Below, one piece after another: positions 1 through 64,000 of a stretch of DNA of 64,000 bases; the stretch's first letter is position 1; each line of letters starts with the position of its first letter. Under the pieces are notes generated by a model, which had not been told where the DNA came from, did not search any database, and saw nothing but the letters and a program-made list of their open reading frames with translations. The position numbers were made by a program, and so were the translations under genes. This stretch comes from an uncultured Sulfitobacter sp. (GTDB lineage Bacteria > Pseudomonadota > Alphaproteobacteria > Rhodobacterales > Rhodobacteraceae), in contig NZ_CANMQS010000001.1 of assembly GCF_947500075.1 (NCBI RefSeq), positions 310,001-374,000 of the forward strand. The letters are read 5' to 3'.

Positions 1-443
1 TGCAACACGGCGGCCGGTTCGGAATGGGCACCGATTCCAACATCAACATCAGCGCGGCTGAGGAATTGCGGATGCTGGAGTATTCACAGCGCTTGCATCA
101 CCGCCAGCGCAATGTGCTTGCCGCCGAAAACGGCGCGACCGGAGAGACGCTTTACCACGCAGCGGCAAAAGGTGCCGCACAGTCGCTCGGACGCGATACC
201 GGCGCGTTGAAAGTGGGGAACTGGGCCGACATGATGGCCCTCAACAGCGCCGCGCCGACCTTGTGCGGATTGACGGATGCGCAACTGCTGGATGGCTTCA
301 TCTTTGCAGGCAACCAACGTCTGATCACCGACGTCTGGTCGGCAGGACGCCATCGCGTGCAGGAGGGCAGACATGTTGCGCAGGACGAGATCGTGGCCCA
401 GTATCGCCGCACGTTACAGAACCTGATGAAGAAGATAGATTAA
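1..443 (+). CDS. hutF: Formimidoylglutamate deiminase HutF, C-terminal fragment (5' end outside window)
   Basis: The frame is open from the left edge (first full codon at base 3) and ends in TAA, so only the last ~146 residues are present. The segment GMGTDSNINIS followed by EELRMLEYSQRL is the conserved end of the amidohydrolase barrel in HutF, where the Asp of GTDS lies in the metal site. The last part (GNWADMMALN, then a short beta segment) is the usual closing composite domain of amidohydrolases. HutF converts N-formimino-L-glutamate to N-formyl-L-glutamate plus ammonia in the five-step histidine degradation route. The internal ATG at 24 is not a real start because homology continues upstream of it. 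A LysR gene follows after 15 bases, and a HutC-type regulator lies at 2699. Confidence 0.85.
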   Translation, partial: QHGGRFGMGTDSNINISAAEELRMLEYSQRLHHRQRNVLAAENGATGETLYHAAAKGAAQSLGRDTGALKVGNWADMMALNSAAPTLCGLTDAQLLDGFIFAGNQRLITDVWSAGRHRVQEGRHVAQDEIVAQYRRTLQNLMKKID

Positions 444-458
444 GGGCGCCGCACCAAC

Positions 459-1376
459 ATGCTCAAGACCCTGCCCTTCAACGCATTGCGCACCCTCGAA
501 GCGGTGGTGCGGCTGCGCGGATTTGGCCGTGCGGCGGATGAACTGAACGTCACCCAAAGCGCCGTCAGTCAGCATATCCGGCATCTGGAAGACTGGATTG
601 GCCAGCGCCTGTTGATCCGGCGCGGCCGACAAACCCTGCCGACAGAAGCAGGTGAGCGGCTGGCCCGCGCCACGCGGGAAGGGTTTGGCATGGTGGAGAG
701 CCTCTGCGAAGACCTGCGTGGCACCTCGAAATCGCAAGGTGCGGGCATCCTTGTCGGCTCCCCACCCGGATTTGCGTTTCTATGGCTGTTGCCGAGGTTG
801 CTGAATTTTGACGACTCCAACCCGGACATCTCCATCTCGCTCTCGACTGATCCGCAGTCTCGTGACCCTGATCTGTCGGAGGCGGATGTCTATATCTGCT
901 ATAGCGCAGGCGGCTTCCCCGGCCTGCATGCCGAACAGCTGATGGCCGAACGCATGTCGCCCGTCTGCGCGCCAAAGCTGGCGGAGAAGCTGCAAAGCGT
1001 GGGCGATCTGACCGCGCACACGATCTTGCAGGACAATCTGGAAACCGCCGACATGGCGTCCAACTGGGATTTCTGGGCAAGGGAGTGCGGCATCAGCCTG
1101 CCTCGATTTGACCGTACGCGAACGTATGGACAGGCGAACCTTGTGGTGCAAGCCGCCGCACAGGGGCTCGGCGTGGCGATGGGACGGGGACCCTTGGTGG
1201 CAGACGCCGTGGCGGAGGGAACACTTGTCTATCCCTTCCCTCAGATTGCGCAGTCGCAGTTTTCATATTGGTTTGTCTGCGCCCATGACGCGCTGGCTTC
1301 AAAGCCCGTTCAGGCCTTCCGCACATGGCTGCATGAAGAAGCAGGCGCATTCGCCCGGTCCGGCAAACCGGATTAA
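459..1376 (+). CDS. LysR-family transcriptional regulator (GcvA-like)
   Basis: A 305-residue protein of typical LysR length. Residues ~4-62 form the winged helix-turn-helix (FGRAADELNVTQSAVSQHIRHLE, with the recognition helix at TQSAVSQHIR). The rest is a periplasmic-binding-protein-like effector domain, and the style (PFNALRTLEAVVRLRGF at the N-terminus) resembles GcvA/AmpR-type members. It starts 15 bases after hutF on the same strand, so it may be co-transcribed and could control histidine or one-carbon genes to the left; the target is not known from sequence. Its TAA overlaps the stop of the convergent gene, the two stops sharing bases 1373-1376. Confidence 0.85.
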   Translation: MLKTLPFNALRTLEAVVRLRGFGRAADELNVTQSAVSQHIRHLEDWIGQRLLIRRGRQTLPTEAGERLARATREGFGMVESLCEDLRGTSKSQGAGILVGSPPGFAFLWLLPRLLNFDDSNPDISISLSTDPQSRDPDLSEADVYICYSAGGFPGLHAEQLMAERMSPVCAPKLAEKLQSVGDLTAHTILQDNLETADMASNWDFWARECGISLPRFDRTRTYGQANLVVQAAAQGLGVAMGRGPLVADAVAEGTLVYPFPQIAQSQFSYWFVCAHDALASKPVQAFRTWLHEEAGAFARSGKPD

Positions 1377-2524
1377 GCGCCGTACCGCAGATTTCCGCAG
1401 GCCGCTTGCCCGACATCTGTGGCCGGATCCGCAAAGACAGCCGCCATATCGGGATGCGCGGCCAGCAACGCAGCGCCGCCCTTGATCCGCTCAGGGTGCA
1501 GAATACCCTGCTCCCAGACAGCGACCCCATCCAGCCGGATGGTCGGGTCCAGAACGTTCAGCGAAATCTCTCCGGGCGGGTAATCTCCGCAGGTATGAAA
1601 ATGCAACAGGCGCGGATTGCCAAAGGCGCTGCCGCTCCAGCGTTCCATATGCGCGCCTGCGGGGGCTTTGGAGGCGCAGCCGGGATGAATGCCCGCGTGC
1701 CATGAGTGAACAAAATACGTATCCAGCCCATACCGCGTACCAACGCTTTCATAATGCGCCTGAGCGGCGACGACATCGCTGTCGCTCCCCTCAAACCCGG
1801 TGATGCGGTTGGAGTCAAAATTAACGACCAAGGTATCTTCAACAGCGCAGGACCAGGGCGTGTAATAGTTCGACCCTGTCCCGGTCAGAAACCCGCGCTG
1901 CGCGACCTTGCCGGAAAAGGAAGCCGCGGGGACCGGCGCGAAAACGGACACAGGGAACCGTTTGCGCGTGACATCGGACCCGTGGCTTTCAAAATACACC
2001 GGCCCGCCCCGGAAATCCGTGCCCGCCGGGCAGGTCACATGGATATCCTGCGCCACCGCAATCGCATCGTTGATCAGGTATTTCAGATCATCAAAAGCCC
2101 GGTAGTCCACAGTTCCGAAGGGAGAGGCGAGCATGTCACGGTCCAGCGCATAGCTGATGATCTGGTTCAAAGCGGCGTCCCTTGGCCGAAACCTGATCTG
2201 ATCTCCCATGCGCGCCAGAAATATCGTGCAATCCGCAGCGGCCATTTTCGCGGCAAGCACTGCGTCCGGATCAGTTACGTCATGGGCAATCGGGACACCA
2301 TGAGACTGGGTGATCAGGCCCAGATGACCCGCGACGCGCTCAAGTTCGCCCCGCAATTCCGGATCGTAATATCCGTCGTCTTCGGTCTCATACACAATCA
2401 GGACACTGTGCCCCGGCTGGCATCTTGCGCAATTCAGCAGCAAATTACGCGCACCCTGATCCAGCGGATTTCGTGCAACATCCAACACTTTGATTTCCCT
2501 TGTCCCCTGCCCGCTTTGGGGCAT
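1373..2524 (-). CDS. M29 aminopeptidase-like / NicX-like metalloenzyme
   Basis: About 383 residues. The C-terminal half carries YESVGTRYGLDTYFVHSWHAGIHPG and a later HFHTCGDYPPGE segment. The clustered His, Glu and Asp residues resemble the metal-binding region of family M29 aminopeptidases and the related 2,5-dihydroxypyridine 5,6-dioxygenase NicX. Reaction and substrate cannot be fixed from sequence. The start is uncertain. ATG 2524 is used here; an upstream GTG at 2578 lengthens it, and a GTG at 2488 has the best-placed AAGGGA ribosome site and begins right before the conserved DVARNPL segment. The gene is divergent from the HutC-type regulator at 2699, a common arrangement for a regulator and its target, and converges on the LysR gene. 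Confidence 0.55.
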   Translation of the reverse strand: MPQSGQGTREIKVLDVARNPLDQGARNLLLNCARCQPGHSVLIVYETEDDGYYDPELRGELERVAGHLGLITQSHGVPIAHDVTDPDAVLAAKMAAADCTIFLARMGDQIRFRPRDAALNQIISYALDRDMLASPFGTVDYRAFDDLKYLINDAIAVAQDIHVTCPAGTDFRGGPVYFESHGSDVTRKRFPVSVFAPVPAASFSGKVAQRGFLTGTGSNYYTPWSCAVEDTLVVNFDSNRITGFEGSDSDVVAAQAHYESVGTRYGLDTYFVHSWHAGIHPGCASKAPAGAHMERWSGSAFGNPRLLHFHTCGDYPPGEISLNVLDPTIRLDGVAVWEQGILHPERIKGGAALLAAHPDMAAVFADPATDVGQAACGNLRYGA

Positions 2525-2698
2525 ATGCGCGGCTGGCGACCGCGTCTGTTGGGAAAAGGTTAATGACCCAGCCCCCACTGACCAATAGCGGGGTGATAAC
2601 AGTATACATTAGCCCACCTAATGGAATGGCTTGCGGCCTCCTCTTTCGTCCGCCATTATCAAAATAACATCAGACATAATATACGAGCGGCCTCAAAC

Positions 2699-3388
2699 GT
2701 GCGCACCAGCTACCATGACATCAAGGCCAACGTGCTGGATCGCATCCGCAAAAACGTTTGGCCCCCCGGCGCCAACCTGCCCGGAGAGGTGGAACTGGCC
2801 AAGGAGTTCGGCTGCGCCCGTGCGACGGTCAATCGGGCGATGCGCGAACTGGTCCATGAAGGCATTCTGGAGCGCAAACGCAAAGCCGGAACACGGGTCA
2901 AATCGGCGCCCAGCCGCAAGGCCGAATTCGCCATCCCCCTGATCCGCGAGGAGATCACCAACAGCGGCGCGGCGTACCGTTACATCCTGGTGGAACGGCA
3001 GGTGATGCCTGCCCCCGGCTGGCTACAGGCACAGATCAACCTGCCCAAGAACCAGCAGGTGCTCCACCTGCGCTGCATGCATTATGCCGACAGACACGGC
3101 TACCAGCTGGAGGATCGCTGGATCAACATCGCCGCTGTTCCGGATGCGGCACATGAACCCTTTGAGGCGCTTGGCCCAAATGAATGGCTGGTCCGCAAGG
3201 TTCCCTTTACCGACGGCGAACTGGTTTTTTCCGCGATCAACGCCACGCAAGAGATTGCCGACTTCCTGAACATGGCCGAGGGTGACGCGATCTTTACCCT
3301 CGAACGGACGACCTGGCTCAATGATCTCAGCGTCACCTATGCGCGGATGTACTTCGCGCGGGGCTACAAGATGACAACACAGCTGTGA
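2699..3388 (+). CDS. GntR-family regulator, HutC subfamily
   Basis: About 229 residues. Residues ~1-70 are the GntR winged helix (HDIKANVLDRIRKNVWPPGANLPGE, then FGCARATVNRAMREL). The remainder matches a UTRA effector domain of the HutC type (LHLRCMHYADRHGYQLEDRWIN, TLERTTWLN). I chose GTG 2699 because it places the first helix at the usual distance from the N-terminus; the ATG at 2621 would add 26 residues with no family counterpart. HutC regulators bind urocanate or other acids and repress catabolic operons. With hutF nearby, hut control is plausible, but the divergent M29-like gene is an equally good target. Confidence 0.8.
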   Translation: MRTSYHDIKANVLDRIRKNVWPPGANLPGEVELAKEFGCARATVNRAMRELVHEGILERKRKAGTRVKSAPSRKAEFAIPLIREEITNSGAAYRYILVERQVMPAPGWLQAQINLPKNQQVLHLRCMHYADRHGYQLEDRWINIAAVPDAAHEPFEALGPNEWLVRKVPFTDGELVFSAINATQEIADFLNMAEGDAIFTLERTTWLNDLSVTYARMYFARGYKMTTQL

Positions 3389-3409
3389 CCCCACGCGAAA
3401 GACCGCGCC

Positions 3410-4771
3410 ATGATAGATGAAGACCTGACCACCGGGCCGATCTCCGGTCACTTTCGCAAGCTGGCGTTGCCTGCCGCTGTGGGGATGCTGTTCAGCACGC
3501 TCTATAATGTCGTTGATACATTCTATGCAGGCTACATCGGCACGCAGGCCCAAGCAGGGCTGATCGTTGGGTTTCAGGCGTTCTTTGTCCTTGTTGCGGT
3601 TGGCTTCGGCCTTGGCTCCGCGATGAGCGCGCTGGTGGGCAATGCAAAGGGGCGCAAGGATGTTGCCGATGCCCGCCATCTTGCCGCGCAGGGCATCAGT
3701 TTCGCGATTGTCGCCACGATAATCATGATCTGCATCGCCCTCCTCTCAGGCCCGTCGCTGATCGCCATCGTCTCTGAACCCGGTGCGTACCGGGACGCGG
3801 GGCAATCCTATTTCAACTGGCTGGTGCTATCGCTGCCGGGCTTCATTTTGGCCTATGGCGGCAATGGCATTCTACAGGCCAGAGGCGATACGGTTTCCAT
3901 GCAGCGCGCGCTGATGGTGGCCTTTTTCGCAAACGTTGCGCTGAACCCGTTGTTGATGTTTGGCATACCTGGTCTTGTGCCGGGCATGGGATTTCCGGGC
4001 ATCGCGCTTGCCACAGTGCTGAGCCAGACGGGCGTTGCGATCTATGTCCTGTACAGGATCTTTGGCCGGGCGATGATGCAGGACCTCAAGGTGGGCGAAT
4101 TCATCCCGCTGCCCCGCAAATACCGGGAGATTGCCACGCAGGCGTTCCCCGCAGGCTTTGCCCTGCTGGTCACATTCGCCAGCGGGTTCATCGTGCAATA
4201 CGCCCTCAAGGGCTACGGTGAAGAAGCGCTGGCAGGCTTTGGTGTGGCGTTTCGGGTCGAACAGATATTCCTGTTGCCCGCGCTTGGCGTGACCATCGCT
4301 TTCCTGCCGATCGCGGCGCAAAACTACGGTGCCGGCAATTTTGACCGCGTTCGGGAGGCTTTCAAGATGTGCTGGATGTTGGGCGTGGCTTTCACCGCCT
4401 GCGCTTTCCCGTTCCTGTGGTTTGGGGGCGCGCTTGCAACGCGCCTGTTTTCCTCCGACCCTGAGGTTATCCGCATCAGCGCCTTGTTTATGAAAGTCGA
4501 GGCCGTGATCCTGCCAATCTACGTGGTGCTGTTTTCCGTCAACTCACTGCTGCAAGCCCTGAAGAAAGCGGTCTGGACCATGTGGATCGGCATCTACCGC
4601 CAGATCTTCGGTGTCGCCTTTTTCATTTGGTTCCTGTCGGAGGCTTTGGGATGGGGCCTGACGGGCGTCCCCATCGGCATCGCTTTTGCGGTCTCCACGG
4701 GGCTGATCCTGTCCCTCTTCATAGCCAGACATGTTGCCAACGACAAAATCGGCGGATTGAAACTTTTTTGA
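3410..4771 (+). CDS. MATE-family multidrug/toxin efflux transporter
   Basis: A 453-residue integral membrane protein with about 12 hydrophobic spans in two related halves. The opening (GPISGHFRKLALPAAVGMLFSTLYNVVDTFYAGYIG) is the hallmark MATE N-terminus seen in NorM and DinF relatives. Members exchange H+ or Na+ for cationic or amphipathic compounds across the inner membrane. It follows the GntR gene by 21 bases on the same strand, so the regulator may control it. The substrate cannot be predicted. Confidence 0.88.
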   Translation: MIDEDLTTGPISGHFRKLALPAAVGMLFSTLYNVVDTFYAGYIGTQAQAGLIVGFQAFFVLVAVGFGLGSAMSALVGNAKGRKDVADARHLAAQGISFAIVATIIMICIALLSGPSLIAIVSEPGAYRDAGQSYFNWLVLSLPGFILAYGGNGILQARGDTVSMQRALMVAFFANVALNPLLMFGIPGLVPGMGFPGIALATVLSQTGVAIYVLYRIFGRAMMQDLKVGEFIPLPRKYREIATQAFPAGFALLVTFASGFIVQYALKGYGEEALAGFGVAFRVEQIFLLPALGVTIAFLPIAAQNYGAGNFDRVREAFKMCWMLGVAFTACAFPFLWFGGALATRLFSSDPEVIRISALFMKVEAVILPIYVVLFSVNSLLQALKKAVWTMWIGIYRQIFGVAFFIWFLSEALGWGLTGVPIGIAFAVSTGLILSLFIARHVANDKIGGLKLF

Positions 4772-4899
4772 TCGCCCTTGAGAATTCTGACCTAGTTAAT
4801 CTGACACACCACCAAAGGGCGTCAGAAAACTGTTGCGGTTCAAGAAGACCCGCAGACATACTGACCCAAGACCGCGCGTAGTTTCAGGAGCACACAGTA

Positions 4900-5646
4900 A
4901 TGGTTCAGAACGATACCATGATCTCTGTCTCCAAAGTCGACAAATTCTACGATGATTTCCAAGCCCTCACCGATGTCAGCCTGACCGTAAAGCAGGGCGA
5001 GCGCGTGGTGATCTGCGGCCCCTCCGGCTCTGGCAAGTCGACGTTGATCCGGTGCTTCAACGGGTTGGAGTTTCACAACGCGGGCACCATCGTCATCGAC
5101 GGGATCGAGGTGGAGGAAGGCTCCAAAGGGTTGCGCAGGCTGCGTCAGGAAGTGGGCATGGTGTTCCAGCAGTTCAATCTGTTTCCGCATCTGACGATCC
5201 TGGAAAACCTCACGATTGGTCCGATGAAGGTCCAGAAGATTTCCAGAGCCGAAGCCGAAAAACGCGCACGCACCTATCTGGAACGGGTCCATATTCCGGA
5301 GCAGGCCGACAAATATCCCGCGCAGCTGTCAGGGGGCCAGCAGCAAAGGGTCGCGATTGCGCGGTCCTTATGCATGCAGACGCGGATCATGCTGTTTGAT
5401 GAACCCACCTCTGCCCTTGATCCTGAGATGATCAACGAAGTGCTCGATGTGATGGTCGAACTTGCCAGCACCGGGATCACCATGGTCTGCGTCACCCATG
5501 AAATGGGATTTGCCCGCAAGGTTGCCGACACCATGGTGTTTATGGAAGCAGGCCGCATCGTAGAAACCGCCCCGCCAGAGAAGTTCTTTACCAACCCCGA
5601 AAGCGAGCGCTGCAAGATGTTCCTCAGCCAGATTCTGGACCACTGA
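4900..5646 (+). CDS. Polar amino-acid ABC transporter, ATP-binding subunit (GlnQ/AapP-type)
   Basis: 248 residues. Walker A is GPSGSGKST at ~40-48, the signature is LSGGQQQRVAIARS, Walker B is IMLFDEP followed by TSALDPEM, and the switch His lies in CVTHEMGF. This is the polar amino-acid uptake class, length typical. ATG 4900 has an AGGAG site about ten bases upstream. The 128-base gap before it probably carries the promoter of the four-gene transporter set (ATPase, permease, binding protein, permease). The stop overlaps the next start (TGATG at 5644). Confidence 0.92.
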   Translation: MVQNDTMISVSKVDKFYDDFQALTDVSLTVKQGERVVICGPSGSGKSTLIRCFNGLEFHNAGTIVIDGIEVEEGSKGLRRLRQEVGMVFQQFNLFPHLTILENLTIGPMKVQKISRAEAEKRARTYLERVHIPEQADKYPAQLSGGQQQRVAIARSLCMQTRIMLFDEPTSALDPEMINEVLDVMVELASTGITMVCVTHEMGFARKVADTMVFMEAGRIVETAPPEKFFTNPESERCKMFLSQILDH

Positions 5647-6464
5647 TGGCAGCGCGGGCCCCAAATGGTGCGAAGAAGTTCCGCGCCTTCATGAACTCCG
5701 TTCCGGTGTCGGTGGCGCTGTATCTGCTGGTGATCGGGATGATCATCTGGTCGGCCTATTCCGGCGCGCAGTCCATGGGCTACAACTGGCAATGGTACCG
5801 CATGCCGCAGTATTTCTACACGCTGACCGACGACGGATTTCAGTGGGGGGAGATCATGATCGGGCTGGTGAAGACCATTCAGCTGTCGGTCACAGCTTTC
5901 TTCTTTGCGACCGTGTTGGGATTGCTGGTGGCCCTGCTGCGCCTGTCGGGTCTTGTGATCGGCACCGCAGTCGCTGTCGCGTTTCTTGAATTCGTCCGCA
6001 ACATGCCGATCTTGGTGCTGCTCTATCTGTTCTATTACGTGCTTGGCCCGGTCTTCAAACTCGACCGCTACACCGCCAGTGTAATGTGCCTTGCCGTCTT
6101 CCACGCCGCCCTGATTTCGGAGATTTTCCGCGCGGGCATCAACGCGGTGCCCAAGGGACAATGGGAAGGCGCGACCTCCATTGGGATGAGCAAAGGACAG
6201 GCGTACCGCTATATCGTGTTGCCGCAGTCGGTGAAATTCATGCTGCCGCCAATGACCGGCGAAGTGGTGCACCTGATCAAAAGCTCTGCCATTGTCAGTG
6301 TGATTGCGGTGGCGGAACTGACCACCATTGGACGCAACCTGATTTCTGACACCTACATGAGCTTTGAGATTTGGTTCACCATCGCCGCGGTCTACATGGT
6401 GGTCACACTCGCATTATCCATCGGCGTTTCCCGGCTGGAGAAGAAATACGCCGTTCAGACGTAA
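5646..6464 (+). CDS. Polar amino-acid ABC transporter permease 1
   Basis: 272 residues with one N-terminal span followed by the HisM/GlnP-type permease core. The EAA loop that contacts the ATPase reads EGATSIGMSKGQAYRYIVLP, preceded by EIFRAGINAVPKGQ. The long segment between the first span and the core (residues ~35-70, rich in Trp and Tyr) is shared in layout with the second permease at 7391, so the two probably form the heterodimeric channel. It starts on the last base of the ATPase gene, implying translational coupling. Confidence 0.9.
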   Translation: MAARAPNGAKKFRAFMNSVPVSVALYLLVIGMIIWSAYSGAQSMGYNWQWYRMPQYFYTLTDDGFQWGEIMIGLVKTIQLSVTAFFFATVLGLLVALLRLSGLVIGTAVAVAFLEFVRNMPILVLLYLFYYVLGPVFKLDRYTASVMCLAVFHAALISEIFRAGINAVPKGQWEGATSIGMSKGQAYRYIVLPQSVKFMLPPMTGEVVHLIKSSAIVSVIAVAELTTIGRNLISDTYMSFEIWFTIAAVYMVVTLALSIGVSRLEKKYAVQT

Positions 6465-6495
6465 CCCAATACATCTACCAACAAGGAGAAGACCT

Positions 6496-7329
6496 ATGAC
6501 ACTTACCCGACGCCTTGCAGGCCTTGCGATGGCCTCTGCCGCCGCGATGGCGCTGGCCCTGCCCGCCTCTGCGCAAAGCACACAACAAAGCCTGTCCAGC
6601 GACAGTGTGATCGAGAGCATCAAGGAAAATGGCGTGATCAAGATCGGCCTGTCGATCTTCCGCCCGTGGTCCATGCGCAACCTCGACGGTGATCTGGTCG
6701 GCTTTGAGCTGGACGTGGGTCGGGAACTGGCCAAGGACATGGGGGTTGAGGTCGAATTCGTGCCGACCTCATGGGACGGGATCATTCCCGCGCTTGTGTC
6801 TGGCAAATTCGACGTGATCATTTCCGGCATGTCGATCACGCCACAACGGAACCTGACCGTCGCGTTCTCGGACCCTTACGCCTATTCCGGCATGACCATT
6901 CTGGCCAACAAGTCCATGACCGAAGGGTTCACACTGGAAGACTACAACAGCCCTGACGTGACCTTCGCCGCGCGCCGGGGTGCCACCCCGGTGGCCGTCA
7001 TCCAGTCCATGTTCCCTCAAGCGGAATTGCTGATGTTTGACGAAGACGGCGCCTCCACCCAGGAAGTGCTCAATGGCAACGCGCATGCGACAATGGCGTC
7101 TGAGCCGACCCCATCCGAGGAAGCACGCCGCTACTCCGACACGCTCTATGTCCCGTTCAACGAGACGTTTCAGGCAGGTGGTGAAGCCTTTGCCTTCCGC
7201 AAGGGCGACCCGGACGCGGAGAACTATTTCAACAACTGGATCGGCGTGAAAACCCGTACCGGCTGGCTGAAAGAGCGTCACGATTACTGGTTCCGTGGTG
7301 ACGACTGGAAAGACGACGTCGCAGAATAA
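6496..7329 (+). CDS. Family 3 amino-acid ABC transporter substrate-binding protein
   Basis: 277 residues. ATG 6496 follows an AAGGAG site and opens a Sec signal peptide (TRRLAGLAMASAAAMALALPASA, cleavage after ASA). The mature part matches the solute-binding family 3 fold: VIKIGLSIFRPWSM, GFELDVGRELAKDMG, and DGIIPALVSGKFDVIISGMSIT, the usual ligand-cleft region. Family members bind polar amino acids or derivatives such as ectoine, and the substrate is not fixed by sequence. It is followed by a GC-rich hairpin at 7340-7362 and then the second permease. Confidence 0.9.
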   Translation: MTLTRRLAGLAMASAAAMALALPASAQSTQQSLSSDSVIESIKENGVIKIGLSIFRPWSMRNLDGDLVGFELDVGRELAKDMGVEVEFVPTSWDGIIPALVSGKFDVIISGMSITPQRNLTVAFSDPYAYSGMTILANKSMTEGFTLEDYNSPDVTFAARRGATPVAVIQSMFPQAELLMFDEDGASTQEVLNGNAHATMASEPTPSEEARRYSDTLYVPFNETFQAGGEAFAFRKGDPDAENYFNNWIGVKTRTGWLKERHDYWFRGDDWKDDVAE

Positions 7330-7339
7330 GCGACGCACG

Positions 7340-7362
7340 GGCGGGCCTGTCACGGGCCCGCC
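7340..7362 (+). other. Intra-operon GC hairpin after the binding-protein gene
   Basis: GGCGGGCC at 7340-7347 pairs perfectly with GGCCCGCC at 7355-7362 around a 7-base loop. It begins 11 bases after the binding-protein stop, and no T-run follows, so it is not a canonical intrinsic terminator. Such hairpins often protect the upstream message or attenuate read-through, giving binding protein in excess over membrane subunits. Confidence 0.65.
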
Positions 7363-7390
7363 TGATCTCTGTCCGAAAGCCATTCCCAAT

Positions 7391-8260
7391 ATGCGCAAAT
7401 TGATCAAACGCCTGCATTGGCTGGATTACGTCATTCTGGCGGTGATCATTGGTGTGGCTTCCGTGATCATCCTGCGCATCGGCGGCGCGCTGAACTACGA
7501 CTGGCGCTGGGAACGCATTCCCAACTACATGTTCCGCTACAAAGAGAGCGAAGAACGCTGGGTCGCCAACCTGCTGGTGCAGGGCCTCGTCGCCACGATC
7601 CGCATCAGCATCTACGCCAGCATCCTTGCGCTGATCCTTGGCGTCATCCTAGGGATCGCGCGGTGTTCAGCCAATCTGACAGTGCGCATGCTGGCCCGCA
7701 CCTATCTGGAATTCCTGCGCAACGTGCCGCCGGTCGTTGTGATCTTCATCTTCTTTTTCTTCCTGTCCGAACAGCTGATCCAGGCCCTGAACATGGAACG
7801 CTGGGCGCGGGAGATTGCGCGGAGCGACAACAACGCCGTCTGGACATTCCTCTTTGGTGACATGCGGCGCTTCCCGGCGCTGATCTCTGGCATCATTGTG
7901 CTGGCGCTTTTTGAAAGCGCCTTTGTCGGGGAAATCGTGCGCGCGGGTATTCAATCGGTCGACAAGGGCCAGCGCGAAGCGGCGCGGTCCATCGGGATGA
8001 GCCGCTGGCAGGAAATGCGATACATCGTGCTGCCGCAAGCCATGCGCAAGGTGATGCCGCCGATGGCCAACCAGTTCATCTCTCTGGTCAAGGACAGCTC
8101 GCTGGTTTCACTGATTTCCGTGCCGGACCTGACGTTCAAAACGGTGGAGCTTGTGGCCTCTACCCGTCTGATATTTGAGGCATGGCTGACTGCCGCCGCT
8201 TTCTACTTCGTCATCTGTTTTGGTCTGTCGGTGCTCTTCCGACGGTTGGAACGACGATAG
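7391..8260 (+). CDS. Polar amino-acid ABC transporter permease 2
   Basis: 289 residues from ATG 7391, a start that puts a short basic stretch (MRKLIKRLHW) before the first span. The EAA loop is EAARSIGMSRWQEMRYIVLP, preceded by GEIVRAGIQSVDKGQ. It shares with permease 1 a Trp/Tyr-rich linker (DWRWERIPNYMFRY) after the first span. Compared with permease 1 it has an extra hydrophilic insertion (~residues 135-155) inside the core. It ends exactly one base before the stop of the convergent deacylase gene, with no space for a terminator between them. Confidence 0.9.
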   Translation: MRKLIKRLHWLDYVILAVIIGVASVIILRIGGALNYDWRWERIPNYMFRYKESEERWVANLLVQGLVATIRISIYASILALILGVILGIARCSANLTVRMLARTYLEFLRNVPPVVVIFIFFFFLSEQLIQALNMERWAREIARSDNNAVWTFLFGDMRRFPALISGIIVLALFESAFVGEIVRAGIQSVDKGQREAARSIGMSRWQEMRYIVLPQAMRKVMPPMANQFISLVKDSSLVSLISVPDLTFKTVELVASTRLIFEAWLTAAAFYFVICFGLSVLFRRLERR

Positions 8261-9256
8261 TCAATCGACGTCGCGGACCACCATCATCAACATATCTCCG
8301 CGTTGCACATAGCCTCGGTTGGTGTGGGCAAGCACCATGCCGTCATGGGCAAAGGCAATCACCTCCGACGGTCGGCGCGGCTCCAGCACGTAGTGCAAGG
8401 TGCCTGCGATGTCCCCGGCTTTCACGTCCTGCCCCGCCTGCGCGCGGCGGTCAAAGACGCCTTCGCCGGGGGCATAGAGGCTATGCTCTGCGCTGGTAAT
8501 CTCAACCTTGCGGGGTGCTGGCAGCGCTTCCACTTGCCCCTGCACCACACCGACATGCCGCAACACGCGCATCAGTCCCGCCTCCGTCGCATCGGTAATC
8601 ACTGGGTCCACACCACCACAGCCCCCAAGTTCAGCAGCGATCATCGGAACGCCTGCGCGTTCCGCTGCGGAATTGACCGAACGGGCGTCGTTGAAACTGC
8701 CCAGCACCCAAATATGCGGCAGGCCAAACACCTCCGCCAATTCGAGGTTGCGGGCATAGAGCGCGGCATCCGCCGTCCGCGTCGGCAAGGTGCAGGGGGT
8801 AAAGAACGACGCCGATCCGCCGGAATGCAGATCAACGGCGGCGTCCGCCATCGGCAGCAAGGCTGTCTCGACGTAGTAGGCAACCTGATCTGTCACGCCT
8901 CCCATCGGATTGCCGGGAAAGGCGCGGTTGAGATTCACACCATCCAGAGGCGACACCCGCGCCGCTTGTCGCACTGCCGGGGCATTCAACGCAGGAATTG
9001 CAATGATCTGCCCGCGGATCTCGTCCGGTTGAAGCGCGCCCATCACCCGCATGATCGCGGACGGCCCTTCAAATTCATCCCCGTGGGTGCCCGCAATCAA
9101 CACCACCACGGGTCCCGCGCCATTCCGTAAACTGAGGATCGGCACGGGGTGATAACCCAAAGGCACAGAGTTGTCCGACCACCGCACCCGCAAATCGCCC
9201 ACATGGCGCCCATCCGCGCCTAAATCAATTGTCGGGGTGACAGCGCTCTTGGTCAT
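8261..9256 (-). CDS. Succinylglutamate desuccinylase/aspartoacylase-family hydrolase (DoeB/EutE-like)
   Basis: About 331 residues. Zinc-site motifs are visible: GTHGDEFEGPSA (His and Glu ligands) and AVDLHSGG (third His). This is the M14-like AstE/AspA family, and the closest match in style is the N-alpha-acetyl-diaminobutyrate deacetylase DoeB/EutE of ectoine breakdown; that sub-assignment is tentative. ATG 9256 is preferred over an upstream TTG because an AGGAT site lies just before it. It converges on an amino-acid ABC importer. In ehu/eut clusters a DoeB-like gene accompanies an ectoine importer, but no other ectoine gene is visible here. Confidence 0.7.
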   Translation of the reverse strand: MTKSAVTPTIDLGADGRHVGDLRVRWSDNSVPLGYHPVPILSLRNGAGPVVVLIAGTHGDEFEGPSAIMRVMGALQPDEIRGQIIAIPALNAPAVRQAARVSPLDGVNLNRAFPGNPMGGVTDQVAYYVETALLPMADAAVDLHSGGSASFFTPCTLPTRTADAALYARNLELAEVFGLPHIWVLGSFNDARSVNSAAERAGVPMIAAELGGCGGVDPVITDATEAGLMRVLRHVGVVQGQVEALPAPRKVEITSAEHSLYAPGEGVFDRRAQAGQDVKAGDIAGTLHYVLEPRRPSEVIAFAHDGMVLAHTNRGYVQRGDMLMMVVRDVD

Positions 9257-9349
9257 GGTCGCATCCTGCAAAATCAGTCCTGTGCCAAACTACCGCCTTG
9301 CATTGCAAAGGTCCAAACCTACTCTGGGGGTAACAAGGAAAGCACGCTC

Positions 9350-10312
9350 ATGTCCGCACCCGTTCTGACACCCATTACACAGGCCCTCGCCGATGGCACG
9401 CTGACGCGGGTTGAACTGAAAACGCTGATGCAACGCTCCAACGGGCCTGCGTTCCGGCATCTGGCCCTTTGGATTGTCGTTTTGGCCTGTACCGGGTCGC
9501 TGATTTTTCTGGCCTATGACAGCTGGCTGATCTGGCCTGCGATGTTCCTGCATGGGGTGGTGATGGTGCATCACTTCTCCCTCCAGCACGAATGCTGCCA
9601 CTACACGGTGTTCAAGACACGCTGGATCAATGACGTCATTGGTAACATCTGCGGGTTTATCATCATGCTGCCCAACCGGCACTTTCGGTATGAGCATTGC
9701 GACCACCACACCTACACACAACTGCACGGCGACGATCCGGAGATGATCGAGCTGCCGCAGTCGCTTGGCGGCTATTTCTGGTATCTGTCCTCGATCCCCT
9801 ATTGGCGCAACAAGTTCACCGAACTGGCACGGCATACGATGGGTCGACTGACGCCAGAAGAAGAGCGGTTCATACCCAGGCCGGAGCATCAAACCATCTT
9901 CTGGGAAGCGCGGTTGATGCTGATCGGATATCTTGTGATCCTTGCCGCCTGCACCGCCACGGGCTGGTGGGCGCCGATATGGTACTGGTGGCTGCCCGTG
10001 GTGCTGGGAGAGCCGGTGATGCGCTTTATCCGCATGACCGAACATGTCGGCAAACCCTGCGTGCGCGACATGAAGGAAAACACCCGCACGAATTACGTCG
10101 CCCGGCCCATGCAGTTTCTCGCATGGAACATGAACTACCATGCGGAGCACCATTATGCCGCTTCTGTTCCGTTCTATGCCCTGCCTGCCCTGCATGAGAA
10201 ACTGAAGACCCATGTGGCGGTAGAGCCGCGCGGATATCTGGGGGCACACATCGACATTCTGGGACAGTTGACCGGCCGCACGCCGCGAAGCGACGCCGCT
10301 GAGGCGGGCTGA
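9350..10312 (+). CDS. Membrane di-iron fatty-acid desaturase/hydroxylase-family protein (MocD-like)
   Basis: 320 residues with three histidine boxes typical of integral membrane di-iron enzymes: HHFSLQHECCHY, HFRYEHCDHHTY and MNYHAEHHYA. Hydrophobic spans lie around residues 35-75 and 180-215. These enzymes use O2 and electrons to desaturate or hydroxylate lipid or hydrocarbon substrates. The next gene, one base downstream, encodes a Rieske ferredoxin that could supply electrons, an arrangement like mocD-mocE of rhizopine catabolism. The substrate is unknown. Confidence 0.8.
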   Translation: MSAPVLTPITQALADGTLTRVELKTLMQRSNGPAFRHLALWIVVLACTGSLIFLAYDSWLIWPAMFLHGVVMVHHFSLQHECCHYTVFKTRWINDVIGNICGFIIMLPNRHFRYEHCDHHTYTQLHGDDPEMIELPQSLGGYFWYLSSIPYWRNKFTELARHTMGRLTPEEERFIPRPEHQTIFWEARLMLIGYLVILAACTATGWWAPIWYWWLPVVLGEPVMRFIRMTEHVGKPCVRDMKENTRTNYVARPMQFLAWNMNYHAEHHYAASVPFYALPALHEKLKTHVAVEPRGYLGAHIDILGQLTGRTPRSDAAEAG

Positions 10313-10313
10313 A

Positions 10314-10631
10314 ATGGCGCGCGAAAAGACCTGGCAGGACTTGATCAACGTGGCGGATCTCTTTGCCGGGGACGCAACGCCCGTGAGTTTTCAGGGGCGC
10401 GAGCTGGCTGTGTTTGACACAAAGGAGGGCATCACCGTCTCATTAGCGCGGTGCACCCATGGGGCGGCGAACCTTTGTGACGGATACTTCAACGGCACCC
10501 ATATCGAATGTCCCCTGCACCAAGGGCTCTTTGATGCCCGGTCGGGTGCGGCCGTGGCGGCACCTGCGCGGGTGCCGCTGAGGATGTTACAGGCGCGCGT
10601 TGTCGGTGGCGTCGTCCAGATCATGGCGTGA
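10314..10631 (+). CDS. Rieske 2Fe-2S ferredoxin (MocE-like)
   Basis: 105 residues. The cluster ligands are plain: CTHG in the first loop and CPLHQG in the second (C-x-H ... C-x-x-H), the Rieske pattern of small soluble oxygenase ferredoxins. Length is normal for the family. It begins one base after the desaturase stop, so the pair is almost certainly co-translated and the ferredoxin probably reduces the di-iron enzyme. No matching reductase gene lies next to it. The 111 bases after it hold no recognisable gene. Confidence 0.85.
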   Translation: MAREKTWQDLINVADLFAGDATPVSFQGRELAVFDTKEGITVSLARCTHGAANLCDGYFNGTHIECPLHQGLFDARSGAAVAAPARVPLRMLQARVVGGVVQIMA

Positions 10632-10742
10632 AGGCAAACCACGCGCGATGCTTTGGCTTTCGACACATCTGATTTGGTTTCTGCGCGCGCGCCCTGTCAA
10701 ACCAGCCGATACGCCATACCTTAGCCCCATTGGAGAGACGTG

Positions 10743-11399
10743 ATGGTTCTTGAGTTCGAATCGGTGCAAAAGTCCTTTCGCGACAGCGAAGGGGACGTGC
10801 CGGTGCTGCGCGGCATCAGCTTTGAATTGGCTGAGGGCGAAACCCTGGCCCTGACCGGTGAATCGGGCAGCGGTAAAAGCACCATTCTGCACATTGCCAG
10901 CGGTCTTGAAGCACCGGGTAGCGGCGCTGTCAGAGTGTCCGGCATAGACATGACCGACCTTGATGACAGCGGTAGAGCAGCCTTGCGCCGCAGTGAAATC
11001 GCGCTGGTCTTCCAACAGTTCAACCTGATCCCGTCCCTGACAGTCGCGGCCAACATCTCCTTTCAGGCCGCTCTTGCGGGGCGTGTGGATGAGGCACATA
11101 TCCAGCAACTTGTGGGCGCGTTGGGGCTGGCAGATCAGATGAAGAAATACCCCGAAGCGCTCTCTGGCGGGCAACAGCAACGGGTGGCGATTGCCCGCGC
11201 TTTGGCCGCGCGCCCCAAGCTGCTGCTGGCCGATGAACCGACCGGCAATCTTGATGAAGGCACAGCGGAGGATGTGCTGGATGAAATGCTGAAACTGGTC
11301 GCGCAAACCGGGGCAGCGCTGATGATGGTGACCCATTCACCCAAGATTGCCGCGCGCATGGACCGGCAGCTGACCCTCAAGAACGGTCTGGTGGCATGA
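10743..11399 (+). CDS. ABC exporter ATPase, LolD/MacB type (AttE-like)
   Basis: 218 residues. Walker A is GESGSGKST, the signature is LSGGQQQRVAIARA, Walker B is LLLADEPTGNLD and the switch His is in VTHSPK. The ADEPTGNLD wording is typical of LolD, FtsE and MacB-type ATPases that drive mechanotransmission rather than classic transport. ATG 10743 is preferred to the GTG three bases earlier because GGAGA sits six bases upstream. It overlaps the permease start (ATGA at 11396). With the next two genes it forms the AttE-AttF/G-AttH arrangement known from Agrobacterium. Confidence 0.85.
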   Translation: MVLEFESVQKSFRDSEGDVPVLRGISFELAEGETLALTGESGSGKSTILHIASGLEAPGSGAVRVSGIDMTDLDDSGRAALRRSEIALVFQQFNLIPSLTVAANISFQAALAGRVDEAHIQQLVGALGLADQMKKYPEALSGGQQQRVAIARALAARPKLLLADEPTGNLDEGTAEDVLDEMLKLVAQTGAALMMVTHSPKIAARMDRQLTLKNGLVA

Positions 11400-13774
11400 C
11401 ACTGACCTGCCTGCGCGCGTTGCTGTCGCACTGGCGGCGCAACCCGGTCCAGCTGTTTGCCTTTCTTGCCGGTCTTGCCCTGGCCACAGCACTTTGGTCC
11501 GGCGTTCAGGCAATCAACGCCGAAGCGCGGGCGAGCTATGACGCTGCCGCCTCAACGCTTGGCGAAGGGCAATACGACCTGCTCCTGCCCCGTCAGGGTG
11601 ACCGCATAGCGCAGGAGGTTTACGTGGCGCTACGCCGGTCAGGCTGGCTTGTCTCTCCGGTGATTGACGGGCGATTGGGGGACGTGCGGCTGGTCGGGAT
11701 TGATCCCGTGACATCACCGGGCGGCATCGCGGGCAGCATGTCGAACGAAGGGCAACCCGCGCTTGTCTTTGGTCAAGCAAATCGCCTCATCGCCAATGCC
11801 CAGACCGCCGGGCGGTTGGGTGATCTTGCTGAGGTGACGATCAACGCCGACATCGCCCCCGGCGTTGCCATAGGCGACATCGGCGTGGTGCAAAACCTGC
11901 TGGGACGGGACGACCTGACCCGCCTGATGGTGCTCCCGGACCAACCCGGCCTGCAACCCGATCTGGGCGAGGTGGCACCGCAGCTGCGTTTGCAGCTTTC
12001 CGACCAGATGGCGGATGTGGCACAGCTCACTGACAGTTTTCACCTGAACCTGACCGCCTTTGGATTGCTCAGTTTCGCGGTTGGCCTTTTCATTGTGCAC
12101 AGCACAATCGGGCTGGCCTTTGAACAACGCCGCGGCATGATCCGCACCTTGCGATCCCTTGGTGTGCCCCTGCGCAGGATTGTCGTTCTGATCACGATTG
12201 AAATGCTGACCCTCGCCCTCATCGGTGCAGGACTTGGGATTGTTCTGGGGTATCTGATTGCGGCGCTGCTGTTGCCCGATGTCGCCGCCACCTTGCGTGG
12301 CCTCTATGGGGCGCAAATCTCTGGCACGTTGGAGCTTCGCCCGGTCTGGTGGGCATCTGGGCTAGCGCTGGCGTTGCTCGGCACCGCCGCAGCCCTGTCC
12401 AGCCGCATCTGGCAGATTGCACGGATGCCGCTCTTGGCAAGCGTCCGCCCGCGCGCCTGGGTCATGGCGACATCCTCCCGGTTTCGACTACAAACGATCG
12501 CCGCGCTCGCGCTGCTTGGCATGGCGGGTGTACTGGCGCTTGTCGGGGAAGGCCTTGTTGTTGGATTTGCCCTGTTGGGATGTCTGCTGATCGGGGCCGC
12601 CCTTACCCTGCCCGCCGTCGCCGAAAGGGTTCTGACCTTCTTTCAGGACCGCAGCACAACACCCCGCTGGAGCTGGTTTTGGGCGGACACCCGGCAACAG
12701 CTTCCGGGGTTGAGCCTTGCAATGATGGCGCTGTTGCTCGCGGTCTCGGCAAACATCGGCGTCTCGACCATGGTGTCGAGCTTCCGTCTGACCTTTGTTG
12801 GCTTTCTGGATCAACGCCTTGCACCAGAACTGTTCATTCAGGTCGAGAATGCCGAAGAAAGTGCGCGGCTGGAGGCATATCTGCTGCAAAGCACAACGGA
12901 CCTCCTGCCGCTGTTGTCCACACAAACAGAAATCGCAGGACAGCCCGCACGGCTCTTTGGCGCCCGCGTTGGACCGACCTATCGTGAGAATTGGGTGTTT
13001 CTGGATGCGGTGCCCAAGGCATGGGACGTCGTGGAAGGCGGTCGCGGTGCAGTTGTAAACGAACAACTCGCGCGGCGGGCGGATCTATGGATTGGCGACA
13101 ACATCCAGATTACCAGCGACCTTACCCTCCCCATCGCGGCCGTGGTTGGGGACTATGGCAATCCGCAAGGTCAGGTGATCCTGTCAGAAGCCTTGTTCGG
13201 CAATCTGCATCCAGATCTATACCCCACCCGTTTTGGCGTGCGCACCGAAGACCCGGCGCAACTGCGTCAGGACATCGTAGCCGCCCTTGATATCCCCGAC
13301 AGCGCCATCACCAACCAAGCGGCGATCAAGGCCCTGTCACTGGAGATTTTTGAGCGGACATTCACAGTCACCTCCGCGCTTAACGTCCTAACGCTTGGCG
13401 TGGCGGGGTTTGCCATTCTGATGAGCCTGCTCACCCTTGCTGACCTGCGCCTGCCGCAACTTGCCCCCGTCTGGGCACTGGGTCTGACGCGCCGCAGCCT
13501 TGGACAGCTGGAGCTGTTGCGTGCGGTCATTTTGGCAGCGCTGGTGTTTGTCTGCGCGATCCCGCTTGGCCTTGCGCTCGCCTGGGTGTTGCTGACGATT
13601 GTCAATGTGGAGGCGTTTGGATGGCAATTACCGATGTTCCTGTTCCCTGCCGAATACATCCAGCTGGGCCTCTACGCGCTGTTGGCCGCGTTTCTTGCGG
13701 CAAGCTGGCCCGCGCTGCGCCTGATGCGCACGCCGCCCTCCGCCCTGCTGAAGGTCTTTGCCAATGAACGCTAA
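11396..13774 (+). CDS. Large FtsX-like ABC permease (AttF/AttG-like)
   Basis: 792 residues. There is one N-terminal span (QLFAFLAGLALATALWSG), a ~170-residue extracytoplasmic domain, three spans (~225-330), a linker with further spans, a second extracytoplasmic domain (~480-650), and three C-terminal spans. This is the duplicated FtsX layout of the MacB_PCD/FtsX superfamily in a single chain, with 4 bases overlapping the ATPase. Such proteins use ATP to pull lipoproteins, peptides or lipids from the membrane. The lipocalin-like partner that follows suggests a lipophilic or membrane-released substrate. Confidence 0.8.
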   Translation: MTLTCLRALLSHWRRNPVQLFAFLAGLALATALWSGVQAINAEARASYDAAASTLGEGQYDLLLPRQGDRIAQEVYVALRRSGWLVSPVIDGRLGDVRLVGIDPVTSPGGIAGSMSNEGQPALVFGQANRLIANAQTAGRLGDLAEVTINADIAPGVAIGDIGVVQNLLGRDDLTRLMVLPDQPGLQPDLGEVAPQLRLQLSDQMADVAQLTDSFHLNLTAFGLLSFAVGLFIVHSTIGLAFEQRRGMIRTLRSLGVPLRRIVVLITIEMLTLALIGAGLGIVLGYLIAALLLPDVAATLRGLYGAQISGTLELRPVWWASGLALALLGTAAALSSRIWQIARMPLLASVRPRAWVMATSSRFRLQTIAALALLGMAGVLALVGEGLVVGFALLGCLLIGAALTLPAVAERVLTFFQDRSTTPRWSWFWADTRQQLPGLSLAMMALLLAVSANIGVSTMVSSFRLTFVGFLDQRLAPELFIQVENAEESARLEAYLLQSTTDLLPLLSTQTEIAGQPARLFGARVGPTYRENWVFLDAVPKAWDVVEGGRGAVVNEQLARRADLWIGDNIQITSDLTLPIAAVVGDYGNPQGQVILSEALFGNLHPDLYPTRFGVRTEDPAQLRQDIVAALDIPDSAITNQAAIKALSLEIFERTFTVTSALNVLTLGVAGFAILMSLLTLADLRLPQLAPVWALGLTRRSLGQLELLRAVILAALVFVCAIPLGLALAWVLLTIVNVEAFGWQLPMFLFPAEYIQLGLYALLAAFLAASWPALRLMRTPPSALLKVFANER

Positions 13775-14804
13775 GGTACTCGCCGTCCTCCTTTTGCTGC
13801 CAGTTGCCGCTGTTGCACAGGGTTTTTCGGGCCTTGGCAGCGATGCCGAAGGATTTGCAACACCACAACCCGATCCGATCTTCACCTTCCCCACAGATCA
13901 CGGTGCGCATCCGGATTACCGCATCGAATGGTGGTATCTGACGGCAAATCTGGAGGCCGCTGACGGCACACCCTACGGGCTGCAATGGACGCTTTTTCGT
14001 TCAGCCCTCGCGCCGGGGGAAAAGACAGGATGGCAATCCCCACAGATCTGGTTTGCCCATGCCGCCATCACCACCCCGGATCGGCATTTCGCAACCGAAC
14101 GGTTCGCGCGAGGGGGCATTGGCCAAGCCGGCGTGGTTGCAGACCCGTTCCGCGCTTGGATTGACGAATGGGTTCTGCAGGGCCCTGACTTTGACACCCT
14201 CCGCCTTGCCGCCAATGGACCCGACTTCGGCTATGACATGGCATTGGACGCGCAAGGCCCGCTGATCTTTCAGGGAGAGAACGGGTTCTCCCTCAAGTCA
14301 GCGGAAGGTCAGGCGAGCTATTATTACTCGCAACCCTTCTTTCAGATCGAAGGCACCCTGCGCCTGCCCACTGGCGATGTCGCGGTGACGGGTGAGGCAT
14401 GGCTTGACCGTGAATGGTCTTCGCAGCCTCTGTCAGAGACACAGTCGGGTTGGGATTGGTTCTCCCTTTCCTTTGACGACGGGACCAAGATGATGGGCTT
14501 TCAGCTGAGGCAATCGGACGGGTCGCTCTACACCTCGTCAACATGGATCGCGGCAGATGGCACAACGACCCCCTACCCCGATGGCGCATTCGCCGCAGCA
14601 CCTTTGGCGGTCTCCGATGTTGCTGGCCGGGAGGTGCCGACTGAATGGCGGGTCCGCCTCCCCGACCGAGGCGTCGACGTGACGGTCAAGGCCCTCAACA
14701 GCCAAGCCTGGATGGGGCTGACCATCCCCTATTGGGAAGGGCCGATTGCCACATCGGGCAGCCATACCGGGCGCGGGTATCTGGAGATGACAGGCTATGA
14801 GTGA
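13764..14804 (+). CDS. Secreted CrtC/AttH-like lipocalin-fold protein
   Basis: 346 residues. ATG 13764 gives a Sec signal (NAKVLAVLLLLPVAAVAQ), while the TTG at 13758 adds only two residues. The mature part has the AttH/CrtC-like pattern: DYRIEWWYLTANL, GLQWTLFRSAL, then AWLDREWSSQPL and WDWFSLSFDDGTKMM. This fold is shared by carotenoid 1,2-hydratase CrtC and by uncharacterised 'secreted hydrolase' proteins encoded with AttEFG-type ABC exporters. It overlaps the permease end by 11 bases. No other carotenoid gene is nearby, so a CrtC reaction is unlikely; a periplasmic lipid or hydrophobic-ligand role is inferred. Confidence 0.75.
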   Translation: MNAKVLAVLLLLPVAAVAQGFSGLGSDAEGFATPQPDPIFTFPTDHGAHPDYRIEWWYLTANLEAADGTPYGLQWTLFRSALAPGEKTGWQSPQIWFAHAAITTPDRHFATERFARGGIGQAGVVADPFRAWIDEWVLQGPDFDTLRLAANGPDFGYDMALDAQGPLIFQGENGFSLKSAEGQASYYYSQPFFQIEGTLRLPTGDVAVTGEAWLDREWSSQPLSETQSGWDWFSLSFDDGTKMMGFQLRQSDGSLYTSSTWIAADGTTTPYPDGAFAAAPLAVSDVAGREVPTEWRVRLPDRGVDVTVKALNSQAWMGLTIPYWEGPIATSGSHTGRGYLEMTGYE

Positions 14805-15351
14805 CCCCAACGATCTGACCGCATTCCTGAACGAGGCATGGCAACACCTGTCGCGCGGCGTTTCAGACAGCCGGTCGCCGGCCCGCTATCCAACCTTCGC
14901 CACCGTCTCTCCCGACGGGGTGCCGGAGGCCCGAACCGTCGCCCTGCGTGCCGCCCGGCAGAGCACGGCTTGCGTGGAGGTTCATACCGACATTGCCACC
15001 CCCAAGGTCAGTGCGTTGCAGAACACCCCGCTTGCTGCGCTGCATGTCTGGTTGCCGCGCGCTGATCTTCAGATCAGGCTGACAGCACGGGTTGAAATCC
15101 TGTCCGGCGATGCGGTCGAGGCGCAATGGGCCAAGGTGCCCGTCGGCTCCCGCATATCCTACGGAACCGAGCCCCTGCCCGGCAGTCCGATTGATCATGT
15201 GTTTGATTATGAAAAGCCAGCCGAGCGCGCGCGTTTTGCGGTGTTGAGGTGCTGGTTGACAGAGATTGATCTGGTCCACCTCGGGCCACAGCATCGGCGT
15301 GCGCAGTACCGTGACACCGACGATTGGCAGGGGACGTGGCTGGCTCCCTAA
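14797..15351 (+). CDS. Pyridoxamine-5'-phosphate-oxidase-like FMN-binding protein
   Basis: 184 residues with a split-barrel FMN-binding layout. It has PTFATVSPDGVPEARTVALRA at the first strands and HVWLPRADLQIRLTARVEIL in the middle, similar to PNPOx-like 'general stress' proteins. It is shorter than PdxH and lacks the usual PdxH C-terminal stretch, so it is probably not the B6 enzyme. It overlaps the AttH-like gene by 8 bases. The 78 bases after it contain only a weak 5-bp stem. Confidence 0.7.
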   Translation: MSDPNDLTAFLNEAWQHLSRGVSDSRSPARYPTFATVSPDGVPEARTVALRAARQSTACVEVHTDIATPKVSALQNTPLAALHVWLPRADLQIRLTARVEILSGDAVEAQWAKVPVGSRISYGTEPLPGSPIDHVFDYEKPAERARFAVLRCWLTEIDLVHLGPQHRRAQYRDTDDWQGTWLAP

Positions 15352-15429
15352 AACCATACGGAGGCGTATCTATTTCTGCCTGTTCGAACGTATCGCCGAT
15401 CAGACAAGCGAAACCAACCGCTTCCGTGC

Positions 15430-16356
15430 TCAACCGTGCTTGACCGCGTCCAGATGCCCTTCAAAGTCGGGCGCCTCCATCAACGCCTTGCACCGCTCAA
15501 ATCGGCCAATGGAATAGGCCCAGAAATCCTCAGCCGGATTCTTGTCCGCAACCTGAATCAACCCCCAGAGCGTCCACAACAAATCGCACATGGCTTTGTA
15601 GATGACCATGCGCCCCATCTCTGCCGGTGTGGGCGCACGGCCGAAATACGCCGTCATCATCTCGGCATCCTGTGCGGCATCCATTCCCGCCTCAACGGAC
15701 AGATCCCCAAGGTCCCAGAGCGGATCGTTCATACCTGAGTATTCCCAATCCACGATCCACATGATCTTTCCATCATCAAGGAAGTTCTCGCACAGGGGAT
15801 CGCAATGACACGGGGCAAGCGGTGTATCGGCAGCGCGCAGCACTTCCTTGATCGGTGCCGCCGCCGCAACAAGCGCGTGATAGCCATCGGGCAGCCTCAC
15901 GTCTTTGGTCGACAGAACCTTCAGATAATCCTCAATCATCGCAAACAATTCGAAACGAAACTCGAAAACCTCTCCCGAGGTGTGGAGCTTGGCCAGTGCT
16001 TTGCCTGCGCGACCGGGCGATCCCAAGCGCGTCTTGAACAGATCAGGCGTCATCGTTTCAATGTTCGGCACCGTTTCAGAGATCATCAGCCCGCTCTCAT
16101 CCTCAGCATAGATGACTTCGGGCGACACGCCCGCGCGCGCGGCGGCCTTGGCGTTGTGGATCTCAACCGCCCGGTCGATGTAAGCCTCTGTTCCCTCCCC
16201 CGGAATGCGCACGATCAGGGAATCTGCGCCGACATCGACGCGGTGCACCAGATTGGTCAGCCCACCAAGGCGCGTAATGCTGTCGGCCTCCGTGACTTTC
16301 CTGAAACCCGTTACCTTGCGTAGCGCCTCCATCACGGCGTTTGCATGTTCTGTCAT
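15430..16356 (-). CDS. Choline/ethanolamine-kinase-like phosphotransferase (second copy)
   Basis: 308 residues. The kinase core shows HCDPLCENFL (catalytic Asp and Asn of the Brenner-type loop) and IMWIVDWEYSGMNDP (metal-binding Asp), the wording of choline/ethanolamine kinases within the aminoglycoside-phosphotransferase fold. The N-lobe has SLIVRIPGEGTEAYIDR. It is the last gene of the minus-strand operon, 11 bases behind a DMGDH-like flavoprotein. A second, diverged kinase at 21226-22101 lies before the flavoprotein pair. The substrate is probably an amino alcohol or small polyol, which is inference. Confidence 0.8.
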   Translation of the reverse strand: MTEHANAVMEALRKVTGFRKVTEADSITRLGGLTNLVHRVDVGADSLIVRIPGEGTEAYIDRAVEIHNAKAAARAGVSPEVIYAEDESGLMISETVPNIETMTPDLFKTRLGSPGRAGKALAKLHTSGEVFEFRFELFAMIEDYLKVLSTKDVRLPDGYHALVAAAAPIKEVLRAADTPLAPCHCDPLCENFLDDGKIMWIVDWEYSGMNDPLWDLGDLSVEAGMDAAQDAEMMTAYFGRAPTPAEMGRMVIYKAMCDLLWTLWGLIQVADKNPAEDFWAYSIGRFERCKALMEAPDFEGHLDAVKHG

Positions 16357-16367
16357 GATCTCTCCCC

Positions 16368-18779
16368 CTATGCCTTGAGCGCTGTGTTTTGTGGATCGTA
16401 GATCGGGCCATCGACCTGAAGAACCGGATGGCTTTCACCAAAGACCTCCACCGCGAAACGGCTTTGTCCCCAATGTGCCTTGTCGAGATACCCGCGCAGG
16501 ATCGTCTGTCCCACGCTCCAGCCATAGCCCACCGAAGTTGCAAGGGAGACAACCTGATCCCCCAGCAAAATTGCCTCCCCCCCTGTGAGCGGGAGATTGG
16601 CATCCGTGGTGAACGTGCACAGACGACGATCTGGGCCCTCCTGCTTTTGCGCTTCCAACGCCGCCCGGCCAAGGAAGTCCCCTTTGGATTTCAGATGCAC
16701 CCGAAAGCCCAACCCTGCTTCAAGGGGCGTGTAGTCCGGAGAGATGTCACCGGACCAATAGACATAACCCTTCTCCATCCGCAGGCTTTCAATGGCGCGG
16801 TAGCCGACATTGGCGATCCCGGCGGGCTGCCCTGCATCCCAAAGCCTGTCGTAGACATGTGCCGCGTATTCCGTGGGGATATGAAGCTCAAACCCCAATT
16901 CTCCGACATAGCCAATGCGAGCCGCCAGAACAGGTGCCGCACCAATGATGATGTCACGGGCCGTGGAAAACGGGATCGCGGCATCGGACACATCGGCCTC
17001 AGACACGGCCTGCAAGACCTCACGCGCACGTGGTCCAGCGATATTCAGCACCGCATATCCGCTCGTGACCTCCATCACATGCACACCCTGAGGCAGATGG
17101 CGCTGCAACCAGTCGCTGTCATGCACACCAAACCCTGACCCGGTGATCATCCTGAAGTGATCCGCGCCCAGCCTGATGAACGTCACATCGGCCTCAATTC
17201 CGCCGGAGGCGTTGCACATCTGCGTATAGATGATGGCACCCGTCGGCTTGTCCATATTCGAGACGCAGAGCTTTTGCAGCGCCTCCATTGTGCCCGCGCC
17301 AAGGATATCGAACTTGGCAAAACTGGATTGATCAATCAGCGCCACGCGTTCGCGAACGGCCCTATGCTCCTGAGCAGCAAAAGCCTTCCAGCCGGGTCTG
17401 AGAAAATCGAGCTGATCGACGGCGGGCACGCCTTCCGGGGCAAACCACAAGGGGCGCTCCCATCCGTTTTTCGATCCATAGACTGCACCCGCCTCTTTCA
17501 GACGATGATACAGCGGAGAGAGGCGTAGTTGCCGAACCGTTTCATGCTCCTGCCCCGGATAGCGCATCTTGTAGTGGTGGGCGTAGTGCTCCACCGCACG
17601 GGGAAACATGAAGGCGCGGGTGCCGTGGTGCGGCCCAAAACGGCGCACATCCAGCGGCCACAGATCAAGCGATGGGGCGCCATCAACCACCCATTCGGCG
17701 ATCATTTCGCCTGCTCCGCCCCCAGCCGCGATGCCGTAGAGAAAGCCAGTCGCAAGCATCAGGTTGTCGAACCCCGGTTGCCAACCCATGACGAAATCGC
17801 CATCGGCGGAATAGGGAATGGGGCCGTTGATGACCTGACGAATTCCCACTTCATTGATCACCGGCGTCACCTGCCCTGCCAATTCCGCCAGAGGCAGAAA
17901 GCGGTCAAGGTTCTCGGGCAGAAGCTGTCGGACAAACCTGCCGGGTATCGCCGGATTACCAAACGCCAGCGTATTGTCTTCGTAACCACCAACAACCAGG
18001 CGCCCACCGACATCGGGTTTGTAGTAGACCAGCCGTTCGGGATCGCGCAGCGTCGGGTAATGGCCGATCTCACTGCCTGTGCTTTCGGTGACGATGTATT
18101 GATGCTCCACCGCGCAGGCGGGCACGCGAATGCCAAGTTTTGCACCCAGCTCACGGCTCCACATCCCCGTCGCGATGATAACGTTCTGCGCCTCCCACCG
18201 CCCTTCGCGCGTCTCAACAGAAGCGACGCGGCCCCCGGCAACGTTAAAATCCGTCACCTCCACGTTCTGACGAATATCAGCACCCTGTTTGCGCGCGGCA
18301 CTGGCCACCGCCTGACACAGCGATGCCGGGTCAACGTACCCATCAGACGGAATGAACGCGGCCCCTTCCAGCCCGCTGTCATCAATCAAGGGAAAGAGTG
18401 CCTTCGCCTCAGACGGTGAAATGATCTCCATCTCCAGATCGAAACTGCGGGCCATGGTCGCAAGGCGTTTGGCCTCCAGCATCCGGTCGCGGGTCGCTGC
18501 GAGCCTCAGCGAACCGGTCTTTTTCCAGTCAAACTGCATGCCCTCTTCATTTTGCAGACGGTCGTACATTTCGACCGATTTCTTGAGCATGCGCGTGGTG
18601 TTGCGTGACGATCTAAGCTGCCCGACCAAACCAGCGGCATGCCATGTGGCTCCTTCCGTCAGATTGCTCCGCTCCAGCAGCACCACGTCTTTCTCCCCCA
18701 TCCGCGTCAAGTGATACGCGATAGAGCAGCCAATGATCCCGCCCCCAATGATCAGGTGTTTCGCGGCATGTTGCGTCAT
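16368..18779 (-). CDS. Dimethylglycine/sarcosine dehydrogenase-like FAD protein with GcvT domain (copy 1)
   Basis: 803 residues. The N-terminal half is a DAO-type FAD fold (IIGGGIIGCSIAYHL, then ATWHAAGLVGQLRSS). The His in WHAAG is the covalent FAD attachment residue in known dimethylglycine dehydrogenases. From about residue 420 on it is a folate-binding aminomethyltransferase-like (GcvT) domain (QSSFAKFDILG, ARIGYVGELGFELHIP, RMEKGYVYWSGDISPDYTPLEAGLGF). The expected chemistry is oxidative N-demethylation with one-carbon transfer to tetrahydrofolate. It lies four bases behind a homologous flavoprotein. Two copies side by side suggest sequential demethylations or two related substrates. Confidence 0.85.
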   Translation of the reverse strand: MTQHAAKHLIIGGGIIGCSIAYHLTRMGEKDVVLLERSNLTEGATWHAAGLVGQLRSSRNTTRMLKKSVEMYDRLQNEEGMQFDWKKTGSLRLAATRDRMLEAKRLATMARSFDLEMEIISPSEAKALFPLIDDSGLEGAAFIPSDGYVDPASLCQAVASAARKQGADIRQNVEVTDFNVAGGRVASVETREGRWEAQNVIIATGMWSRELGAKLGIRVPACAVEHQYIVTESTGSEIGHYPTLRDPERLVYYKPDVGGRLVVGGYEDNTLAFGNPAIPGRFVRQLLPENLDRFLPLAELAGQVTPVINEVGIRQVINGPIPYSADGDFVMGWQPGFDNLMLATGFLYGIAAGGGAGEMIAEWVVDGAPSLDLWPLDVRRFGPHHGTRAFMFPRAVEHYAHHYKMRYPGQEHETVRQLRLSPLYHRLKEAGAVYGSKNGWERPLWFAPEGVPAVDQLDFLRPGWKAFAAQEHRAVRERVALIDQSSFAKFDILGAGTMEALQKLCVSNMDKPTGAIIYTQMCNASGGIEADVTFIRLGADHFRMITGSGFGVHDSDWLQRHLPQGVHVMEVTSGYAVLNIAGPRAREVLQAVSEADVSDAAIPFSTARDIIIGAAPVLAARIGYVGELGFELHIPTEYAAHVYDRLWDAGQPAGIANVGYRAIESLRMEKGYVYWSGDISPDYTPLEAGLGFRVHLKSKGDFLGRAALEAQKQEGPDRRLCTFTTDANLPLTGGEAILLGDQVVSLATSVGYGWSVGQTILRGYLDKAHWGQSRFAVEVFGESHPVLQVDGPIYDPQNTALKA

Positions 18780-18783
18780 GGCC

Positions 18784-21216
18784 TCAGACCTTCACCCGTT
18801 CCATTTTCGGATCATACAATGGGGCCAGCGTGACTTCCGCAGGCACACGTTCTGTCGCAACCTCAAGCTCATAGGTTCCATCCAGAACATAGGCCTTGTC
18901 GATCACATCGGTCGCGCGCACATACCCCATTCCGATGGAGCGTCCCACCGTATGCCCATACCCCCCTGAGCTGAGCCAGCCGCACCGTTCCCCATTCCGG
19001 TAAATGGTTTCACGCCCTGACAGGATGGTGTTCCCGTCCGTTGTGAATGTGGCGAGGATTTTCTTGATCCCACTTTCCCGCTGTGCCGCCACCGCTTCGC
19101 GCCCCTTGAAAGGGATGTTGGATTTGAGTTTGACAGCCCAACCCAACCCGGCCTCGTCCGGCGTATGATCAGGCCCGATGTCGGAGGACCAGGCACGGTA
19201 TCCTTTCTCAAGCCGCAGCGTTTCAATCGCGCGGTAGCCTGCGTTGCGCAGACCATGCGGCGCACCCGCTTGATGCAGCGCCTCGAAAACCGTCTGCGCG
19301 TATTCCGTCGGCAGATGCAATTCCCAACCGAGTTCACCAACATAGGTGATACGCATTGCGAGAACCGGACAGCCAGCGATGCCGACCTGCCGCGCGGTGC
19401 CGAAGGGCTGGCGCGCGTCGCTGACATCGTCGTTTGTCACGGCGGCGAGAATGTCGCGCGCCTTGGGACCAAACAGCGACAACACCGCATTGGAAGAGGT
19501 AACATCGACCAATTGTGCATTCATGCCCTTGGGGATGTTGCGCCTGATCCAGTCGAAATCATGGGTGGCATATCCGGTGCCGGTCACGATGTAGTATTCG
19601 TCATACCCTGTGCGCACGCAGGTCAGATCGCATTCGATCCCGCCCCTGTCATTAAGCATCTGTGTGTAGATGATCGCCCCCAGCGGTTTGTCCACGCGGT
19701 TCGCAGCGATCCACTGCAAAGCCTCTTCTGCATCAGGACCTTTCAGGATGAACTTTGCAAAGGACGACTGGTCAAACAGCACCGCCGCTTCCCGCGCCGC
19801 CTTGTGCTCACGCCCAACGGGCGCATGCCAATTGGGGCGCTCGAAGGTGTAGATGTCCCGCGCCTCCTCATCTGGTTGTGCAAACCAGTTTGGACGTTCC
19901 CACCCCAGCTTTTCACCAAAAACCGCGCCCGCGTCTTTGAGCGTCTGGTAGAGCGGCGATCGCCTGCAGGGCCGCCCGCTGTCATGTTCTTCTGACGGCC
20001 AGGCCATTGTGTAATGCTTGCCATAGGCCTCCAGCGTCCGGGTGCGGACCCAGTCGGTGTCGGTGTGCGGCCGGCCAAAGCGGCGAATGTCCACCGGCCA
20101 GAGGTCATAGGGCGGCGCCCCGTTGGCGACCCATTCCGCCAGCGCCATGCCCGCCCCGCCGCCTGCTGCAATTCCGTAGGCGTTGAACCCGGCACCGATG
20201 AAGACATTGTTCATCTCCAGCGCTTCACCAAGGATGAAATTCCCATCCGGCGTAAAGCTTTCCGGCCCGTTGATCAGTTGTTTGACCCCTGCGGTCTCCA
20301 GCTTGGGCACACGGGGGAGCGATAGCTCTATCAGCTGTTCGAAATGGTCAAAGTTGGAGTCGAGAAGTTGAAAATCAAACGGATCGGGGATGCCTTTTTG
20401 CGCCCAGGGAATGCCGTTGGGCTCATAGCCCCCCATGACCAGCCCGCCGACCTCTTCTTTGTAGTACGTCAGCCGGTCCGGGTCGCGAAGGGTGGGCAAG
20501 CTGCTGGGCACATCGAAGGGTTCGGTAATCAGGTATTGATGTTCAACCGACACCAGCGGCACCGTCACACCGATGGATTTGGCCAGTTCCCGCGTCCACT
20601 GCCCGCAACACAGCACCAGCTTGTCGCACGCAATATCACCTGCCGCCGTCCGCACCCCGGTCAGCACGCCCTTTTCCGTCAGGATTTGCATTACAGGCGT
20701 GTTTTCCTTCAACACAGCCCCTTTTGCACGCGCGCCTTTGGCCAGCGCCTGCGTGATGTCTGATGGGCTGGCCTGCCCGTCTGTTGGCAGGAAGGCGGCA
20801 CCAATCACATCGCTGATGTCCATCAGAGGCCAGAGATCCTGCGCCTCCTGCGGGGTCAAAAGCTGCATATCCAGACCGAAGGAATGCGCCGTCGTCGCCT
20901 GCCGCTTGACCTCCGTCCAGCGCTCTGCGTTGCAGGCCAACCGCAGGCCGCCGTTCATTTTCCATCCCGTCGCCAGGCCGGTTTCTTCTTCCAGCCTGTC
21001 GTAAAGTTCAATCGAATAGCCCAGAAGCTGCGTGATGTTCGCGCTGGACCGCAACTGCCCGACCAATCCTGCCGCATGCCAGGTGGAGCCGGACGTGAGT
21101 GCTGCTTTTTCCAGCAGCAAGACCTCCTGCCCCATCTGGGCAAGGTGGTAGGCGGTTGAACAGCCAACAATGCCACCGCCGATGATAATGATTTTGGAAG
21201 ATGCGGGAAGCGACAT
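18784..21216 (-). CDS. Dimethylglycine/sarcosine dehydrogenase-like FAD protein with GcvT domain (copy 2)
   Basis: 810 residues from ATG 21216, which has GAGGA six bases upstream; the TTG two codons earlier is a poorer choice. It has the same architecture as the next gene: IIGGGIVGCSTAYHLAQMG, then STWHAAGLVGQLRSS with the covalent-FAD His, and a C-terminal GcvT part (QSSFAKFILKG, MRITYVGELGWELHLP, RLEKGYRAWSSDIGPDHTPDEAGLGW). The two proteins are clearly paralogous but far from identical. It is preceded by a choline-kinase-like gene nine bases upstream and belongs to the betaine-importer operon. Confidence 0.85.
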   Translation of the reverse strand: MSLPASSKIIIIGGGIVGCSTAYHLAQMGQEVLLLEKAALTSGSTWHAAGLVGQLRSSANITQLLGYSIELYDRLEEETGLATGWKMNGGLRLACNAERWTEVKRQATTAHSFGLDMQLLTPQEAQDLWPLMDISDVIGAAFLPTDGQASPSDITQALAKGARAKGAVLKENTPVMQILTEKGVLTGVRTAAGDIACDKLVLCCGQWTRELAKSIGVTVPLVSVEHQYLITEPFDVPSSLPTLRDPDRLTYYKEEVGGLVMGGYEPNGIPWAQKGIPDPFDFQLLDSNFDHFEQLIELSLPRVPKLETAGVKQLINGPESFTPDGNFILGEALEMNNVFIGAGFNAYGIAAGGGAGMALAEWVANGAPPYDLWPVDIRRFGRPHTDTDWVRTRTLEAYGKHYTMAWPSEEHDSGRPCRRSPLYQTLKDAGAVFGEKLGWERPNWFAQPDEEARDIYTFERPNWHAPVGREHKAAREAAVLFDQSSFAKFILKGPDAEEALQWIAANRVDKPLGAIIYTQMLNDRGGIECDLTCVRTGYDEYYIVTGTGYATHDFDWIRRNIPKGMNAQLVDVTSSNAVLSLFGPKARDILAAVTNDDVSDARQPFGTARQVGIAGCPVLAMRITYVGELGWELHLPTEYAQTVFEALHQAGAPHGLRNAGYRAIETLRLEKGYRAWSSDIGPDHTPDEAGLGWAVKLKSNIPFKGREAVAAQRESGIKKILATFTTDGNTILSGRETIYRNGERCGWLSSGGYGHTVGRSIGMGYVRATDVIDKAYVLDGTYELEVATERVPAEVTLAPLYDPKMERVKV

Positions 21217-21225
21217 GATCAATCC

Positions 21226-22101
21226 TCAGCAGTTGCGGAAATCGGCCAAAGCGGCAGTAAAGCGGTCAAGGTTTTCAGCCGTATAGGCGGCGTAGTCAAA
21301 ATCCAGTTCGGAGTGCAGTTCAGAGGTCATCGACCACAACGTCTCCCGTAGGAGGGAGACGCATTTCATCGCCATGAAAGGCCGCCATTGTGCCTCGGCA
21401 GGGCCGTCGAAATACTGATCCAGCATCGCGCGCTCCTGAGGTTCCGACAGACCGTTGTTGCCCGCCAGCCCCGCCAGATCAAAGAGCGGGGTGTTATAGC
21501 CGCCGTATTCCCAATCAATCAGCCACAGCCGCGATCCGTCATCGAGAATATTGGCCGCCAGCAGGTCATTGTGCCCGATCACCATATCCACCGGCCCCGT
21601 CGCCGCTTGCAGCATCGCTGCATCCGCTTCGAGCTGCGGGAGTTTCGGAATATGCGCGGAGCCTGCGGCACGCAGCCGTGTCATATAGGTCAGATTGACC
21701 TGAAAGGGCCAAAAGCTGAGCACGGGTTCCGTCAGATGCTTGCCCAGCCCCCGGTGCGATTTTGCCACCAGATCAACGATGCGGCTCAGGTTTTTTGCAT
21801 CCCGCACACCCGCTTCATCCAGCGCAGTGGAGGGGATGAATTCCAGTACCAGCACACCGGGCGCATGATAGATCACCGCTGGCGATATGCCTTCTGCCTG
21901 GGCCGCGCGGCTGAGGGCCAGTTCGTTCCACCGCAGCACGCCATGTTCCGGAATGTCGCTGCCCAGCCGAACCACGTATTCCTTGTCGCCATCGCGCAGT
22001 CGGAGGTTCACGTTGGTGATGCCGCCGTCGAGGGCCTGAATGTCCGTGGGGTTGTCGAAACACGGCAGCTGCGCTGCGAAATCAATGGGGCTCTCGCTCA
22101 T
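21226..22101 (-). CDS. Choline/ethanolamine-kinase-like phosphotransferase (first copy)
   Basis: 291 residues with GHNDLLAANILDD (catalytic loop) and RLWLIDWEYGGYNTPLFDLA (metal-binding Asp), matching choline/ethanolamine kinases. The N-lobe has YVVRLGSDIPEHGVLRW. Its ATG overlaps the permease stop by four bases, so it is translated together with the importer. That ties the kinase to the imported compound. It is clearly related to the kinase at 15430-16356 but diverged. Which of choline, ethanolamine or another amino alcohol is phosphorylated cannot be told from sequence. Confidence 0.8.
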   Translation of the reverse strand: MSESPIDFAAQLPCFDNPTDIQALDGGITNVNLRLRDGDKEYVVRLGSDIPEHGVLRWNELALSRAAQAEGISPAVIYHAPGVLVLEFIPSTALDEAGVRDAKNLSRIVDLVAKSHRGLGKHLTEPVLSFWPFQVNLTYMTRLRAAGSAHIPKLPQLEADAAMLQAATGPVDMVIGHNDLLAANILDDGSRLWLIDWEYGGYNTPLFDLAGLAGNNGLSEPQERAMLDQYFDGPAEAQWRPFMAMKCVSLLRETLWSMTSELHSELDFDYAAYTAENLDRFTAALADFRNC

Positions 22102-24089
22102 ATTCCCAACCTCCGTTTCTGGCCTTCGGCCAGCGCATTGACGATCCGGTCTGCGATGATGGCAATGAATGCGACCGAAAGCCCTGCCACGATCCCCTGC
22201 CCGGCGTTGGCCTTGGTCAGCGCGATGTAGACTTCCTGTCCCAGATCACGTGTCCCGACCAGAGCCGTGATCACCAGCATCGAGAGGGCCAGCATGATGG
22301 TCTGGTTCAACCCCAACAGGATCTGCGGCGTAGCCAGCGGCAGCTTTACCCGCCACAGCAATTGCCCTGGCGTGCAGCCCGCCATCTGGCCCGCCTCCAC
22401 CAGTTGCTCCGGCACTTCGCGCAAACCATGGGCGGCATATCGCACGGCAGGCGCCAGCGCGTAGAGGATCACGGCAATCATCGCGCTGAAATCGCCCACA
22501 CGGAACAGCATCACCACGGGGATCAGATACACAAATGACGGCAGCGTTTGCAGGGTATCCATCAGGCCAAGGATCACCCGTCCGGCCCGTGGCCGTTCCG
22601 CCGCCCAGATCCCCAGCGGGATGCCGATCAGCGTGGCCAGCAGAACCGAAACGCCGCACAGATAGATCGTGACCATCGCTTTGGCCCAAAGACCAGATGC
22701 CGCGATGAAAGCCATCAGCAATGCCGCCATGACGCCCAACCGCCATCCATTCACACGCCATGCGATCAGCCCGACCGCGATGATCCCCCAGCCCCATGGA
22801 ATGCCTGCAAAGAACTTCTTTACCGGAAGCAACAACCCTTTGAGCAGGACCGTCTTGATCGCTTCAAACGTGTCAAAGAAATTGACGTTGACCCACTCCA
22901 TCGCAGCCGACCAGAACGGGCTTGTGGTGATGGTCAGCGCTTCGGGATAGGTCTGCACAGCGGGCACGAACCGACCAAGAATGAAGGTCCCGAGGACAAC
23001 CAGAACCACCGTTCCGGACCACGGATGACGCTGAAGCACATTGCCTGAGCGCGGCTCACTGTATTTGCGTTCGGAAAACGCTTGCGACGCGCGGTCCAGT
23101 GCAATTGCCATGACCACAATGGCCAGTCCAGCTTCAATCCCACCGCCAATGTCCAGCCGCCGCAGGCTCGACAACACATCAAAACCCAGGCCCCCGGCCC
23201 CGATCATGGATGCGATGATCACCATGTTCAGCGTCAGCATGATCACCTGATTGACCCCCACCATCAGCGTTGGCGTCGCCGAAGGGACCAGCACCTTCCA
23301 CGTGATCTGCCGCGCGGTGCAACCCGCCATGCGGCCTGCCTCCACGATCTCAGCCGGGACAGCCCGCAGCGCGAGGATGGTCACCCGCACCATGGGTGGC
23401 ATCGCGTAGATGATCGTCGCGACCAGCGCCGAAACCGGGCCAAAGCCAAAGAGGATCAGGATCGGCACCAGATAGGCAAAGACGGGCACCGTCTGCATCA
23501 GGTCCAATACCGGTCGCAAGGCACGGTCAAACCACGGCATGCGGTAGGCCAGAATTCCCAGCGCCAGCCCGCCCACAGCACCAATCGGCACGGCCACCAA
23601 AACCGACGCCAGCGTGATCATCGCGCTTTCCCATTGGCCAAACACCGCCAGATAAAGAAAGCACAGCCCGACCAACCCGGCGAGCGCCCAGTTGCGCGCA
23701 TAATGCCCCACAGCCACGACGACAGCGATCACGGCGATCCAACTCATTGATGGGGCGAGCTGCACGGCCTGCTCTCCCAAGCCGGTCTGGAAACCTTCGA
23801 TCAGCAGATTGCGCAGCACCTGATAGGGCACTTCGATCACCACAGCGATGGCGCGGGTCAGATCGCGAAAGGTGAAAAGCCAGAAGTTTGCGGTATTGAC
23901 GAGCCAATCGAGAAAGGTGCTGATCCACCCTTCCAGCGGCAGTTCGTATTTCTTGGGAAAGCGGATAATCCAGCGCGCATCAAGTGCTTTGTAGAGTGCG
24001 AAGGAATTGCGCGACAAGAGCCACGTCAGGGCAAACAGGACCACCCAAAACACGGTGTTTCGCGTGATATAGGGCATCACCCGCGACAT
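22098..24089 (-). CDS. Double-length betaine/proline-type ABC permease (two ProW domains in one chain)
   Basis: 663 residues, about twice the length of ProW. Two complete permease cores are present. The first has GLALGILAYRMPWFDR and the EAA loop EIVEAGRMAGCTARQITWKV. The second has GIPLGIWAAERPRAGR and the EAA loop QLVEAGQMAGCTPGQLLWRV. Separate spans precede each core. A single chain can thus form the pseudo-dimeric channel that normally needs two ProW copies. It starts on the last base of the ATPase gene, and no second permease gene is present, in agreement with an internal duplication. Confidence 0.85.
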   Translation of the reverse strand: MSRVMPYITRNTVFWVVLFALTWLLSRNSFALYKALDARWIIRFPKKYELPLEGWISTFLDWLVNTANFWLFTFRDLTRAIAVVIEVPYQVLRNLLIEGFQTGLGEQAVQLAPSMSWIAVIAVVVAVGHYARNWALAGLVGLCFLYLAVFGQWESAMITLASVLVAVPIGAVGGLALGILAYRMPWFDRALRPVLDLMQTVPVFAYLVPILILFGFGPVSALVATIIYAMPPMVRVTILALRAVPAEIVEAGRMAGCTARQITWKVLVPSATPTLMVGVNQVIMLTLNMVIIASMIGAGGLGFDVLSSLRRLDIGGGIEAGLAIVVMAIALDRASQAFSERKYSEPRSGNVLQRHPWSGTVVLVVLGTFILGRFVPAVQTYPEALTITTSPFWSAAMEWVNVNFFDTFEAIKTVLLKGLLLPVKKFFAGIPWGWGIIAVGLIAWRVNGWRLGVMAALLMAFIAASGLWAKAMVTIYLCGVSVLLATLIGIPLGIWAAERPRAGRVILGLMDTLQTLPSFVYLIPVVMLFRVGDFSAMIAVILYALAPAVRYAAHGLREVPEQLVEAGQMAGCTPGQLLWRVKLPLATPQILLGLNQTIMLALSMLVITALVGTRDLGQEVYIALTKANAGQGIVAGLSVAFIAIIADRIVNALAEGQKRRLGI

Positions 24090-25102
24090 CAGACGCGCCC
24101 CACCAAAACGTCAATCACGGCACGCGCAGTGATCTGCCCCACAGCAGCGCCATCGCGCATGACCCTGAACGGCGCATCCGCCCCTTCGACCTGAGCGGCG
24201 ATGTCTTCAATTGTGGCGTCATGGGCAACCTCCCCGGCAAAGCTGTCAGCGGTCAGCGGTTCCATCACCGATCTGGCCCGGAAGACCTTGGCGCGTGCCA
24301 CATGACGGGTGAATTCAGCGACGTAATCCGTGGCAGGATTGCGCACCAACTCTTCGGGGGTGGCGACCTGTTCAATCACACCGTCCTTCATCACCGCAAT
24401 CCGGTCAGCCAAGCGAATGGCTTCATCAAAGTCATGGGTGATAAAGACGATGGTCTTTTTCAACATGCTTTGCAGGCGCAGGAACTCATCCTGCATCTCA
24501 CGCCGGATCAAGGGATCAAGGGCCGAGAACGGTTCATCCAGAAACCACAGGTCCGGCTCCACCACCAGACTGCGGGCAATGCCGACACGTTGTTGCTGCC
24601 CTCCAGAGAGCTCGCGCGGGTGATACCCTTCACGCCCCTTCAGGCCGACAAGTTCCACCATCTCGCGGGCGCGTGTTTCACGGGTTGCCCGATCCACGCC
24701 CTGCACCTCCAACGGAAATGCCGCGTTTTCCAGCACGGTCAGATGCGGCATCAACGCGAATTGCTGAAACACCATGCCCATTTTCTTGCGCCGGATCTCA
24801 ATCAGTTCCGCATCCGTGGCGCGCAGCAGGTCCTGACCGTCAAATTCGATCTCTCCAGCTGTCGGCTCCACAAGGCGGGACAGACACCGCACCAAGGTCG
24901 ACTTGCCCGAACCGGACAATCCCATGATGACAAAGATCTCACCCTTGAGGATTTGCACGTTCGCTGCACGCACAGCGCCGATCACGCCCGCCTCTTTCAG
25001 CATCTCTGCGTCTGGCGCAGGATTCTGCGCCAACAGGCTCTCCGCCTGCGCGCCATACAGCTTCCAGACATTGCGGCAATCAAGAATGACAGATGTGCTC
25101 AT
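24089..25102 (-). CDS. Betaine/proline-type ABC transporter ATPase (ProV/OpuAA-like)
   Basis: 337 residues. Walker A is GLSGSGKST, the signature is LSGGQQQRVGIARS, Walker B is LWFLDEPFSALDP and the switch His is in FITHDFDE. A ~60-residue N-terminal extension precedes Walker A, as in ProV. The C-terminal ~70 residues (VAHDATIEDIAAQVEG, then a terminal DVLVGRV) look like one shortened CBS-type unit where ProV/OpuAA have two. It is separated from the binding-protein gene by 121 bases that hold a strong hairpin. Confidence 0.88.
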   Translation of the reverse strand: MSTSVILDCRNVWKLYGAQAESLLAQNPAPDAEMLKEAGVIGAVRAANVQILKGEIFVIMGLSGSGKSTLVRCLSRLVEPTAGEIEFDGQDLLRATDAELIEIRRKKMGMVFQQFALMPHLTVLENAAFPLEVQGVDRATRETRAREMVELVGLKGREGYHPRELSGGQQQRVGIARSLVVEPDLWFLDEPFSALDPLIRREMQDEFLRLQSMLKKTIVFITHDFDEAIRLADRIAVMKDGVIEQVATPEELVRNPATDYVAEFTRHVARAKVFRARSVMEPLTADSFAGEVAHDATIEDIAAQVEGADAPFRVMRDGAAVGQITARAVIDVLVGRV

Positions 25103-25175
25103 CCGGACCTCGGGCGCAGCCCTCTTCCGCCGCAGGTTCAGCGGACAAAGGAGCGTTGATTACAATAGAGTATTA

Positions 25176-25207
25176 GGATGCGGCGCAGGAAAGCAAACGC
25201 CGCATCC
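25176..25207 (-). other. Perfect 10-bp hairpin between binding-protein and ATPase genes
   Basis: GGATGCGGCG (25176-25185) pairs without mismatch with CGCCGCATCC (25198-25207) around a 12-base loop. On the coding strand it begins 16 bases after the proX-like stop. The following bases are AT-rich but not a T-run, so partial termination or 3'-end protection is more likely than full termination. The second ABC operon of this window has an analogous hairpin at 7340. Confidence 0.7.
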
Positions 25208-25223
25208 ATTTCGACAGCTTTGC

Positions 25224-26156
25224 TTACTTCGCAATCCAGCCGGACCATGTGTCCTTGTTCTCTGTCATCCAGGCGGCGACAACTTCATCAACGGACTTTC
25301 CGTTCAGATCAACATCCGCAACCATGGCACCCATGTCTTCGTTGGTGATCTTGAAGTTCTCAATGGTCTTCGCCGCACTGGGCCACTTGTCCGCCAGACC
25401 GACCCAACCTGCTTTCCAGATCGGACCACGGGGCTTGCCGCAGTCATAGGCGGCATCGGGGTTAATACCGACGGAAGGATCATTGTAGCACTCAGAGGAA
25501 TAGGCAGGGAATTCCACAAACTTGCCGTCGTATTTCGCCGGGGCCCAATGGGGTGCATAGACCCACAGGACAATCGGATCCTGCCGCTGATAGGCCGCTT
25601 CAAGCTCGGCAAAAAGGGCTGCATCCGTGCCCGCATGCACCACCTCAAAGTCCATGCCGAGCGCTTCGACACGTTCGTCATCAAAGCCACCCCAGGTCAC
25701 AGGCCCGCCAAGGTAACGGCCCATTGGCGCGGTTTCCGCTGTGGCGAATTCGGACGCACAATCATTCAGCGCCTGCCAATCCGGCAATCCGGGGCAGCGC
25801 TCTTCCATATAGGCGGGATACCACCACTCTTCGATCGCCTGCATGCCGGTCTCTCCGAAGCTGACAACATTGCCGGTGGCAAAGGCCTCGTCCATCGCCT
25901 CACGCGCTGTGGTTTCCCACAGTTCCATCGCAAGGTGCAGATCACCCGTTTTCAGGCCCGCAAACTGCGCAATGTAGTCGGCCTGTACGTATTCGATATT
26001 GTTTCCAGCTTTTTTCAGGACCTCCCCCATCAACGTGGTGGTGATCAGCTGACCTGACCAATCGTGCAGCGTCAGTTTAATCGGATCGCTGGAGTCTTCT
26101 GCAAAAGCTGGAGCCGTGGCCAGTAGTGTCGCAACGGCGAGGGAAAGGCGTTTCAT
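25224..26156 (-). CDS. Glycine betaine/proline-type substrate-binding protein (ProX/OpuAC-like)
   Basis: 310 residues. ATG 26156 has GGGAGA eight bases upstream and opens a Sec signal (KRLSLAVATLLATAPAFA). The mature part resembles OpuAC/ProX binding proteins of quaternary amines (LTLHDWSGQLITTTLMGEVLKKAG, QADYIAQFAGLKTGDLHLAMELWE, and VLWVYAPHWAPAKYDGKFVEFP). The many Trp and Tyr residues fit a cation-pi cage. It is the first gene of a seven-gene minus-strand run ending with two flavoproteins and two kinases, so the ligand is probably an N-methylated amine that is then broken down. Confidence 0.85.
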   Translation of the reverse strand: MKRLSLAVATLLATAPAFAEDSSDPIKLTLHDWSGQLITTTLMGEVLKKAGNNIEYVQADYIAQFAGLKTGDLHLAMELWETTAREAMDEAFATGNVVSFGETGMQAIEEWWYPAYMEERCPGLPDWQALNDCASEFATAETAPMGRYLGGPVTWGGFDDERVEALGMDFEVVHAGTDAALFAELEAAYQRQDPIVLWVYAPHWAPAKYDGKFVEFPAYSSECYNDPSVGINPDAAYDCGKPRGPIWKAGWVGLADKWPSAAKTIENFKITNEDMGAMVADVDLNGKSVDEVVAAWMTENKDTWSGWIAK

Positions 26157-26253
26157 GTCAAGGTCTCCCAGTTTGAGCCGACACTCTTTTTCCGAAATGC
26201 AATCATGCTGCGGCGTCGGCATTGACCCAGCCATTCAACAACATCCCCCGCAC

Positions 26254-26275
26254 AAATCAACAAAAAACAACAAAT
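26254..26275. promoter_or_regulatory. Candidate DeoR-type operator upstream of the importer operon
   Basis: The reverse strand contains TTTTTGTTGATTT (rc of 26254-26266), identical over 13 bases to the motif upstream of the deoR-like gene at 27199-27211. A further A/C-rich stretch of the same style follows to 26275. It lies between the divergent proX-like gene (start 26156) and the monophosphatase gene (start about 26352), where an operator could control both. Confidence 0.45.
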
Positions 26276-26351
26276 GATGTACTTTTCTGTGGATTTTTTA
26301 ACGCCGACACATCAATTTGAAGGCAAGGAGAAACCCATTTCAAAGGGGAGG

Positions 26352-27128
26352 ATGAGCGTGGCAGAGCTCCGGCAACGGTTGAAACACGCGTTGGAGATCA
26401 CTCAGACAGCATCTGAAGTGGCCATGGCACACTTCCGCAGACCGTTGGATATTGAAACGAAGTCGGACGAGAGCCCTGTCACGATTGCCGACAAGGCAAC
26501 CGAAAGCGCTATCCGCGAAGGGTTGCTGCATCACTATCCCCATGACGCGATCTTTGGAGAGGAGTTCGGCAAGACCGGCATCGCTGAAGACATGTGGATC
26601 ATCGACCCAATCGACGGCACACGGTCTTTCATCACCGGCCTTCCGCTCTTTGGTATGTTGCTTGGCTATGTCGTTCAGGGTGTGCCCGAGATGGGTATCA
26701 TCCGGATGCCCGCATTGAACGAAGTCTATGCAGGTGGCCATGACATACCATCGACATGCAATGGAAACGCCATAAAAACAAGCACCTGCACATCCCTGAG
26801 CGCCGCGCGGCTTTTTATCAACGAAGGCGATAAACTTGCCCAACGAGAGACGGCGGTCTTCAACCGATTGATTGCTGCCGGAAACCTTCGCCGCATGGCA
26901 GCCGATTGCTACCCTCACGCTTTGGTGGCCAGTGGACATGCGGATGCGGTCGTGGATTTTGATCTGCAACCCTACGATTATCTGCCCGTCTCCGCGGTCG
27001 TCGAAGCCGCAGGTGGTATGATGACAGACTGGCAAGGCAACCGCCTGACCATGGAATCGGACGGCAGGACCCTCACCGCAGCGACGCCACACCTACACGC
27101 AGACCTACTGGAAATAGTGAATGGATAA
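26352..27128 (+). CDS. Inositol-monophosphatase-family phosphatase (HisN/SuhB-like)
   Basis: About 257 residues. Metal-site motifs: GEEFG, WIIDPIDGTRSF (the DPIDGT signature) and DLQPYDYLPVSAVVEAAGG (final Asp). This is the Mg2+-dependent IMPase family, and the sub-family may be the histidinol-phosphate phosphatase type. The start is either ATG 26352 or GTG 26358. The strong AGGGGAGG at 26344-26351 is badly spaced for the ATG (directly adjacent) and well spaced (six bases) for the GTG, so GTG 26358 is probably used. Divergent from the betaine-type importer operon and followed by the DeoR gene. A phosphatase beside two kinases hints at a phosphorylated intermediate. Confidence 0.82.
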   Translation: MSVAELRQRLKHALEITQTASEVAMAHFRRPLDIETKSDESPVTIADKATESAIREGLLHHYPHDAIFGEEFGKTGIAEDMWIIDPIDGTRSFITGLPLFGMLLGYVVQGVPEMGIIRMPALNEVYAGGHDIPSTCNGNAIKTSTCTSLSAARLFINEGDKLAQRETAVFNRLIAAGNLRRMAADCYPHALVASGHADAVVDFDLQPYDYLPVSAVVEAAGGMMTDWQGNRLTMESDGRTLTAATPHLHADLLEIVNG

Positions 27129-27198
27129 ATCCGGCGGCTTTCGACATACAAGGCCACCACACCAACAGCCTTTTCAGGCAAAACCATAACGATGTTGG

Positions 27199-27216
27199 TT
27201 TTTGTTGATTTTTGTT
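27199..27216. promoter_or_regulatory. Candidate DeoR autoregulatory operator
   Basis: TTTTTGTTGATTTTTGTT is a direct repeat of TTTTTGTT separated by GA. It lies 27 bases upstream of the deoR-like start, in the 114-base gap after the phosphatase gene. Its first 13 bases recur inverted at 26254-26266 in the importer promoter region. The position and the repeat suggest an operator; binding is inferred. Confidence 0.5.
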
Positions 27217-27242
27217 AGAAGTTCCTTCAGGAGCACCCCGTC

Positions 27243-28016
27243 ATGCAGTCACGCAGCTTGTCAAAATACTCAGCAGAGATCCTGCGCACGGTCGACATGC
27301 TGGGCACCGTCTCTGTGCAGGAACTCTCCCAGATTCTTGGCGTTTCGGATCAAACCATCCGCCGTGTGACCCGCCCGATGGCCGAGCGCGGGGACCTGAG
27401 CAAGGTGCATGGCGCGCTGGTATCGAACAAATCCGCGCTGGATCCACCGTTCCTGTCTCGGATGAGCGTGAACCGCGACGCAAAGGTCGCCATCGCCTCC
27501 GAGGTTGCGCAGATCATTCAGGACGGTGACAGCGTTGCCATTGATACCGGCTCGACTTCGGCGTTCATCGCGCAGGCACTGAGGCAGCGCAAGGCGCTCA
27601 CAGTGGTGACGAATTCCGCATTCGTTGCCAGCACGCTTGCAATGATCCCCGGCAACAACGTCTCCATGGCGGGCACCCAGTTGCGTGACCATGACGGCGC
27701 CGCCTTTGACCGCGCGGCTTTTGAAGTGATCGAACGGATGGAGGTGGATTACTGTGTGCTGTCCGCCTCCATGGTCCACCCCACCAAGGCATTTCTGGTG
27801 CATGAACAATGCGAGGTCGATATTGCTTCCGCGATGATGGACAACGCCAAAACGGCGATCATGGCTGTGGATGCCTCAAAGTTTCAGCCGCAAGACCGCA
27901 GGCCTGCCCTGCGTCAGCCCGCTTTCAAGGAAGGCGATATGCTGGTGACCAACGCCGCGCCCGGTGCGGATTTTGACGTTGCATTAAAAGGCCTGAACAT
28001 CCGCGTTGCCGGGTAG
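27243..28016 (+). CDS. DeoR-family transcriptional regulator
   Basis: 257 residues. The N-terminal winged helix reads ILRTVDMLGTVSVQELSQILGVSDQTIRRVTRPM. The C-terminal sugar-phosphate-isomerase-like sensor has VAIDTGSTSAFIAQAL and later VDASKFQPQ, as in GlpR/DeoR-type repressors that sense phosphorylated metabolites. ATG 27243 has an AGGAG site upstream. The location beside a monophosphatase and a kinase-containing catabolic operon agrees with sensing a phosphorylated intermediate. Targets are probably its own gene and the divergent pair at 26156/26352. Confidence 0.85.
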   Translation: MQSRSLSKYSAEILRTVDMLGTVSVQELSQILGVSDQTIRRVTRPMAERGDLSKVHGALVSNKSALDPPFLSRMSVNRDAKVAIASEVAQIIQDGDSVAIDTGSTSAFIAQALRQRKALTVVTNSAFVASTLAMIPGNNVSMAGTQLRDHDGAAFDRAAFEVIERMEVDYCVLSASMVHPTKAFLVHEQCEVDIASAMMDNAKTAIMAVDASKFQPQDRRPALRQPAFKEGDMLVTNAAPGADFDVALKGLNIRVAG

Positions 28017-28018
28017 GT

Positions 28019-28522
28019 TCAGCCCCCATCCGCAGACACAAACCCTTCTGCTGTCTTGAGCCGGTGACGGATGACATTTGACTGGCCCAACGTCTGCTCG
28101 ACAAAACAACCCTTCTTGGCTGCCGCAATCAGAGCCATCTGTTCGTTCAGCGGGTTGGGGCTTTCAAGTGTAATGTCGATTTCAAACGACTTTGGTGCAG
28201 TCTCATAAATGCGATCCCTGGGGGTCCACTGCCAGACGATCTTGCAGTCCACATGCAGGTCATCAATCTGCACGCCCATGCGTTTCGCAAAGGCGCGCAG
28301 TTGCGTCATGATGCACCCCGTCAGCCCCCCAATGAACAGCGCCAGCGGAGGTGGTGCGGTGGCATCGCCCCCGTGAAACGGCCCTTCATCCGTTGCCAGC
28401 GTGAACGTCTCCAGCATCGGCTCGACCATCCGGACGTCCAGATCATTGCGCATCTTGCCCGTCGCATGACCGGAACAGGCAAAGACAACGTCCACCGGTT
28501 CCTTCGGTTGCTCTATGGTCAT
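28019..28522 (-). CDS. OsmC-family protein
   Basis: 167 residues with the OsmC/Ohr-like layout: FACSGHATGKMRNDL near the start, LALFIGGLTGCIMTQLRAFAKRMG in the middle (the Cys of LTGC is one of the family's redox cysteines), and a C-terminal half of alternating strands. OsmC proteins act on organic or fatty-acid hydroperoxides through a Cys pair. The first Cys here lies unusually early, so peroxidase activity is uncertain. It is the last gene of the TRAP/BKACE operon, 13 bases after BKACE. Confidence 0.75.
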   Translation of the reverse strand: MTIEQPKEPVDVVFACSGHATGKMRNDLDVRMVEPMLETFTLATDEGPFHGGDATAPPPLALFIGGLTGCIMTQLRAFAKRMGVQIDDLHVDCKIVWQWTPRDRIYETAPKSFEIDITLESPNPLNEQMALIAAAKKGCFVEQTLGQSNVIRHRLKTAEGFVSADGG

Positions 28523-28535
28523 CCTTTGCCCTTCC

Positions 28536-29462
28536 TCAAAACGTCACCTTGTCTGCACCTTTCAGCGCAAGGATCGCCCGCGCCTCATCCGGGGTGGCGA
28601 TCTCATTGCCTTGCAGTCCAAGGATTTCACGCATCTTGCGCACCTGCTGGGCGTTGGACGTGGCCAGCTTACCGCGCGCGATGAAGAGTGAATCCTCAAG
28701 CCCCACGCGCACATTGCCGCCCATCTGTGCCGCCACAGCCCCCAACCGCATCTGTGCCACACCCGCACCAATCACAGACCAGCGGTAGTTGTCACCGAAC
28801 AGGCGGTCTGCGGTCTGCTTCATGAAGACCAGATTGTCGATATTGGCCGTGATGCCGCCCAGGATGCCCATCACGAATTGTAGAAAGACCGGAGCTTTGA
28901 ACATGCCCTGATCCATGCAGAATTTCAGGTTGTAGAGGTGACCAACGTCATAACACTCATGCTCGAACCGGCAGCCATGCGCCTTGCCCAAGGTTTCAGC
29001 CACCTTCGCGATATCCTCAAAGGTGTTGCGAAAGATATTGCCTTCGGAGCCGCGCACATAGGCTTCCTCCCAATCGAACTTCCACGCCTTGTACCGATCG
29101 GCAAGCGGGTGCATCGCGAAGTTGAGCGACCCCATGTTCAGCGAACACATCTCAGGCGAGGCGCGCACAGCGGGGGCCATCCGGTCCTCGATCCCGGTGC
29201 TCAGACTGCCCCCGGTGGAGATGTTCACGATCGCATCCGTCTCTGCCTTGATGCGGGGCAGGAATTCCATGAAGTGGTCCGGGTTGATCGACGGTGCGCC
29301 ATTGGCGGGGTTGCGCGCGTGCAGATGCAGGATCGCGGCCCCCGCATGGGCGGCTTCAACGGCCTGTTCATAGATCATTTCGGAATTGATCGGCAGCGCA
29401 TCCGACATCGTCGGCGTGTGAATGGCCCCGGTAATGGCGCAGGTGATGATGGTTTTTGCCAT
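28536..29462 (-). CDS. BKACE-family beta-keto acid cleavage enzyme (Kce-like)
   Basis: 308 residues. The family signature is clear: IITCAITGAIHTP at the start, AAILHLHARNP (zinc-binding His pair), IVNISTGGS, and FEHECYDVGHLYN (metal-ligand Glu). BKACE enzymes combine a beta-keto acid with acetyl-CoA to give acetoacetate and a new CoA ester, with 3-keto-5-aminohexanoate as one known substrate and many others in the family. The neighbouring TRAP importer and cyclase-family hydrolase suggest catabolism of an imported organic acid. The specific substrate is unknown. Confidence 0.88.
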   Translation of the reverse strand: MAKTIITCAITGAIHTPTMSDALPINSEMIYEQAVEAAHAGAAILHLHARNPANGAPSINPDHFMEFLPRIKAETDAIVNISTGGSLSTGIEDRMAPAVRASPEMCSLNMGSLNFAMHPLADRYKAWKFDWEEAYVRGSEGNIFRNTFEDIAKVAETLGKAHGCRFEHECYDVGHLYNLKFCMDQGMFKAPVFLQFVMGILGGITANIDNLVFMKQTADRLFGDNYRWSVIGAGVAQMRLGAVAAQMGGNVRVGLEDSLFIARGKLATSNAQQVRKMREILGLQGNEIATPDEARAILALKGADKVTF

Positions 29463-29465
29463 GGG

Positions 29466-30242
29466 TCAGTCCTCCAGTATCGCGACGGCGCGGATGAACC
29501 CGGCGGACGCGGCTTTGATCTTGAAAGGGAAACAAGACATCGTCCAACCGGTCGCAGGCAGCTGGTCGAGGTTGGCGAGCTTCTCAATATGGCAGTACCC
29601 GATCTCCATGCTGGCGCGGTGCCCCTCCCAGATGATCGACGGGTCACCCTCTTTTGCAAACCGCGCCGCGGTCAGTGGAAAAGGCGCGTCCCAGCTCCAC
29701 GCATCGGTGCCTGTCACCCGCACCCCCTGCTCCAACAGGTGCAGCGTCGCATCGCGCCCCATGCCGCAGCCTTTGATCAGATAATCCGGCTGACCGTACT
29801 TCGCCCCGGCCGAGGTGTTCACCACCACGATATCCAGCGGTGCAAGCGTATGGCCAATCCGGGCCAGTTCCGCGTCAATATCCGCAGGCGTGACCATGTA
29901 GCCGTCATCGAAATGCCGGAAATCCAGCTTCACACCGGGATTGAAACACCACTCCAACGGCACTTCATCAATGGTGATCGCGCGTTCCCCCCCGTTCATC
30001 GTCGAATGGTGGTGATAAGGCGCATCCAGATGGGTGCCGTTGTGGGTGTAGATCGTCAGTTTCTCCAACGCCCAGCCATCACCGCCGGGCAGTTGATCAG
30101 GCGTCATGCCGGGGAAAAACCCTGCCATCTGCTCTGCCGTCTGCTTGTGGTCGAAGTATTCGATCTGGGGCAACATGATCTCCGGATCGGAGGGGATATC
30201 CGCCTCCAGTGGAACCGAAAGGTCAATGAAGGTACGGGGCAT
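29466..30242 (-). CDS. Cyclase-family metal-dependent hydrolase (kynurenine-formamidase fold)
   Basis: 258 residues. The metal-site motif is THNGTHLDAPYHHH (family pattern H-x-G-T-H-x-D-x-P-x-H), with further conserved FIDLSVPLEADIP at the start and DIVVVNTSAG in the middle. Family members include kynurenine formamidase and other amide or lactone hydrolases. It lies 3 bases ahead of BKACE and 17 bases after the TRAP large permease, so it most likely prepares the imported compound or opens a ring or amide before the BKACE step. Confidence 0.82.
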   Translation of the reverse strand: MPRTFIDLSVPLEADIPSDPEIMLPQIEYFDHKQTAEQMAGFFPGMTPDQLPGGDGWALEKLTIYTHNGTHLDAPYHHHSTMNGGERAITIDEVPLEWCFNPGVKLDFRHFDDGYMVTPADIDAELARIGHTLAPLDIVVVNTSAGAKYGQPDYLIKGCGMGRDATLHLLEQGVRVTGTDAWSWDAPFPLTAARFAKEGDPSIIWEGHRASMEIGYCHIEKLANLDQLPATGWTMSCFPFKIKAASAGFIRAVAILED

Positions 30243-30259
30243 GGGGTCTCCTTCGGGTG

Positions 30260-31564
30260 TTACAACAGGCCGGTGGCGATGACGGGGAAGGCGATGATCA
30301 GCGCCAGACAGGCGAGCATCATCAAGGCAAAGGGGGCCGCGCCGATGAAGATATCGGCAAGGCTGATATCGGGATCATCCAGCGTGGATTTGATGACGTA
30401 GACGGATATGCCAAAGGGCGGCGTCAGCAGGCCAATTTCAATGGCCACAACAGTGACGATGCCAAACCAGATCAGATCAACGCCCATCGGGTTCAGGATG
30501 GGCAGCATCAGCGGCACAAGGATCAGCATGATGGAGGAGCTATCAAGGATCATCCCCAGCAGGATCACCACCAGCACATACAGCAGGATCAACCCCATCA
30601 GCCCCAGATCAGCCGTGGCTGCCATCTGGCCAAAGGCATTCGGCACCCCTGAAAAGGCCAGCATCCGCGAATACATCTGCGCAGCGATGATCAGGAAACA
30701 AACCGCAGCAGTGACCAACCCGGTCTCCACCAGCACACGCCAGAGCGCAGGCAGATCAAGGCGGCGTTTGATCAGGCCGATGATCAGCGCGCCAATTGCG
30801 CCGACCGCCCCCGCCTCCACCGGGGTAAAGAAACCGGCGTAGATCCCGCCAAGAACAACAAGGATCAACGCGGCAAGTGGGACGGATTTGCTGATCAGCT
30901 CTCCACTGGAAAGCGCCTGTGCATCTGTGCTCAACGTCTCCCCGGTGAACTTGGGCGCAAAGATCGCCATCAGCACCACGCCAATGGCAAAGAACACCGC
31001 GAGCAGGATGCCGGGGCCGATGCCCGCGACAAACAGATCACCAATGCTCTGTTCGGTCAGCAGCCCGTAGAGGATCAGCAACAGCGATGGTGGGATCAGC
31101 ATGCCCAGCACGGAACTGCCTGCCACAACCCCAACGGAGAAGCGGTTGGTGTAGCCATGCCTGCGCATCTCAGGCACGGCAATTTTGGTAAAGACAGCAG
31201 CAGAGGCGATGGAGATACCCGTCACCGCCGCAAAAATCGCATTGGCGGCGACGGTACCCACGCCCAGCCCGCCTTTGATCTTGCGGAACATCGCATTGGC
31301 CACATCAAAGGCGTCCCGCCCGATCCCGCTTTCGGACACCAAAAAACCCATCAACACAAACAGCGGCACAACGCCGAAGAAATAGCTCGCGATGGCATCA
31401 TTCGCCGCCAGCCCCAGCATCTTGGCCGCCAGCAGGGGTGAGCCTTTGATTGCCCAGACCCCCAGGAACGACATCAGGATCAGCGCAATGGGCACATACA
31501 TCCCCAGCATCACGAAAAAGCCCATGCCACCCAGCGCCATTAGACCAATGTCGAATGCGGTCAT
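30260..31564 (-). CDS. TRAP transporter large permease (DctM)
   Basis: 434 residues, about 12 spans. Characteristic DctM wording: GMYVPIALILMSFLGVWAIKGSP, FGVVPLFVLMGFLVSESG, and LILVPLMLPILNPMGVDLIWFGIVTVVAIEIGLLTPPFGISVYVIK near the end. ATG 31564 overlaps the small-permease stop by four bases. It works with the DctQ and DctP genes upstream for sodium-driven uptake of an organic acid. Confidence 0.9.
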   Translation of the reverse strand: MTAFDIGLMALGGMGFFVMLGMYVPIALILMSFLGVWAIKGSPLLAAKMLGLAANDAIASYFFGVVPLFVLMGFLVSESGIGRDAFDVANAMFRKIKGGLGVGTVAANAIFAAVTGISIASAAVFTKIAVPEMRRHGYTNRFSVGVVAGSSVLGMLIPPSLLLILYGLLTEQSIGDLFVAGIGPGILLAVFFAIGVVLMAIFAPKFTGETLSTDAQALSSGELISKSVPLAALILVVLGGIYAGFFTPVEAGAVGAIGALIIGLIKRRLDLPALWRVLVETGLVTAAVCFLIIAAQMYSRMLAFSGVPNAFGQMAATADLGLMGLILLYVLVVILLGMILDSSSIMLILVPLMLPILNPMGVDLIWFGIVTVVAIEIGLLTPPFGISVYVIKSTLDDPDISLADIFIGAAPFALMMLACLALIIAFPVIATGLL

Positions 31565-32085
31565 GCCTGCGCGCTCCGATACCTGCGCACGATGCGGGCG
31601 AAGAACTGCAACAGCAGCAAGGCCGCCCCAATGAGGATCATCAGTTTGACAGGCCATGTGGGTGCCGTGAAATCGCCAGCGGCACCGACGAAATCGTTGC
31701 GCACCCATGATTTGATGAAGATCGGATAGGTCGCATAGAAGATCGCGCCGATGACGAGGATCGCCAGCAGGTCAAACACCGTCTCCATCGCGCCGCCCAA
31801 CTTGGGAAACCGCGCATTGATCCTGTCAATCAGCGCGTCAGAGCGGGTCATACGCCCTGCCTTCAACGCCTGCGGTGCCTGCAAGAAAACGATGGCCACA
31901 ATCGACAGTTTCACCATCTCCGGCACCCCCGAAATCGGGGCGGCAAAAAGGTTACGGCCCAGCACATCTGCGCCGATCAGCAAGACCAGACCGACAATCA
32001 GCAGTGACCCGACAACATTCGCCGCTTGTGTGCACACATCCAGCGCCCGCAGAGGCGCTGGATCCTGACGTGCAATGGCGGACAT
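31561..32085 (-). CDS. TRAP transporter small permease (DctQ)
   Basis: 174 residues with four hydrophobic spans. VGSLLIVGLVLLIGADVLGRNLFAAPISGVPEMVK is the usual DctQ first half, and KLMILIGAALLLLQFFARIVRRYR the last span. It starts three bases after the DctP stop and overlaps DctM, forming the PQM order. Confidence 0.88.
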   Translation of the reverse strand: MSAIARQDPAPLRALDVCTQAANVVGSLLIVGLVLLIGADVLGRNLFAAPISGVPEMVKLSIVAIVFLQAPQALKAGRMTRSDALIDRINARFPKLGGAMETVFDLLAILVIGAIFYATYPIFIKSWVRNDFVGAAGDFTAPTWPVKLMILIGAALLLLQFFARIVRRYRSAQA

Positions 32086-32088
32086 GGG

Positions 32089-33135
32089 TTACTCTTTGTC
32101 CCAGTCGCGCAGAGGCGTGGCCCCTGCAGCGCGCATCTCCTCCATGTAGGTGGACAGAACGTCAGTTCCGCCGGGGATACCTGCCGCCCATTCCTTGGCC
32201 GCGTTGTCCATACCGGCAGCCCAGACGTCCCGCATGTCTTGTGGCGCATCGGTGATCGTGGCGCCGGCGGCTCCCATCGCCTCAAACGCACCTGTCACAG
32301 CCGCTTCGAGGTTGGAAACATACCACTCCCCCGTTTCACCAGCAGCTTCGGTCATCGCAATCTGCACTTCAGCAGGCAGGCCGTTCCACCAATCCGCATT
32401 GGCACAGATGGAGCCCGCGTATTGCGCGCCAAGCCCGGCACGGGTGATGTTGGGCGCCACTTCGAAAAGCTTGCCCGGAAGCGCAGCAGAGGCGAAGACG
32501 ATCACGCCGTCAAAAACGCCTGTCTTAATCTCATTGTAATAGGTCGTGAGGTTGCCCGAGACACCGACAGCTCCCGTCCCTTTCAGCCAGTTCAACGCGG
32601 CCCCCGGCGCGCCGATCTTCTTGCCTTCCAGATCAGCAAGAGATGAGACCGGGAAGTTGGTCATCAACAGGTAGTCGTCGATCACAATCGGTGCGCCAAC
32701 ATAAACCACGCCATTGTTGTCATAGCTGGTCTGCATGTTGGCATCCTCAACCTGCAAACGGTGCATCAGATCGCTGACCTTGCGCACATCATCGCTGACG
32801 AAGGGGGTGTAATAGGTCACGTTCTGTGGAGCCATCTTGGCCGGATCAAAAAGCGCCTGACATGTGCCCAATTCCACCAGACCCGCTTCAACCGCCTCCA
32901 GTTCCTCTCCAACCTTGGCGATGGAACCACCGTATTGCCCGGTGAAATTCACGCTGTGCTCCGTGCCTTCCAGCTTGGCGGCAACGGCAGGGACAAATAC
33001 CTCGTCCAGCATTTTGACCCAGCGGAAGACAGGTGGATGACCTGCGGCGATGGTGGCGTTGATCGTCTCCGCCATGGCACCCACGGGCAGTGCGGCTGTT
33101 GCTGCCAGAAGCAGCGCTCTCAGTGTCGTTTTCAT
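32089..33135 (-). CDS. TRAP transporter substrate-binding protein (DctP family)
   Basis: 348 residues. ATG 33135 follows GGGAGGG and opens a Sec signal (KTTLRALLLAATAALPVGAMA). The mature protein has the DctP layout: HPPVFRWVKMLDEVFVPAV, QYGGSIAKVGEELEAVEAGLVELG, LADLEGKKIGAPGA, and FDGVIVFASAALPGKLFEVAPNITRAG. The usual ligand-carboxylate Arg is not where it is easiest to spot, so the ligand class is left open. It starts 22 bases after the TetR stop. Confidence 0.88.
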   Translation of the reverse strand: MKTTLRALLLAATAALPVGAMAETINATIAAGHPPVFRWVKMLDEVFVPAVAAKLEGTEHSVNFTGQYGGSIAKVGEELEAVEAGLVELGTCQALFDPAKMAPQNVTYYTPFVSDDVRKVSDLMHRLQVEDANMQTSYDNNGVVYVGAPIVIDDYLLMTNFPVSSLADLEGKKIGAPGAALNWLKGTGAVGVSGNLTTYYNEIKTGVFDGVIVFASAALPGKLFEVAPNITRAGLGAQYAGSICANADWWNGLPAEVQIAMTEAAGETGEWYVSNLEAAVTGAFEAMGAAGATITDAPQDMRDVWAAGMDNAAKEWAAGIPGGTDVLSTYMEEMRAAGATPLRDWDKE

Positions 33136-33157
33136 GTTTCCCTCCCAGGTGTTTGGT

Positions 33158-33802
33158 TCAATTTTCTCGATCTGCCAAAGCAGCGATCCCGCCGCTGGCA
33201 AAGGTGACAAGGCCGTCCAGCACGTCCTCGATGCTCCTTTGCCCCTCTTCCCCCATCAGCCGTTCAATCCGCCCATCGCGGCTGATCACAGCCACCAGCG
33301 CACCTAGCGCCAGCGAATAGGCATGCGCCGCCGTCTTACGGCTCATCTTTGGCTTGATCCGCTGAAGGGCATCGATAAACCGCTGCGCGGTCGGGTCGTA
33401 ATAGGCTTTGACAAGAAGCCGCTCCCTCTCCCGCCCCACAATCAATCCCCCGAAGATGCGGGTGTAGGCTTGATCACCCCCCGCTGGCCCAAGCGGGGGC
33501 CGGAACAGCGCATCAAGGATCTGCGCCAAGGCATCCGCAGCGTTCAGATCGACGCTGTCCAGCAAGGCCGCCCGTTCGTCATTGATGACCTTTGAACGCC
33601 GTTTCACAACTTCGGTATAAAGCTGATCCTTGCTGCCGAAATGGTAGTGCAAAAGCGCCTGACTGACGTCTGCACGGCGCGAGATGGCTTTCATCCCCGC
33701 GCCATCGAAACCACGCTCCGCAAACTCTAGCTCAGCAGCGATTGTAATGCGCTCCACGGTCGAAAGACCGTCTTTCGTCAGGACTTCAGCTTCAACTCCC
33801 AT
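33158..33802 (-). CDS. TetR/AcrR-family regulator
   Basis: 214 residues with the N-terminal helix-turn-helix VERITIAAELEFAERGFDGAGMKAISRRADVSQALLHYHFGSKDQLY, the plain TetR pattern. It is the first gene of the run tetR-dctPQM-cyclase-BKACE-osmC, and a palindrome sits 15 bases before its start, so autorepression with control of the whole operon is likely. The helical effector domain would bind a small-molecule ligand, probably the substrate or a CoA ester. Confidence 0.88.
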   Translation of the reverse strand: MGVEAEVLTKDGLSTVERITIAAELEFAERGFDGAGMKAISRRADVSQALLHYHFGSKDQLYTEVVKRRSKVINDERAALLDSVDLNAADALAQILDALFRPPLGPAGGDQAYTRIFGGLIVGRERERLLVKAYYDPTAQRFIDALQRIKPKMSRKTAAHAYSLALGALVAVISRDGRIERLMGEEGQRSIEDVLDGLVTFASGGIAALADREN

Positions 33803-33817
33803 GTGGTGACCATATCC

Positions 33818-33835
33818 TGACTGATCGGTCAGTCA
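33818..33835. promoter_or_regulatory. Palindromic TetR operator candidate
   Basis: TGACTGA-TCGG-TCAGTCA: two perfect 7-base arms around a 4-base centre, 15 bases upstream of the tetR start. Placement and symmetry suit a dimeric TetR repressor controlling the tetR-TRAP-BKACE operon. Confidence 0.65.
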
Positions 33836-33875
33836 AGCGCTCAGTTGCAGTTAGCGCCCCTCACACCTCTGCGCC

Positions 33876-35759
33876 CTAGGCGATGCTGCGTCGGGTCAAC
33901 GCGATGAACATCAGGGCAATCGCCAGCCCAACGGCGTTCAGCCAAACAGCACCTGCAAAAGCCTCCCAAGGGCACAAGACAGCGATCCCACACCCCGCGG
34001 CAATCACGCGTTCAGGCGCCGACAAATCACGCCCGATAAATCCGACAATCCCCCCGGTGACCGCATAGACGCCAATCAGCGCCTTGATCCCGGTGACCGC
34101 GATCAACCACAACGCGCCATCAAACAGCAACGCCGGAGAGGCTGCGAAAAAGAACGGGATCAAATAGGCAGGCCACCCGATGCGCACCGCTTCGACCGCC
34201 GTTGCCATCGGCGGTGCCTTGGCCATGTTGGACGCCACGAAGGCCGCAATCGCAACAGGCGGGGTCAGCATCGACAGCATGCCGAAGTAGAGCACAAAGA
34301 GATGTGCCGCCATCGGTTGCAAACCCAGCTCCACCAAGGGCGGCGCAGCAAGGGATGCCAGCAGCAGATACACCCCGACCGTCGGCAACCCCATTCCCAT
34401 CACAATACAGACCAACGCGGTCACAAGCAGCAACAACAGCAAGCTCGACTGGCCCAACTGCACCAGGAAAAACCCCATCCCGAAGGACAGGCCAGAGCGT
34501 GCGACCAGTCCGATGATCATCCCGGCGATGGCACAGATCAGGATGATCTCCACCGCAGCCTTGCCAGCAGATACCAGAACACCAATCAGCACCTTGGGAC
34601 TGACGCGGCGGCCATCATAGGTCTGGATCATCGACAACCCCAGAAGCACCAAAACCGCAACCAGAGCGGCCGTCTCAGGGCGCAGATTGAAACTGAACAG
34701 GCCGACGAGCAGGACCACGAAGGGAGCAAAGACAAACCAACCTTTGCGCATCACACGAGCCATCGGAGGGATGCGCGCTTCCTCAACCCGCGCGATGTTC
34801 AGGCGGCCCGCTTCAAGATCCGCGAACATGAACAGACTGAAGTAATACAGGATCGACGGGATCAGCGCGGCCAACATCACGTCGATGTAGCTTGCTTGCA
34901 AATTCTCAGCCAACAGGAAGGCCGCCGCCCCCATGATGGGCGGCATCAACTGCCCACCCGTTGAAGCCGCAGCCTCAATCGCGCCCGCGGTCTTGGACCG
35001 GTAGCCGCCGTCTTTCATCATCGGGATGGTGATGGCACCAGTGGAGGCCACATTGGACACAGCGCTACCCGACACCGACCCAAAAAACGCAGAACCAAGG
35101 ATCGCGATTTTGCCCGCCCCGCCCCGCTTGCGGCCTGCAAGCGCCAGTGACAGATCCGAAAAGAACGCCGACCCGCCCGTCGCCAGCAGAAGCTGTGACA
35201 GGATCAGAAACGGCACCACAACCGCCACCGCAATCGACAATGCCGCCCCAGCGAGCGAAGCGCTGTCCAACATCAGAAACGTCAGCAACCGATCCGGTGC
35301 AATGGACCGACTTTGCAGCGGTCCTGAGAAATTCGATGAAAAGAGCGCGTAGAGACACACGGTGCCAAGAATAACAATCAGGCTCCACCCCATCGTGCGC
35401 CGCACGGCATCCAGCAGCAGCACAAACCCGATCACGGAGATGATCAGCGCCTCCGTCGGATGGTAAAACACATTCTCCGATAGCGTCGGAAAGCGCAGGG
35501 CGAGCCATGCGCCAAAGCCGATGGAGGCAGCCGCAGCAAAGCGCGTCCACCACCGCGGTCCACTGGGGCTGATGATGAAGGCAACCGCCATGGCAAAGGC
35601 CAAAGCGGCGATCAGAACCTGTTCGGAATAGACACGCCAGCCCAACCACAACGGCGCGCCAGAGGACCAGAGCACCGCCGTCAGCGTGATCAGCGCCGCA
35701 AGGATCCCCGTGATGGAGATCCTTGCGCGCAGAGGGGTTTGCGTGCTCTGCTCAGCCAC
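33876..35759 (-). CDS. Fused TRAP transporter permease (TAXI-TRAP type)
   Basis: 627 residues. The small (Q-like, about four spans, to ~residue 150) and large (M-like) units are in a single chain, as is usual for TAXI-TRAP systems. Large-unit wording: GKIAILGSAFFGSVSGSAVSNVASTGAITIPMMK, AIEAAASTGGQLMPPIMGAAAFL, and VCIVMGMGLPTVGVYLLLASLAAPPL. It lies 14 bases behind the TAXI binding-protein gene and is the end of a three-gene minus-strand run. Confidence 0.9.
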   Translation of the reverse strand: MAEQSTQTPLRARISITGILAALITLTAVLWSSGAPLWLGWRVYSEQVLIAALAFAMAVAFIISPSGPRWWTRFAAAASIGFGAWLALRFPTLSENVFYHPTEALIISVIGFVLLLDAVRRTMGWSLIVILGTVCLYALFSSNFSGPLQSRSIAPDRLLTFLMLDSASLAGAALSIAVAVVVPFLILSQLLLATGGSAFFSDLSLALAGRKRGGAGKIAILGSAFFGSVSGSAVSNVASTGAITIPMMKDGGYRSKTAGAIEAAASTGGQLMPPIMGAAAFLLAENLQASYIDVMLAALIPSILYYFSLFMFADLEAGRLNIARVEEARIPPMARVMRKGWFVFAPFVVLLVGLFSFNLRPETAALVAVLVLLGLSMIQTYDGRRVSPKVLIGVLVSAGKAAVEIILICAIAGMIIGLVARSGLSFGMGFFLVQLGQSSLLLLLLVTALVCIVMGMGLPTVGVYLLLASLAAPPLVELGLQPMAAHLFVLYFGMLSMLTPPVAIAAFVASNMAKAPPMATAVEAVRIGWPAYLIPFFFAASPALLFDGALWLIAVTGIKALIGVYAVTGGIVGFIGRDLSAPERVIAAGCGIAVLCPWEAFAGAVWLNAVGLAIALMFIALTRRSIA

Positions 35760-35773
35760 GGTTATGCGTCCGG

Positions 35774-36718
35774 TTACTCAGCCCAGACGCCCATCTCTTT
35801 GTAGAACTTGATGGCACCGGGGTGATAGGTCAGGCCGACCTGCTTGCCCATGGCTTCCTTGGCGAAGCCATTCCAGAAAGGACCACCCGCAAGCAGATCC
35901 GCTTCCTTTTCCCACAGCGCTTTGACGGCGTTGTAGACCATCTCCTCGGACACATCCGCGCCCGCAAAGAACGTGTAGTCAAAGACATTCACGTTTGTCG
36001 GCGCGTCAATGCCCGGCACACTGCCTGCTGGCATTTCCTGCAAGTAGTTCTGAGGAAGGTAGGTGCGCATCCGCTCCAGCGCTTCGGGGCTGTCGTCAAA
36101 GGACAGATAGCGAATACCGAAGGAGGCGTCATATTCGCGGCTGTTGCCCGCTCCCACGACGACAATCGCCACATCCGCTGACCCTTCGGCAAAGCTTGAC
36201 CACATGCGCGGGAAGTTCGGCACGGCGACGCCGTCCACTTCGTCAAGGCTCATGTCAGCATTCGCAAAATACCCACGGGTAACATAGTCCCCCAGCGCCC
36301 TGTCCGCGAAAACCGGGACGCGCTTGCCCTTGAGGTCTTCGAGGCTTTTGATGTCGCTGTCCTTGCGCACGATATAGGCGCTGCGGAAGGGCATGAGCGT
36401 GGCGACCATTTGCAGGTTCTCGTTTGGACGCCCTTCGGACATGCCCGTGCCGTTCACCGCGTAGGTCAGCTGCACCACGTTGGCGATGCCAAACTCAATC
36501 TCCCCGGCGTTGACCAGCGGGATGTAATCAGCGGTATTGGCCAGTTCCTGCGGCCGCATTTGCATATCGCCCACCTCGGAAATCGCCGCAGCCAGCGTCC
36601 GGCCAATCTGGCTCGTACCACCACGCGCGGTTGATCCAAGCGCGGCAAGTTCAGCCGCAACAGCAGTCGCGCCCAGCGTAAGAGACAGGGTCAGACCCAT
36701 CAGATGCTTCATTTTCAT
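35774..36718 (-). CDS. TAXI-family TRAP substrate-binding protein
   Basis: 314 residues. ATG 36718 opens a Sec signal (KMKHLMGLTLSLTLGATAVA). The mature part begins LAALGSTARGGTSQIGRTLAAAI, and ADYIPLVNAGEIEFGIANV and SLEDLKGKRVPVFADRALGDY follow, all typical of TAXI proteins that feed fused TRAP permeases. Characterised members bind glutamate or other acids. The gene is downstream of the AMDase-like gene, suggesting uptake of that enzyme's substrate. Confidence 0.88.
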   Translation of the reverse strand: MKMKHLMGLTLSLTLGATAVAAELAALGSTARGGTSQIGRTLAAAISEVGDMQMRPQELANTADYIPLVNAGEIEFGIANVVQLTYAVNGTGMSEGRPNENLQMVATLMPFRSAYIVRKDSDIKSLEDLKGKRVPVFADRALGDYVTRGYFANADMSLDEVDGVAVPNFPRMWSSFAEGSADVAIVVVGAGNSREYDASFGIRYLSFDDSPEALERMRTYLPQNYLQEMPAGSVPGIDAPTNVNVFDYTFFAGADVSEEMVYNAVKALWEKEADLLAGGPFWNGFAKEAMGKQVGLTYHPGAIKFYKEMGVWAE

Positions 36719-36741
36719 GTGTTGTAACTCCCTATTTTTAT

Positions 36742-37488
36742 TTAGTGTTTTTCGAACAATGGGCCGTGGCCCGAAAACTGATCCTTGATCCCCATGGCCC
36801 GCATCGCATGCCAGTAGGTCGCGGCGTTGATCGCGATGAAGGGTTTGCCGTACTCCGCTTCCAGCTCCGTACACAGGCTGCACATGCTCAGGTTCGTGCC
36901 GACCTGCACAAAGGCATCGACATCATCGCCATCCATCTCTGCCACATGGGCGCGCAACGTATCCTCCTGCACCTGCGCAATCGCGACCGGGCTGGGGCAT
37001 TTCAGCCCACGAAAGCGGACCACGTCGAACCCACAGTCCTGAAAGAACAGCGTCACGTTCTTGTCCGAGATCGGAAAGTAAGGAGAGATCACCGCAATGC
37101 GCTTGGCCCCTGTCAGGTTCAACGCCGCTTCACAGGCAAACGACCCGGCAGAGACCTCTAGCCCACAGTGATCCGACAATTCCTGCATCCGCTTTTCCGA
37201 TGGCCCGCGCCCATCCCAGAACATCAGGGCCGACATGCCCATGATCAGATAGTCAGGTTCAGACGTGCTGCACCGATCCACCGCATCATAGAGCGTGGCG
37301 CCAATCGCCTCGACCAGCGCCACGAATTCCTCGTCGTTGCCGACTTTCATATTCGGCACATAGATGCGACCGAAGTGATTGGTCACGCCGGGCACGCGAA
37401 AATCGTCCATGTCAGGCTGCACAATGGTGTTGGTTGAGGGGGCAACAACGGCGAATTTGCATCGCCAGCCGCGTGCGTCTTTGGACAT
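36742..37488 (-). CDS. Asp/Glu racemase superfamily protein, AMDase/maleate-isomerase-like, without the catalytic cysteines
   Basis: 248 residues from ATG 37488 (GGAGG seven bases upstream). Motifs at 17-21 (PSTNT) and 228 onward (HAMRAMG) fit the arylmalonate decarboxylase/maleate isomerase group. The first active-site loop is IMGMSALMF (82-90) and the second is QVGTNLSM (195-202). From memory of the family, maleate isomerase has Cys in both loops and AMDase only in the second. Here Gly84 and Gly197 occupy those positions, with Cys203 and Cys206 nearby. The reaction is therefore uncertain. The gene leads a run with the TAXI-TRAP transporter and shares an operator region with a divergent lyase. 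Confidence 0.7.
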   Translation of the reverse strand: MSKDARGWRCKFAVVAPSTNTIVQPDMDDFRVPGVTNHFGRIYVPNMKVGNDEEFVALVEAIGATLYDAVDRCSTSEPDYLIMGMSALMFWDGRGPSEKRMQELSDHCGLEVSAGSFACEAALNLTGAKRIAVISPYFPISDKNVTLFFQDCGFDVVRFRGLKCPSPVAIAQVQEDTLRAHVAEMDGDDVDAFVQVGTNLSMCSLCTELEAEYGKPFIAINAATYWHAMRAMGIKDQFSGHGPLFEKH

Positions 37489-37551
37489 CGCTTCGCCTCC
37501 CCTTCCCGCATTCTCTCTCAATTTAGATATCGCATTTTTCGATCCGTCAAG

Positions 37552-37569
37552 AATTTGTCTGGACAAATT
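37552..37569. promoter_or_regulatory. GntR(HutC-type) operator candidate 1
   Basis: AATTTGTC-TG-GACAAATT, an 18-base inverted repeat lying between the divergent genes at 37488 (minus) and 37647 (plus). The central TTGTCTGGACAA resembles HutC/NagR-type GntR operators (TGTCTAGACA style). The same 16-base core recurs at 40526, and a HutC-type GntR gene lies between the two sites. Confidence 0.7.
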
Positions 37570-37646
37570 ATTGACCTGCCACCGGATCACGCTCTATTCA
37601 AATGAGAAATTCCGGCCCCGCGCCGCACATGATTTGGGAGAGAGAA

Positions 37647-38504
37647 ATGGCCGATCCGAAACTGAAACAGATGATCGAAGCCGGGGAATTCATCTCTGCG
37701 CCGGGCGTGTTCGACATGATCTCCACCCTTGTTGCAGACCGGATGGGGTTTCCCGCCCTCTATGTCACAGGCTACGGCATTGCGGCCTCACACATGGGGC
37801 TGCCGGATGCAGGCATTATGACCTACACAGACATGGAAACGCGGGTGCGGCGCATTGTTGAAGGGTCAGATACACCCGTGATCGCGGATGCGGATACCGG
37901 TTATGGGGGGCTTCTCAATGTCCGCCACACTGTTCGGGGATATGAGGCGGCAGGTGTGACAGCGATCCAGATCGAGGATCAGGAATACCCCAAGAAATGC
38001 GGCCACACACCCGGCAGACGGGTTGTGCCGCTGGAAGACATGGTCTCCAAGATTAAAGTGGCGAGCGACAGCCGCGCCAGTTCGGATTTCCTGATCATCG
38101 CCCGCACTGACAGCCGCACCAGCCTTGGGCTGGACGAAGCGCTGCGCCGGGGCGAAGCCTTTGAGAAGGCCGGTGCCGATGTCGTATTCATCGAAGCGCC
38201 CGAAACCGTGGAAGAGATGCAGGCAATCAACGACCGCATCGGCAAGCCGACCCTTGCCAACATGGTATCGGGAGGACGCACACCAATTCTGCCCTCGGCG
38301 GAACTGGCCAAGCTGGGCTTTGCCATCGGCATTCACCCGGCCCTTGGTTTTCTCGCCGTGGGTCAAGCCTTGAAAGACGCCTATGGCGCTTTGGCCGACA
38401 CTGGCGATGTCTCCGCGACCAACCTCGAAGACTTTGGCGAATTCAGCAAGCTGATGGGCTTCGAAGACGTCTGGGCGTTCGACAGGAAATGGGCCGAAGT
38501 CTGA
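37647..38504 (+). CDS. Isocitrate lyase/PEP-mutase-family lyase
   Basis: 285 residues from ATG 37647, preceded by GGGAGAGAG; the longer form from 37602 lacks a ribosome site. Family motifs: APGVFDMIS, DADTGYGG (Mg-binding region) and KKCGHTPGRRVV (the KKCGH active-site loop of lyases in this superfamily). DFLIIARTDSR and NMVSGGRTPILP follow. Possible reactions are methylisocitrate-type or dialkylmalate cleavage, or oxaloacetate decarboxylation. A lyase is more likely than a mutase because the Cys loop is intact. Divergent from the AMDase-like gene across a shared operator. Confidence 0.85.
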   Translation: MADPKLKQMIEAGEFISAPGVFDMISTLVADRMGFPALYVTGYGIAASHMGLPDAGIMTYTDMETRVRRIVEGSDTPVIADADTGYGGLLNVRHTVRGYEAAGVTAIQIEDQEYPKKCGHTPGRRVVPLEDMVSKIKVASDSRASSDFLIIARTDSRTSLGLDEALRRGEAFEKAGADVVFIEAPETVEEMQAINDRIGKPTLANMVSGGRTPILPSAELAKLGFAIGIHPALGFLAVGQALKDAYGALADTGDVSATNLEDFGEFSKLMGFEDVWAFDRKWAEV

Positions 38505-38507
38505 GAC

Positions 38508-39251
38508 TTATTCCCGCTCCAGCATGATGCGGGTGCGGTGAATGTAGCGATCCCCGCCGTGATGCCAGTTGAACGACGCGATCAACAACCCGGATTTGCT
38601 TGCATAGCGCCTGAGAATGCGCAGCACTGGCGCCCCCTCGGCAACGCCCAGGGCGTCAGCCACGTGATAGGGCGCAGGCAGCGCCTGTGTTTCCTGATCC
38701 ACCCGTTCGATCTCTTCCCCCGCGGCTCTGGCCAATCCGGCATAGATCGGCCCAGCACTGTCAGCCAATCCCGGCGCGATTGCCTTGAAACGCAGCGGCA
38801 CGTAGCTTTCCACCATGGCAAGAGGTGCGGCTTCGGGCGTGCGCCGCAAACTGCGCAGCAAGACCCAGGTCTCCCCCTCGCTCTGCCCTATGCGTCCGGC
38901 GACATCTGCGCACAGGATCGTCTCTTCAACTTTGAGTACTTCGAGATCTGTTTCCGCCGCGTACTGCGACAGGTCAGAGACCGAGCGATAGTTCTGCACA
39001 AAAACGCCCGACGGTGTGTCGCGCAGCACCCGACTGCCCGCGCCTTGGGTTCTTGAGACCATACCTTCCGTCTGCAAACGCCGCAGCGCTTCGCGCACGG
39101 TGAACCGCGAGACATTGAAACGCGCGCACAACCGCGCTTCGCTCGGCAACAGCGTGCCCACCGCAAAGACACCCGAGCCGATGTCCGCGCGCAGGGCTTC
39201 GAAAATCTCAACGTAGCGCGGCGTCTTGGCAGAACGCTTAAGGTCTTCCAT
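38508..39251 (-). CDS. GntR-family regulator with UTRA domain (HutC type)
   Basis: 247 residues. The winged helix spans residues ~12-75 (YVEIFEALRADIGSGVFAVGTLLPSE, FNVSRFTVREALRRLQTEGM), followed by a UTRA domain (ETWVLLRSLRRTPEAAPLAMVESYVP, ADALGVAEGAPVLRILRRY). It lies 15 bases behind the monooxygenase gene, so it is probably in that operon and autoregulated through the operator at 40526. It is the best candidate for binding both ATTTGTC-TG-GACAAAT sites and thereby coupling the two divergent transcription units of this catabolic locus. Confidence 0.85.
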   Translation of the reverse strand: MEDLKRSAKTPRYVEIFEALRADIGSGVFAVGTLLPSEARLCARFNVSRFTVREALRRLQTEGMVSRTQGAGSRVLRDTPSGVFVQNYRSVSDLSQYAAETDLEVLKVEETILCADVAGRIGQSEGETWVLLRSLRRTPEAAPLAMVESYVPLRFKAIAPGLADSAGPIYAGLARAAGEEIERVDQETQALPAPYHVADALGVAEGAPVLRILRRYASKSGLLIASFNWHHGGDRYIHRTRIMLERE

Positions 39252-39266
39252 CTCAGATCCTTTGCG

Positions 39267-40463
39267 TCAGGACACATCCTCCAGATCGCGAAGGGACTGG
39301 ATCATGGACGAGCGCAAGACATAGGCCAGATGTTTGTCCCTGTCATCCACCGTTGCGCGCAAGTCATCGTGATAGGCGCGGCGCTTCTCCGGATCGGTTT
39401 CATTCAAGACCGCGCGGTTGCGCAGCGCCTGCGCCTGCACCGTTTCAATGGCAACCTTGCGCCGCTGGCGTTCATAGCGCCCCATGAGATCAATCGGCGC
39501 GCCCCGCCAGACCTGCGCCAGTTTCTCAGACAGGTTGACCGCATCGTGGATGCCACCGTTCATACCCATCCCCCCCAATGGGTTGTTCAGATGCGCCGCA
39601 TCCCCCGCAAGGAATATGCGCCCGTGGACATAATGCTCCGCGACCCGCTCGTGCACACGGTAGGCGGTTTTATGAGCGATCTCATAGGGTTCACCGGGCA
39701 ACAGCGCCTGCATGCGCGCCTCGATCCGGGCCGGATCAAGGATCGACTCATCGCTCAGGTTGGGGTCAGTCGGGAACAACACACGCCACAGGGTTGGTGT
39801 GCGCAGCAGCACCAGCCACTCTTCGGGATCAGAAATGTAGCTGATGTCCGCAAGCCCCTCTATTGCCAGATCGTACCGGAAAGGGGTAGAGAGAGAGAGG
39901 AAGATTTCCGGGATCGTCAGGCCGGGAAAGGCGACGCCCGTGGATTTGCGTACGGTTGAGCGGGCACCGTCTGCGCCGATCAGATAGGGCGTGCGAAAGG
40001 TCTCCACCTCCCCGGTTTTTCGCCGCGCTGTGACGGTGACCGCATCGGCATCCTGCGTCACCTCCTCGACCACAATATCGGTAATAAGCTCTGCGTCAGC
40101 CTCCGCTTCCAGCCGCGCGCGGGCGGCTTCAGTCAACTTCCATTGCTCCGCCTGAAGGCGGTAGGGGTGCGCTGTTTCATTGGCCAGCAACCCCAGATCA
40201 AAAGTAGCAACTTCTCCTTCCTTGCGGTCGCGGAACTGCCACAGCGGACATTTGATCCCACGCGCGATCAACCCGTCAGCGAGGCCGAGGCGGTCAAGAA
40301 AATCGACGGTCGGTGGATGGAACGTCGAGGCCCGTAGGTCCACTGCCAAATCCGCAGAAGCTTCGAGCACCGTGACCGGAATGCCTTCTTCGATCAAGGA
40401 CACCGCAGCGACCAGCCCAACCGGCCCTGCCCCTGCAATCAATACACGTTTCTCAATGCTCAT
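39267..40463 (-). CDS. FAD-dependent aromatic-ring monooxygenase (MhpA/NicC-like)
   Basis: 398 residues from ATG 40463. FAD motifs are complete: GAGPVGLVAAVSLIEEG (dinucleotide binding), LIGADGARSTVRKSTG (DG motif) and GRIFLAGDAAHLNNPLGGMGMNGG (GD motif). This is group A flavoprotein monooxygenase architecture, as in 3-hydroxyphenylpropionate or 6-hydroxynicotinate hydroxylases. It hydroxylates an aromatic or heteroaromatic acid with NAD(P)H and O2. First gene of the unit with the GntR regulator, divergent from the SDR gene. Confidence 0.85.
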   Translation of the reverse strand: MSIEKRVLIAGAGPVGLVAAVSLIEEGIPVTVLEASADLAVDLRASTFHPPTVDFLDRLGLADGLIARGIKCPLWQFRDRKEGEVATFDLGLLANETAHPYRLQAEQWKLTEAARARLEAEADAELITDIVVEEVTQDADAVTVTARRKTGEVETFRTPYLIGADGARSTVRKSTGVAFPGLTIPEIFLSLSTPFRYDLAIEGLADISYISDPEEWLVLLRTPTLWRVLFPTDPNLSDESILDPARIEARMQALLPGEPYEIAHKTAYRVHERVAEHYVHGRIFLAGDAAHLNNPLGGMGMNGGIHDAVNLSEKLAQVWRGAPIDLMGRYERQRRKVAIETVQAQALRNRAVLNETDPEKRRAYHDDLRATVDDRDKHLAYVLRSSMIQSLRDLEDVS

Positions 40464-40525
40464 CCCTGCCCCCTCTTGCGCTGCGCGCTCTAACGGTAAA
40501 TGCGAAGGGGGCAGCGTCAAGAAAA

Positions 40526-40541
40526 ATTTGTCTGGACAAAT
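40526..40541. promoter_or_regulatory. GntR(HutC-type) operator candidate 2
   Basis: ATTTGTC-TG-GACAAAT, identical over 16 bases to the core of the site at 37552-37569. It lies between the divergent monooxygenase (start 40463) and SDR (start 40612) genes. Two copies of a 16-base palindrome in the two divergent promoter regions around a GntR gene are hard to explain by chance. Confidence 0.72.
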
Positions 40542-40611
40542 CTGCCTCGGCATTCAGGTTAAGGCGCAAGGAAAGGTTTGCCTGATGGATCAACGGCAGG
40601 AAAGAAATGCT

Positions 40612-41415
40612 ATGAATCACCCCTCTGTGAATGGTCGCGTTGTGCTGATCACTGGCGGGTCACGGGGACTGGGCCGTGAAATGGCACTGGCCCTCGCAGG
40701 CGCCGGGGCGCGGGTGGTCATCACCGGGGCGGGCCCGTCGGACGCCTTGTCGGCCACATGCCGTGATCTGGGAAACGACGCGGTGAGTATCGCGGCAGAC
40801 GTGACGTCGCCCGCTGCTGCTGCTGAAGCGGTGGCGACTGCGGTGAGGTCCTTTGGGCGGCTTGACGTCTTGATTAACAACGCAGGTCTTGGCATGCGGA
40901 TGATCTCGGAGACCTTCAACACCACACCGACCAAGTTCTGGGAAGCCGACAGCAACGCCTGGCGCGACATCGTCAACGCCAACATCAACGGCCCTTTCCA
41001 CATGGCGCGTGCCGCAGTGCCGCAAATGCTGGCACAAGGGTTTGGCAAGATCATCAACATCTCGACTTCATACCAGACGATGGTGCGCACAGGCTATGCG
41101 CCCTACGGCCCAAGCAAAGCCTTTCTGGAAGCCGCAAGCCGGGTCTGGGCCGCCGATCTGGCGGGCACCGGTGTCGATGTGAACGTCCTGTTGCCCGGAG
41201 GCGCCACCGACACTGATCTGTTGCCCCCGGCACCTGACAAGAAAGGCGCGGACGGCAATCTGTTGCCCCCGGACATTATGCGTGCGCCTGCCCTTTGGCT
41301 GGCCTCGGACGCCTCCAACGGCATCACCGGCGCGCGCTATATCGCGCGTCTGTGGCAGGACGAGGATCCCGATGCCGCGCGGGATGATCGCGGCGAAAAG
41401 CCAAGGATCATGTAG
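40612..41415 (+). CDS. SDR-family oxidoreductase
   Basis: 267 residues. The Rossmann motif is LITGGSRGLGREMA, then INNAGLG. The catalytic Ser lies in INISTSYQ and the Tyr/Lys pair in YGPSKAF. It is a classical short-chain dehydrogenase. ATG 40612 has an AGGAAAG site upstream; an in-frame ATG at 40585 would add nine residues. Its 3' end overlaps the convergent isochorismatase-like gene by eight bases. The role is probably oxidation or reduction of an alcohol or ketone intermediate in the ring-acid route. Confidence 0.85.
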   Translation: MNHPSVNGRVVLITGGSRGLGREMALALAGAGARVVITGAGPSDALSATCRDLGNDAVSIAADVTSPAAAAEAVATAVRSFGRLDVLINNAGLGMRMISETFNTTPTKFWEADSNAWRDIVNANINGPFHMARAAVPQMLAQGFGKIINISTSYQTMVRTGYAPYGPSKAFLEAASRVWAADLAGTGVDVNVLLPGGATDTDLLPPAPDKKGADGNLLPPDIMRAPALWLASDASNGITGARYIARLWQDEDPDAARDDRGEKPRIM

Positions 41416-42049
41416 CAGCACAGGACTGAAAATACGCCACCGCATCCTTGGTCGAGATCAAGTCGGCGTATTTTGCACTCATATCAAACAGGTTCGCCTC
41501 GTGCGGTCCCGCCGCGCGGTCCCCGCAGGCTTCCTCCGCGATCAACGTCACAAAACCGGATGAGATGCTGTCGATGCAGGTCGCCCGCACGCAACCCGAC
41601 GTGGTCAGCCCGCCAATCACCAGCGTGTCTATCTTGTGAAACTGCAACGTCGCCGCCAATGATGTGCCAAAAAACGCGCTGGGGTATTGCTTGGTGATCA
41701 TCAGGTCACCGGGCTCGACGGTTAACCCCTCCACCAGTTTCTGCGTGTCGCGCCCCGCATCGAAGCACGACAGCGCCGGGACCTTGGCATAGAACGCCCC
41801 GCCATCACTGCCTCCGGGTTGATACTTCACTTCCGTGAAGATCACCGGCACCCCCGCGGTCCGCGCGCCTTGCGCCAAGGCAATCGCATGATCCCGCGCA
41901 GCGACACAGCCCTCACCGCCATAAAGCGGGGCATCCGGGTCAAAATAGGCCTGCGCGAAATCCACCAGCACCAAAGCGGGGCGTGCGCCATGGGTCTGCT
42001 TGGCGTGATAGCCTGCCTTGTCGTAATTCTGCGCGAGTGTTTCGGTCAT
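41408..42049 (-). CDS. Isochorismatase-like cysteine amidohydrolase (N-carbamoylsarcosine amidase/maleamate amidase type)
   Basis: 213 residues from ATG 42049, with GGGGAT seven bases upstream. The catalytic triad is visible: Asp30 (LVDFAQAYF), Lys120 (MITKQYPSAF) and Cys153 (GGLTTSGCVRATC). The TTSGCVRAT loop is the style of N-carbamoylsarcosine amidase and maleamate amidohydrolase (NicF), not of true isochorismatase domains. It releases ammonia from an amide. Next to a ring monooxygenase and an AMDase/maleate-isomerase-like protein it resembles the lower steps of a pyridine-acid degradation route. Confidence 0.83.
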   Translation of the reverse strand: MTETLAQNYDKAGYHAKQTHGARPALVLVDFAQAYFDPDAPLYGGEGCVAARDHAIALAQGARTAGVPVIFTEVKYQPGGSDGGAFYAKVPALSCFDAGRDTQKLVEGLTVEPGDLMITKQYPSAFFGTSLAATLQFHKIDTLVIGGLTTSGCVRATCIDSISSGFVTLIAEEACGDRAAGPHEANLFDMSAKYADLISTKDAVAYFQSCAAT

Positions 42050-42172
42050 TTTGGCATCCCCTTTTCCCACCTAAACTGTGGCCCTTTCGGCCCTGTTGTC
42101 CAGAATGTTCCGACTGTGCACCTGCGGTTTCTGATGATAGCCTTGATCAGTAAAGGCAAATGGCAGAGCGAA

Positions 42173-42409
42173 ATGGCCCATAAAAACAAAGTCATGCAGT
42201 CGATCAACGCACCTGATGGCACCACATGTGTTGATCTGTTCCGTCGGCCGGACGGCAGCTACGGATTTGACCATTTCCGCCGCGATCCCGAAGATCCACG
42301 CGGCTGGTACAGCATTGGCCACCACGCAGGCAACGTCTATGCCAGTCAGGCGGAGGCCCACGCAGAGGCGCTACAAAGGGTCCCGTGGCTTGCCAACGTC
42401 AGCGCCTGA
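42173..42409 (+). CDS. Small conserved-looking protein of unknown function
   Basis: 78 residues with balanced codon use and a compact aromatic/charged composition (CVDLFRRPDGSYGFDHFRRDPEDPRGWYSIG). The closing half (VYASQAEAHAEALQRVPWL) looks like a C-terminal helix. No domain is recognised. ATG 42173 is used; an in-frame ATG at 42134 gives 13 more residues without a clear ribosome site. It stands alone between the isochorismatase gene and the MITE-like element. It may be a small cytosolic regulator-like or helper protein, but nothing in the neighbourhood tells its job. Confidence 0.55.
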   Translation: MAHKNKVMQSINAPDGTTCVDLFRRPDGSYGFDHFRRDPEDPRGWYSIGHHAGNVYASQAEAHAEALQRVPWLANVSA

Positions 42410-42440
42410 TTTCGGCCCGAAACAACACTACGGCAGCTTA

Positions 42441-42471
42441 GGCCCAAGACCCCTTAATCTCGTACCGCTGG
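42441..42471 (+). repeat. Left terminal inverted repeat of MITE-like element
   Basis: Begins GGCCCAAGACCCCTTAATCT and ends in CCGCTGG. Differs from the reverse complement of the right end at the 7th (A/G) and 24th (T/C) bases only. Confidence 0.8.
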
Positions 42472-42708
42472 CGTCAAAACCGCAAAAGTTCAATGGTTTG
42501 AGGCATGCAACGACGAACGGGTTCATTGCAAATGGCTCACGCCATTGAAATGAAGCGGTTTTGTCGTCCTTTCCTTGCCCGGCAACACATGCAGGGCATG
42601 TGTGAGAGGGGATTTGACGGAATTTCCCCGTAAGCTGCCTTACATCCGATTGAAATTCAACAAGAGTTCCCGCGCGCACGTGCCTTGTCACGAGAAAAAT
42701 CTGTCAAA

Positions 42709-42739
42709 CCAGCGGTGCGAGATTAAGGGGTCCTGGGCC
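42709..42739 (-). repeat. Right terminal inverted repeat of MITE-like element
   Basis: Begins CCAGCGG and ends GGGGTCCTGGGCC. On the minus strand it reads GGCCCAGGACCCCTTAATCT and onward, matching the left end at 29 of 31 positions. Confidence 0.8.
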
Positions 42740-42834
42740 TAGGACAAACCTTGCCACTCCAGGCGCTCTCACATTCCATCCTGGCCCCTTTGGGTGTAGC
42801 CTGCATCAACGCCACTTCTAGATGATCGCGCTCA

Positions 42835-44835
42835 ATGCAGAACAATGACGTCACCATAGATGGCTATCGGGAGCTCAAGGTGCCCGCCTTTGTGACAATC
42901 ACCGATGTCACGCCCCACGCCGGGGCAGAGCCGGAGTATGTCATCTGCAATGAAGCCACCGGCAAGTTCTTTCTCGCCAACCGGGTGACGGTGGAATTTT
43001 TTACCGCTCTGAAGGACACCCAGCAGGTTGCCGCAGCCCTTGTGCAGGTGGGCATGCCGCCCACGCAGGTCGGCCCGCTGCTGAAGAAACTGTTTGAGAA
43101 CGGGTTGATCACCAATCCCGGAGAAACCCACGTGTCGGACGCCGCACCGGTGGCACCGCTGGAAAACAAGCTGGTGACCGTTCGTTGGGACATACTCGAC
43201 ATTCAACGCCTGACCCACAGGCTGCGGGGCCTTGGCCGCTTTGCCTATTCCCCTCTCGGGTATGCCATCTGGGGCGTGCTTATGTTGGGCATGGCGTTCG
43301 AACTCCTCAGCAACCGGGACAAGGTTGCGCTGACGATGGCGCAGGTGTTGGAAGCCAGTTGGCAGCAATGGGCAATCTTTGCTGCGTTTTTTGTCGGGCT
43401 GAAAATTGTGCACGAACTGGGCCATGCACTGGCCTACAGGCAGATGTGCATTCAGGAAGGGGTGGAACCCGGACCAATCCGTGTGGGCATCTGCATCTTT
43501 GCGATGTCCCCCTTCCCGTTCACGGATGTGACCGGCGCATGGCGCCTGAAATCCACAGGTCGCCGGGTGATGATTGGTGCCGGGGGTATCTATTTCGAAA
43601 CCTGGGCCATGGCCGCCCTGACTTTCATCTGGGCAGAGACACAGACCGGCCTTGTGCAAACTGTGATCCTGCAGGTTGTGATTGTCGCCGGTGCGCTGGC
43701 ACTGCTGTTCAATCTGAACCCGGCGATCAAGCTGGATGGATATTTCATGCTGACCGATTACCTGCGTCGCCCCAACCTTGCGGCGCGCGCAGCGATGGCG
43801 GCGCGCAGCACGGCCGCCCGCTTGCTGGGTGCGGACCTGCCCCGCCAGCGCAGATCGGAACTGATCTATTGGCTTATGTCCTATGCCTACCGCTGGACGA
43901 TCTTTACGGGTATCTTCTGGATCTTCTACCAGATCGACCCGCGCATTGCCCCGGTTGCTGCCGCTGTTGTTCTGATAACGCTTGTGGTGCGGCCTTTGAT
44001 CAACACCGCGCGTTTTGTGCGCAAGTCCGGTGCAAGACCGCTCAAAACACTGCTGGCGGGCGGTGCGATTGCAACGATTGTGGCTGCACTGTTTATCCCT
44101 TTGCCCGGCAGGATGCTGATGCAGGGGCAGATGATGCTGTATGACACCCGTTTTGCCGAAGCGACCGAAGCAGGACAACTGCTGCATGACAGTGCCGGAT
44201 GGCGGCTGGAAAACCCGGAGCTTGATCAGCGCATCGCCCATACCAACCTGCAAGGGCTGATGTTAGAAAATCTCAAGCGCGCCAGCTTTGCTTCCGCGCA
44301 GGAACAGGCACGTCTGGCTTCTGAAATCGACGCCAATACGGATGCCAAAGCCCAGTTGGAAGCGCGCCGCGCGAAGTTGGCATTGTTCACAGACGGTGCC
44401 GCCACTTCTGACATCTGGACCCCGATGCAGGCGCGCTGGCTTGGCGGGTCATGGGTCCGACCGGCGGCCAATGATAGGCTTGGCGCAATCTCAACCGCTG
44501 CGCCGCCACATCTGCTGTTCCGGCTCGATCAATCGCGCCTCCGGCGTGACATGATGATTGCGCAAGGCACGCAAATTCAGGTGCGCGCGGTGATCCGCCC
44601 GGCATGCAGCTTTCCTGCACAAATCAGGGGTGAACTGACTTCTCTCATCGCCCGGAATGGCCTAATATATCTCAAGGCTGACGTGCCAGACCGGGAGGCA
44701 ACCTGCGCGTTCGACCTGACCCACGGCAGCGCTCTTGTCGGGCGCCTTGAAATGCCACGCTCCTCGCTCGCAGCACGTGCCTGGTTAAGCGTCGCGCGGG
44801 CCCTGCAAGATCGACTACCCCTTGAGCAGCAGTAA
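42835..44835 (+). CDS. PqqD-like / M50 site-2-protease-like membrane protein with periplasmic adaptor-like tail
   Basis: 666 residues. Residues ~1-95 resemble a PqqD-type winged helix, the fold that binds leader peptides in RiPP systems. Several spans follow, with the M50 zinc motif HELGH at 193-197 and the partner motif NPAIKLDGYF at 295-304, so the protease metal site looks intact. Further spans lie near 345-365, 370-388 and 405-422. The tail (~430-666) has a coiled-coil stretch and a beta-rich part like HlyD adaptors. It begins 95 bases after the MITE-like element and heads the run with sapC and two adaptor genes. Its role as the inner-membrane recognition or processing unit of a giant-protein exporter is inferred. 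Confidence 0.78.
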   Translation: MQNNDVTIDGYRELKVPAFVTITDVTPHAGAEPEYVICNEATGKFFLANRVTVEFFTALKDTQQVAAALVQVGMPPTQVGPLLKKLFENGLITNPGETHVSDAAPVAPLENKLVTVRWDILDIQRLTHRLRGLGRFAYSPLGYAIWGVLMLGMAFELLSNRDKVALTMAQVLEASWQQWAIFAAFFVGLKIVHELGHALAYRQMCIQEGVEPGPIRVGICIFAMSPFPFTDVTGAWRLKSTGRRVMIGAGGIYFETWAMAALTFIWAETQTGLVQTVILQVVIVAGALALLFNLNPAIKLDGYFMLTDYLRRPNLAARAAMAARSTAARLLGADLPRQRRSELIYWLMSYAYRWTIFTGIFWIFYQIDPRIAPVAAAVVLITLVVRPLINTARFVRKSGARPLKTLLAGGAIATIVAALFIPLPGRMLMQGQMMLYDTRFAEATEAGQLLHDSAGWRLENPELDQRIAHTNLQGLMLENLKRASFASAQEQARLASEIDANTDAKAQLEARRAKLALFTDGAATSDIWTPMQARWLGGSWVRPAANDRLGAISTAAPPHLLFRLDQSRLRRDMMIAQGTQIQVRAVIRPACSFPAQIRGELTSLIARNGLIYLKADVPDREATCAFDLTHGSALVGRLEMPRSSLAARAWLSVARALQDRLPLEQQ

Positions 44836-44852
44836 CAAAAAAGAAGAGTATC

Positions 44853-45614
44853 ATGGTCAAAAGACGCGCCGTTTCAAAAGCCGATAAGGAGCTTCAGCCA
44901 GATCGTTTGCCAATGCTCTACAAGACATTGGTGCCCCTGACAGCAGAGCGGCAAAGCGGGACCTACCTGTCTCCTGAACGCGACTACGCTTTTGCCAATA
45001 TGGTCAACGCGATCCCCGTCACCACGGACGAATTCGCCCCGGCCATGCGCAACTACCCCATTGTTCTGGCCGGAGGAGATGTGCCAACGCCCGTTGCTCT
45101 GGTCGGGTTTGAAACCGGGCGAAACGATCATGTGGATGCTGACGGACACTGGGCCAAGGGGGCCTATATCCCGGCCTACCTGCGGCGCTATCCTTTCGCA
45201 TACGTCAGGGAATCCAACACCTCTGATCGCAATATCCTCTGTGCGGACCTGTCCTCCGTCATTTTCGATACGAAAGGGGCACCAGACCGCGCGCTGTTTG
45301 AGGAGGACGGACAACCCGGAACGTTGCTCAAGAACGTGATGGATTTCTGCAACCGCTATGACATCGCCACCCAACGCACGCGGCTCGCGATGGAGGAAGC
45401 AATCAAATTTGATCTGATCGAAGACTCGACCGTCACAGTTTCGCGCGGCGAAAAGACCCTCAAGGTGGACGGGTTCCGGGTCATCTCTGAGGAAAAACTG
45501 CGTGCCTTGCCGGATGATGTGCTGGCAGGTCTGGCGCGCCGTGGTGTGCTGAACATCTATGCGGCGCACCACCTGTCGCTGACCAACTTCTCATCGTTTG
45601 GATCTGCCCTGTGA
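44853..45614 (+). CDS. SapC-family protein
   Basis: 253 residues. The SapC pattern runs through the whole chain: DYAFANMVNAIPVTTDEF, AMRNYPIVLAG, AYIPAYLRRYPFAYV, then DGFRVISEEKLRALPDD and the C-terminal YAAHHLSLTNF. SapC was named from the Campylobacter fetus S-layer protein locus; its molecular role is unsettled. No signal peptide or span is visible, so it should be cytoplasmic. Starts 17 bases after the M50-like gene and overlaps the next start (TGATG at 45612), so it is co-translated with the adaptors. Confidence 0.82.
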   Translation: MVKRRAVSKADKELQPDRLPMLYKTLVPLTAERQSGTYLSPERDYAFANMVNAIPVTTDEFAPAMRNYPIVLAGGDVPTPVALVGFETGRNDHVDADGHWAKGAYIPAYLRRYPFAYVRESNTSDRNILCADLSSVIFDTKGAPDRALFEEDGQPGTLLKNVMDFCNRYDIATQRTRLAMEEAIKFDLIEDSTVTVSRGEKTLKVDGFRVISEEKLRALPDDVLAGLARRGVLNIYAAHHLSLTNFSSFGSAL

Positions 45615-46408
45615 TGCGGGTGTTGGGATGGGTGATACTGGCCCATCTGGGGTGGTCTACGGCCACCCTTGCACAAAATGTCTCCGCCATTCTGGAACCG
45701 GTTCAGGTGATTGAGCTGAAACCCTCCGTGCCTGGCCGACTGGCGATGCTGGATGTTGCCGAAGGCGATGGTCTGGCGAAGGGCGCAGTGCTGGCTGCAA
45801 TGGATGCCCGCGTGCAGGAAGCGCGGGTTGCATTGGCCAAGATCGCCGCAGCTGCTGCGGGTCCGACAGATCGTGCAGATATTGTCGTCGAACAGGCGAC
45901 AGAGCTATTGGCGCGCATCACCAAGGCGCGTGCGCGCGGGGCAGCACAGCCGTGGGAAGTGCGGCAAGCCGAACAGGCCCTTTCGCTGGCCCGCGCTGAC
46001 GCCCAGATCGCAGCAGAAACCGCAACCCGACTGGGCGCACAACTGGCTCTGGAAGAGGCAACGCTGTCCGAATTCATCATGCAGGCACCGTTCAACGGCA
46101 CCGTTTTGCAGATCATCGCAGAACCCGGCGCAATCGTTGATACCGATGAGACGATACTTGAGTTTGGCAACCTCGCCCGGCTCAGCGCCACGGCCTTTCT
46201 GCCTGTGGACTGGGCGCAAAGCCTGAAGGTCGGGGACAGGGTCTCCGCCAATCTGGCAGGCGCTGAGCAGTCCAGTCTGGAACTGACCGTCGCCGCTGTT
46301 GATCCGCGTATTGATCCCGCCAGCCGCAGCGTCCGTGTCCGTCTTGAGATGGACAATCCGGACCGTCGGATCTTTGCCGGCACCACCATTGAGCTTCGGC
46401 GTCGCTGA
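45614..46408 (+). CDS. Small HlyD/MFP-type periplasmic adaptor
   Basis: 264 residues from ATG 45614, which overlaps the sapC stop. A signal peptide (RVLGWVILAHLGWSTATLAQ) is followed by a lipoyl half-motif (VPGRLAMLDVAEGDGLAKGAVLA), a helical hairpin (~55-155), the second lipoyl half (MQAPFNGTVLQIIAEPGAIV) and a beta-barrel ending TTIELRR. This is a compact membrane-fusion protein of the type that joins inner-membrane pumps to TolC-like channels. It ends without a membrane-anchor span. The next gene begins one base after its stop. Confidence 0.85.
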   Translation: MRVLGWVILAHLGWSTATLAQNVSAILEPVQVIELKPSVPGRLAMLDVAEGDGLAKGAVLAAMDARVQEARVALAKIAAAAAGPTDRADIVVEQATELLARITKARARGAAQPWEVRQAEQALSLARADAQIAAETATRLGAQLALEEATLSEFIMQAPFNGTVLQIIAEPGAIVDTDETILEFGNLARLSATAFLPVDWAQSLKVGDRVSANLAGAEQSSLELTVAAVDPRIDPASRSVRVRLEMDNPDRRIFAGTTIELRRR

Positions 46409-46409
46409 C

Positions 46410-48065
46410 ATGGCCGAAGACGAGTCCCCCACATCTGCTCCTCCGCCGCAGACGCAAACCCGCGATTTGAATGATGCAATCGCCGCGTGCTTTTCCCCGT
46501 ATCTTTCCGCCCCCCCCTTCCCCCAGCGTCTGGTGGAATTGGTTGCTGCCCTGACGACTTCTCGCAGCGTCTCCCTCTGGTCCCGCCCGCGCGGGGAGGA
46601 GGACGCAGCCCTGTTTGCCAGCATCGGAAACGCGCCCGCGTTTGAAACCCTCAGCAAAGCCCTGACCGCAGAGCCGCCCACAGCCCCCCCAACAGACATC
46701 CCCCGCGCGCGGTTTGCGGACGGGTTGCTGATCGCAGACATCGCCATGCCAGACAGCAGTACCGCGATATTGGCGCTCACCCTGCCCTCCGGCGGGCCCG
46801 GTGCGCAAAGCGTGGCCTATGAACGCGTCACCACCCTTTCGCATCTCTCCTTCGCCCAGTTCCGCAATCCGGACATGGTGGAACAGGCTGCACTGACACG
46901 GGACATTAACAAGATTGCAAGCGGGGACGCCGCGCGGCTTCAGCCGATGGTCGACAGGCTTGCGCGGATATCCGGCGCTGACTATGCGGCAGCCGGGATA
47001 TGGCGCGGCGGCGATTTGAAGGACCTCACGATCTCCGGTCAGGACAAGTTTACCAAACGCGCGCTGCTCCCTGACAAGCTAAGGGGGCAGTTGCAGGAAA
47101 CAGCACGGCAATCGCTTTCTGCTCGGGCGCGCAGCTTCGCGGCCATTCCCGGTCGGGAAGACGGGCTGGCGCTGTTGCTGGAAAAACCAACGCGCGCGCC
47201 TGCCCTGTTGCCGCTGACCGCCGCCCTGTTTGCGCAAGCCGACCATGGACAAGCCCCGCGCAGATCGTTGGCGAAACTGAACCGCTATGCCGCTTTCGCC
47301 TTGGCGGTAGTTGGCATCGGGCTGATCCCCATCCCAGATGGCGTCCGGATCAATGCAACAACCGAAGCGGTCAACAAGCGGATCGTCACGGCCCCCTTCA
47401 CCACCGTTATTCAGCGCATCGACGTCGAAGAAGGTGTCCCCCTGCGCGCAGGCCAGACCATCGTGATCCTTGACACGCAAGAGATCGATATTGAGCTGAC
47501 CGGCCTCCGCTCTGAACGCGCAGCGGCTGTCATTGAACAGGAGACCGCGCGGCTGAACGCCAACGCCGCATCCCTGCGGAACGCAGAGCTTGCGGTTGCG
47601 CAGTTCAACTCCCGCATTGACCTTCTTGAAGCACGCAAAGCCAGCGCCAAAATCACGGCGCAGATTGATGGCATCTCTGTTCTGGGCGATCTGAAGCAAC
47701 GCATTGGGACCACCGTGCGCCAGGGCGATCCCCTGTTGGAGATTTCCGACCCCGCCGACGTTGCTCTGACGCTGACCATTCTGGAAGCTGACATCGGCAA
47801 GGTGGGAGCAGGAGACGCAGGTCAGTTTCGCCCGGACTTCGATCCAACGGTCACCTATGCCGCGACGGTTGCGTCAGTCTCGCCCGCAATTGATGTGACG
47901 GCTGACGTCCCCAGCGCGACAGCCAAGGCGACGTTCAATGCAGACATCGACGGGCTGCGGCCCGGCCTGACCGGACTGCTGCTGGTTGGCGACACCCGGC
48001 GACCCATCTGGCAAGTGCTCTATAACAACTTGCGCGACTGGATTTTACTGCGCGTCTGGCTGTGA
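46410..48065 (+). CDS. GAF-like / HlyD fusion adaptor
   Basis: 551 residues from ATG 46410. Residues ~20-285 are cytoplasmic and show two GAF-like halves (FPQRLVELVAALTTSRSVSLW, then LQPMVDRLARISGADYAAAGIW). A single span lies at ~293-308, followed by a lipoyl half (TAPFTTVIQRIDVEEGVPLRAG, ~327-348), coiled coil (~360-420), the second half (TAQIDGISVLGDLKQRIGTTVRQGD) and a beta domain. Standard adaptors have only a short N-terminal tail, so the large cytosolic sensor-like part is unusual. Last gene of the plus-strand run, with only 10 bases to the convergent giant-protein gene. Confidence 0.8.
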   Translation: MAEDESPTSAPPPQTQTRDLNDAIAACFSPYLSAPPFPQRLVELVAALTTSRSVSLWSRPRGEEDAALFASIGNAPAFETLSKALTAEPPTAPPTDIPRARFADGLLIADIAMPDSSTAILALTLPSGGPGAQSVAYERVTTLSHLSFAQFRNPDMVEQAALTRDINKIASGDAARLQPMVDRLARISGADYAAAGIWRGGDLKDLTISGQDKFTKRALLPDKLRGQLQETARQSLSARARSFAAIPGREDGLALLLEKPTRAPALLPLTAALFAQADHGQAPRRSLAKLNRYAAFALAVVGIGLIPIPDGVRINATTEAVNKRIVTAPFTTVIQRIDVEEGVPLRAGQTIVILDTQEIDIELTGLRSERAAAVIEQETARLNANAASLRNAELAVAQFNSRIDLLEARKASAKITAQIDGISVLGDLKQRIGTTVRQGDPLLEISDPADVALTLTILEADIGKVGAGDAGQFRPDFDPTVTYAATVASVSPAIDVTADVPSATAKATFNADIDGLRPGLTGLLLVGDTRRPIWQVLYNNLRDWILLRVWL

Positions 48066-48075
48066 TCAACGCCAA

Positions 48076-51000
48076 TCACTGCTGACCCGGCACCGCTGTC
48101 TGTCCGCTGAGGAATTCGTAGTTGAAGCGATTCAGGCTCACCCCCAAAGGATCCGAGGTGCTGTTATACATGTCCTCAACCGTGCGGAACGCGATATCAT
48201 CAAAGATGTCACCGACCTTCAGGATGTCCTGCTTGCCGTAAATCTCACCCACATGGGCCGATGCGAAATAGGTCCGCGTGTTGTGCAGACCAGCCTCGTC
48301 CGGCAAGGTGGACGGGCGATCCACTGTCACACCAAGCGTGTAAGCCTCGTCAATCAACTGGGAACCAACAGTCAGCGCACGGGTCTCATTCACCAGCCGG
48401 AACGAGTCCTGCGTATAGCTGTCCAGCAATTGAACCGGCGCATCAAAGAGCACGGAGCTTTCGAACTCATCGTGGAAATCATCCTCCAGATCATGCAGTT
48501 CCACCCGTGGGAAAATCGCGATCCAATGCCCGCCAGTGTCCGCGACGATGTTGCGCACATAGTCGAGTGACCCGTCCTGCCGGTAGAGGTTGATGGTCAC
48601 GTTCGATCCCGGCTCTGCCGTGCCGGTGAAGATCGGGTCGATCAACAGAATGGGCAGGAACTGCGCATCATCAATGCCGTCAATCGCCTTGGTCTGACGC
48701 CCCTCTTCTTCTTCGGGCAAGGGCTGTGGTACGATGGTTGCCGTGTCGTCATCATCATAGCTGCGGCCATTGGGATCGTTTGCGACAGGTGTCGAGCCGC
48801 CGTCAATGGAGGCCGTATTTGAAACCGGCATCAACACATCCGTGAGGAAGCCGACAGTGACCTCCAGATCAATTGTCAGGCTCTGACCCGGTTCCAGCAC
48901 GGGGATGGTGACGATCAACGTGTCGGACCCGTTCACAGAGGTCGGCGACACCGACCCGAGCGTCGGATCGGACAGGATCGTGTTGCCGGTCAGCGTCAAC
49001 TGGAACGGCAACGTGTCGGAGACCACGGTGTTGAAAGCGGGCGACGTGGCAGTGGCATCATTGGTGACCACAAGCGTGTAGATAAACGTCTCCCCCAGCA
49101 GAGGATCCGTCTCACTTGTGGACTTCTCAACGCTGATACTTGGCTCAATCACTTCGATCGTGCCGGTATCAATCACCTGGTCGAGGGCAAGTTCCCCTTC
49201 GGGCGTCACAATCAACCCGGCGGTATTGGTCAGCTGTGTACCCTGCACGTTTGTCGCGATATCATTCACACGCGCAACGACCTCTACTGTGATCGTGTCT
49301 TCGGCGGCGGTGATCGTACCGTCAACATAGCTGTTGACCAGATCGTTGAAGGTGATCGTCATCGTCTGACCGGCGTTGGCAATGTCCGTCGTGCCAACCG
49401 TGATCTCACTGCCGACGTTGGTGACATTGGCACTCACAAACGTCAGCCCGTCAGGCAGAACATCCGTCAACACCGCTGTATCCATCGCGATCTCCGGCAG
49501 GGTCAGAACCAGTTCATAGGTGATCTCTTCCCCGATGGCTGCCCCCAGAATGCCATCGCCATCCCCATCCTCAGGCGTTTCGCCAAAGCCGGTTGAGACG
49601 GGCTCTTTCGTCAGGGTCGGCCCGGTGGTGATCACGTGATCATCGGTCACCGTCGGATAGTCCACACCAACCGGATTGCCCCCTTCGTCAAGCGGATCGC
49701 CCGGAACGCTGTCATAATCGACGCTGGCGGTATTCACGAAGGAATCCACAGGCGCAGCCGTTGCAGAAAGCGTCGCGACATAGGTGATTTCCAGCACCTC
49801 ATCCAAGGCCAGCACATCGAACGTGACGTCAAATCCGGTGCCCGTTATGCTCACCGAGCTGGGCGTCGCGGCAACCCCGTCAATGGTGTAGGACAGGGAG
49901 CCGGTGTCTAAGGTAAACGCGGCGGGCAAGACATCGCCAATCGCAAGATCAAATGCAGGACCGCCGCCTGCGGGGTCGCCATCATTCGTAATCCTCAGCA
50001 CAAATGTCGCTGGATCACCGGGATCAACGGCCAGTGGACCTGACTTTTCCAACTCCAGCAAGGGTTCAACCACGGTGACCTCTGCCGTATCCGTCACCGG
50101 CGCAAAGGGATCGTCACCAACCGGATCGACGTTGAGCGTGGCTGTATTGGCCAGGTCGTCCCCTGCCCCGGTGCCGCCATCGCTTAGCACGCGCGCGACA
50201 ACGTCGAAGATCAGCACGTCATCCGCTCCGATGGAACCGTCGGAGGCGTTGGTCATCGCCCCGAAGTCGAACGTGATCTCATTAGGGTTTGTACCGTCCG
50301 GCGTCACTATGACCGTGCCTGCCGCGCCAGTGCCATTCACATCAATCACCGTGGCAGAGACAAACGCCACCTCGTCCGGCAGCACATCGGTCAAGGTAAC
50401 ACCCTCCAGCGCAATCTCAGGCAAGGTCAGCGCATAGCGGTACGTGACCTCTTCACCAACGGTCAGTTCGAAGGGAGAGGAGCCCAGTTCACTATCCGTT
50501 TCCGTGAACTGAGAAGTGAACGCCGTCTTCTCAAGACCGGGAGAGGTCACAACGACATGGTCGTCACTGTCGGACCCCGTGCGCCCAACAGGGTTGCCCC
50601 CCGCGTCGACGGGGTCACCCGGCGCACTGTCGAAATTCACGGTGGCGGTATTGTCCAGCGTACTGGCCGCAGGGGCGGTCGCGGAGATGGTGGCAGAAAA
50701 GTCAACGCGGATCACGTCGCCCGGCGCAATCTCGTCCAGCGTCAGTTCAAAACCGCCCGTCTGACCTGTCGCAGGCGTCGTCACCGTTGGCTGTACCCCC
50801 AGAGATACGCCATTGAGGAAGACTTCAGCGGAACCGGGCACATAGGTCAGGTTCGGGTTGGCAAGTGCATCCGCAATCAACACATCAAACGCGGTGCTGT
50901 TGCCCGTGTTCACAACCTCAATTGCGTATGCAACAGGTTGGCCAAGGTCACCTGCAACTTCACCCGTCTTTGTCAGTTCCAGTGCCGGTTCAACAATCTC

Positions 51001-54000
51001 AACCGTTTCGGCCGCCGTGATCTCGGCCAGCGGCGCATCCGGCCCAATGGGATCAATGATCAACCCGGCGGTGTTGGTCAGCTGGCTATTGGGCATGGTG
51101 CCGCTGTTGGCGGGAATGTCTTCTACCCGCGCAACCACCTGAACGATGATCGCATCATTTGCCCGTGTTCCGGTTCCATCCGTATCGCTGTTCAGCACAT
51201 CATCCAGCGTGATGGTCAGCAACTGCCCCGCTTCAACAAAAGACGCCCCAGCATTGATGGTCGCAAGATCCGTGCCCCCGCCAACCGTGACCGAACCGCC
51301 AAGCCCCACAACCTCGGCCGAGACGAAGGTCAGGCCAGTTGGCAAAGTGTCCGTCAGGGTCACCGCGTCCATCGCGATTTCAGGCAGGGTCAGCACCAAC
51401 TCATAAGTCACTTCTTCACCGATTTGCAGGTCGCGGATCATATCGCCATCCGCGTCCTCCGGTGTCTGGGCAAAACTGGAGGACAGGGTCGTTTTCTCAA
51501 GCGTTGGAATGGTCGCCACGGTGAAGGAGGCATCAACCGGGGTGTAGGTTTCCTCAACCGGGTTGCCGTCTGCATCCAACGGGTCACCCGGGGCGCTGTC
51601 ATAGTCCGCTGTCACCGTGTTGGTGAAGGTTTCAAGCGGATCCGCAGAGGGGGAAAGCGTGCCGTCATAGGTGATCACAAACACATCCTGCGGGTCCATC
51701 ACATCGATGTTCAGCGTGAAAGACGCCGCAGAGAAAGTCAGTTCACCCGAACCCGGTGCATAGGCCGACCCGTTTCGCGTCACGTTGATGGTCGATCCGT
51801 CAAGCGTCATGCCCGTTGGCAGGGTATCGGTGATTTCAATGTCATATGCCGGTCCTGTGGCATCAGGTGCGATACCCGGACCGACGTTCTGGACATTGAT
51901 GGTGAACACGCCGCTTTCTCCGGGGCTCAGCGCCACGGGGCCGGCCTTGGCGATCTCAAGCTCAGGCTCGACCACCCGCACGTCCGCATCCGCTTCCGCA
52001 GCAGACAGAGGGCTTCCGCCCACCGGCACAACCGCCAGACTTGCGGCATTTGACAAGTTGTCCCCGGCATTCGGCACACCGTCATTCGTCACCCGCGCCA
52101 CGACTTCGATCGTGATGACATCATCGGCACCAATTGTTGGCGGCGCGGTATCTTCCAGATTTCGGATCCCCCCGAAATCAAGCAGGAAGTTCTGTGGCGT
52201 CACTTCCGTCAACGTGGGATCAGTCAGCGCGTTGTTGGACAGATCAGACATGTCTGACCCGAACGACACCACATTGAAGCTGACAAATTCCAGACCGGGC
52301 GCCAGCGCGTCCTCAAACACGACGCTGGACATGTCGATCTCTGGCAGGAAAAGCTCGTAGGTATAGGTGACCTCTTCCCCAATGTTGAGATCAAAGGGCG
52401 TATCGCCAAACGTGCTTGGTGTTTCAGAAAAGCTTGATGTCGTGGGGGTCTTTGTCAGGAACGGCACTGTCGCAACCGACGTATCATCATCGGCGGTGTA
52501 GTCCCGGTCATCCACGGGGTTGCCGTTTTCATCCAAGGGATCACCCGGCAGACTGTCATAGGCGACAGTGGCCGTGTTGAGGAACGTCTCCGCCTCGGGC
52601 GCATTCGCGTCCAGCAGGGCGGTATAGGTCACATCAAGTGTCACGCCGACCGGAACAGGAATCGGATCCCCGGTAACATTGTCATCCAGTTCAAAGGAGA
52701 ACCCGTCGCCTGTCTCAACAACATCCACCGAAGCGGTGATATCCACGCCGTCCAGCACGATCACAACCGAACCGGAGACAAGCGACAGCTCAGGGCTGTC
52801 AAAACTGTCCGCGACGATCACATCAAAGGCAGGCGCGGTCCCGTCATTGGTTACACTCACCGCGTAATCAACCGGGTCACCGGGGTTTACGGCGATATCA
52901 CCCGACTTGGTAACAGTCAGATTTGGCTCAACGATTTCGACGGTTTCGCTTGCTGTGGCTTGCGTCAGTGCGGGTTCCCCCTGCGGGGTGACGATCAAGC
53001 CTGCGGTGTTGGTCAGTTGCGTATTCGGCAAAGCCCCCACATTGGCCGGATCATCGTCTACGCGCGCGACGATCTGGACCGTTACCGTATCCTGCCCCGG
53101 ATCAATGGTCCCATCGACATAAGTGTTGATCACATCCGCAAGTGTCAGGGTCAGATCCTGCCCCACCACCGACAATGTCGCACCTGCGTTGATCACGGCA
53201 AGGTCGGTTTCACCGCCCACCGTGATCTCGCTGCCGATGCCTGTCACCTCTGCCGCGACAAAACTCAGCCCCGCAGGCAAGCTGTCGCTGAGCACAACCC
53301 TGTCCATCGGGATTTCCGGCAAGGTCAGCGTGAGCTCATATGTGACGGTTTCACCGATGGTGAGGTCTTGAACCGCGTCGCCATCCGCGTTTTCCGGCGT
53401 CTCAGATGTGCCGGAGGCAATCGCCGTCTTCTCCAACGTCGGTACGGTTGAGATGATGTGGCTGTCCTCAACGGGGGTGTAATCCTCCGCCACAGGGCGC
53501 CCACCTGCATCGACAAGATCGTCCGGTGCGCTGAAATAATCCGCGCTCGCGGTATTCTCAAAGGTGGTCAGCGGCCCTTCACCGGTATCCAGCGATGCCT
53601 GATAGGTCACCACAATGCTCTCCCCCACCTCAAGGAGCGCAAACTCCGCAAGGAAAGTGCTGGCATTGGCGCTAAAGCTCTCCGGCGTCAGTGTGCCGCC
53701 GCTGCCATCGGCAAACGTAAAAGAGCCGGGGTCAAGCGTCAGCCCTGCGGGCATTGTGTCTGCAATGTCCAGATCATAGGCAGGCCCTTCGGCGCCGGAG
53801 ACACCGGCATTGGTGATCACAACCGTGAATATGCCCGGCGCCCCACCGGGATTGAGCGCAAGCGGTCCTGTCTTGTCGATGGTCAGTTCCGGCTCCACCA
53901 CGCGCACATCCGCAGTGGTGGTCTGCGTGCCGAAGGGCGTCCCACTGACCGGGTCAACATCAAGCGACACGGTATTGGTCAGCATGTCCCCAGCAACCAG

Positions 54001-57000
54001 TCCGCCATCCGTGACGCGGGCAACGACCTCGAACACCAACACATCATCGGGGCCAATGGTGCCGTCAACGGCGTTGTTCATCCCACCGAAATCAAGCTCA
54101 ATCTCGTTGGGGTTCACGCCATCCGGCGTCACAACGACCGTCCCCGCTGCTCCGGTACCGTTGACGGCAACGACATTGGCCGACACGAATTCAAGCCCCG
54201 CAGGCAACACGTCAGTGGCGATCACACTGTCCAGATCAATCTCCGGCAGGGTGATCTCATAGCGGAACGTGACCTCCTCACCGATGGCCAGGTCAAACGG
54301 GGCAGAGCCCAGTTCGCTATCGGTCTCAGCGAATTGCGAGGTGAAAGGTGTTTTGCTGATCCGCGGAACGGTTGCCAGATTATGCGTATCGCTGTCGATA
54401 TCGTCCCGGCCCAAGGGTGCGCCATCTGCGTCAACAGGCTCCCCTTCGACGCTGTCAAAGACAACCGTCGCCATGTTTGTGAACGTCTCCGACGGAGGCG
54501 CGGTTGGGGAAACCTGCACATCGAAGTCCACCCGGATCACATCGCCCGGCAGAAAGGTGAGATCCTGCACCTGAAATCCCGTCGGCACCGGTGCCGCAGC
54601 TTCAATGATCGTCGGTTGTGGAACAAGCGACACACCGTTCAGGAACACCTCTGCCGTGCCGTTTTGATACAGCAGGTTGGTGTTGGCGAATGTGTCCGTA
54701 ACGTCAGCATCATAGGCAGGACCATCCCCCGTGTTGGTCACGGTGATGCTGTAGGGCACAATCTCCCCCAGATCGCCACCGACGGGGCCGGTTTTGACCA
54801 GCTCCAGTTCTGGCTCCACCACATTGATCGTTTCAGTTGCTGTTGCAGGGTCCTGAAGCGCTGTGCCGGTTCCTGGATCGGTCACAACCAGCGTCGCCGT
54901 GTTCGTCAATGCCGCCCCTTGCGTCGCGGCGGCAACATCAGCGACAATCGACGTGACCCGCACCACGATTGTCGTGTCTGTTGCAGCGGCATCGTCCGAC
55001 CCGTCGACCGCAATGGTGCCAAAGTCAAAGGTCACACTGTCCCGCGAGCCGCTGATCGTGATGGCCGGGTCCGCGTCGGTGTCATTGGCCGAAAGCCTTG
55101 TGGAGGTGTCATTCACATCGTCGCCAATCGACACCACCGTCGCGGATTGCGCCAGCAAACCCGGCGGCAGGCTGTCCGTGAGCACGATGTCTGCCGTGCC
55201 CTGCGGCACGGTCAAGATCAGCTCATAGGTGACCTCTTCGCCCACGTTAAGCTCGGCCGGATCACTGCCTGCGGCATCTGGCGTGTTCGTGTCACTGCTG
55301 GACAGGTAATTTTTGGCAACCGTCGCATCCGGTGTTGTCACCACCGCTGTATCGCTGGGGCCGGTGTAAACGCGCTCTTCCTCCGCGCCGCCTGCCGGTG
55401 TGATGGCATCCCCTGCCGGATTGGAATCGTAGCGCGCAACCTCTGCTGTGTTGGTCAGCGCGGTTGAGAACAACGCCGTGTCCTGCACAACCGCGTCATA
55501 GGTCACAATGGCCACATGCCCGGCAGGCAAATCCGGCACGATCACTTCCAGCGCGCCTGCCCCGTCGAAACTGAACGTCGGCGCGTCGACAGGCGTGAAC
55601 ACATTGCCGGATGCGTCTTGCAAAACGATTGAAACCGCGCCGCCTGCAACAACATCCGCTCCAACAACATCATCGGTCATCCGCATGTCATAGGCGGGTC
55701 CGCTGCCTTCGTTCTCAATGGTAAGCGTATAGCTGACCGGATCGCCCGCATCGGCATCGGCGGGCGTTACCGTCTTGTCGAGCGTGATGTCCGGCTCCAC
55801 CACCGTGACCGTCTCATCATCGGTGACCGTAGTGGTTCCTCCGTCGCCGTTTGTATCAGACACCGCACCGATGTTTGTCAGATCGCCGCCGTCTGCGGCC
55901 GCTGGCGTATCTGTCACCCGCGCCGTGACCCTGACGACAATCTCGTCTTTGCTGTCGATCACCGTATCGACCGAGTTGGTCAGATCACCAAAGTCAAATG
56001 TTGTCACCAAGCCCACATTCGTGCCGGAAGCCCCGACGGCCAGCAAAGAGCCGCCAATGTTATCCGCAGGTCCAGAGCCAGAAGTGACATCACCAATCCG
56101 CACAACTTCGGACGAGACATATTCAAACCCAGCAGGCAGCGTGTCGGTCAGGACAACATCACTGATCGTGCCCTCTGGCACAGTGACGGTGAATTCAAAC
56201 GTTGCAAGCTCCCCAATCCCGAGGTTTGCGCCCGTTGTCTCATCATAGCTGGTGCTGCCGGGCACGAGGCTCTTGTCCAGTTCAAGGTTCCGCGTGACGA
56301 CTTCTTCGGTATCAGACAGCGCGTATTCGCGATCATCCCCGTCCGCGCCACTGTCATCCTCCGGCGTGGAATCATAGAACAGAGCAGCCGTGTTCGGCAG
56401 CGTCAGCCCCGCAGCAACCGTAGGGCTGACCGTCGCTTCATAGCGGACAAGGACCACATCGTTCTGATCCAATCGGTCGATGAAGACCTCAAATGCGTTG
56501 GGGTCCCCACCGACATTTGTGCTCAGGTCATAATTCGTCCCATCAAAAGGTTGGGTTATGGTCGTCCCGTTAACCACCAGCGTGATGCTGCTGATATCCA
56601 ATGTGGTTTCCGGGTGCAGCACGTCGGACAGCGTCAGATCAAAAGCAGGGGCATCCCGGTTGCCGCTCGGATTGGTAATCTCCACTTCATAGCTCAGCAC
56701 ACCACCTGCCGAAGGGGAAGCGGGGCTGACGGTCTTGTCCAACGCAACATTCGGCTCAATCAGACGGACAGCGGCATCGTCCCTGTCCCTGAAACTTTGC
56801 ATGTCTGCATTTTCAAACTCGACTGACGCCTGATTGCGCATGAAATGATTCGCGCCGCCAACGTCAGCATCCCCTGCCCGCGCGAATACGCGAATTTCGA
56901 TGAAATCATTTGTCGGATCGTTGTCGGCGGTGTTTTCCAACGTGCCAAAGTCCAGCGACCAGGCATTCCCAACAGCCGTGGTGGTATCGGTCGCGACCAG

Positions 57001-60000
57001 ACCTGTGGAGGCCGTGAAGTTTCCGCCCATCGTTTCAATCTCGGCACTGATGAGCGTCAGACCGCCATTGGTGACACGGTCAGAGATGACGGTGTTGAAC
57101 ATCGTACCCTCAGGCACATCGACGCGAACAAGGAATTCGAGATTTTCACCAACGGCGACTTCGTTACCGCTCCGCCCGGTGATGTCACCATCAAATTGGC
57201 GGGCATCCAGAGACTTTTCAATCTCGATGCTTTCGGTGGTTGCGGTTGCGTCATCTTCAATCGGGCTGGTGACCCGATTCACCGGCCCGGCAGGATTAAA
57301 CGGCTGACCGTTGCCCTCAAAGGCATTGTAGCTGGTGATCCCGGCCGTATTGGTCAGCGTCGCATTGGGGCTGATGGCATCAACCACCTCAAGATCATAG
57401 GTGATGACAATGACGTTTTCGCCAGAGGTTTCATCAAACAGGGACGCCGCCCCCTGCAACGGGCCATCGTCCACCAGCAAGATGCCACCGTTGAAGATGT
57501 CATCCGGCGTGGCAGCGGTCCCATCGGGTTGGGTGAAGGCAATGACATTGCGTGCCCCATCCGTCACCGACAGGTTCAGCCCCCCCGCAGGGATCGCGAA
57601 GCCGTCCGGCAGCGTGTCCTCGACAGTGATGTTGAATGCGCCGTTCGGGGCGGTGCCCTCGTTCTCAAGTACAATGGCAAAGCTGACCGTATCGCCCGCA
57701 TCGATGTTCTCAATATCCGCATCAACGCCAATGGGCGCGCCGTCCAGCGCGCCGGAACTGACAATCCCGCTAAAGCGCGGCACGGATGTATCCGGCACGC
57801 TCACACCGCTCAGCCCGGTTGGGCCACTCAGCGATGTTTCGGGGTCGGTTGAGCTTGACCCGATCACGCCCTTGGTAATGTTCAGGTCCGGCTCCCCGTA
57901 GTTGAACAGCGCAATGGCGGTGGAGTTGATTTCCTCACCAAACGTATTGGTTTCAAAGGCGGTTACCTGGTTGGTCAACAACAGGTCCGGCGCAAATATC
58001 GCGTCCTCAACCGTTGCGGTGAACAGGATCTGGATAACGGCTTCTGCGGGCGTCGGCTCTGTGAAGGTGCCGAAGTCGAAAACCAGACCGTTGTTTGGGC
58101 CATCGGTGGTGATGGTCGGTGTCAGTCCAAGCAGGCTGGTGCTGGTCCCCGCGCCAAAATAGGCAGAGCCTGAAGCAGGCGGCGCAGTGCGGTCCACAGG
58201 CACGTCGGTCCAAGCCGTCGCCGGATTGAAATTGCCGACCACATCAAAGACCAGCTGAGGCAGGTTATCCTCAATCCGGAAGTCTTCGAACGCCGCAAGC
58301 GGGGCGCGATACTCAATCGCAAACGTGACCGTGTCGCCGGCAGCAATTACCAGATCGGCAGGCGGGGAGATATCACCGTTGAGTGCGAAAACTTCTTTTG
58401 ATTCAATACCACCGCGGGCAAGGAACACGCCAGAGCTTGCATCATCGGTGACGTTGTTGGGCGTCGTCAGCGAGGGATCACCCCCCTCAGACAGATTGCT
58501 GCGGACGTTGCCCGTGACCGTTGCATCGTTTTGCAACCGGTCCCCTTGGGAGATCATGGATTCACCTGTCCCCGTATCTTCAAACGCGCTGAGGATTGTC
58601 GCACGGTAGGTGATCTGCACCGTTGTCTGCGTGCCTGACGAGGTACCATCCCCGGCAATATCCCCTGTCAAAAGACCATCAGCAGCACCTGCCGCGATCA
58701 ACGCATCAGAGATATCCCAGGTCGACCGGGTATTCCCAAGGTTTGGATCATCTTCCACGACAGTCTCATGCGCCGTCAGGCTTGTCGGCGCCCCGGCAGA
58801 GCCGACATTGCCGCCCTCTTCGCTCACAAAGAATGCGGCGGATCCTTCCTGATAATCCCAGCCGTCCCCCAGAATATCCTCAACAACCACATCGCCGTAC
58901 GTGAAGTAGTCGGAAACCTGAATGTTCAGCGTGAATTCATACTCATCCCCCGGTGAGGGCCCCGAAGCGTTGTTGTCCACCACCAGCGCATTGGATTTCT
59001 GGATTGCGAGGGTCGAGGCTTCGATGGTGATGTTATCGCTGTCGCTGACGCGGATCTGATCATCGTCCGGGTCAATCGGGGTCCAATCCCCTTCGCCCGT
59101 AACGTCGTTCACAACGGGCGCGGGCAAGCCGGTGGTCGCGCTGTTTGTCGGTGTGGCGACATCAGAGGGGTCGTTGGACAGGTAGTAATCAAACACAACC
59201 GAGACGGAACCGGACACTTCGTCAAACGCGACAATCAACTGCTCACCCGGCTGGACCTGTGCCCCGACAGTCGGTTGCGTGGCCACAGCACCGCCAACGC
59301 CACCATTGATGCTGACGTTCCCGACGAACACCATCTCTGGCGGCAGGTTATCTGTCAGCACAAAGTCTTCCAGCGTCTGCCCTGGCGCGACGTCAACGCT
59401 CAGCGTGTATTGATAAACGTAGCTTGGGCCCGTGGCATTTTCATCGGCTGGCGCATTGCTTGTCTTGGAAACCTGCAACAATCGCGGGTCGGTGGTTTCA
59501 CTGCTGCTTGTCCCGCGTATGGCGGGATCATCCACCGGATTATCCAGCGCATCACACCCCAGCGCAAAACCGCCCAGCACGTCAAACTGCGGCATTGCGC
59601 CCAGATCAGCCTCATTGGAGAAATCAATGACCACGTCAATGTCCACCGCCGGATTGCCCGGAGAGAACGATCCGTAAGGCAGCTCAAACACTACAAGCGT
59701 GTCGCCTGCATCGCCCCCCATGATAATCAACGGATCGCCCATGGCATCAACGAGAAACGGATGCTCCACCTCTCCGTCTGCGTCAAAGGTCAGGACAGTG
59801 GTCTCAATCGGCCCCCCCAGAAAACGCGCACTGTCAAAGGTGGGGCCGTCCCCCTGCTCATCTGCGCCGGAGGTCGGGATGATCAGCTCAACGTAGGGAA
59901 CATACCCGCTCTCAGTACCTGTATTGTCAAAGGTGATGGTATAGCCGACGTCCTGCTCACCCAGTTCAACGGGCAAATCGGGGCCTGAGATCGTAACTTC

Positions 60001-60063
60001 GGGATCGGCACCGTCCAAGACGATCCGATCCTCCAATGGCTCCAGCTTGGGCATGACGGTCAT
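48076..60063 (-). CDS. Giant (3995-residue) DUF11-like repeat surface protein with LEPR-XLL-type N-terminus
   Basis: The chain starts MPKLEPLEDRIVLDGADP (LEPR-XLL-like motif at ~7-19) with no classical signal peptide. About 22 DUF11-like beta domains follow, each with a central GEEVTYELVLTLPEI-like strand and a closing LTNTATV-type strand. The C-terminal ~250 residues hold a TGTAEPGSNVTINLYRQDG Ig-like domain and a distinct tail (residues ~3830-3995) with no RTX repeats, LPXTG motif or visible barrel. Composition is acidic and nearly Cys-free. ATG 60063 has GAGG seven bases upstream. It lies 48 bases behind the TolC-like gene and converges on the exporter run. A surface adhesin or S-layer-like role is inferred. 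Confidence 0.85.
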   Translation of the reverse strand: MTVMPKLEPLEDRIVLDGADPEVTISGPDLPVELGEQDVGYTITFDNTGTESGYVPYVELIIPTSGADEQGDGPTFDSARFLGGPIETTVLTFDADGEVEHPFLVDAMGDPLIIMGGDAGDTLVVFELPYGSFSPGNPAVDIDVVIDFSNEADLGAMPQFDVLGGFALGCDALDNPVDDPAIRGTSSSETTDPRLLQVSKTSNAPADENATGPSYVYQYTLSVDVAPGQTLEDFVLTDNLPPEMVFVGNVSINGGVGGAVATQPTVGAQVQPGEQLIVAFDEVSGSVSVVFDYYLSNDPSDVATPTNSATTGLPAPVVNDVTGEGDWTPIDPDDDQIRVSDSDNITIEASTLAIQKSNALVVDNNASGPSPGDEYEFTLNIQVSDYFTYGDVVVEDILGDGWDYQEGSAAFFVSEEGGNVGSAGAPTSLTAHETVVEDDPNLGNTRSTWDISDALIAAGAADGLLTGDIAGDGTSSGTQTTVQITYRATILSAFEDTGTGESMISQGDRLQNDATVTGNVRSNLSEGGDPSLTTPNNVTDDASSGVFLARGGIESKEVFALNGDISPPADLVIAAGDTVTFAIEYRAPLAAFEDFRIEDNLPQLVFDVVGNFNPATAWTDVPVDRTAPPASGSAYFGAGTSTSLLGLTPTITTDGPNNGLVFDFGTFTEPTPAEAVIQILFTATVEDAIFAPDLLLTNQVTAFETNTFGEEINSTAIALFNYGEPDLNITKGVIGSSSTDPETSLSGPTGLSGVSVPDTSVPRFSGIVSSGALDGAPIGVDADIENIDAGDTVSFAIVLENEGTAPNGAFNITVEDTLPDGFAIPAGGLNLSVTDGARNVIAFTQPDGTAATPDDIFNGGILLVDDGPLQGAASLFDETSGENVIVITYDLEVVDAISPNATLTNTAGITSYNAFEGNGQPFNPAGPVNRVTSPIEDDATATTESIEIEKSLDARQFDGDITGRSGNEVAVGENLEFLVRVDVPEGTMFNTVISDRVTNGGLTLISAEIETMGGNFTASTGLVATDTTTAVGNAWSLDFGTLENTADNDPTNDFIEIRVFARAGDADVGGANHFMRNQASVEFENADMQSFRDRDDAAVRLIEPNVALDKTVSPASPSAGGVLSYEVEITNPSGNRDAPAFDLTLSDVLHPETTLDISSITLVVNGTTITQPFDGTNYDLSTNVGGDPNAFEVFIDRLDQNDVVLVRYEATVSPTVAAGLTLPNTAALFYDSTPEDDSGADGDDREYALSDTEEVVTRNLELDKSLVPGSTSYDETTGANLGIGELATFEFTVTVPEGTISDVVLTDTLPAGFEYVSSEVVRIGDVTSGSGPADNIGGSLLAVGASGTNVGLVTTFDFGDLTNSVDTVIDSKDEIVVRVTARVTDTPAAADGGDLTNIGAVSDTNGDGGTTTVTDDETVTVVEPDITLDKTVTPADADAGDPVSYTLTIENEGSGPAYDMRMTDDVVGADVVAGGAVSIVLQDASGNVFTPVDAPTFSFDGAGALEVIVPDLPAGHVAIVTYDAVVQDTALFSTALTNTAEVARYDSNPAGDAITPAGGAEEERVYTGPSDTAVVTTPDATVAKNYLSSSDTNTPDAAGSDPAELNVGEEVTYELILTVPQGTADIVLTDSLPPGLLAQSATVVSIGDDVNDTSTRLSANDTDADPAITISGSRDSVTFDFGTIAVDGSDDAAATDTTIVVRVTSIVADVAAATQGAALTNTATLVVTDPGTGTALQDPATATETINVVEPELELVKTGPVGGDLGEIVPYSITVTNTGDGPAYDADVTDTFANTNLLYQNGTAEVFLNGVSLVPQPTIIEAAAPVPTGFQVQDLTFLPGDVIRVDFDVQVSPTAPPSETFTNMATVVFDSVEGEPVDADGAPLGRDDIDSDTHNLATVPRISKTPFTSQFAETDSELGSAPFDLAIGEEVTFRYEITLPEIDLDSVIATDVLPAGLEFVSANVVAVNGTGAAGTVVVTPDGVNPNEIELDFGGMNNAVDGTIGPDDVLVFEVVARVTDGGLVAGDMLTNTVSLDVDPVSGTPFGTQTTTADVRVVEPELTIDKTGPLALNPGGAPGIFTVVITNAGVSGAEGPAYDLDIADTMPAGLTLDPGSFTFADGSGGTLTPESFSANASTFLAEFALLEVGESIVVTYQASLDTGEGPLTTFENTASADYFSAPDDLVDAGGRPVAEDYTPVEDSHIISTVPTLEKTAIASGTSETPENADGDAVQDLTIGETVTYELTLTLPEIPMDRVVLSDSLPAGLSFVAAEVTGIGSEITVGGETDLAVINAGATLSVVGQDLTLTLADVINTYVDGTIDPGQDTVTVQIVARVDDDPANVGALPNTQLTNTAGLIVTPQGEPALTQATASETVEIVEPNLTVTKSGDIAVNPGDPVDYAVSVTNDGTAPAFDVIVADSFDSPELSLVSGSVVIVLDGVDITASVDVVETGDGFSFELDDNVTGDPIPVPVGVTLDVTYTALLDANAPEAETFLNTATVAYDSLPGDPLDENGNPVDDRDYTADDDTSVATVPFLTKTPTTSSFSETPSTFGDTPFDLNIGEEVTYTYELFLPEIDMSSVVFEDALAPGLEFVSFNVVSFGSDMSDLSNNALTDPTLTEVTPQNFLLDFGGIRNLEDTAPPTIGADDVITIEVVARVTNDGVPNAGDNLSNAASLAVVPVGGSPLSAAEADADVRVVEPELEIAKAGPVALSPGESGVFTINVQNVGPGIAPDATGPAYDIEITDTLPTGMTLDGSTINVTRNGSAYAPGSGELTFSAASFTLNIDVMDPQDVFVITYDGTLSPSADPLETFTNTVTADYDSAPGDPLDADGNPVEETYTPVDASFTVATIPTLEKTTLSSSFAQTPEDADGDMIRDLQIGEEVTYELVLTLPEIAMDAVTLTDTLPTGLTFVSAEVVGLGGSVTVGGGTDLATINAGASFVEAGQLLTITLDDVLNSDTDGTGTRANDAIIVQVVARVEDIPANSGTMPNSQLTNTAGLIIDPIGPDAPLAEITAAETVEIVEPALELTKTGEVAGDLGQPVAYAIEVVNTGNSTAFDVLIADALANPNLTYVPGSAEVFLNGVSLGVQPTVTTPATGQTGGFELTLDEIAPGDVIRVDFSATISATAPAASTLDNTATVNFDSAPGDPVDAGGNPVGRTGSDSDDHVVVTSPGLEKTAFTSQFTETDSELGSSPFELTVGEEVTYRYALTLPEIALEGVTLTDVLPDEVAFVSATVIDVNGTGAAGTVIVTPDGTNPNEITFDFGAMTNASDGSIGADDVLIFDVVARVLSDGGTGAGDDLANTATLNVDPVGDDPFAPVTDTAEVTVVEPLLELEKSGPLAVDPGDPATFVLRITNDGDPAGGGPAFDLAIGDVLPAAFTLDTGSLSYTIDGVAATPSSVSITGTGFDVTFDVLALDEVLEITYVATLSATAAPVDSFVNTASVDYDSVPGDPLDEGGNPVGVDYPTVTDDHVITTGPTLTKEPVSTGFGETPEDGDGDGILGAAIGEEITYELVLTLPEIAMDTAVLTDVLPDGLTFVSANVTNVGSEITVGTTDIANAGQTMTITFNDLVNSYVDGTITAAEDTITVEVVARVNDIATNVQGTQLTNTAGLIVTPEGELALDQVIDTGTIEVIEPSISVEKSTSETDPLLGETFIYTLVVTNDATATSPAFNTVVSDTLPFQLTLTGNTILSDPTLGSVSPTSVNGSDTLIVTIPVLEPGQSLTIDLEVTVGFLTDVLMPVSNTASIDGGSTPVANDPNGRSYDDDDTATIVPQPLPEEEEGRQTKAIDGIDDAQFLPILLIDPIFTGTAEPGSNVTINLYRQDGSLDYVRNIVADTGGHWIAIFPRVELHDLEDDFHDEFESSVLFDAPVQLLDSYTQDSFRLVNETRALTVGSQLIDEAYTLGVTVDRPSTLPDEAGLHNTRTYFASAHVGEIYGKQDILKVGDIFDDIAFRTVEDMYNSTSDPLGVSLNRFNYEFLSGQTAVPGQQ
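49100..55300 (-). repeat. Four-domain super-repeat (~1.9 kb period) in the giant protein
   Basis: Four domain types P-Q-R-S recur in order. The P-type strand segment lies near 55210, 53330, 51390 and 49505, and the R-type segment near 54250, 52340 and 50421, giving spacings of about 1880-1940 bases. Copies are diverged at the DNA level, so this is protein-domain duplication, not fresh tandem DNA. Edges are approximate. Confidence 0.7.
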
Positions 60064-60111
60064 AGCTGCACCTCGTTAATGCACCGCCCCATGACGGGCA
60101 GCTTCGCGGGA

Positions 60112-62037
60112 TTACCGTTTCTTGGACAACTTGTAGGTCGGCTGACCGCGCACATCATTCACCAGCTGCGGCCGCAGGCCCCAGCGCTGAAGCAGGACAC
60201 CGCGCGCCCGCGCCAGATTGGCCGCCGCAATCTCACGGGTTGCGCGTGCTGTGACAACCGACTGCTCGTTCAACTGCGCGCGCTCATAGGCGTCCAGAAG
60301 CGCGCTGAAGACCGCGATGCTCTGGCCTTCGCCAACACCATCATTCCAGCGGTTCCGCAGCGTGGACAAATCCCGTTGTGCGGCTTGCTGGGCGCGCCGC
60401 TGCGCGTTCAGATCCTGGGTGGAGATGATGTATTCGTTGGCGGAAACATTCACTTCGGCCAGAATGGTCGAAATCACCGACAGCACCTGACGCTCCTGCT
60501 GGATCGTTTCAAGCCGGCGACGTTTGTAGCGGGCATCGCGTTCGTCAAATCCGAGCGGGACAGAGAACTTCAACCCGACGATGTGACCATTGCCGTTGTC
60601 TGAATCGCTGAAAGCGCCAGAAATATCGCGCCCATCCGCGCCCCCCGACAAGGATGCCTCAAGGATCAGATCCAGTTCGGGGAGGCTTTCATTGGCCGCC
60701 ATACCTTCCCGCAAAAGCGCCGCTTCATATTGCAGAATGGCCTGTTGCAGCTCGGGACGGTTCACGAAAATCTCTTCAAGCGTGTCCTCGACAGACAGGA
60801 TCTGAAGCGCCCCGTTTGGCGCAGAGGCAGGCAATAGTTCGACATTGCCCGGACCCATCTTTGGGGAGTTCACCAATGCGGCCAGCCGGAACTCCGCATT
60901 ATCGACCGCGGCCTTGGCCCGAACGGAATCCGCGCGCCACTGGGCAGCCAAGGCAGCCGCCCGGTTGATCAGGACAGGGTCGGCGTCAATCTCCGAGCGG
61001 TTACGGACCTGGCTTGCAAGGCGTTGACCGTGGCCTGCCAGATGGGATTTCTGAATGAACACCGCCCGTGCGACATAGAGATTCCAATACGCCCGTTCGG
61101 TCTCCAGCAGGTGCGCCTCGGACTGGCGGCGGAATTCCTCAACCGCGATCTGGGTGTCCATATTCGCGATGCGGCGCGGGCTGTCGTTCTGCCCCACGCC
61201 AGAGCCGCGCAGCAAGGGCTGTACCAACGAAATGATCGTGCGCGATTCAGTCTGTTCGCCGGGGATGTAGGCGGTGCGGTTGGTATCCGTCGTCGTGAAA
61301 CGCTGCGAGACTGAAACCTCGCCCCCCGTGATCAGGCGGGACCGCACGCCGAATTCGACCTCTTCCTCATCGGTGATCGCGCGGGCCGCACCCGCTGCAA
61401 TCGCAGGGCTCGTCGCGCGCTCATTCTCGCGCGACTTGCTGACTTCGGCAAAAAATTCAGGCACGAAGCGGCCCTTTGCCTCCTGAATGGCGGTGCCGCG
61501 GATGGCTGGCAAATCCCCGAAAGCCGCAATCTGATGAGAGTGCTTGATTGTGTCACTCACCACTTCGGGCAGGGAGATCGCCCTGTTGCGTTCACCGGGG
61601 GTCAGATCCGTCTTGTGGATGGATCCCGCCCACCATTCCCCTGACGTGCCCGGCGCAGAGGTTTTGGCAACTTGGCGAACTTTGCTCAAAGCGACGCCAG
61701 CGCCATTTTCCTTGGCTTCGATCAGCGCATAGCGGCCCAGCGACCGACGCAGATAGATCGCGCGCTGCCCCGGATTGCGGAAGCCTTTGTAGGTGATGGA
61801 ATCGACCGGCCAGTTCTGCGAAGCGGAGTTTCGACTGACGCGAAATTCATCAACACGTCTGCGCGCTTGCGCGGAGGTCAGGTTCTCACCTGCCGCATTT
61901 GCATCCGCTTCTTCCTTCACGCTGGGCGAAAATCCTGCTGGTCTGGGCAAATCCCTGAAACCCGGTTCAATTGAGGGCTCCGCGCACCCTGTCAAAACGA
62001 TGGCTGAAGCGGCGATAAGAACCAGTGGCTTCTTCAC
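60112..62037 (-). CDS. TolC/OEP-like outer-membrane lipoprotein
   Basis: 641 residues. GTG 62037 is chosen because the AGGGAG at 62044-62049 directly touches the in-frame ATG (62043) but sits six bases before the GTG. The resulting N-terminus (KKPLVLIAASAIVLTGC) is a standard lipoprotein signal with Cys18. The remainder follows the outer-membrane efflux protein layout with two long helical repeats (RRQSEAHLLETERAYWNLYVARAVF and, near the end, NANDVSANEY-type helices ending in QSVVTARATREIAAANLARARG). It precedes the giant-protein gene by 48 bases in the same direction, so it is its likely export duct. Confidence 0.8.
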   Translation of the reverse strand: MKKPLVLIAASAIVLTGCAEPSIEPGFRDLPRPAGFSPSVKEEADANAAGENLTSAQARRRVDEFRVSRNSASQNWPVDSITYKGFRNPGQRAIYLRRSLGRYALIEAKENGAGVALSKVRQVAKTSAPGTSGEWWAGSIHKTDLTPGERNRAISLPEVVSDTIKHSHQIAAFGDLPAIRGTAIQEAKGRFVPEFFAEVSKSRENERATSPAIAAGAARAITDEEEVEFGVRSRLITGGEVSVSQRFTTTDTNRTAYIPGEQTESRTIISLVQPLLRGSGVGQNDSPRRIANMDTQIAVEEFRRQSEAHLLETERAYWNLYVARAVFIQKSHLAGHGQRLASQVRNRSEIDADPVLINRAAALAAQWRADSVRAKAAVDNAEFRLAALVNSPKMGPGNVELLPASAPNGALQILSVEDTLEEIFVNRPELQQAILQYEAALLREGMAANESLPELDLILEASLSGGADGRDISGAFSDSDNGNGHIVGLKFSVPLGFDERDARYKRRRLETIQQERQVLSVISTILAEVNVSANEYIISTQDLNAQRRAQQAAQRDLSTLRNRWNDGVGEGQSIAVFSALLDAYERAQLNEQSVVTARATREIAAANLARARGVLLQRWGLRPQLVNDVRGQPTYKLSKKR

Positions 62038-62043
62038 GGACAT

Positions 62044-62049
62044 CTCCCT
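62044..62049 (-). promoter_or_regulatory. Ribosome site that decides the TolC-like start
   Basis: On the minus strand AGGGAG directly abuts ATG (62043-62041), a spacing that would not work well, but lies six bases from the in-frame GTG at 62037-62035. That shortens the protein by two residues and makes the lipoprotein signal begin with the usual basic pair. Confidence 0.6.
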
Positions 62050-62307
62050 GTACCCAATCGGCCACCGCTGTTGTCCGTGCGGCCTGATGACGTTGAACTT
62101 CACGAGGTAGGAGTATGCCAGCATGACGGTACGAGAAAGGCCCCTCCGATTGAAACCTTAGCGCGAACTGGAGCAACCGTTAAATTATGGTTAATTGACA
62201 ACGTTTTACCGGCGGTTTTTCGCCGATGCTGGACAAAGTACACCAAAAAATTTCGGGACCAGACAAAATCTCACTAAGGGTTTCATAAGTAACAAGGGGG
62301 CGGGTGA
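62050..62307. promoter_or_regulatory. AT-rich divergent promoter region, export locus
   Basis: This 258-base region separates the minus-strand TolC-like/giant-protein genes from the plus-strand Omp85 gene. It is visibly richer in A and T than its surroundings around 62180-62275. It has a TTGACA-like hexamer at 62195 and a small CGGCG/CGCCG stem near 62210-62225, but no complete promoter could be assigned. Confidence 0.35.
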
Positions 62308-63666
62308 ATGATCAGCAAGCGTGCAGTTTCGGGCAGGTATAAAACGATCGTGGCAAGCCTCGGCATCGCACTGATTGCCGCCGGAACAGCTAACGCAAAT
62401 CCCCAGCCACGTGTCTTCAACCAGATTGACGTGCGCGGCAATGAACGGTTCAGGGATCAGGACGTCATTGTCAGCTCAGGCCTGCAAACCGGTATCCTGC
62501 TGGGTCAGGAAGACCTTGTCGCAGCTGTAGAAGCCCTCGAATACACAGGTGAGTTCGAGGACATCGTGATCACCTCCGAAGATGATACATTGATCATCAC
62601 CGTTGACGAAACCCCCACCTACACCGGCGGCCTGACCTTCGGGCTGGGGTATGACACAAACAACGGTGTTTTCGGTGTGGCCGGATTGTCGATTGACGAT
62701 GCCTTCGGAACAGCCGCCCAGCTGCGCGGAAACCTCTTTTTCGCAGATGAAGTACAGACCCTTCGGTTTCAGATCAGATCCGAGGACTTCTGGTCAGAAG
62801 GAACGCGCGGCGGTGTGCGGGCGTCCTATGGCAACTATGAATACGACAACACGACCTTCCAGTTCGAAACCGCCAAGGTGGAACCCTACGTTGTCTTCGA
62901 CGCCTGGGATCGCGGCGCGTTTGAGCTGCGCTACACTTTTGCGCGCAGCGACATCAAGAACGTCGATGCTGCGGCCTCCCCGATCATTCAGGGCGAAGCC
63001 GGAGCGCTGAACAATTCCGGTGTGGGTTTCAGTTTCGCCACCGGCTCCTCCTTCTTTGATGCGGAGCGCCCGCCGCTGGACGGATGGTCCCTGCGGTTTG
63101 ATCAGGATTTCACCGGTTTGGGCGGCGACACGGAACTGTCCTTCTCCCGCCTGTCGCTTGCTGCGCGCAAGCAGCTGTCTGCCAATGGGTTCGCCATCCG
63201 GACGCGCATTGAGATGGGGGCGGTTGTGGGTCTTGGCTCTGATGCCCCCCGTGCAAGCGAACGTGTGTCGCTGGGAGGGGCACGGTTGCGCGGGTTTGAG
63301 CGCGGCACGATTGCGCCACGCGACGTCTGCCTTGGCTGTGGCGCAGGGGGGGCGGATCAGACGACACTCCTGGGCGGCAACTACTATGCCGTTGCCCGAA
63401 CAGACGTGCTGATCCCGATTTTCCCGTCCCGCCCTGAGTTTGAAACCTTTGCGTTCTTTGACATCGGTTCGGCCTGGAACGTGGATACGACAACTGCGCC
63501 GTCCGGCACGTTGGATGATGGAAAAGACTGGCGCCGCGCATTCGGGATCGGCGCCTCGTTTGATACGCAACTGGGCAAGTTCGAAGCGTATTACGCGCTC
63601 GATTCAGATGGTAACGCCTTTGACGAAGTGCAGGAGTTCGGACTGACGTTCAGAACGCAGTTCTAA
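62308..63666 (+). CDS. Omp85-family outer-membrane protein with one POTRA domain
   Basis: 452 residues. Signal peptide (~1-30, ending GTANA), one POTRA-like unit at ~36-101 (FNQIDVRGNERFRDQDVIV, DTLIITVDE), then a 16-strand-sized barrel. The L6-loop pattern GARLRGFERGTIAPRD (VRGF-type, ~325-341) and a terminal Phe are both present, as expected for BamA/TamA/TpsB relatives. One POTRA is fewer than BamA (five) or TamA (three). It starts 270 bases from the TolC-like gene on the opposite strand. A role in inserting or moving the giant protein is possible but not shown. Confidence 0.82.
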   Translation: MISKRAVSGRYKTIVASLGIALIAAGTANANPQPRVFNQIDVRGNERFRDQDVIVSSGLQTGILLGQEDLVAAVEALEYTGEFEDIVITSEDDTLIITVDETPTYTGGLTFGLGYDTNNGVFGVAGLSIDDAFGTAAQLRGNLFFADEVQTLRFQIRSEDFWSEGTRGGVRASYGNYEYDNTTFQFETAKVEPYVVFDAWDRGAFELRYTFARSDIKNVDAAASPIIQGEAGALNNSGVGFSFATGSSFFDAERPPLDGWSLRFDQDFTGLGGDTELSFSRLSLAARKQLSANGFAIRTRIEMGAVVGLGSDAPRASERVSLGGARLRGFERGTIAPRDVCLGCGAGGADQTTLLGGNYYAVARTDVLIPIFPSRPEFETFAFFDIGSAWNVDTTTAPSGTLDDGKDWRRAFGIGASFDTQLGKFEAYYALDSDGNAFDEVQEFGLTFRTQF

Positions 63667-63674
63667 GCGGCAAG

Positions 63675-64000
63675 CTAGCCTCCCACACTGTCCACCTTCC
63701 GGATCGCCTGCGCCAGAATGTCGAACATCTGATCAATCTGATCCGGAGAGATCACCAGCGGCGGTGACATCACGCACATGTTGATCAGGGGCCGCAACAC
63801 AAGACCACGCGCCTGACACTCCGCATCAATCAACCCACCCAGCGCATAGTCCCGTTCAAGCGAGGCCCGGCGACCGGGATCATAGGAGCATTCGATACAC
63901 CCCATCAGCCCCATGCCGCGCGCATCCATAACCAACGGCAGATCGGACAACGCCTTCAACCGTTCCTGAAACTGCGGTGTCACCGCACGCACGTGTTCCA
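63675..64000 (-). CDS. Class III (PLP) aminotransferase, C-terminal part (5' end outside window)
   Basis: Only the last ~109 residues are present, and the frame runs off the right edge; the GTG at 63992 is internal. The segment LVMDARGMGLMGCIEC, then AECQARGLVLRPLINMCVMSPPLVISPDQIDQMFDILAQAI, is the characteristic C-terminal lobe of omega-amino-acid:pyruvate or diamine aminotransferases. Substrate cannot be told from this part. It converges on the Omp85 gene with eight bases between the stops. Confidence 0.82.
   Translation of the reverse strand, partial: EHVRAVTPQFQERLKALSDLPLVMDARGMGLMGCIECSYDPGRRASLERDYALGGLIDAECQARGLVLRPLINMCVMSPPLVISPDQIDQMFDILAQAIRKVDSVGG

Follow-up and report, generated by a model that had tools for sequence, protein, structure and literature searches.

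The stretch of DNA analysed here (64,000 nucleotides from an uncultured Sulfitobacter sp., hereafter the window) carries, at positions 42835–44835 of the + strand, an ATG open reading frame for a 666-aa fusion protein that joins an RRE/PqqD domain, a site-2 protease (S2P) and a membrane-fusion adaptor (MFP) in a single chain. It opens an operon-like run of + strand genes, continued by those for a 253-aa SapC-family protein (44853–45614; Pfam SapC PF07277, E 2.1e-55), which has the same position in the Litoreibacter and G063 loci described below, a 265-aa HlyD/RND-type periplasmic adaptor (45611–46408; TIGR01730, 7e-32; HlyD_D23, 2e-18) and a 551-aa GAF-MFP adaptor (46410–48065; HlyD_3, 1.4e-12) made up of a GAF-like N-terminal part, one TM stretch and an MFP domain. 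The opposing − strand encodes a 3,995-aa DUF11/isopeptide repeat surface protein (48076–60063; TIGR04226, 2.1e-128; TIGR01451, 1.2e-91), which is the probable substrate, as well as a 670-aa TolC/OEP-family outer-membrane factor with a lipobox-like LTGC (60112–62124; OEP, 2.5e-17), and these are followed, again on the + strand, by a small Omp85 protein (452 aa, one POTRA match; 62308–63666; Omp85, 3.4e-24). The giant, encoded next door, had been missed in the preliminary description of this DNA.

Much of this neighbourhood recurs elsewhere. The window giant is 44.6% identical over its residues 1–3175 to a giant of another genome of our family sample (G063), the window TolC is 70% identical over residues 30–669 to the TolC beside the giant on contig C8 of that genome, and the Omp85 protein is 55% identical over residues 10–452 to the protein occupying the same place there; as these counterparts adjoin the matching giant, both the TolC and the Omp85 protein belong to the system. 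Among the matches listed, the named locus most similar as a whole is that of an uncultured Litoreibacter (50% identity), whose gene order is that of the window and whose giant has a near-identical C-terminus (its start lies outside the sequence obtained). The system is present twice in the window's own genome, the other copy being on contig C12 and comprising a protease fusion of 715 aa, SapC, MFPs and a giant of 11,932 aa. The AlphaFold2 model of the GAF-MFP adaptor (pLDDT 81.0; pTM 0.48 for the whole) aligns with MacA over residues 300–539 (Z 17.0) and with PelD (4dmz) over residues 17–164 (Z 10.1), the matched part of PelD being a GAF domain; as a home-made HMM of this half gives no matches beyond the window and the two loci nearest to it in similarity, the GAF assignment rests on one model. 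No ABC, RND or MFS inner-membrane partner was matched among the six locus proteins scanned with Pfam and NCBIfam, and a regular-expression search of the 10 kb around the window protease yielded no ABC ATPase. Type 1 secretion, for which an ABC transporter, an MFP and TolC would have to be present at the locus, is thus not indicated, only the latter two being there, and an unlinked ABC exporter is not excluded by such a locus-level search.

The AlphaFold2 model of the fusion protein (mean pLDDT 87.7, pTM 0.74, 57 sequences) shows all three parts. Its N-terminal domain (residues 12–96, 42868–43122), putatively leader-binding, consists of three strands and three main helices, as expected of the small RRE fold, and aligns, in VIA-align runs on candidates from Foldseek, with TbiB1 in complex with its leader peptide (5v1u; Z 9.7, 2.3 Å over 75), TfuB1 (6jx3; Z 8.6) and MccB (Z 8.5), so that several RRE entries fall onto the same residues. 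The S2P core with its TM helices toward the periplasm (residues 124–420, 43204–44094) aligns over residues 124–313 with SpoIVFB (8vjl; Z 8.6, 4.2 Å over 132) and contains HELGH at residues 193–197 (43411–43425; zinc ligands and catalytic Glu) and NPAIKLDGYF at residues 295–304, the first nine letters of which (residues 295–303, 43717–43743) include the third zinc ligand, D301; the combination defining an S2P, that is, HExxH and a distal NPxxxxDG aspartate within TM helices, is therefore present. The tail (residues 421–646, 44095–44772) resembles the MacA/MexA adaptors both by fold (residues ~401–646; Z up to 11.3, the value for MacA) and by a sequence profile independent of the model (MacA, E 5.5e-19), which satisfies the description of an MFP as a lipoyl/barrel-sandwich, an alpha hairpin and a beta barrel, and the profile search also matches an S2P of archaeal origin, MJ0392 (E 4.4e-4), and, with a weak score, TfuB1 (E 0.022, profile positions 16–102). 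Each of the three parts compared thus found its expected fold, and the preliminary description, which had likened the N-terminal ~95 residues to PqqD and the C-terminal tail to an adaptor, was right on both counts; a different fold of residues 1–95, which would have refuted it, was looked for by model comparison and not found.

Some caution is nevertheless due. Middling Z scores are common in VIA-align, especially for helical proteins, and can reflect a mere common arrangement; parts other than residues 401–646 were barely tested in the ranked list, and the whole-model Foldseek search returned only MFPs among the 50 matches listed, the RRE and S2P matches coming from VIA-align. A Pfam scan did not find the PqqD domain in the fusion protein and gave M50 (PF02163) 11.6 bits against a cut-off of 27.2, which is a weak profile score with no structural feature missing (the paralogue on contig C12 does reach the cut-off, at 28.2 bits); with Pfam alone yielding no RRE and hardly an M50, the domain calls rest on the model and the profile. 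The best NCBIfam match is daptide_HExxH (NF041824; 2e-35), at 122.7 bits and thus below the cut-off of 300. The model has seven TM helices, hydropathy alone gives five segments, and the loop charges agree with the seven-TM model, by which the RRE is predicted to be cytoplasmic and the MFP periplasmic.

The preliminary description would also have been refuted had the zinc residues been missing from most homologues, which is not the case: H193, E194, H197, P296, D301 and Y303 are invariant in 18/18 proteins of a set picked by similarity alone (A1, the window's protein included) and unchanged in 57/57 of a wider set (A2), where the conservation of D301 is not independent, A2 having been gathered with the pattern NP..[RK][FL]DGY, and that of HExxH is. 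The preliminary description needs qualifying where it held such a three-part chain to be unusual for site-2 proteases. It is common instead, as a scan of species genomes gave at least 552 relatives, and among the 80 of these that were kept, 76 have at least 388 residues after NPxxxxDGY (the other four are cut by contig ends); the matches listed include records named Planctomycetota, Verrucomicrobia, several proteobacteria and others. With an architecture this widespread, the window gene is but one of a large family.

The 3,995-aa giant opens with MTVMPKLEPLEDRIVLDGAD, a variant of “LEPR-XLL”, and has no evident signal peptide, its start (MTVMPKLEPLEDRIVLDGADPE) showing no hydrophobic N-terminal stretch by hydropathy. 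The motif itself (LEPLEDRIVLDGAD, giant residues 7–20, 60004–60045 on the − strand) takes the variant form LExLEDRIVLDGA and scores 11.6 bits on NF012209 (LEPR-8K), below the cut-off of 17; the giant of the C12 paralogue scores 33.8 bits, and among six N-termini run against this model those of G000:C12 (the window's genome) and G138 are over the cut-off, those of the window and G063:C7 are below it and the other two are unlisted. The matching G063 giant begins with MVQIPKFEALEDRIVLDG, the motif there being FEALEDRIVLDG, and the starts of the G063 giants include LEPRIVFDAA and LEPRLVFDGA, while giants beside other relatives read MEALEPRYLLSAD (G000:C12), LEPRMMFDGA (G001:C9) and IEPLEPRLLLAAD (G138). 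None of 39 motif-bearing giants from the loci obtained has a signal-like stretch in its N-terminal part (best 15-residue mean hydropathy from 0.47, in the window giant, to 1.77), and the open frames of motif-bearing giants reach about 19,400 residues. The motif was found within the first 120 residues in 21 of 51 ORFs of at least 1,000 aa versus 6 of 801 ORFs of 300–999 aa (complete starts only, at loci of at least 9 kb chosen for protease or LEPR/DUF4347 matches). No role, mechanism or partner is stated for the LEPR-XLL, Planc_extracel and DUF4347 families in the model names or in those portions of the LEPR-XLL literature that were available.

That the fusion protein pairs with LEPR-type giants is a conclusion we hold with very little doubt. 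In the family sample (149 genomes of the same bacterial family), the protease was found in 23 and LEPR-8K over the cut-off in 24 (both in 18, protease only in 5, LEPR only in 6, neither in 120; Fisher 5e-14), and in the phylum sample of 299 genomes, in 85 and 59, respectively (both in 54, protease only in 31, LEPR only in 5, neither in 209; Fisher 3e-31), which places the protease in 54/59 of the LEPR-positive phylum genomes versus 31/240 of the others. As the genomes are related (153 genera in 299), these p-values overstate independence and are to be taken as guides only. Only matches covering the protease part were counted; a looser marker, any A1 match, was tried and dropped, as 79/149 genomes match at E 1e-10, the MFP tail matching ordinary HlyD adaptors.

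Two of the protease-only family genomes (G052 and G094) have the variants LEERILFDA and LEQRIAFDA, two more (G063 and G086) have sub-threshold LEPR matches that read as real giants, and in G101 the genes around the protease resemble an injection system and the stretches examined revealed no LEPR giant. Among the six LEPR-only family genomes, only G131 looks real, and no protease match was found there; the LEPR-8K matches of protease-negative G030, G048, G107 and G130 were judged by eye to be likely shadow frames (471–746 aa, in NADH-dehydrogenase-like loci) and that of G121 is an 86-aa frame, all five having been kept in the family table as counted. The five LEPR-only genomes of the phylum sample comprise three with frames of 64–178 aa and two incomplete ones (G333 and G355, 57% and 86% complete) with LEPR frames and no protease. 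Twenty of the 31 protease-positive, LEPR-8K-negative phylum genomes were examined, one protease copy per genome, and 15 have an LExR-[FL]DA ORF near the protease (threshold 700 aa or more; these range from 1,027 to over 4,300 aa); of the other five, the giant of G302 extends past the contig end, no motif giant was found near the copy examined in G182, G193 and G205, and G170 yielded neither protease nor giant. The motif was rarer at the more distant named loci: of the 80 (kept of at least 552), only 18 have a motif ORF by regular expression, L132 and L154 among these being unconvincing, and in a one-sided check NF012209 matched in 25 of 36 hand-chosen genomes of these loci. Short contigs and giants exceeding the 10-kb flanks may explain the lower rate in part.

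The DUF4347 domain, present in proteins of 9/149 family genomes, was considered as an export signal and rejected, as two DUF4347 proteins of protease-free genomes are without the LEPR part. An LExR leader precedes DUF4347 in the protease-positive G001, G052, G063 (twice) and G094, whereas in the protease-free G026 and G075 the domain starts within about ten residues of the N-terminus, with no leader, so that it is the leader and not the domain that tracks the protease, few as these cases are (G090, whose start was not recovered, and G004 and G121, with weak, short matches, were counted neither way). The type of motif likewise follows the protease: with types set by hand according to what follows the LL/LF pair (D, or S/A/N/T), a tree of 40 proteases requires 2 changes versus a shuffled mean of 11.7, none of 500 shufflings being as low. 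Three of the 40 labels (G001 C12, G065 C7 and G097) were initially taken from scores, and later sequence inspection agreed with them. G001 has one protease of each motif type, each with an own-type giant on the same contig, and in G007, G063 C25 and G094 the giant and the protease are on different contigs.

Daptide biosynthesis already provides a case of an RRE joined to an S2P (PMC10036551). Daptides are peptides with the leader motif ELExMEAP, found via RREs fused to a site-2 protease, and for one such fusion, MpaP, the authors state RRE-dependent leader removal; once Leu(-7) or Met(-4) was replaced by alanine, MpaB and MpaC no longer processed the precursor, and this alanine scan concerns the separate RRE carried by MpaB, not that of MpaP (PMC10036551). 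The LEPR motif bears a resemblance to ELExMEAP, which, with so short a motif, could be due to chance: phi-[ED]-x-L-E-x-R is present in 18/19 real LEPR giants, the giant of G097 reads LEPMEPR and that of the window LEPLEDR, two more LEPR giants have F in place of L, and the FDA-type giants retain LExR without the phi-[ED]-x part. The 19 giants derive from 30 loci (L155–L184), seven of which gave no row, the 24 rows obtained being reduced by five shadow-frame ones (L173, L174 twice, L176 and L177), and they include that of the protease-free G131. If the analogy were to hold, the daptide cut after Pro(-1) would, by position, fall after the Arg of the LEPR motif, an inference resting on the same short motif.

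What computation shows is the presence of the three folds, the make-up of the locus and its pairing with giants of the LEPR type; as the relatives tend to adjoin genes for enormous surface proteins with a shared start tag, the protein probably recognises, trims and exports these giants. We consider it reasonably probable that it constitutes the inner-membrane part of a dedicated maturation/export machine for LEPR-leader giants, the binding, the cleavage and its site, the pore and the export all being inferred. The LEPR-type leader would, in such a machine, stand in for a signal peptide on giant surface proteins: the cytoplasmic RRE/PqqD domain would hold the leader (KLEPLEDRIVLDGA of the 3,995-aa neighbour) and hand it to the membrane-embedded zinc site, where it would be cut, probably at or just after the motif, and the adaptor tail on the periplasmic side might, jointly with the HlyD and GAF-MFP adaptors, dock the complex to a TolC-type channel. 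Recognition, cleavage and export would thereby be coupled, with the energy source unassigned and no dedicated ABC ATPase at the locus. The recognition, cleavage and coupling that the preliminary description had ascribed to one chain are inferences, not demonstrated activities, and they differ in strength: binding of the LEPR leader by the RRE seems likely in the absence of binding data, its cutting by the S2P somewhat less so, if still probable, with no cleavage data, and passage of the giants through the fusion-protein complex without an ABC pump is a tentative proposal, supported by no export data, that may well prove wrong. Similarly speculative, and if anything slightly more so, is the notion of an undescribed secretion class, in which an RRE-guided S2P fused to an MFP replaces the ABC/RND pump, uses a daptide-type leader code, and cuts and exports giants.

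The most serious competing explanation is that of processing only: the giant might cross the inner membrane via Sec or an unlinked ABC exporter, and the protein would only trim, release or anchor it, its MFP parts serving as a scaffold. S2Ps are, to our knowledge, proteases, and we know of none acting as a pore; RTX domains, for their part, are commonly seen in type I substrates. They are also present in one or more of the published LEPR-XLL giants (PMC10868602). This explanation nevertheless strikes us as unlikely, if far from negligible, since the N-terminal parts of the 39 motif-bearing giants lack a hydrophobic signal-like stretch, and a further MFP lies within 10 kb at 20/20 family loci (those with long sequence stretches obtained) and 73/77 named loci (the 80 kept of at least 552, minus three with the protease cut by a contig end), that is, at 93/97, against an ABC ATPase, by regular expression, at 1/20 and 3/77, or 4/97. 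Within the same distance, TolC-like genes were found by a home-made HMM at 5/20 and 24/77 of these loci (longer giants push them farther off, as in the window), and SapC at 6/20 and 3/77.

Mere co-inheritance, with the protease and giant genes sharing a mobile or surface-trait island without functional contact, would suit the patchy distribution of the system (23/149 family genomes), which suggests that it moves or is lost as a block, and the shared tree of the linked genes, and linked inheritance alone could give the motif-type tree result; we find it very improbable all the same, as the association persists between loci that are very distant and where a genome has several copies, the motif type following the protease type, and as it is the motif, not the DUF4347 domain joined to it, that goes with the protease (in few cases). 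A regulatory intramembrane protease, cutting an anti-sigma or other signalling protein on GAF/MFP sensor input and so controlling giant expression, is suggested by the alignment of the S2P part with SpoIVFB, a regulatory S2P, and by the GAF-like domain of the partner adaptor, but is scarcely supported otherwise: none of the six scanned locus proteins matched a sigma/anti-sigma family, the N-terminal domain looks like a clamp for peptide leaders and the pairing is with a protein motif. Least credible of all is a daptide-type RiPP maturation protease acting on a small unannotated precursor, for although the best NCBIfam match is the daptide intramembrane metalloprotease, its score is far under the cut-off, none of the daptide aminotransferase, dehydrogenase and methyltransferase, by which such a cluster would be recognised, was matched among the scanned locus proteins, and positions 32000–64000 contain no intergenic ORF of 20–130 aa whose first 40 residues include phi-acid-x-[LM]-E.

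No description of an RRE-S2P-MFP system with giants was found in the open-licence literature searched (including PMC10036551, PMC10868602, PMC9611531 and PMC10352776; bioRxiv was not covered), and, as far as that literature goes, the link to LEPR-type giants and the motif as an RRE leader are new. Some LEPR-XLL/DUF4347 giants rank among very long bacterial proteins and show no evident signal peptide, and for these giants the available portions of the literature searched state no export route, and a dedicated conserved partner makes their exit from the cell experimentally approachable. If the proposed machine is real, leader recognition by RREs reaches beyond small peptide natural products and includes surface proteins thousands of residues long.

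With type 1 secretion and tripartite efflux (HlyBD-TolC, MacAB-TolC), the system shares MFP adaptors, a TolC channel and substrates that are long, repetitive and devoid of an evident signal peptide; the pumps of known tripartite systems are of the ABC, RND or MFS kind (PMC8277102), whereas no such partner was found among the scanned locus proteins here, the recognition element is apparently N-terminal and the inner-membrane part is an S2P. A multi-TM core with a zinc site made of HExxH and NPxxxxDG is shared with SpoIVFB and other M50 site-2 proteases, but the core is flanked here by an RRE and an MFP, and the predicted substrate is a leader, not a regulator. The daptide proteases MpaP/DapP are similar in having an N-terminal RRE fused to an intramembrane S2P and a substrate leader with a phi-E-x-[LM]-E core, and differ in that no MFP tail is mentioned for them in the available part of the source, in that their substrates are tiny peptides from clusters carrying modifying enzymes and ABC transporters (PMC10036551), and in the fusion protein's 122.7 bits versus the NF041824 cut-off of 300. 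As for the giants known as LEPR-XLL (NF012209, LEPR-8K), Planc_extracel (PF07595) and DUF4347, it is their N-terminal motif, or a variant of it, that the window giant and its relatives share.

The 38 matches to LEPR-8K (NCBIfam NF012209, the model of the LEPR-XLL N-terminal motif) found in a single genome, the Phycisphaeraceae MAG G476 (locus L153), suggest that many clients are served by one exporter there. One source of false matches to this model is frames with LEPR-like strings (e.g., LEALEQRRLLAAD, near base 1500 of loci L173, L174, L176 and L177), which sit in nuo-like gene loci of several genomes.

In G063, which holds a relative of the window locus, the system is divided between two contigs (C25, stretches L037 7532-8074 and L036 14771-15154; C8, end of L206), one carrying the protease half and the other the half with the LEPR giant, its proposed substrate. 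As both contigs terminate near what by eye are transposase-like ORFs, an assembly break or an insertion could account for this division. A real LEPR protein, bearing the motif FEALEPRLLLSAD, is found at L191 9101-11326 (contig C186) of G131, a family genome from which a protease match is absent; its gene may be broken, since another long frame comes directly after it (741 and over 3,000 aa). At G101:C1, about 2.43 Mb, a protease-fusion relative is present (L053 8954-11017), with which no LEPR giant was found, and it adjoins genes resembling, as judged by eye, an extracellular contractile injection system; this may be a second use of the fusion. Upstream of the fusion in the window itself, the genes at 36742-42070 (isocitrate-lyase-like, FAD monooxygenase-like and isochorismatase-like) look like an unrelated catabolic cluster, again by eye only, without a database search.

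LEPR-8K matches are also borne by open frames of 19,427 aa in G209 (C115:112865-112924, minus strand) and 17,824 aa in G071 (C4:103221-103274, plus strand), both of which are exceptionally long for bacteria.
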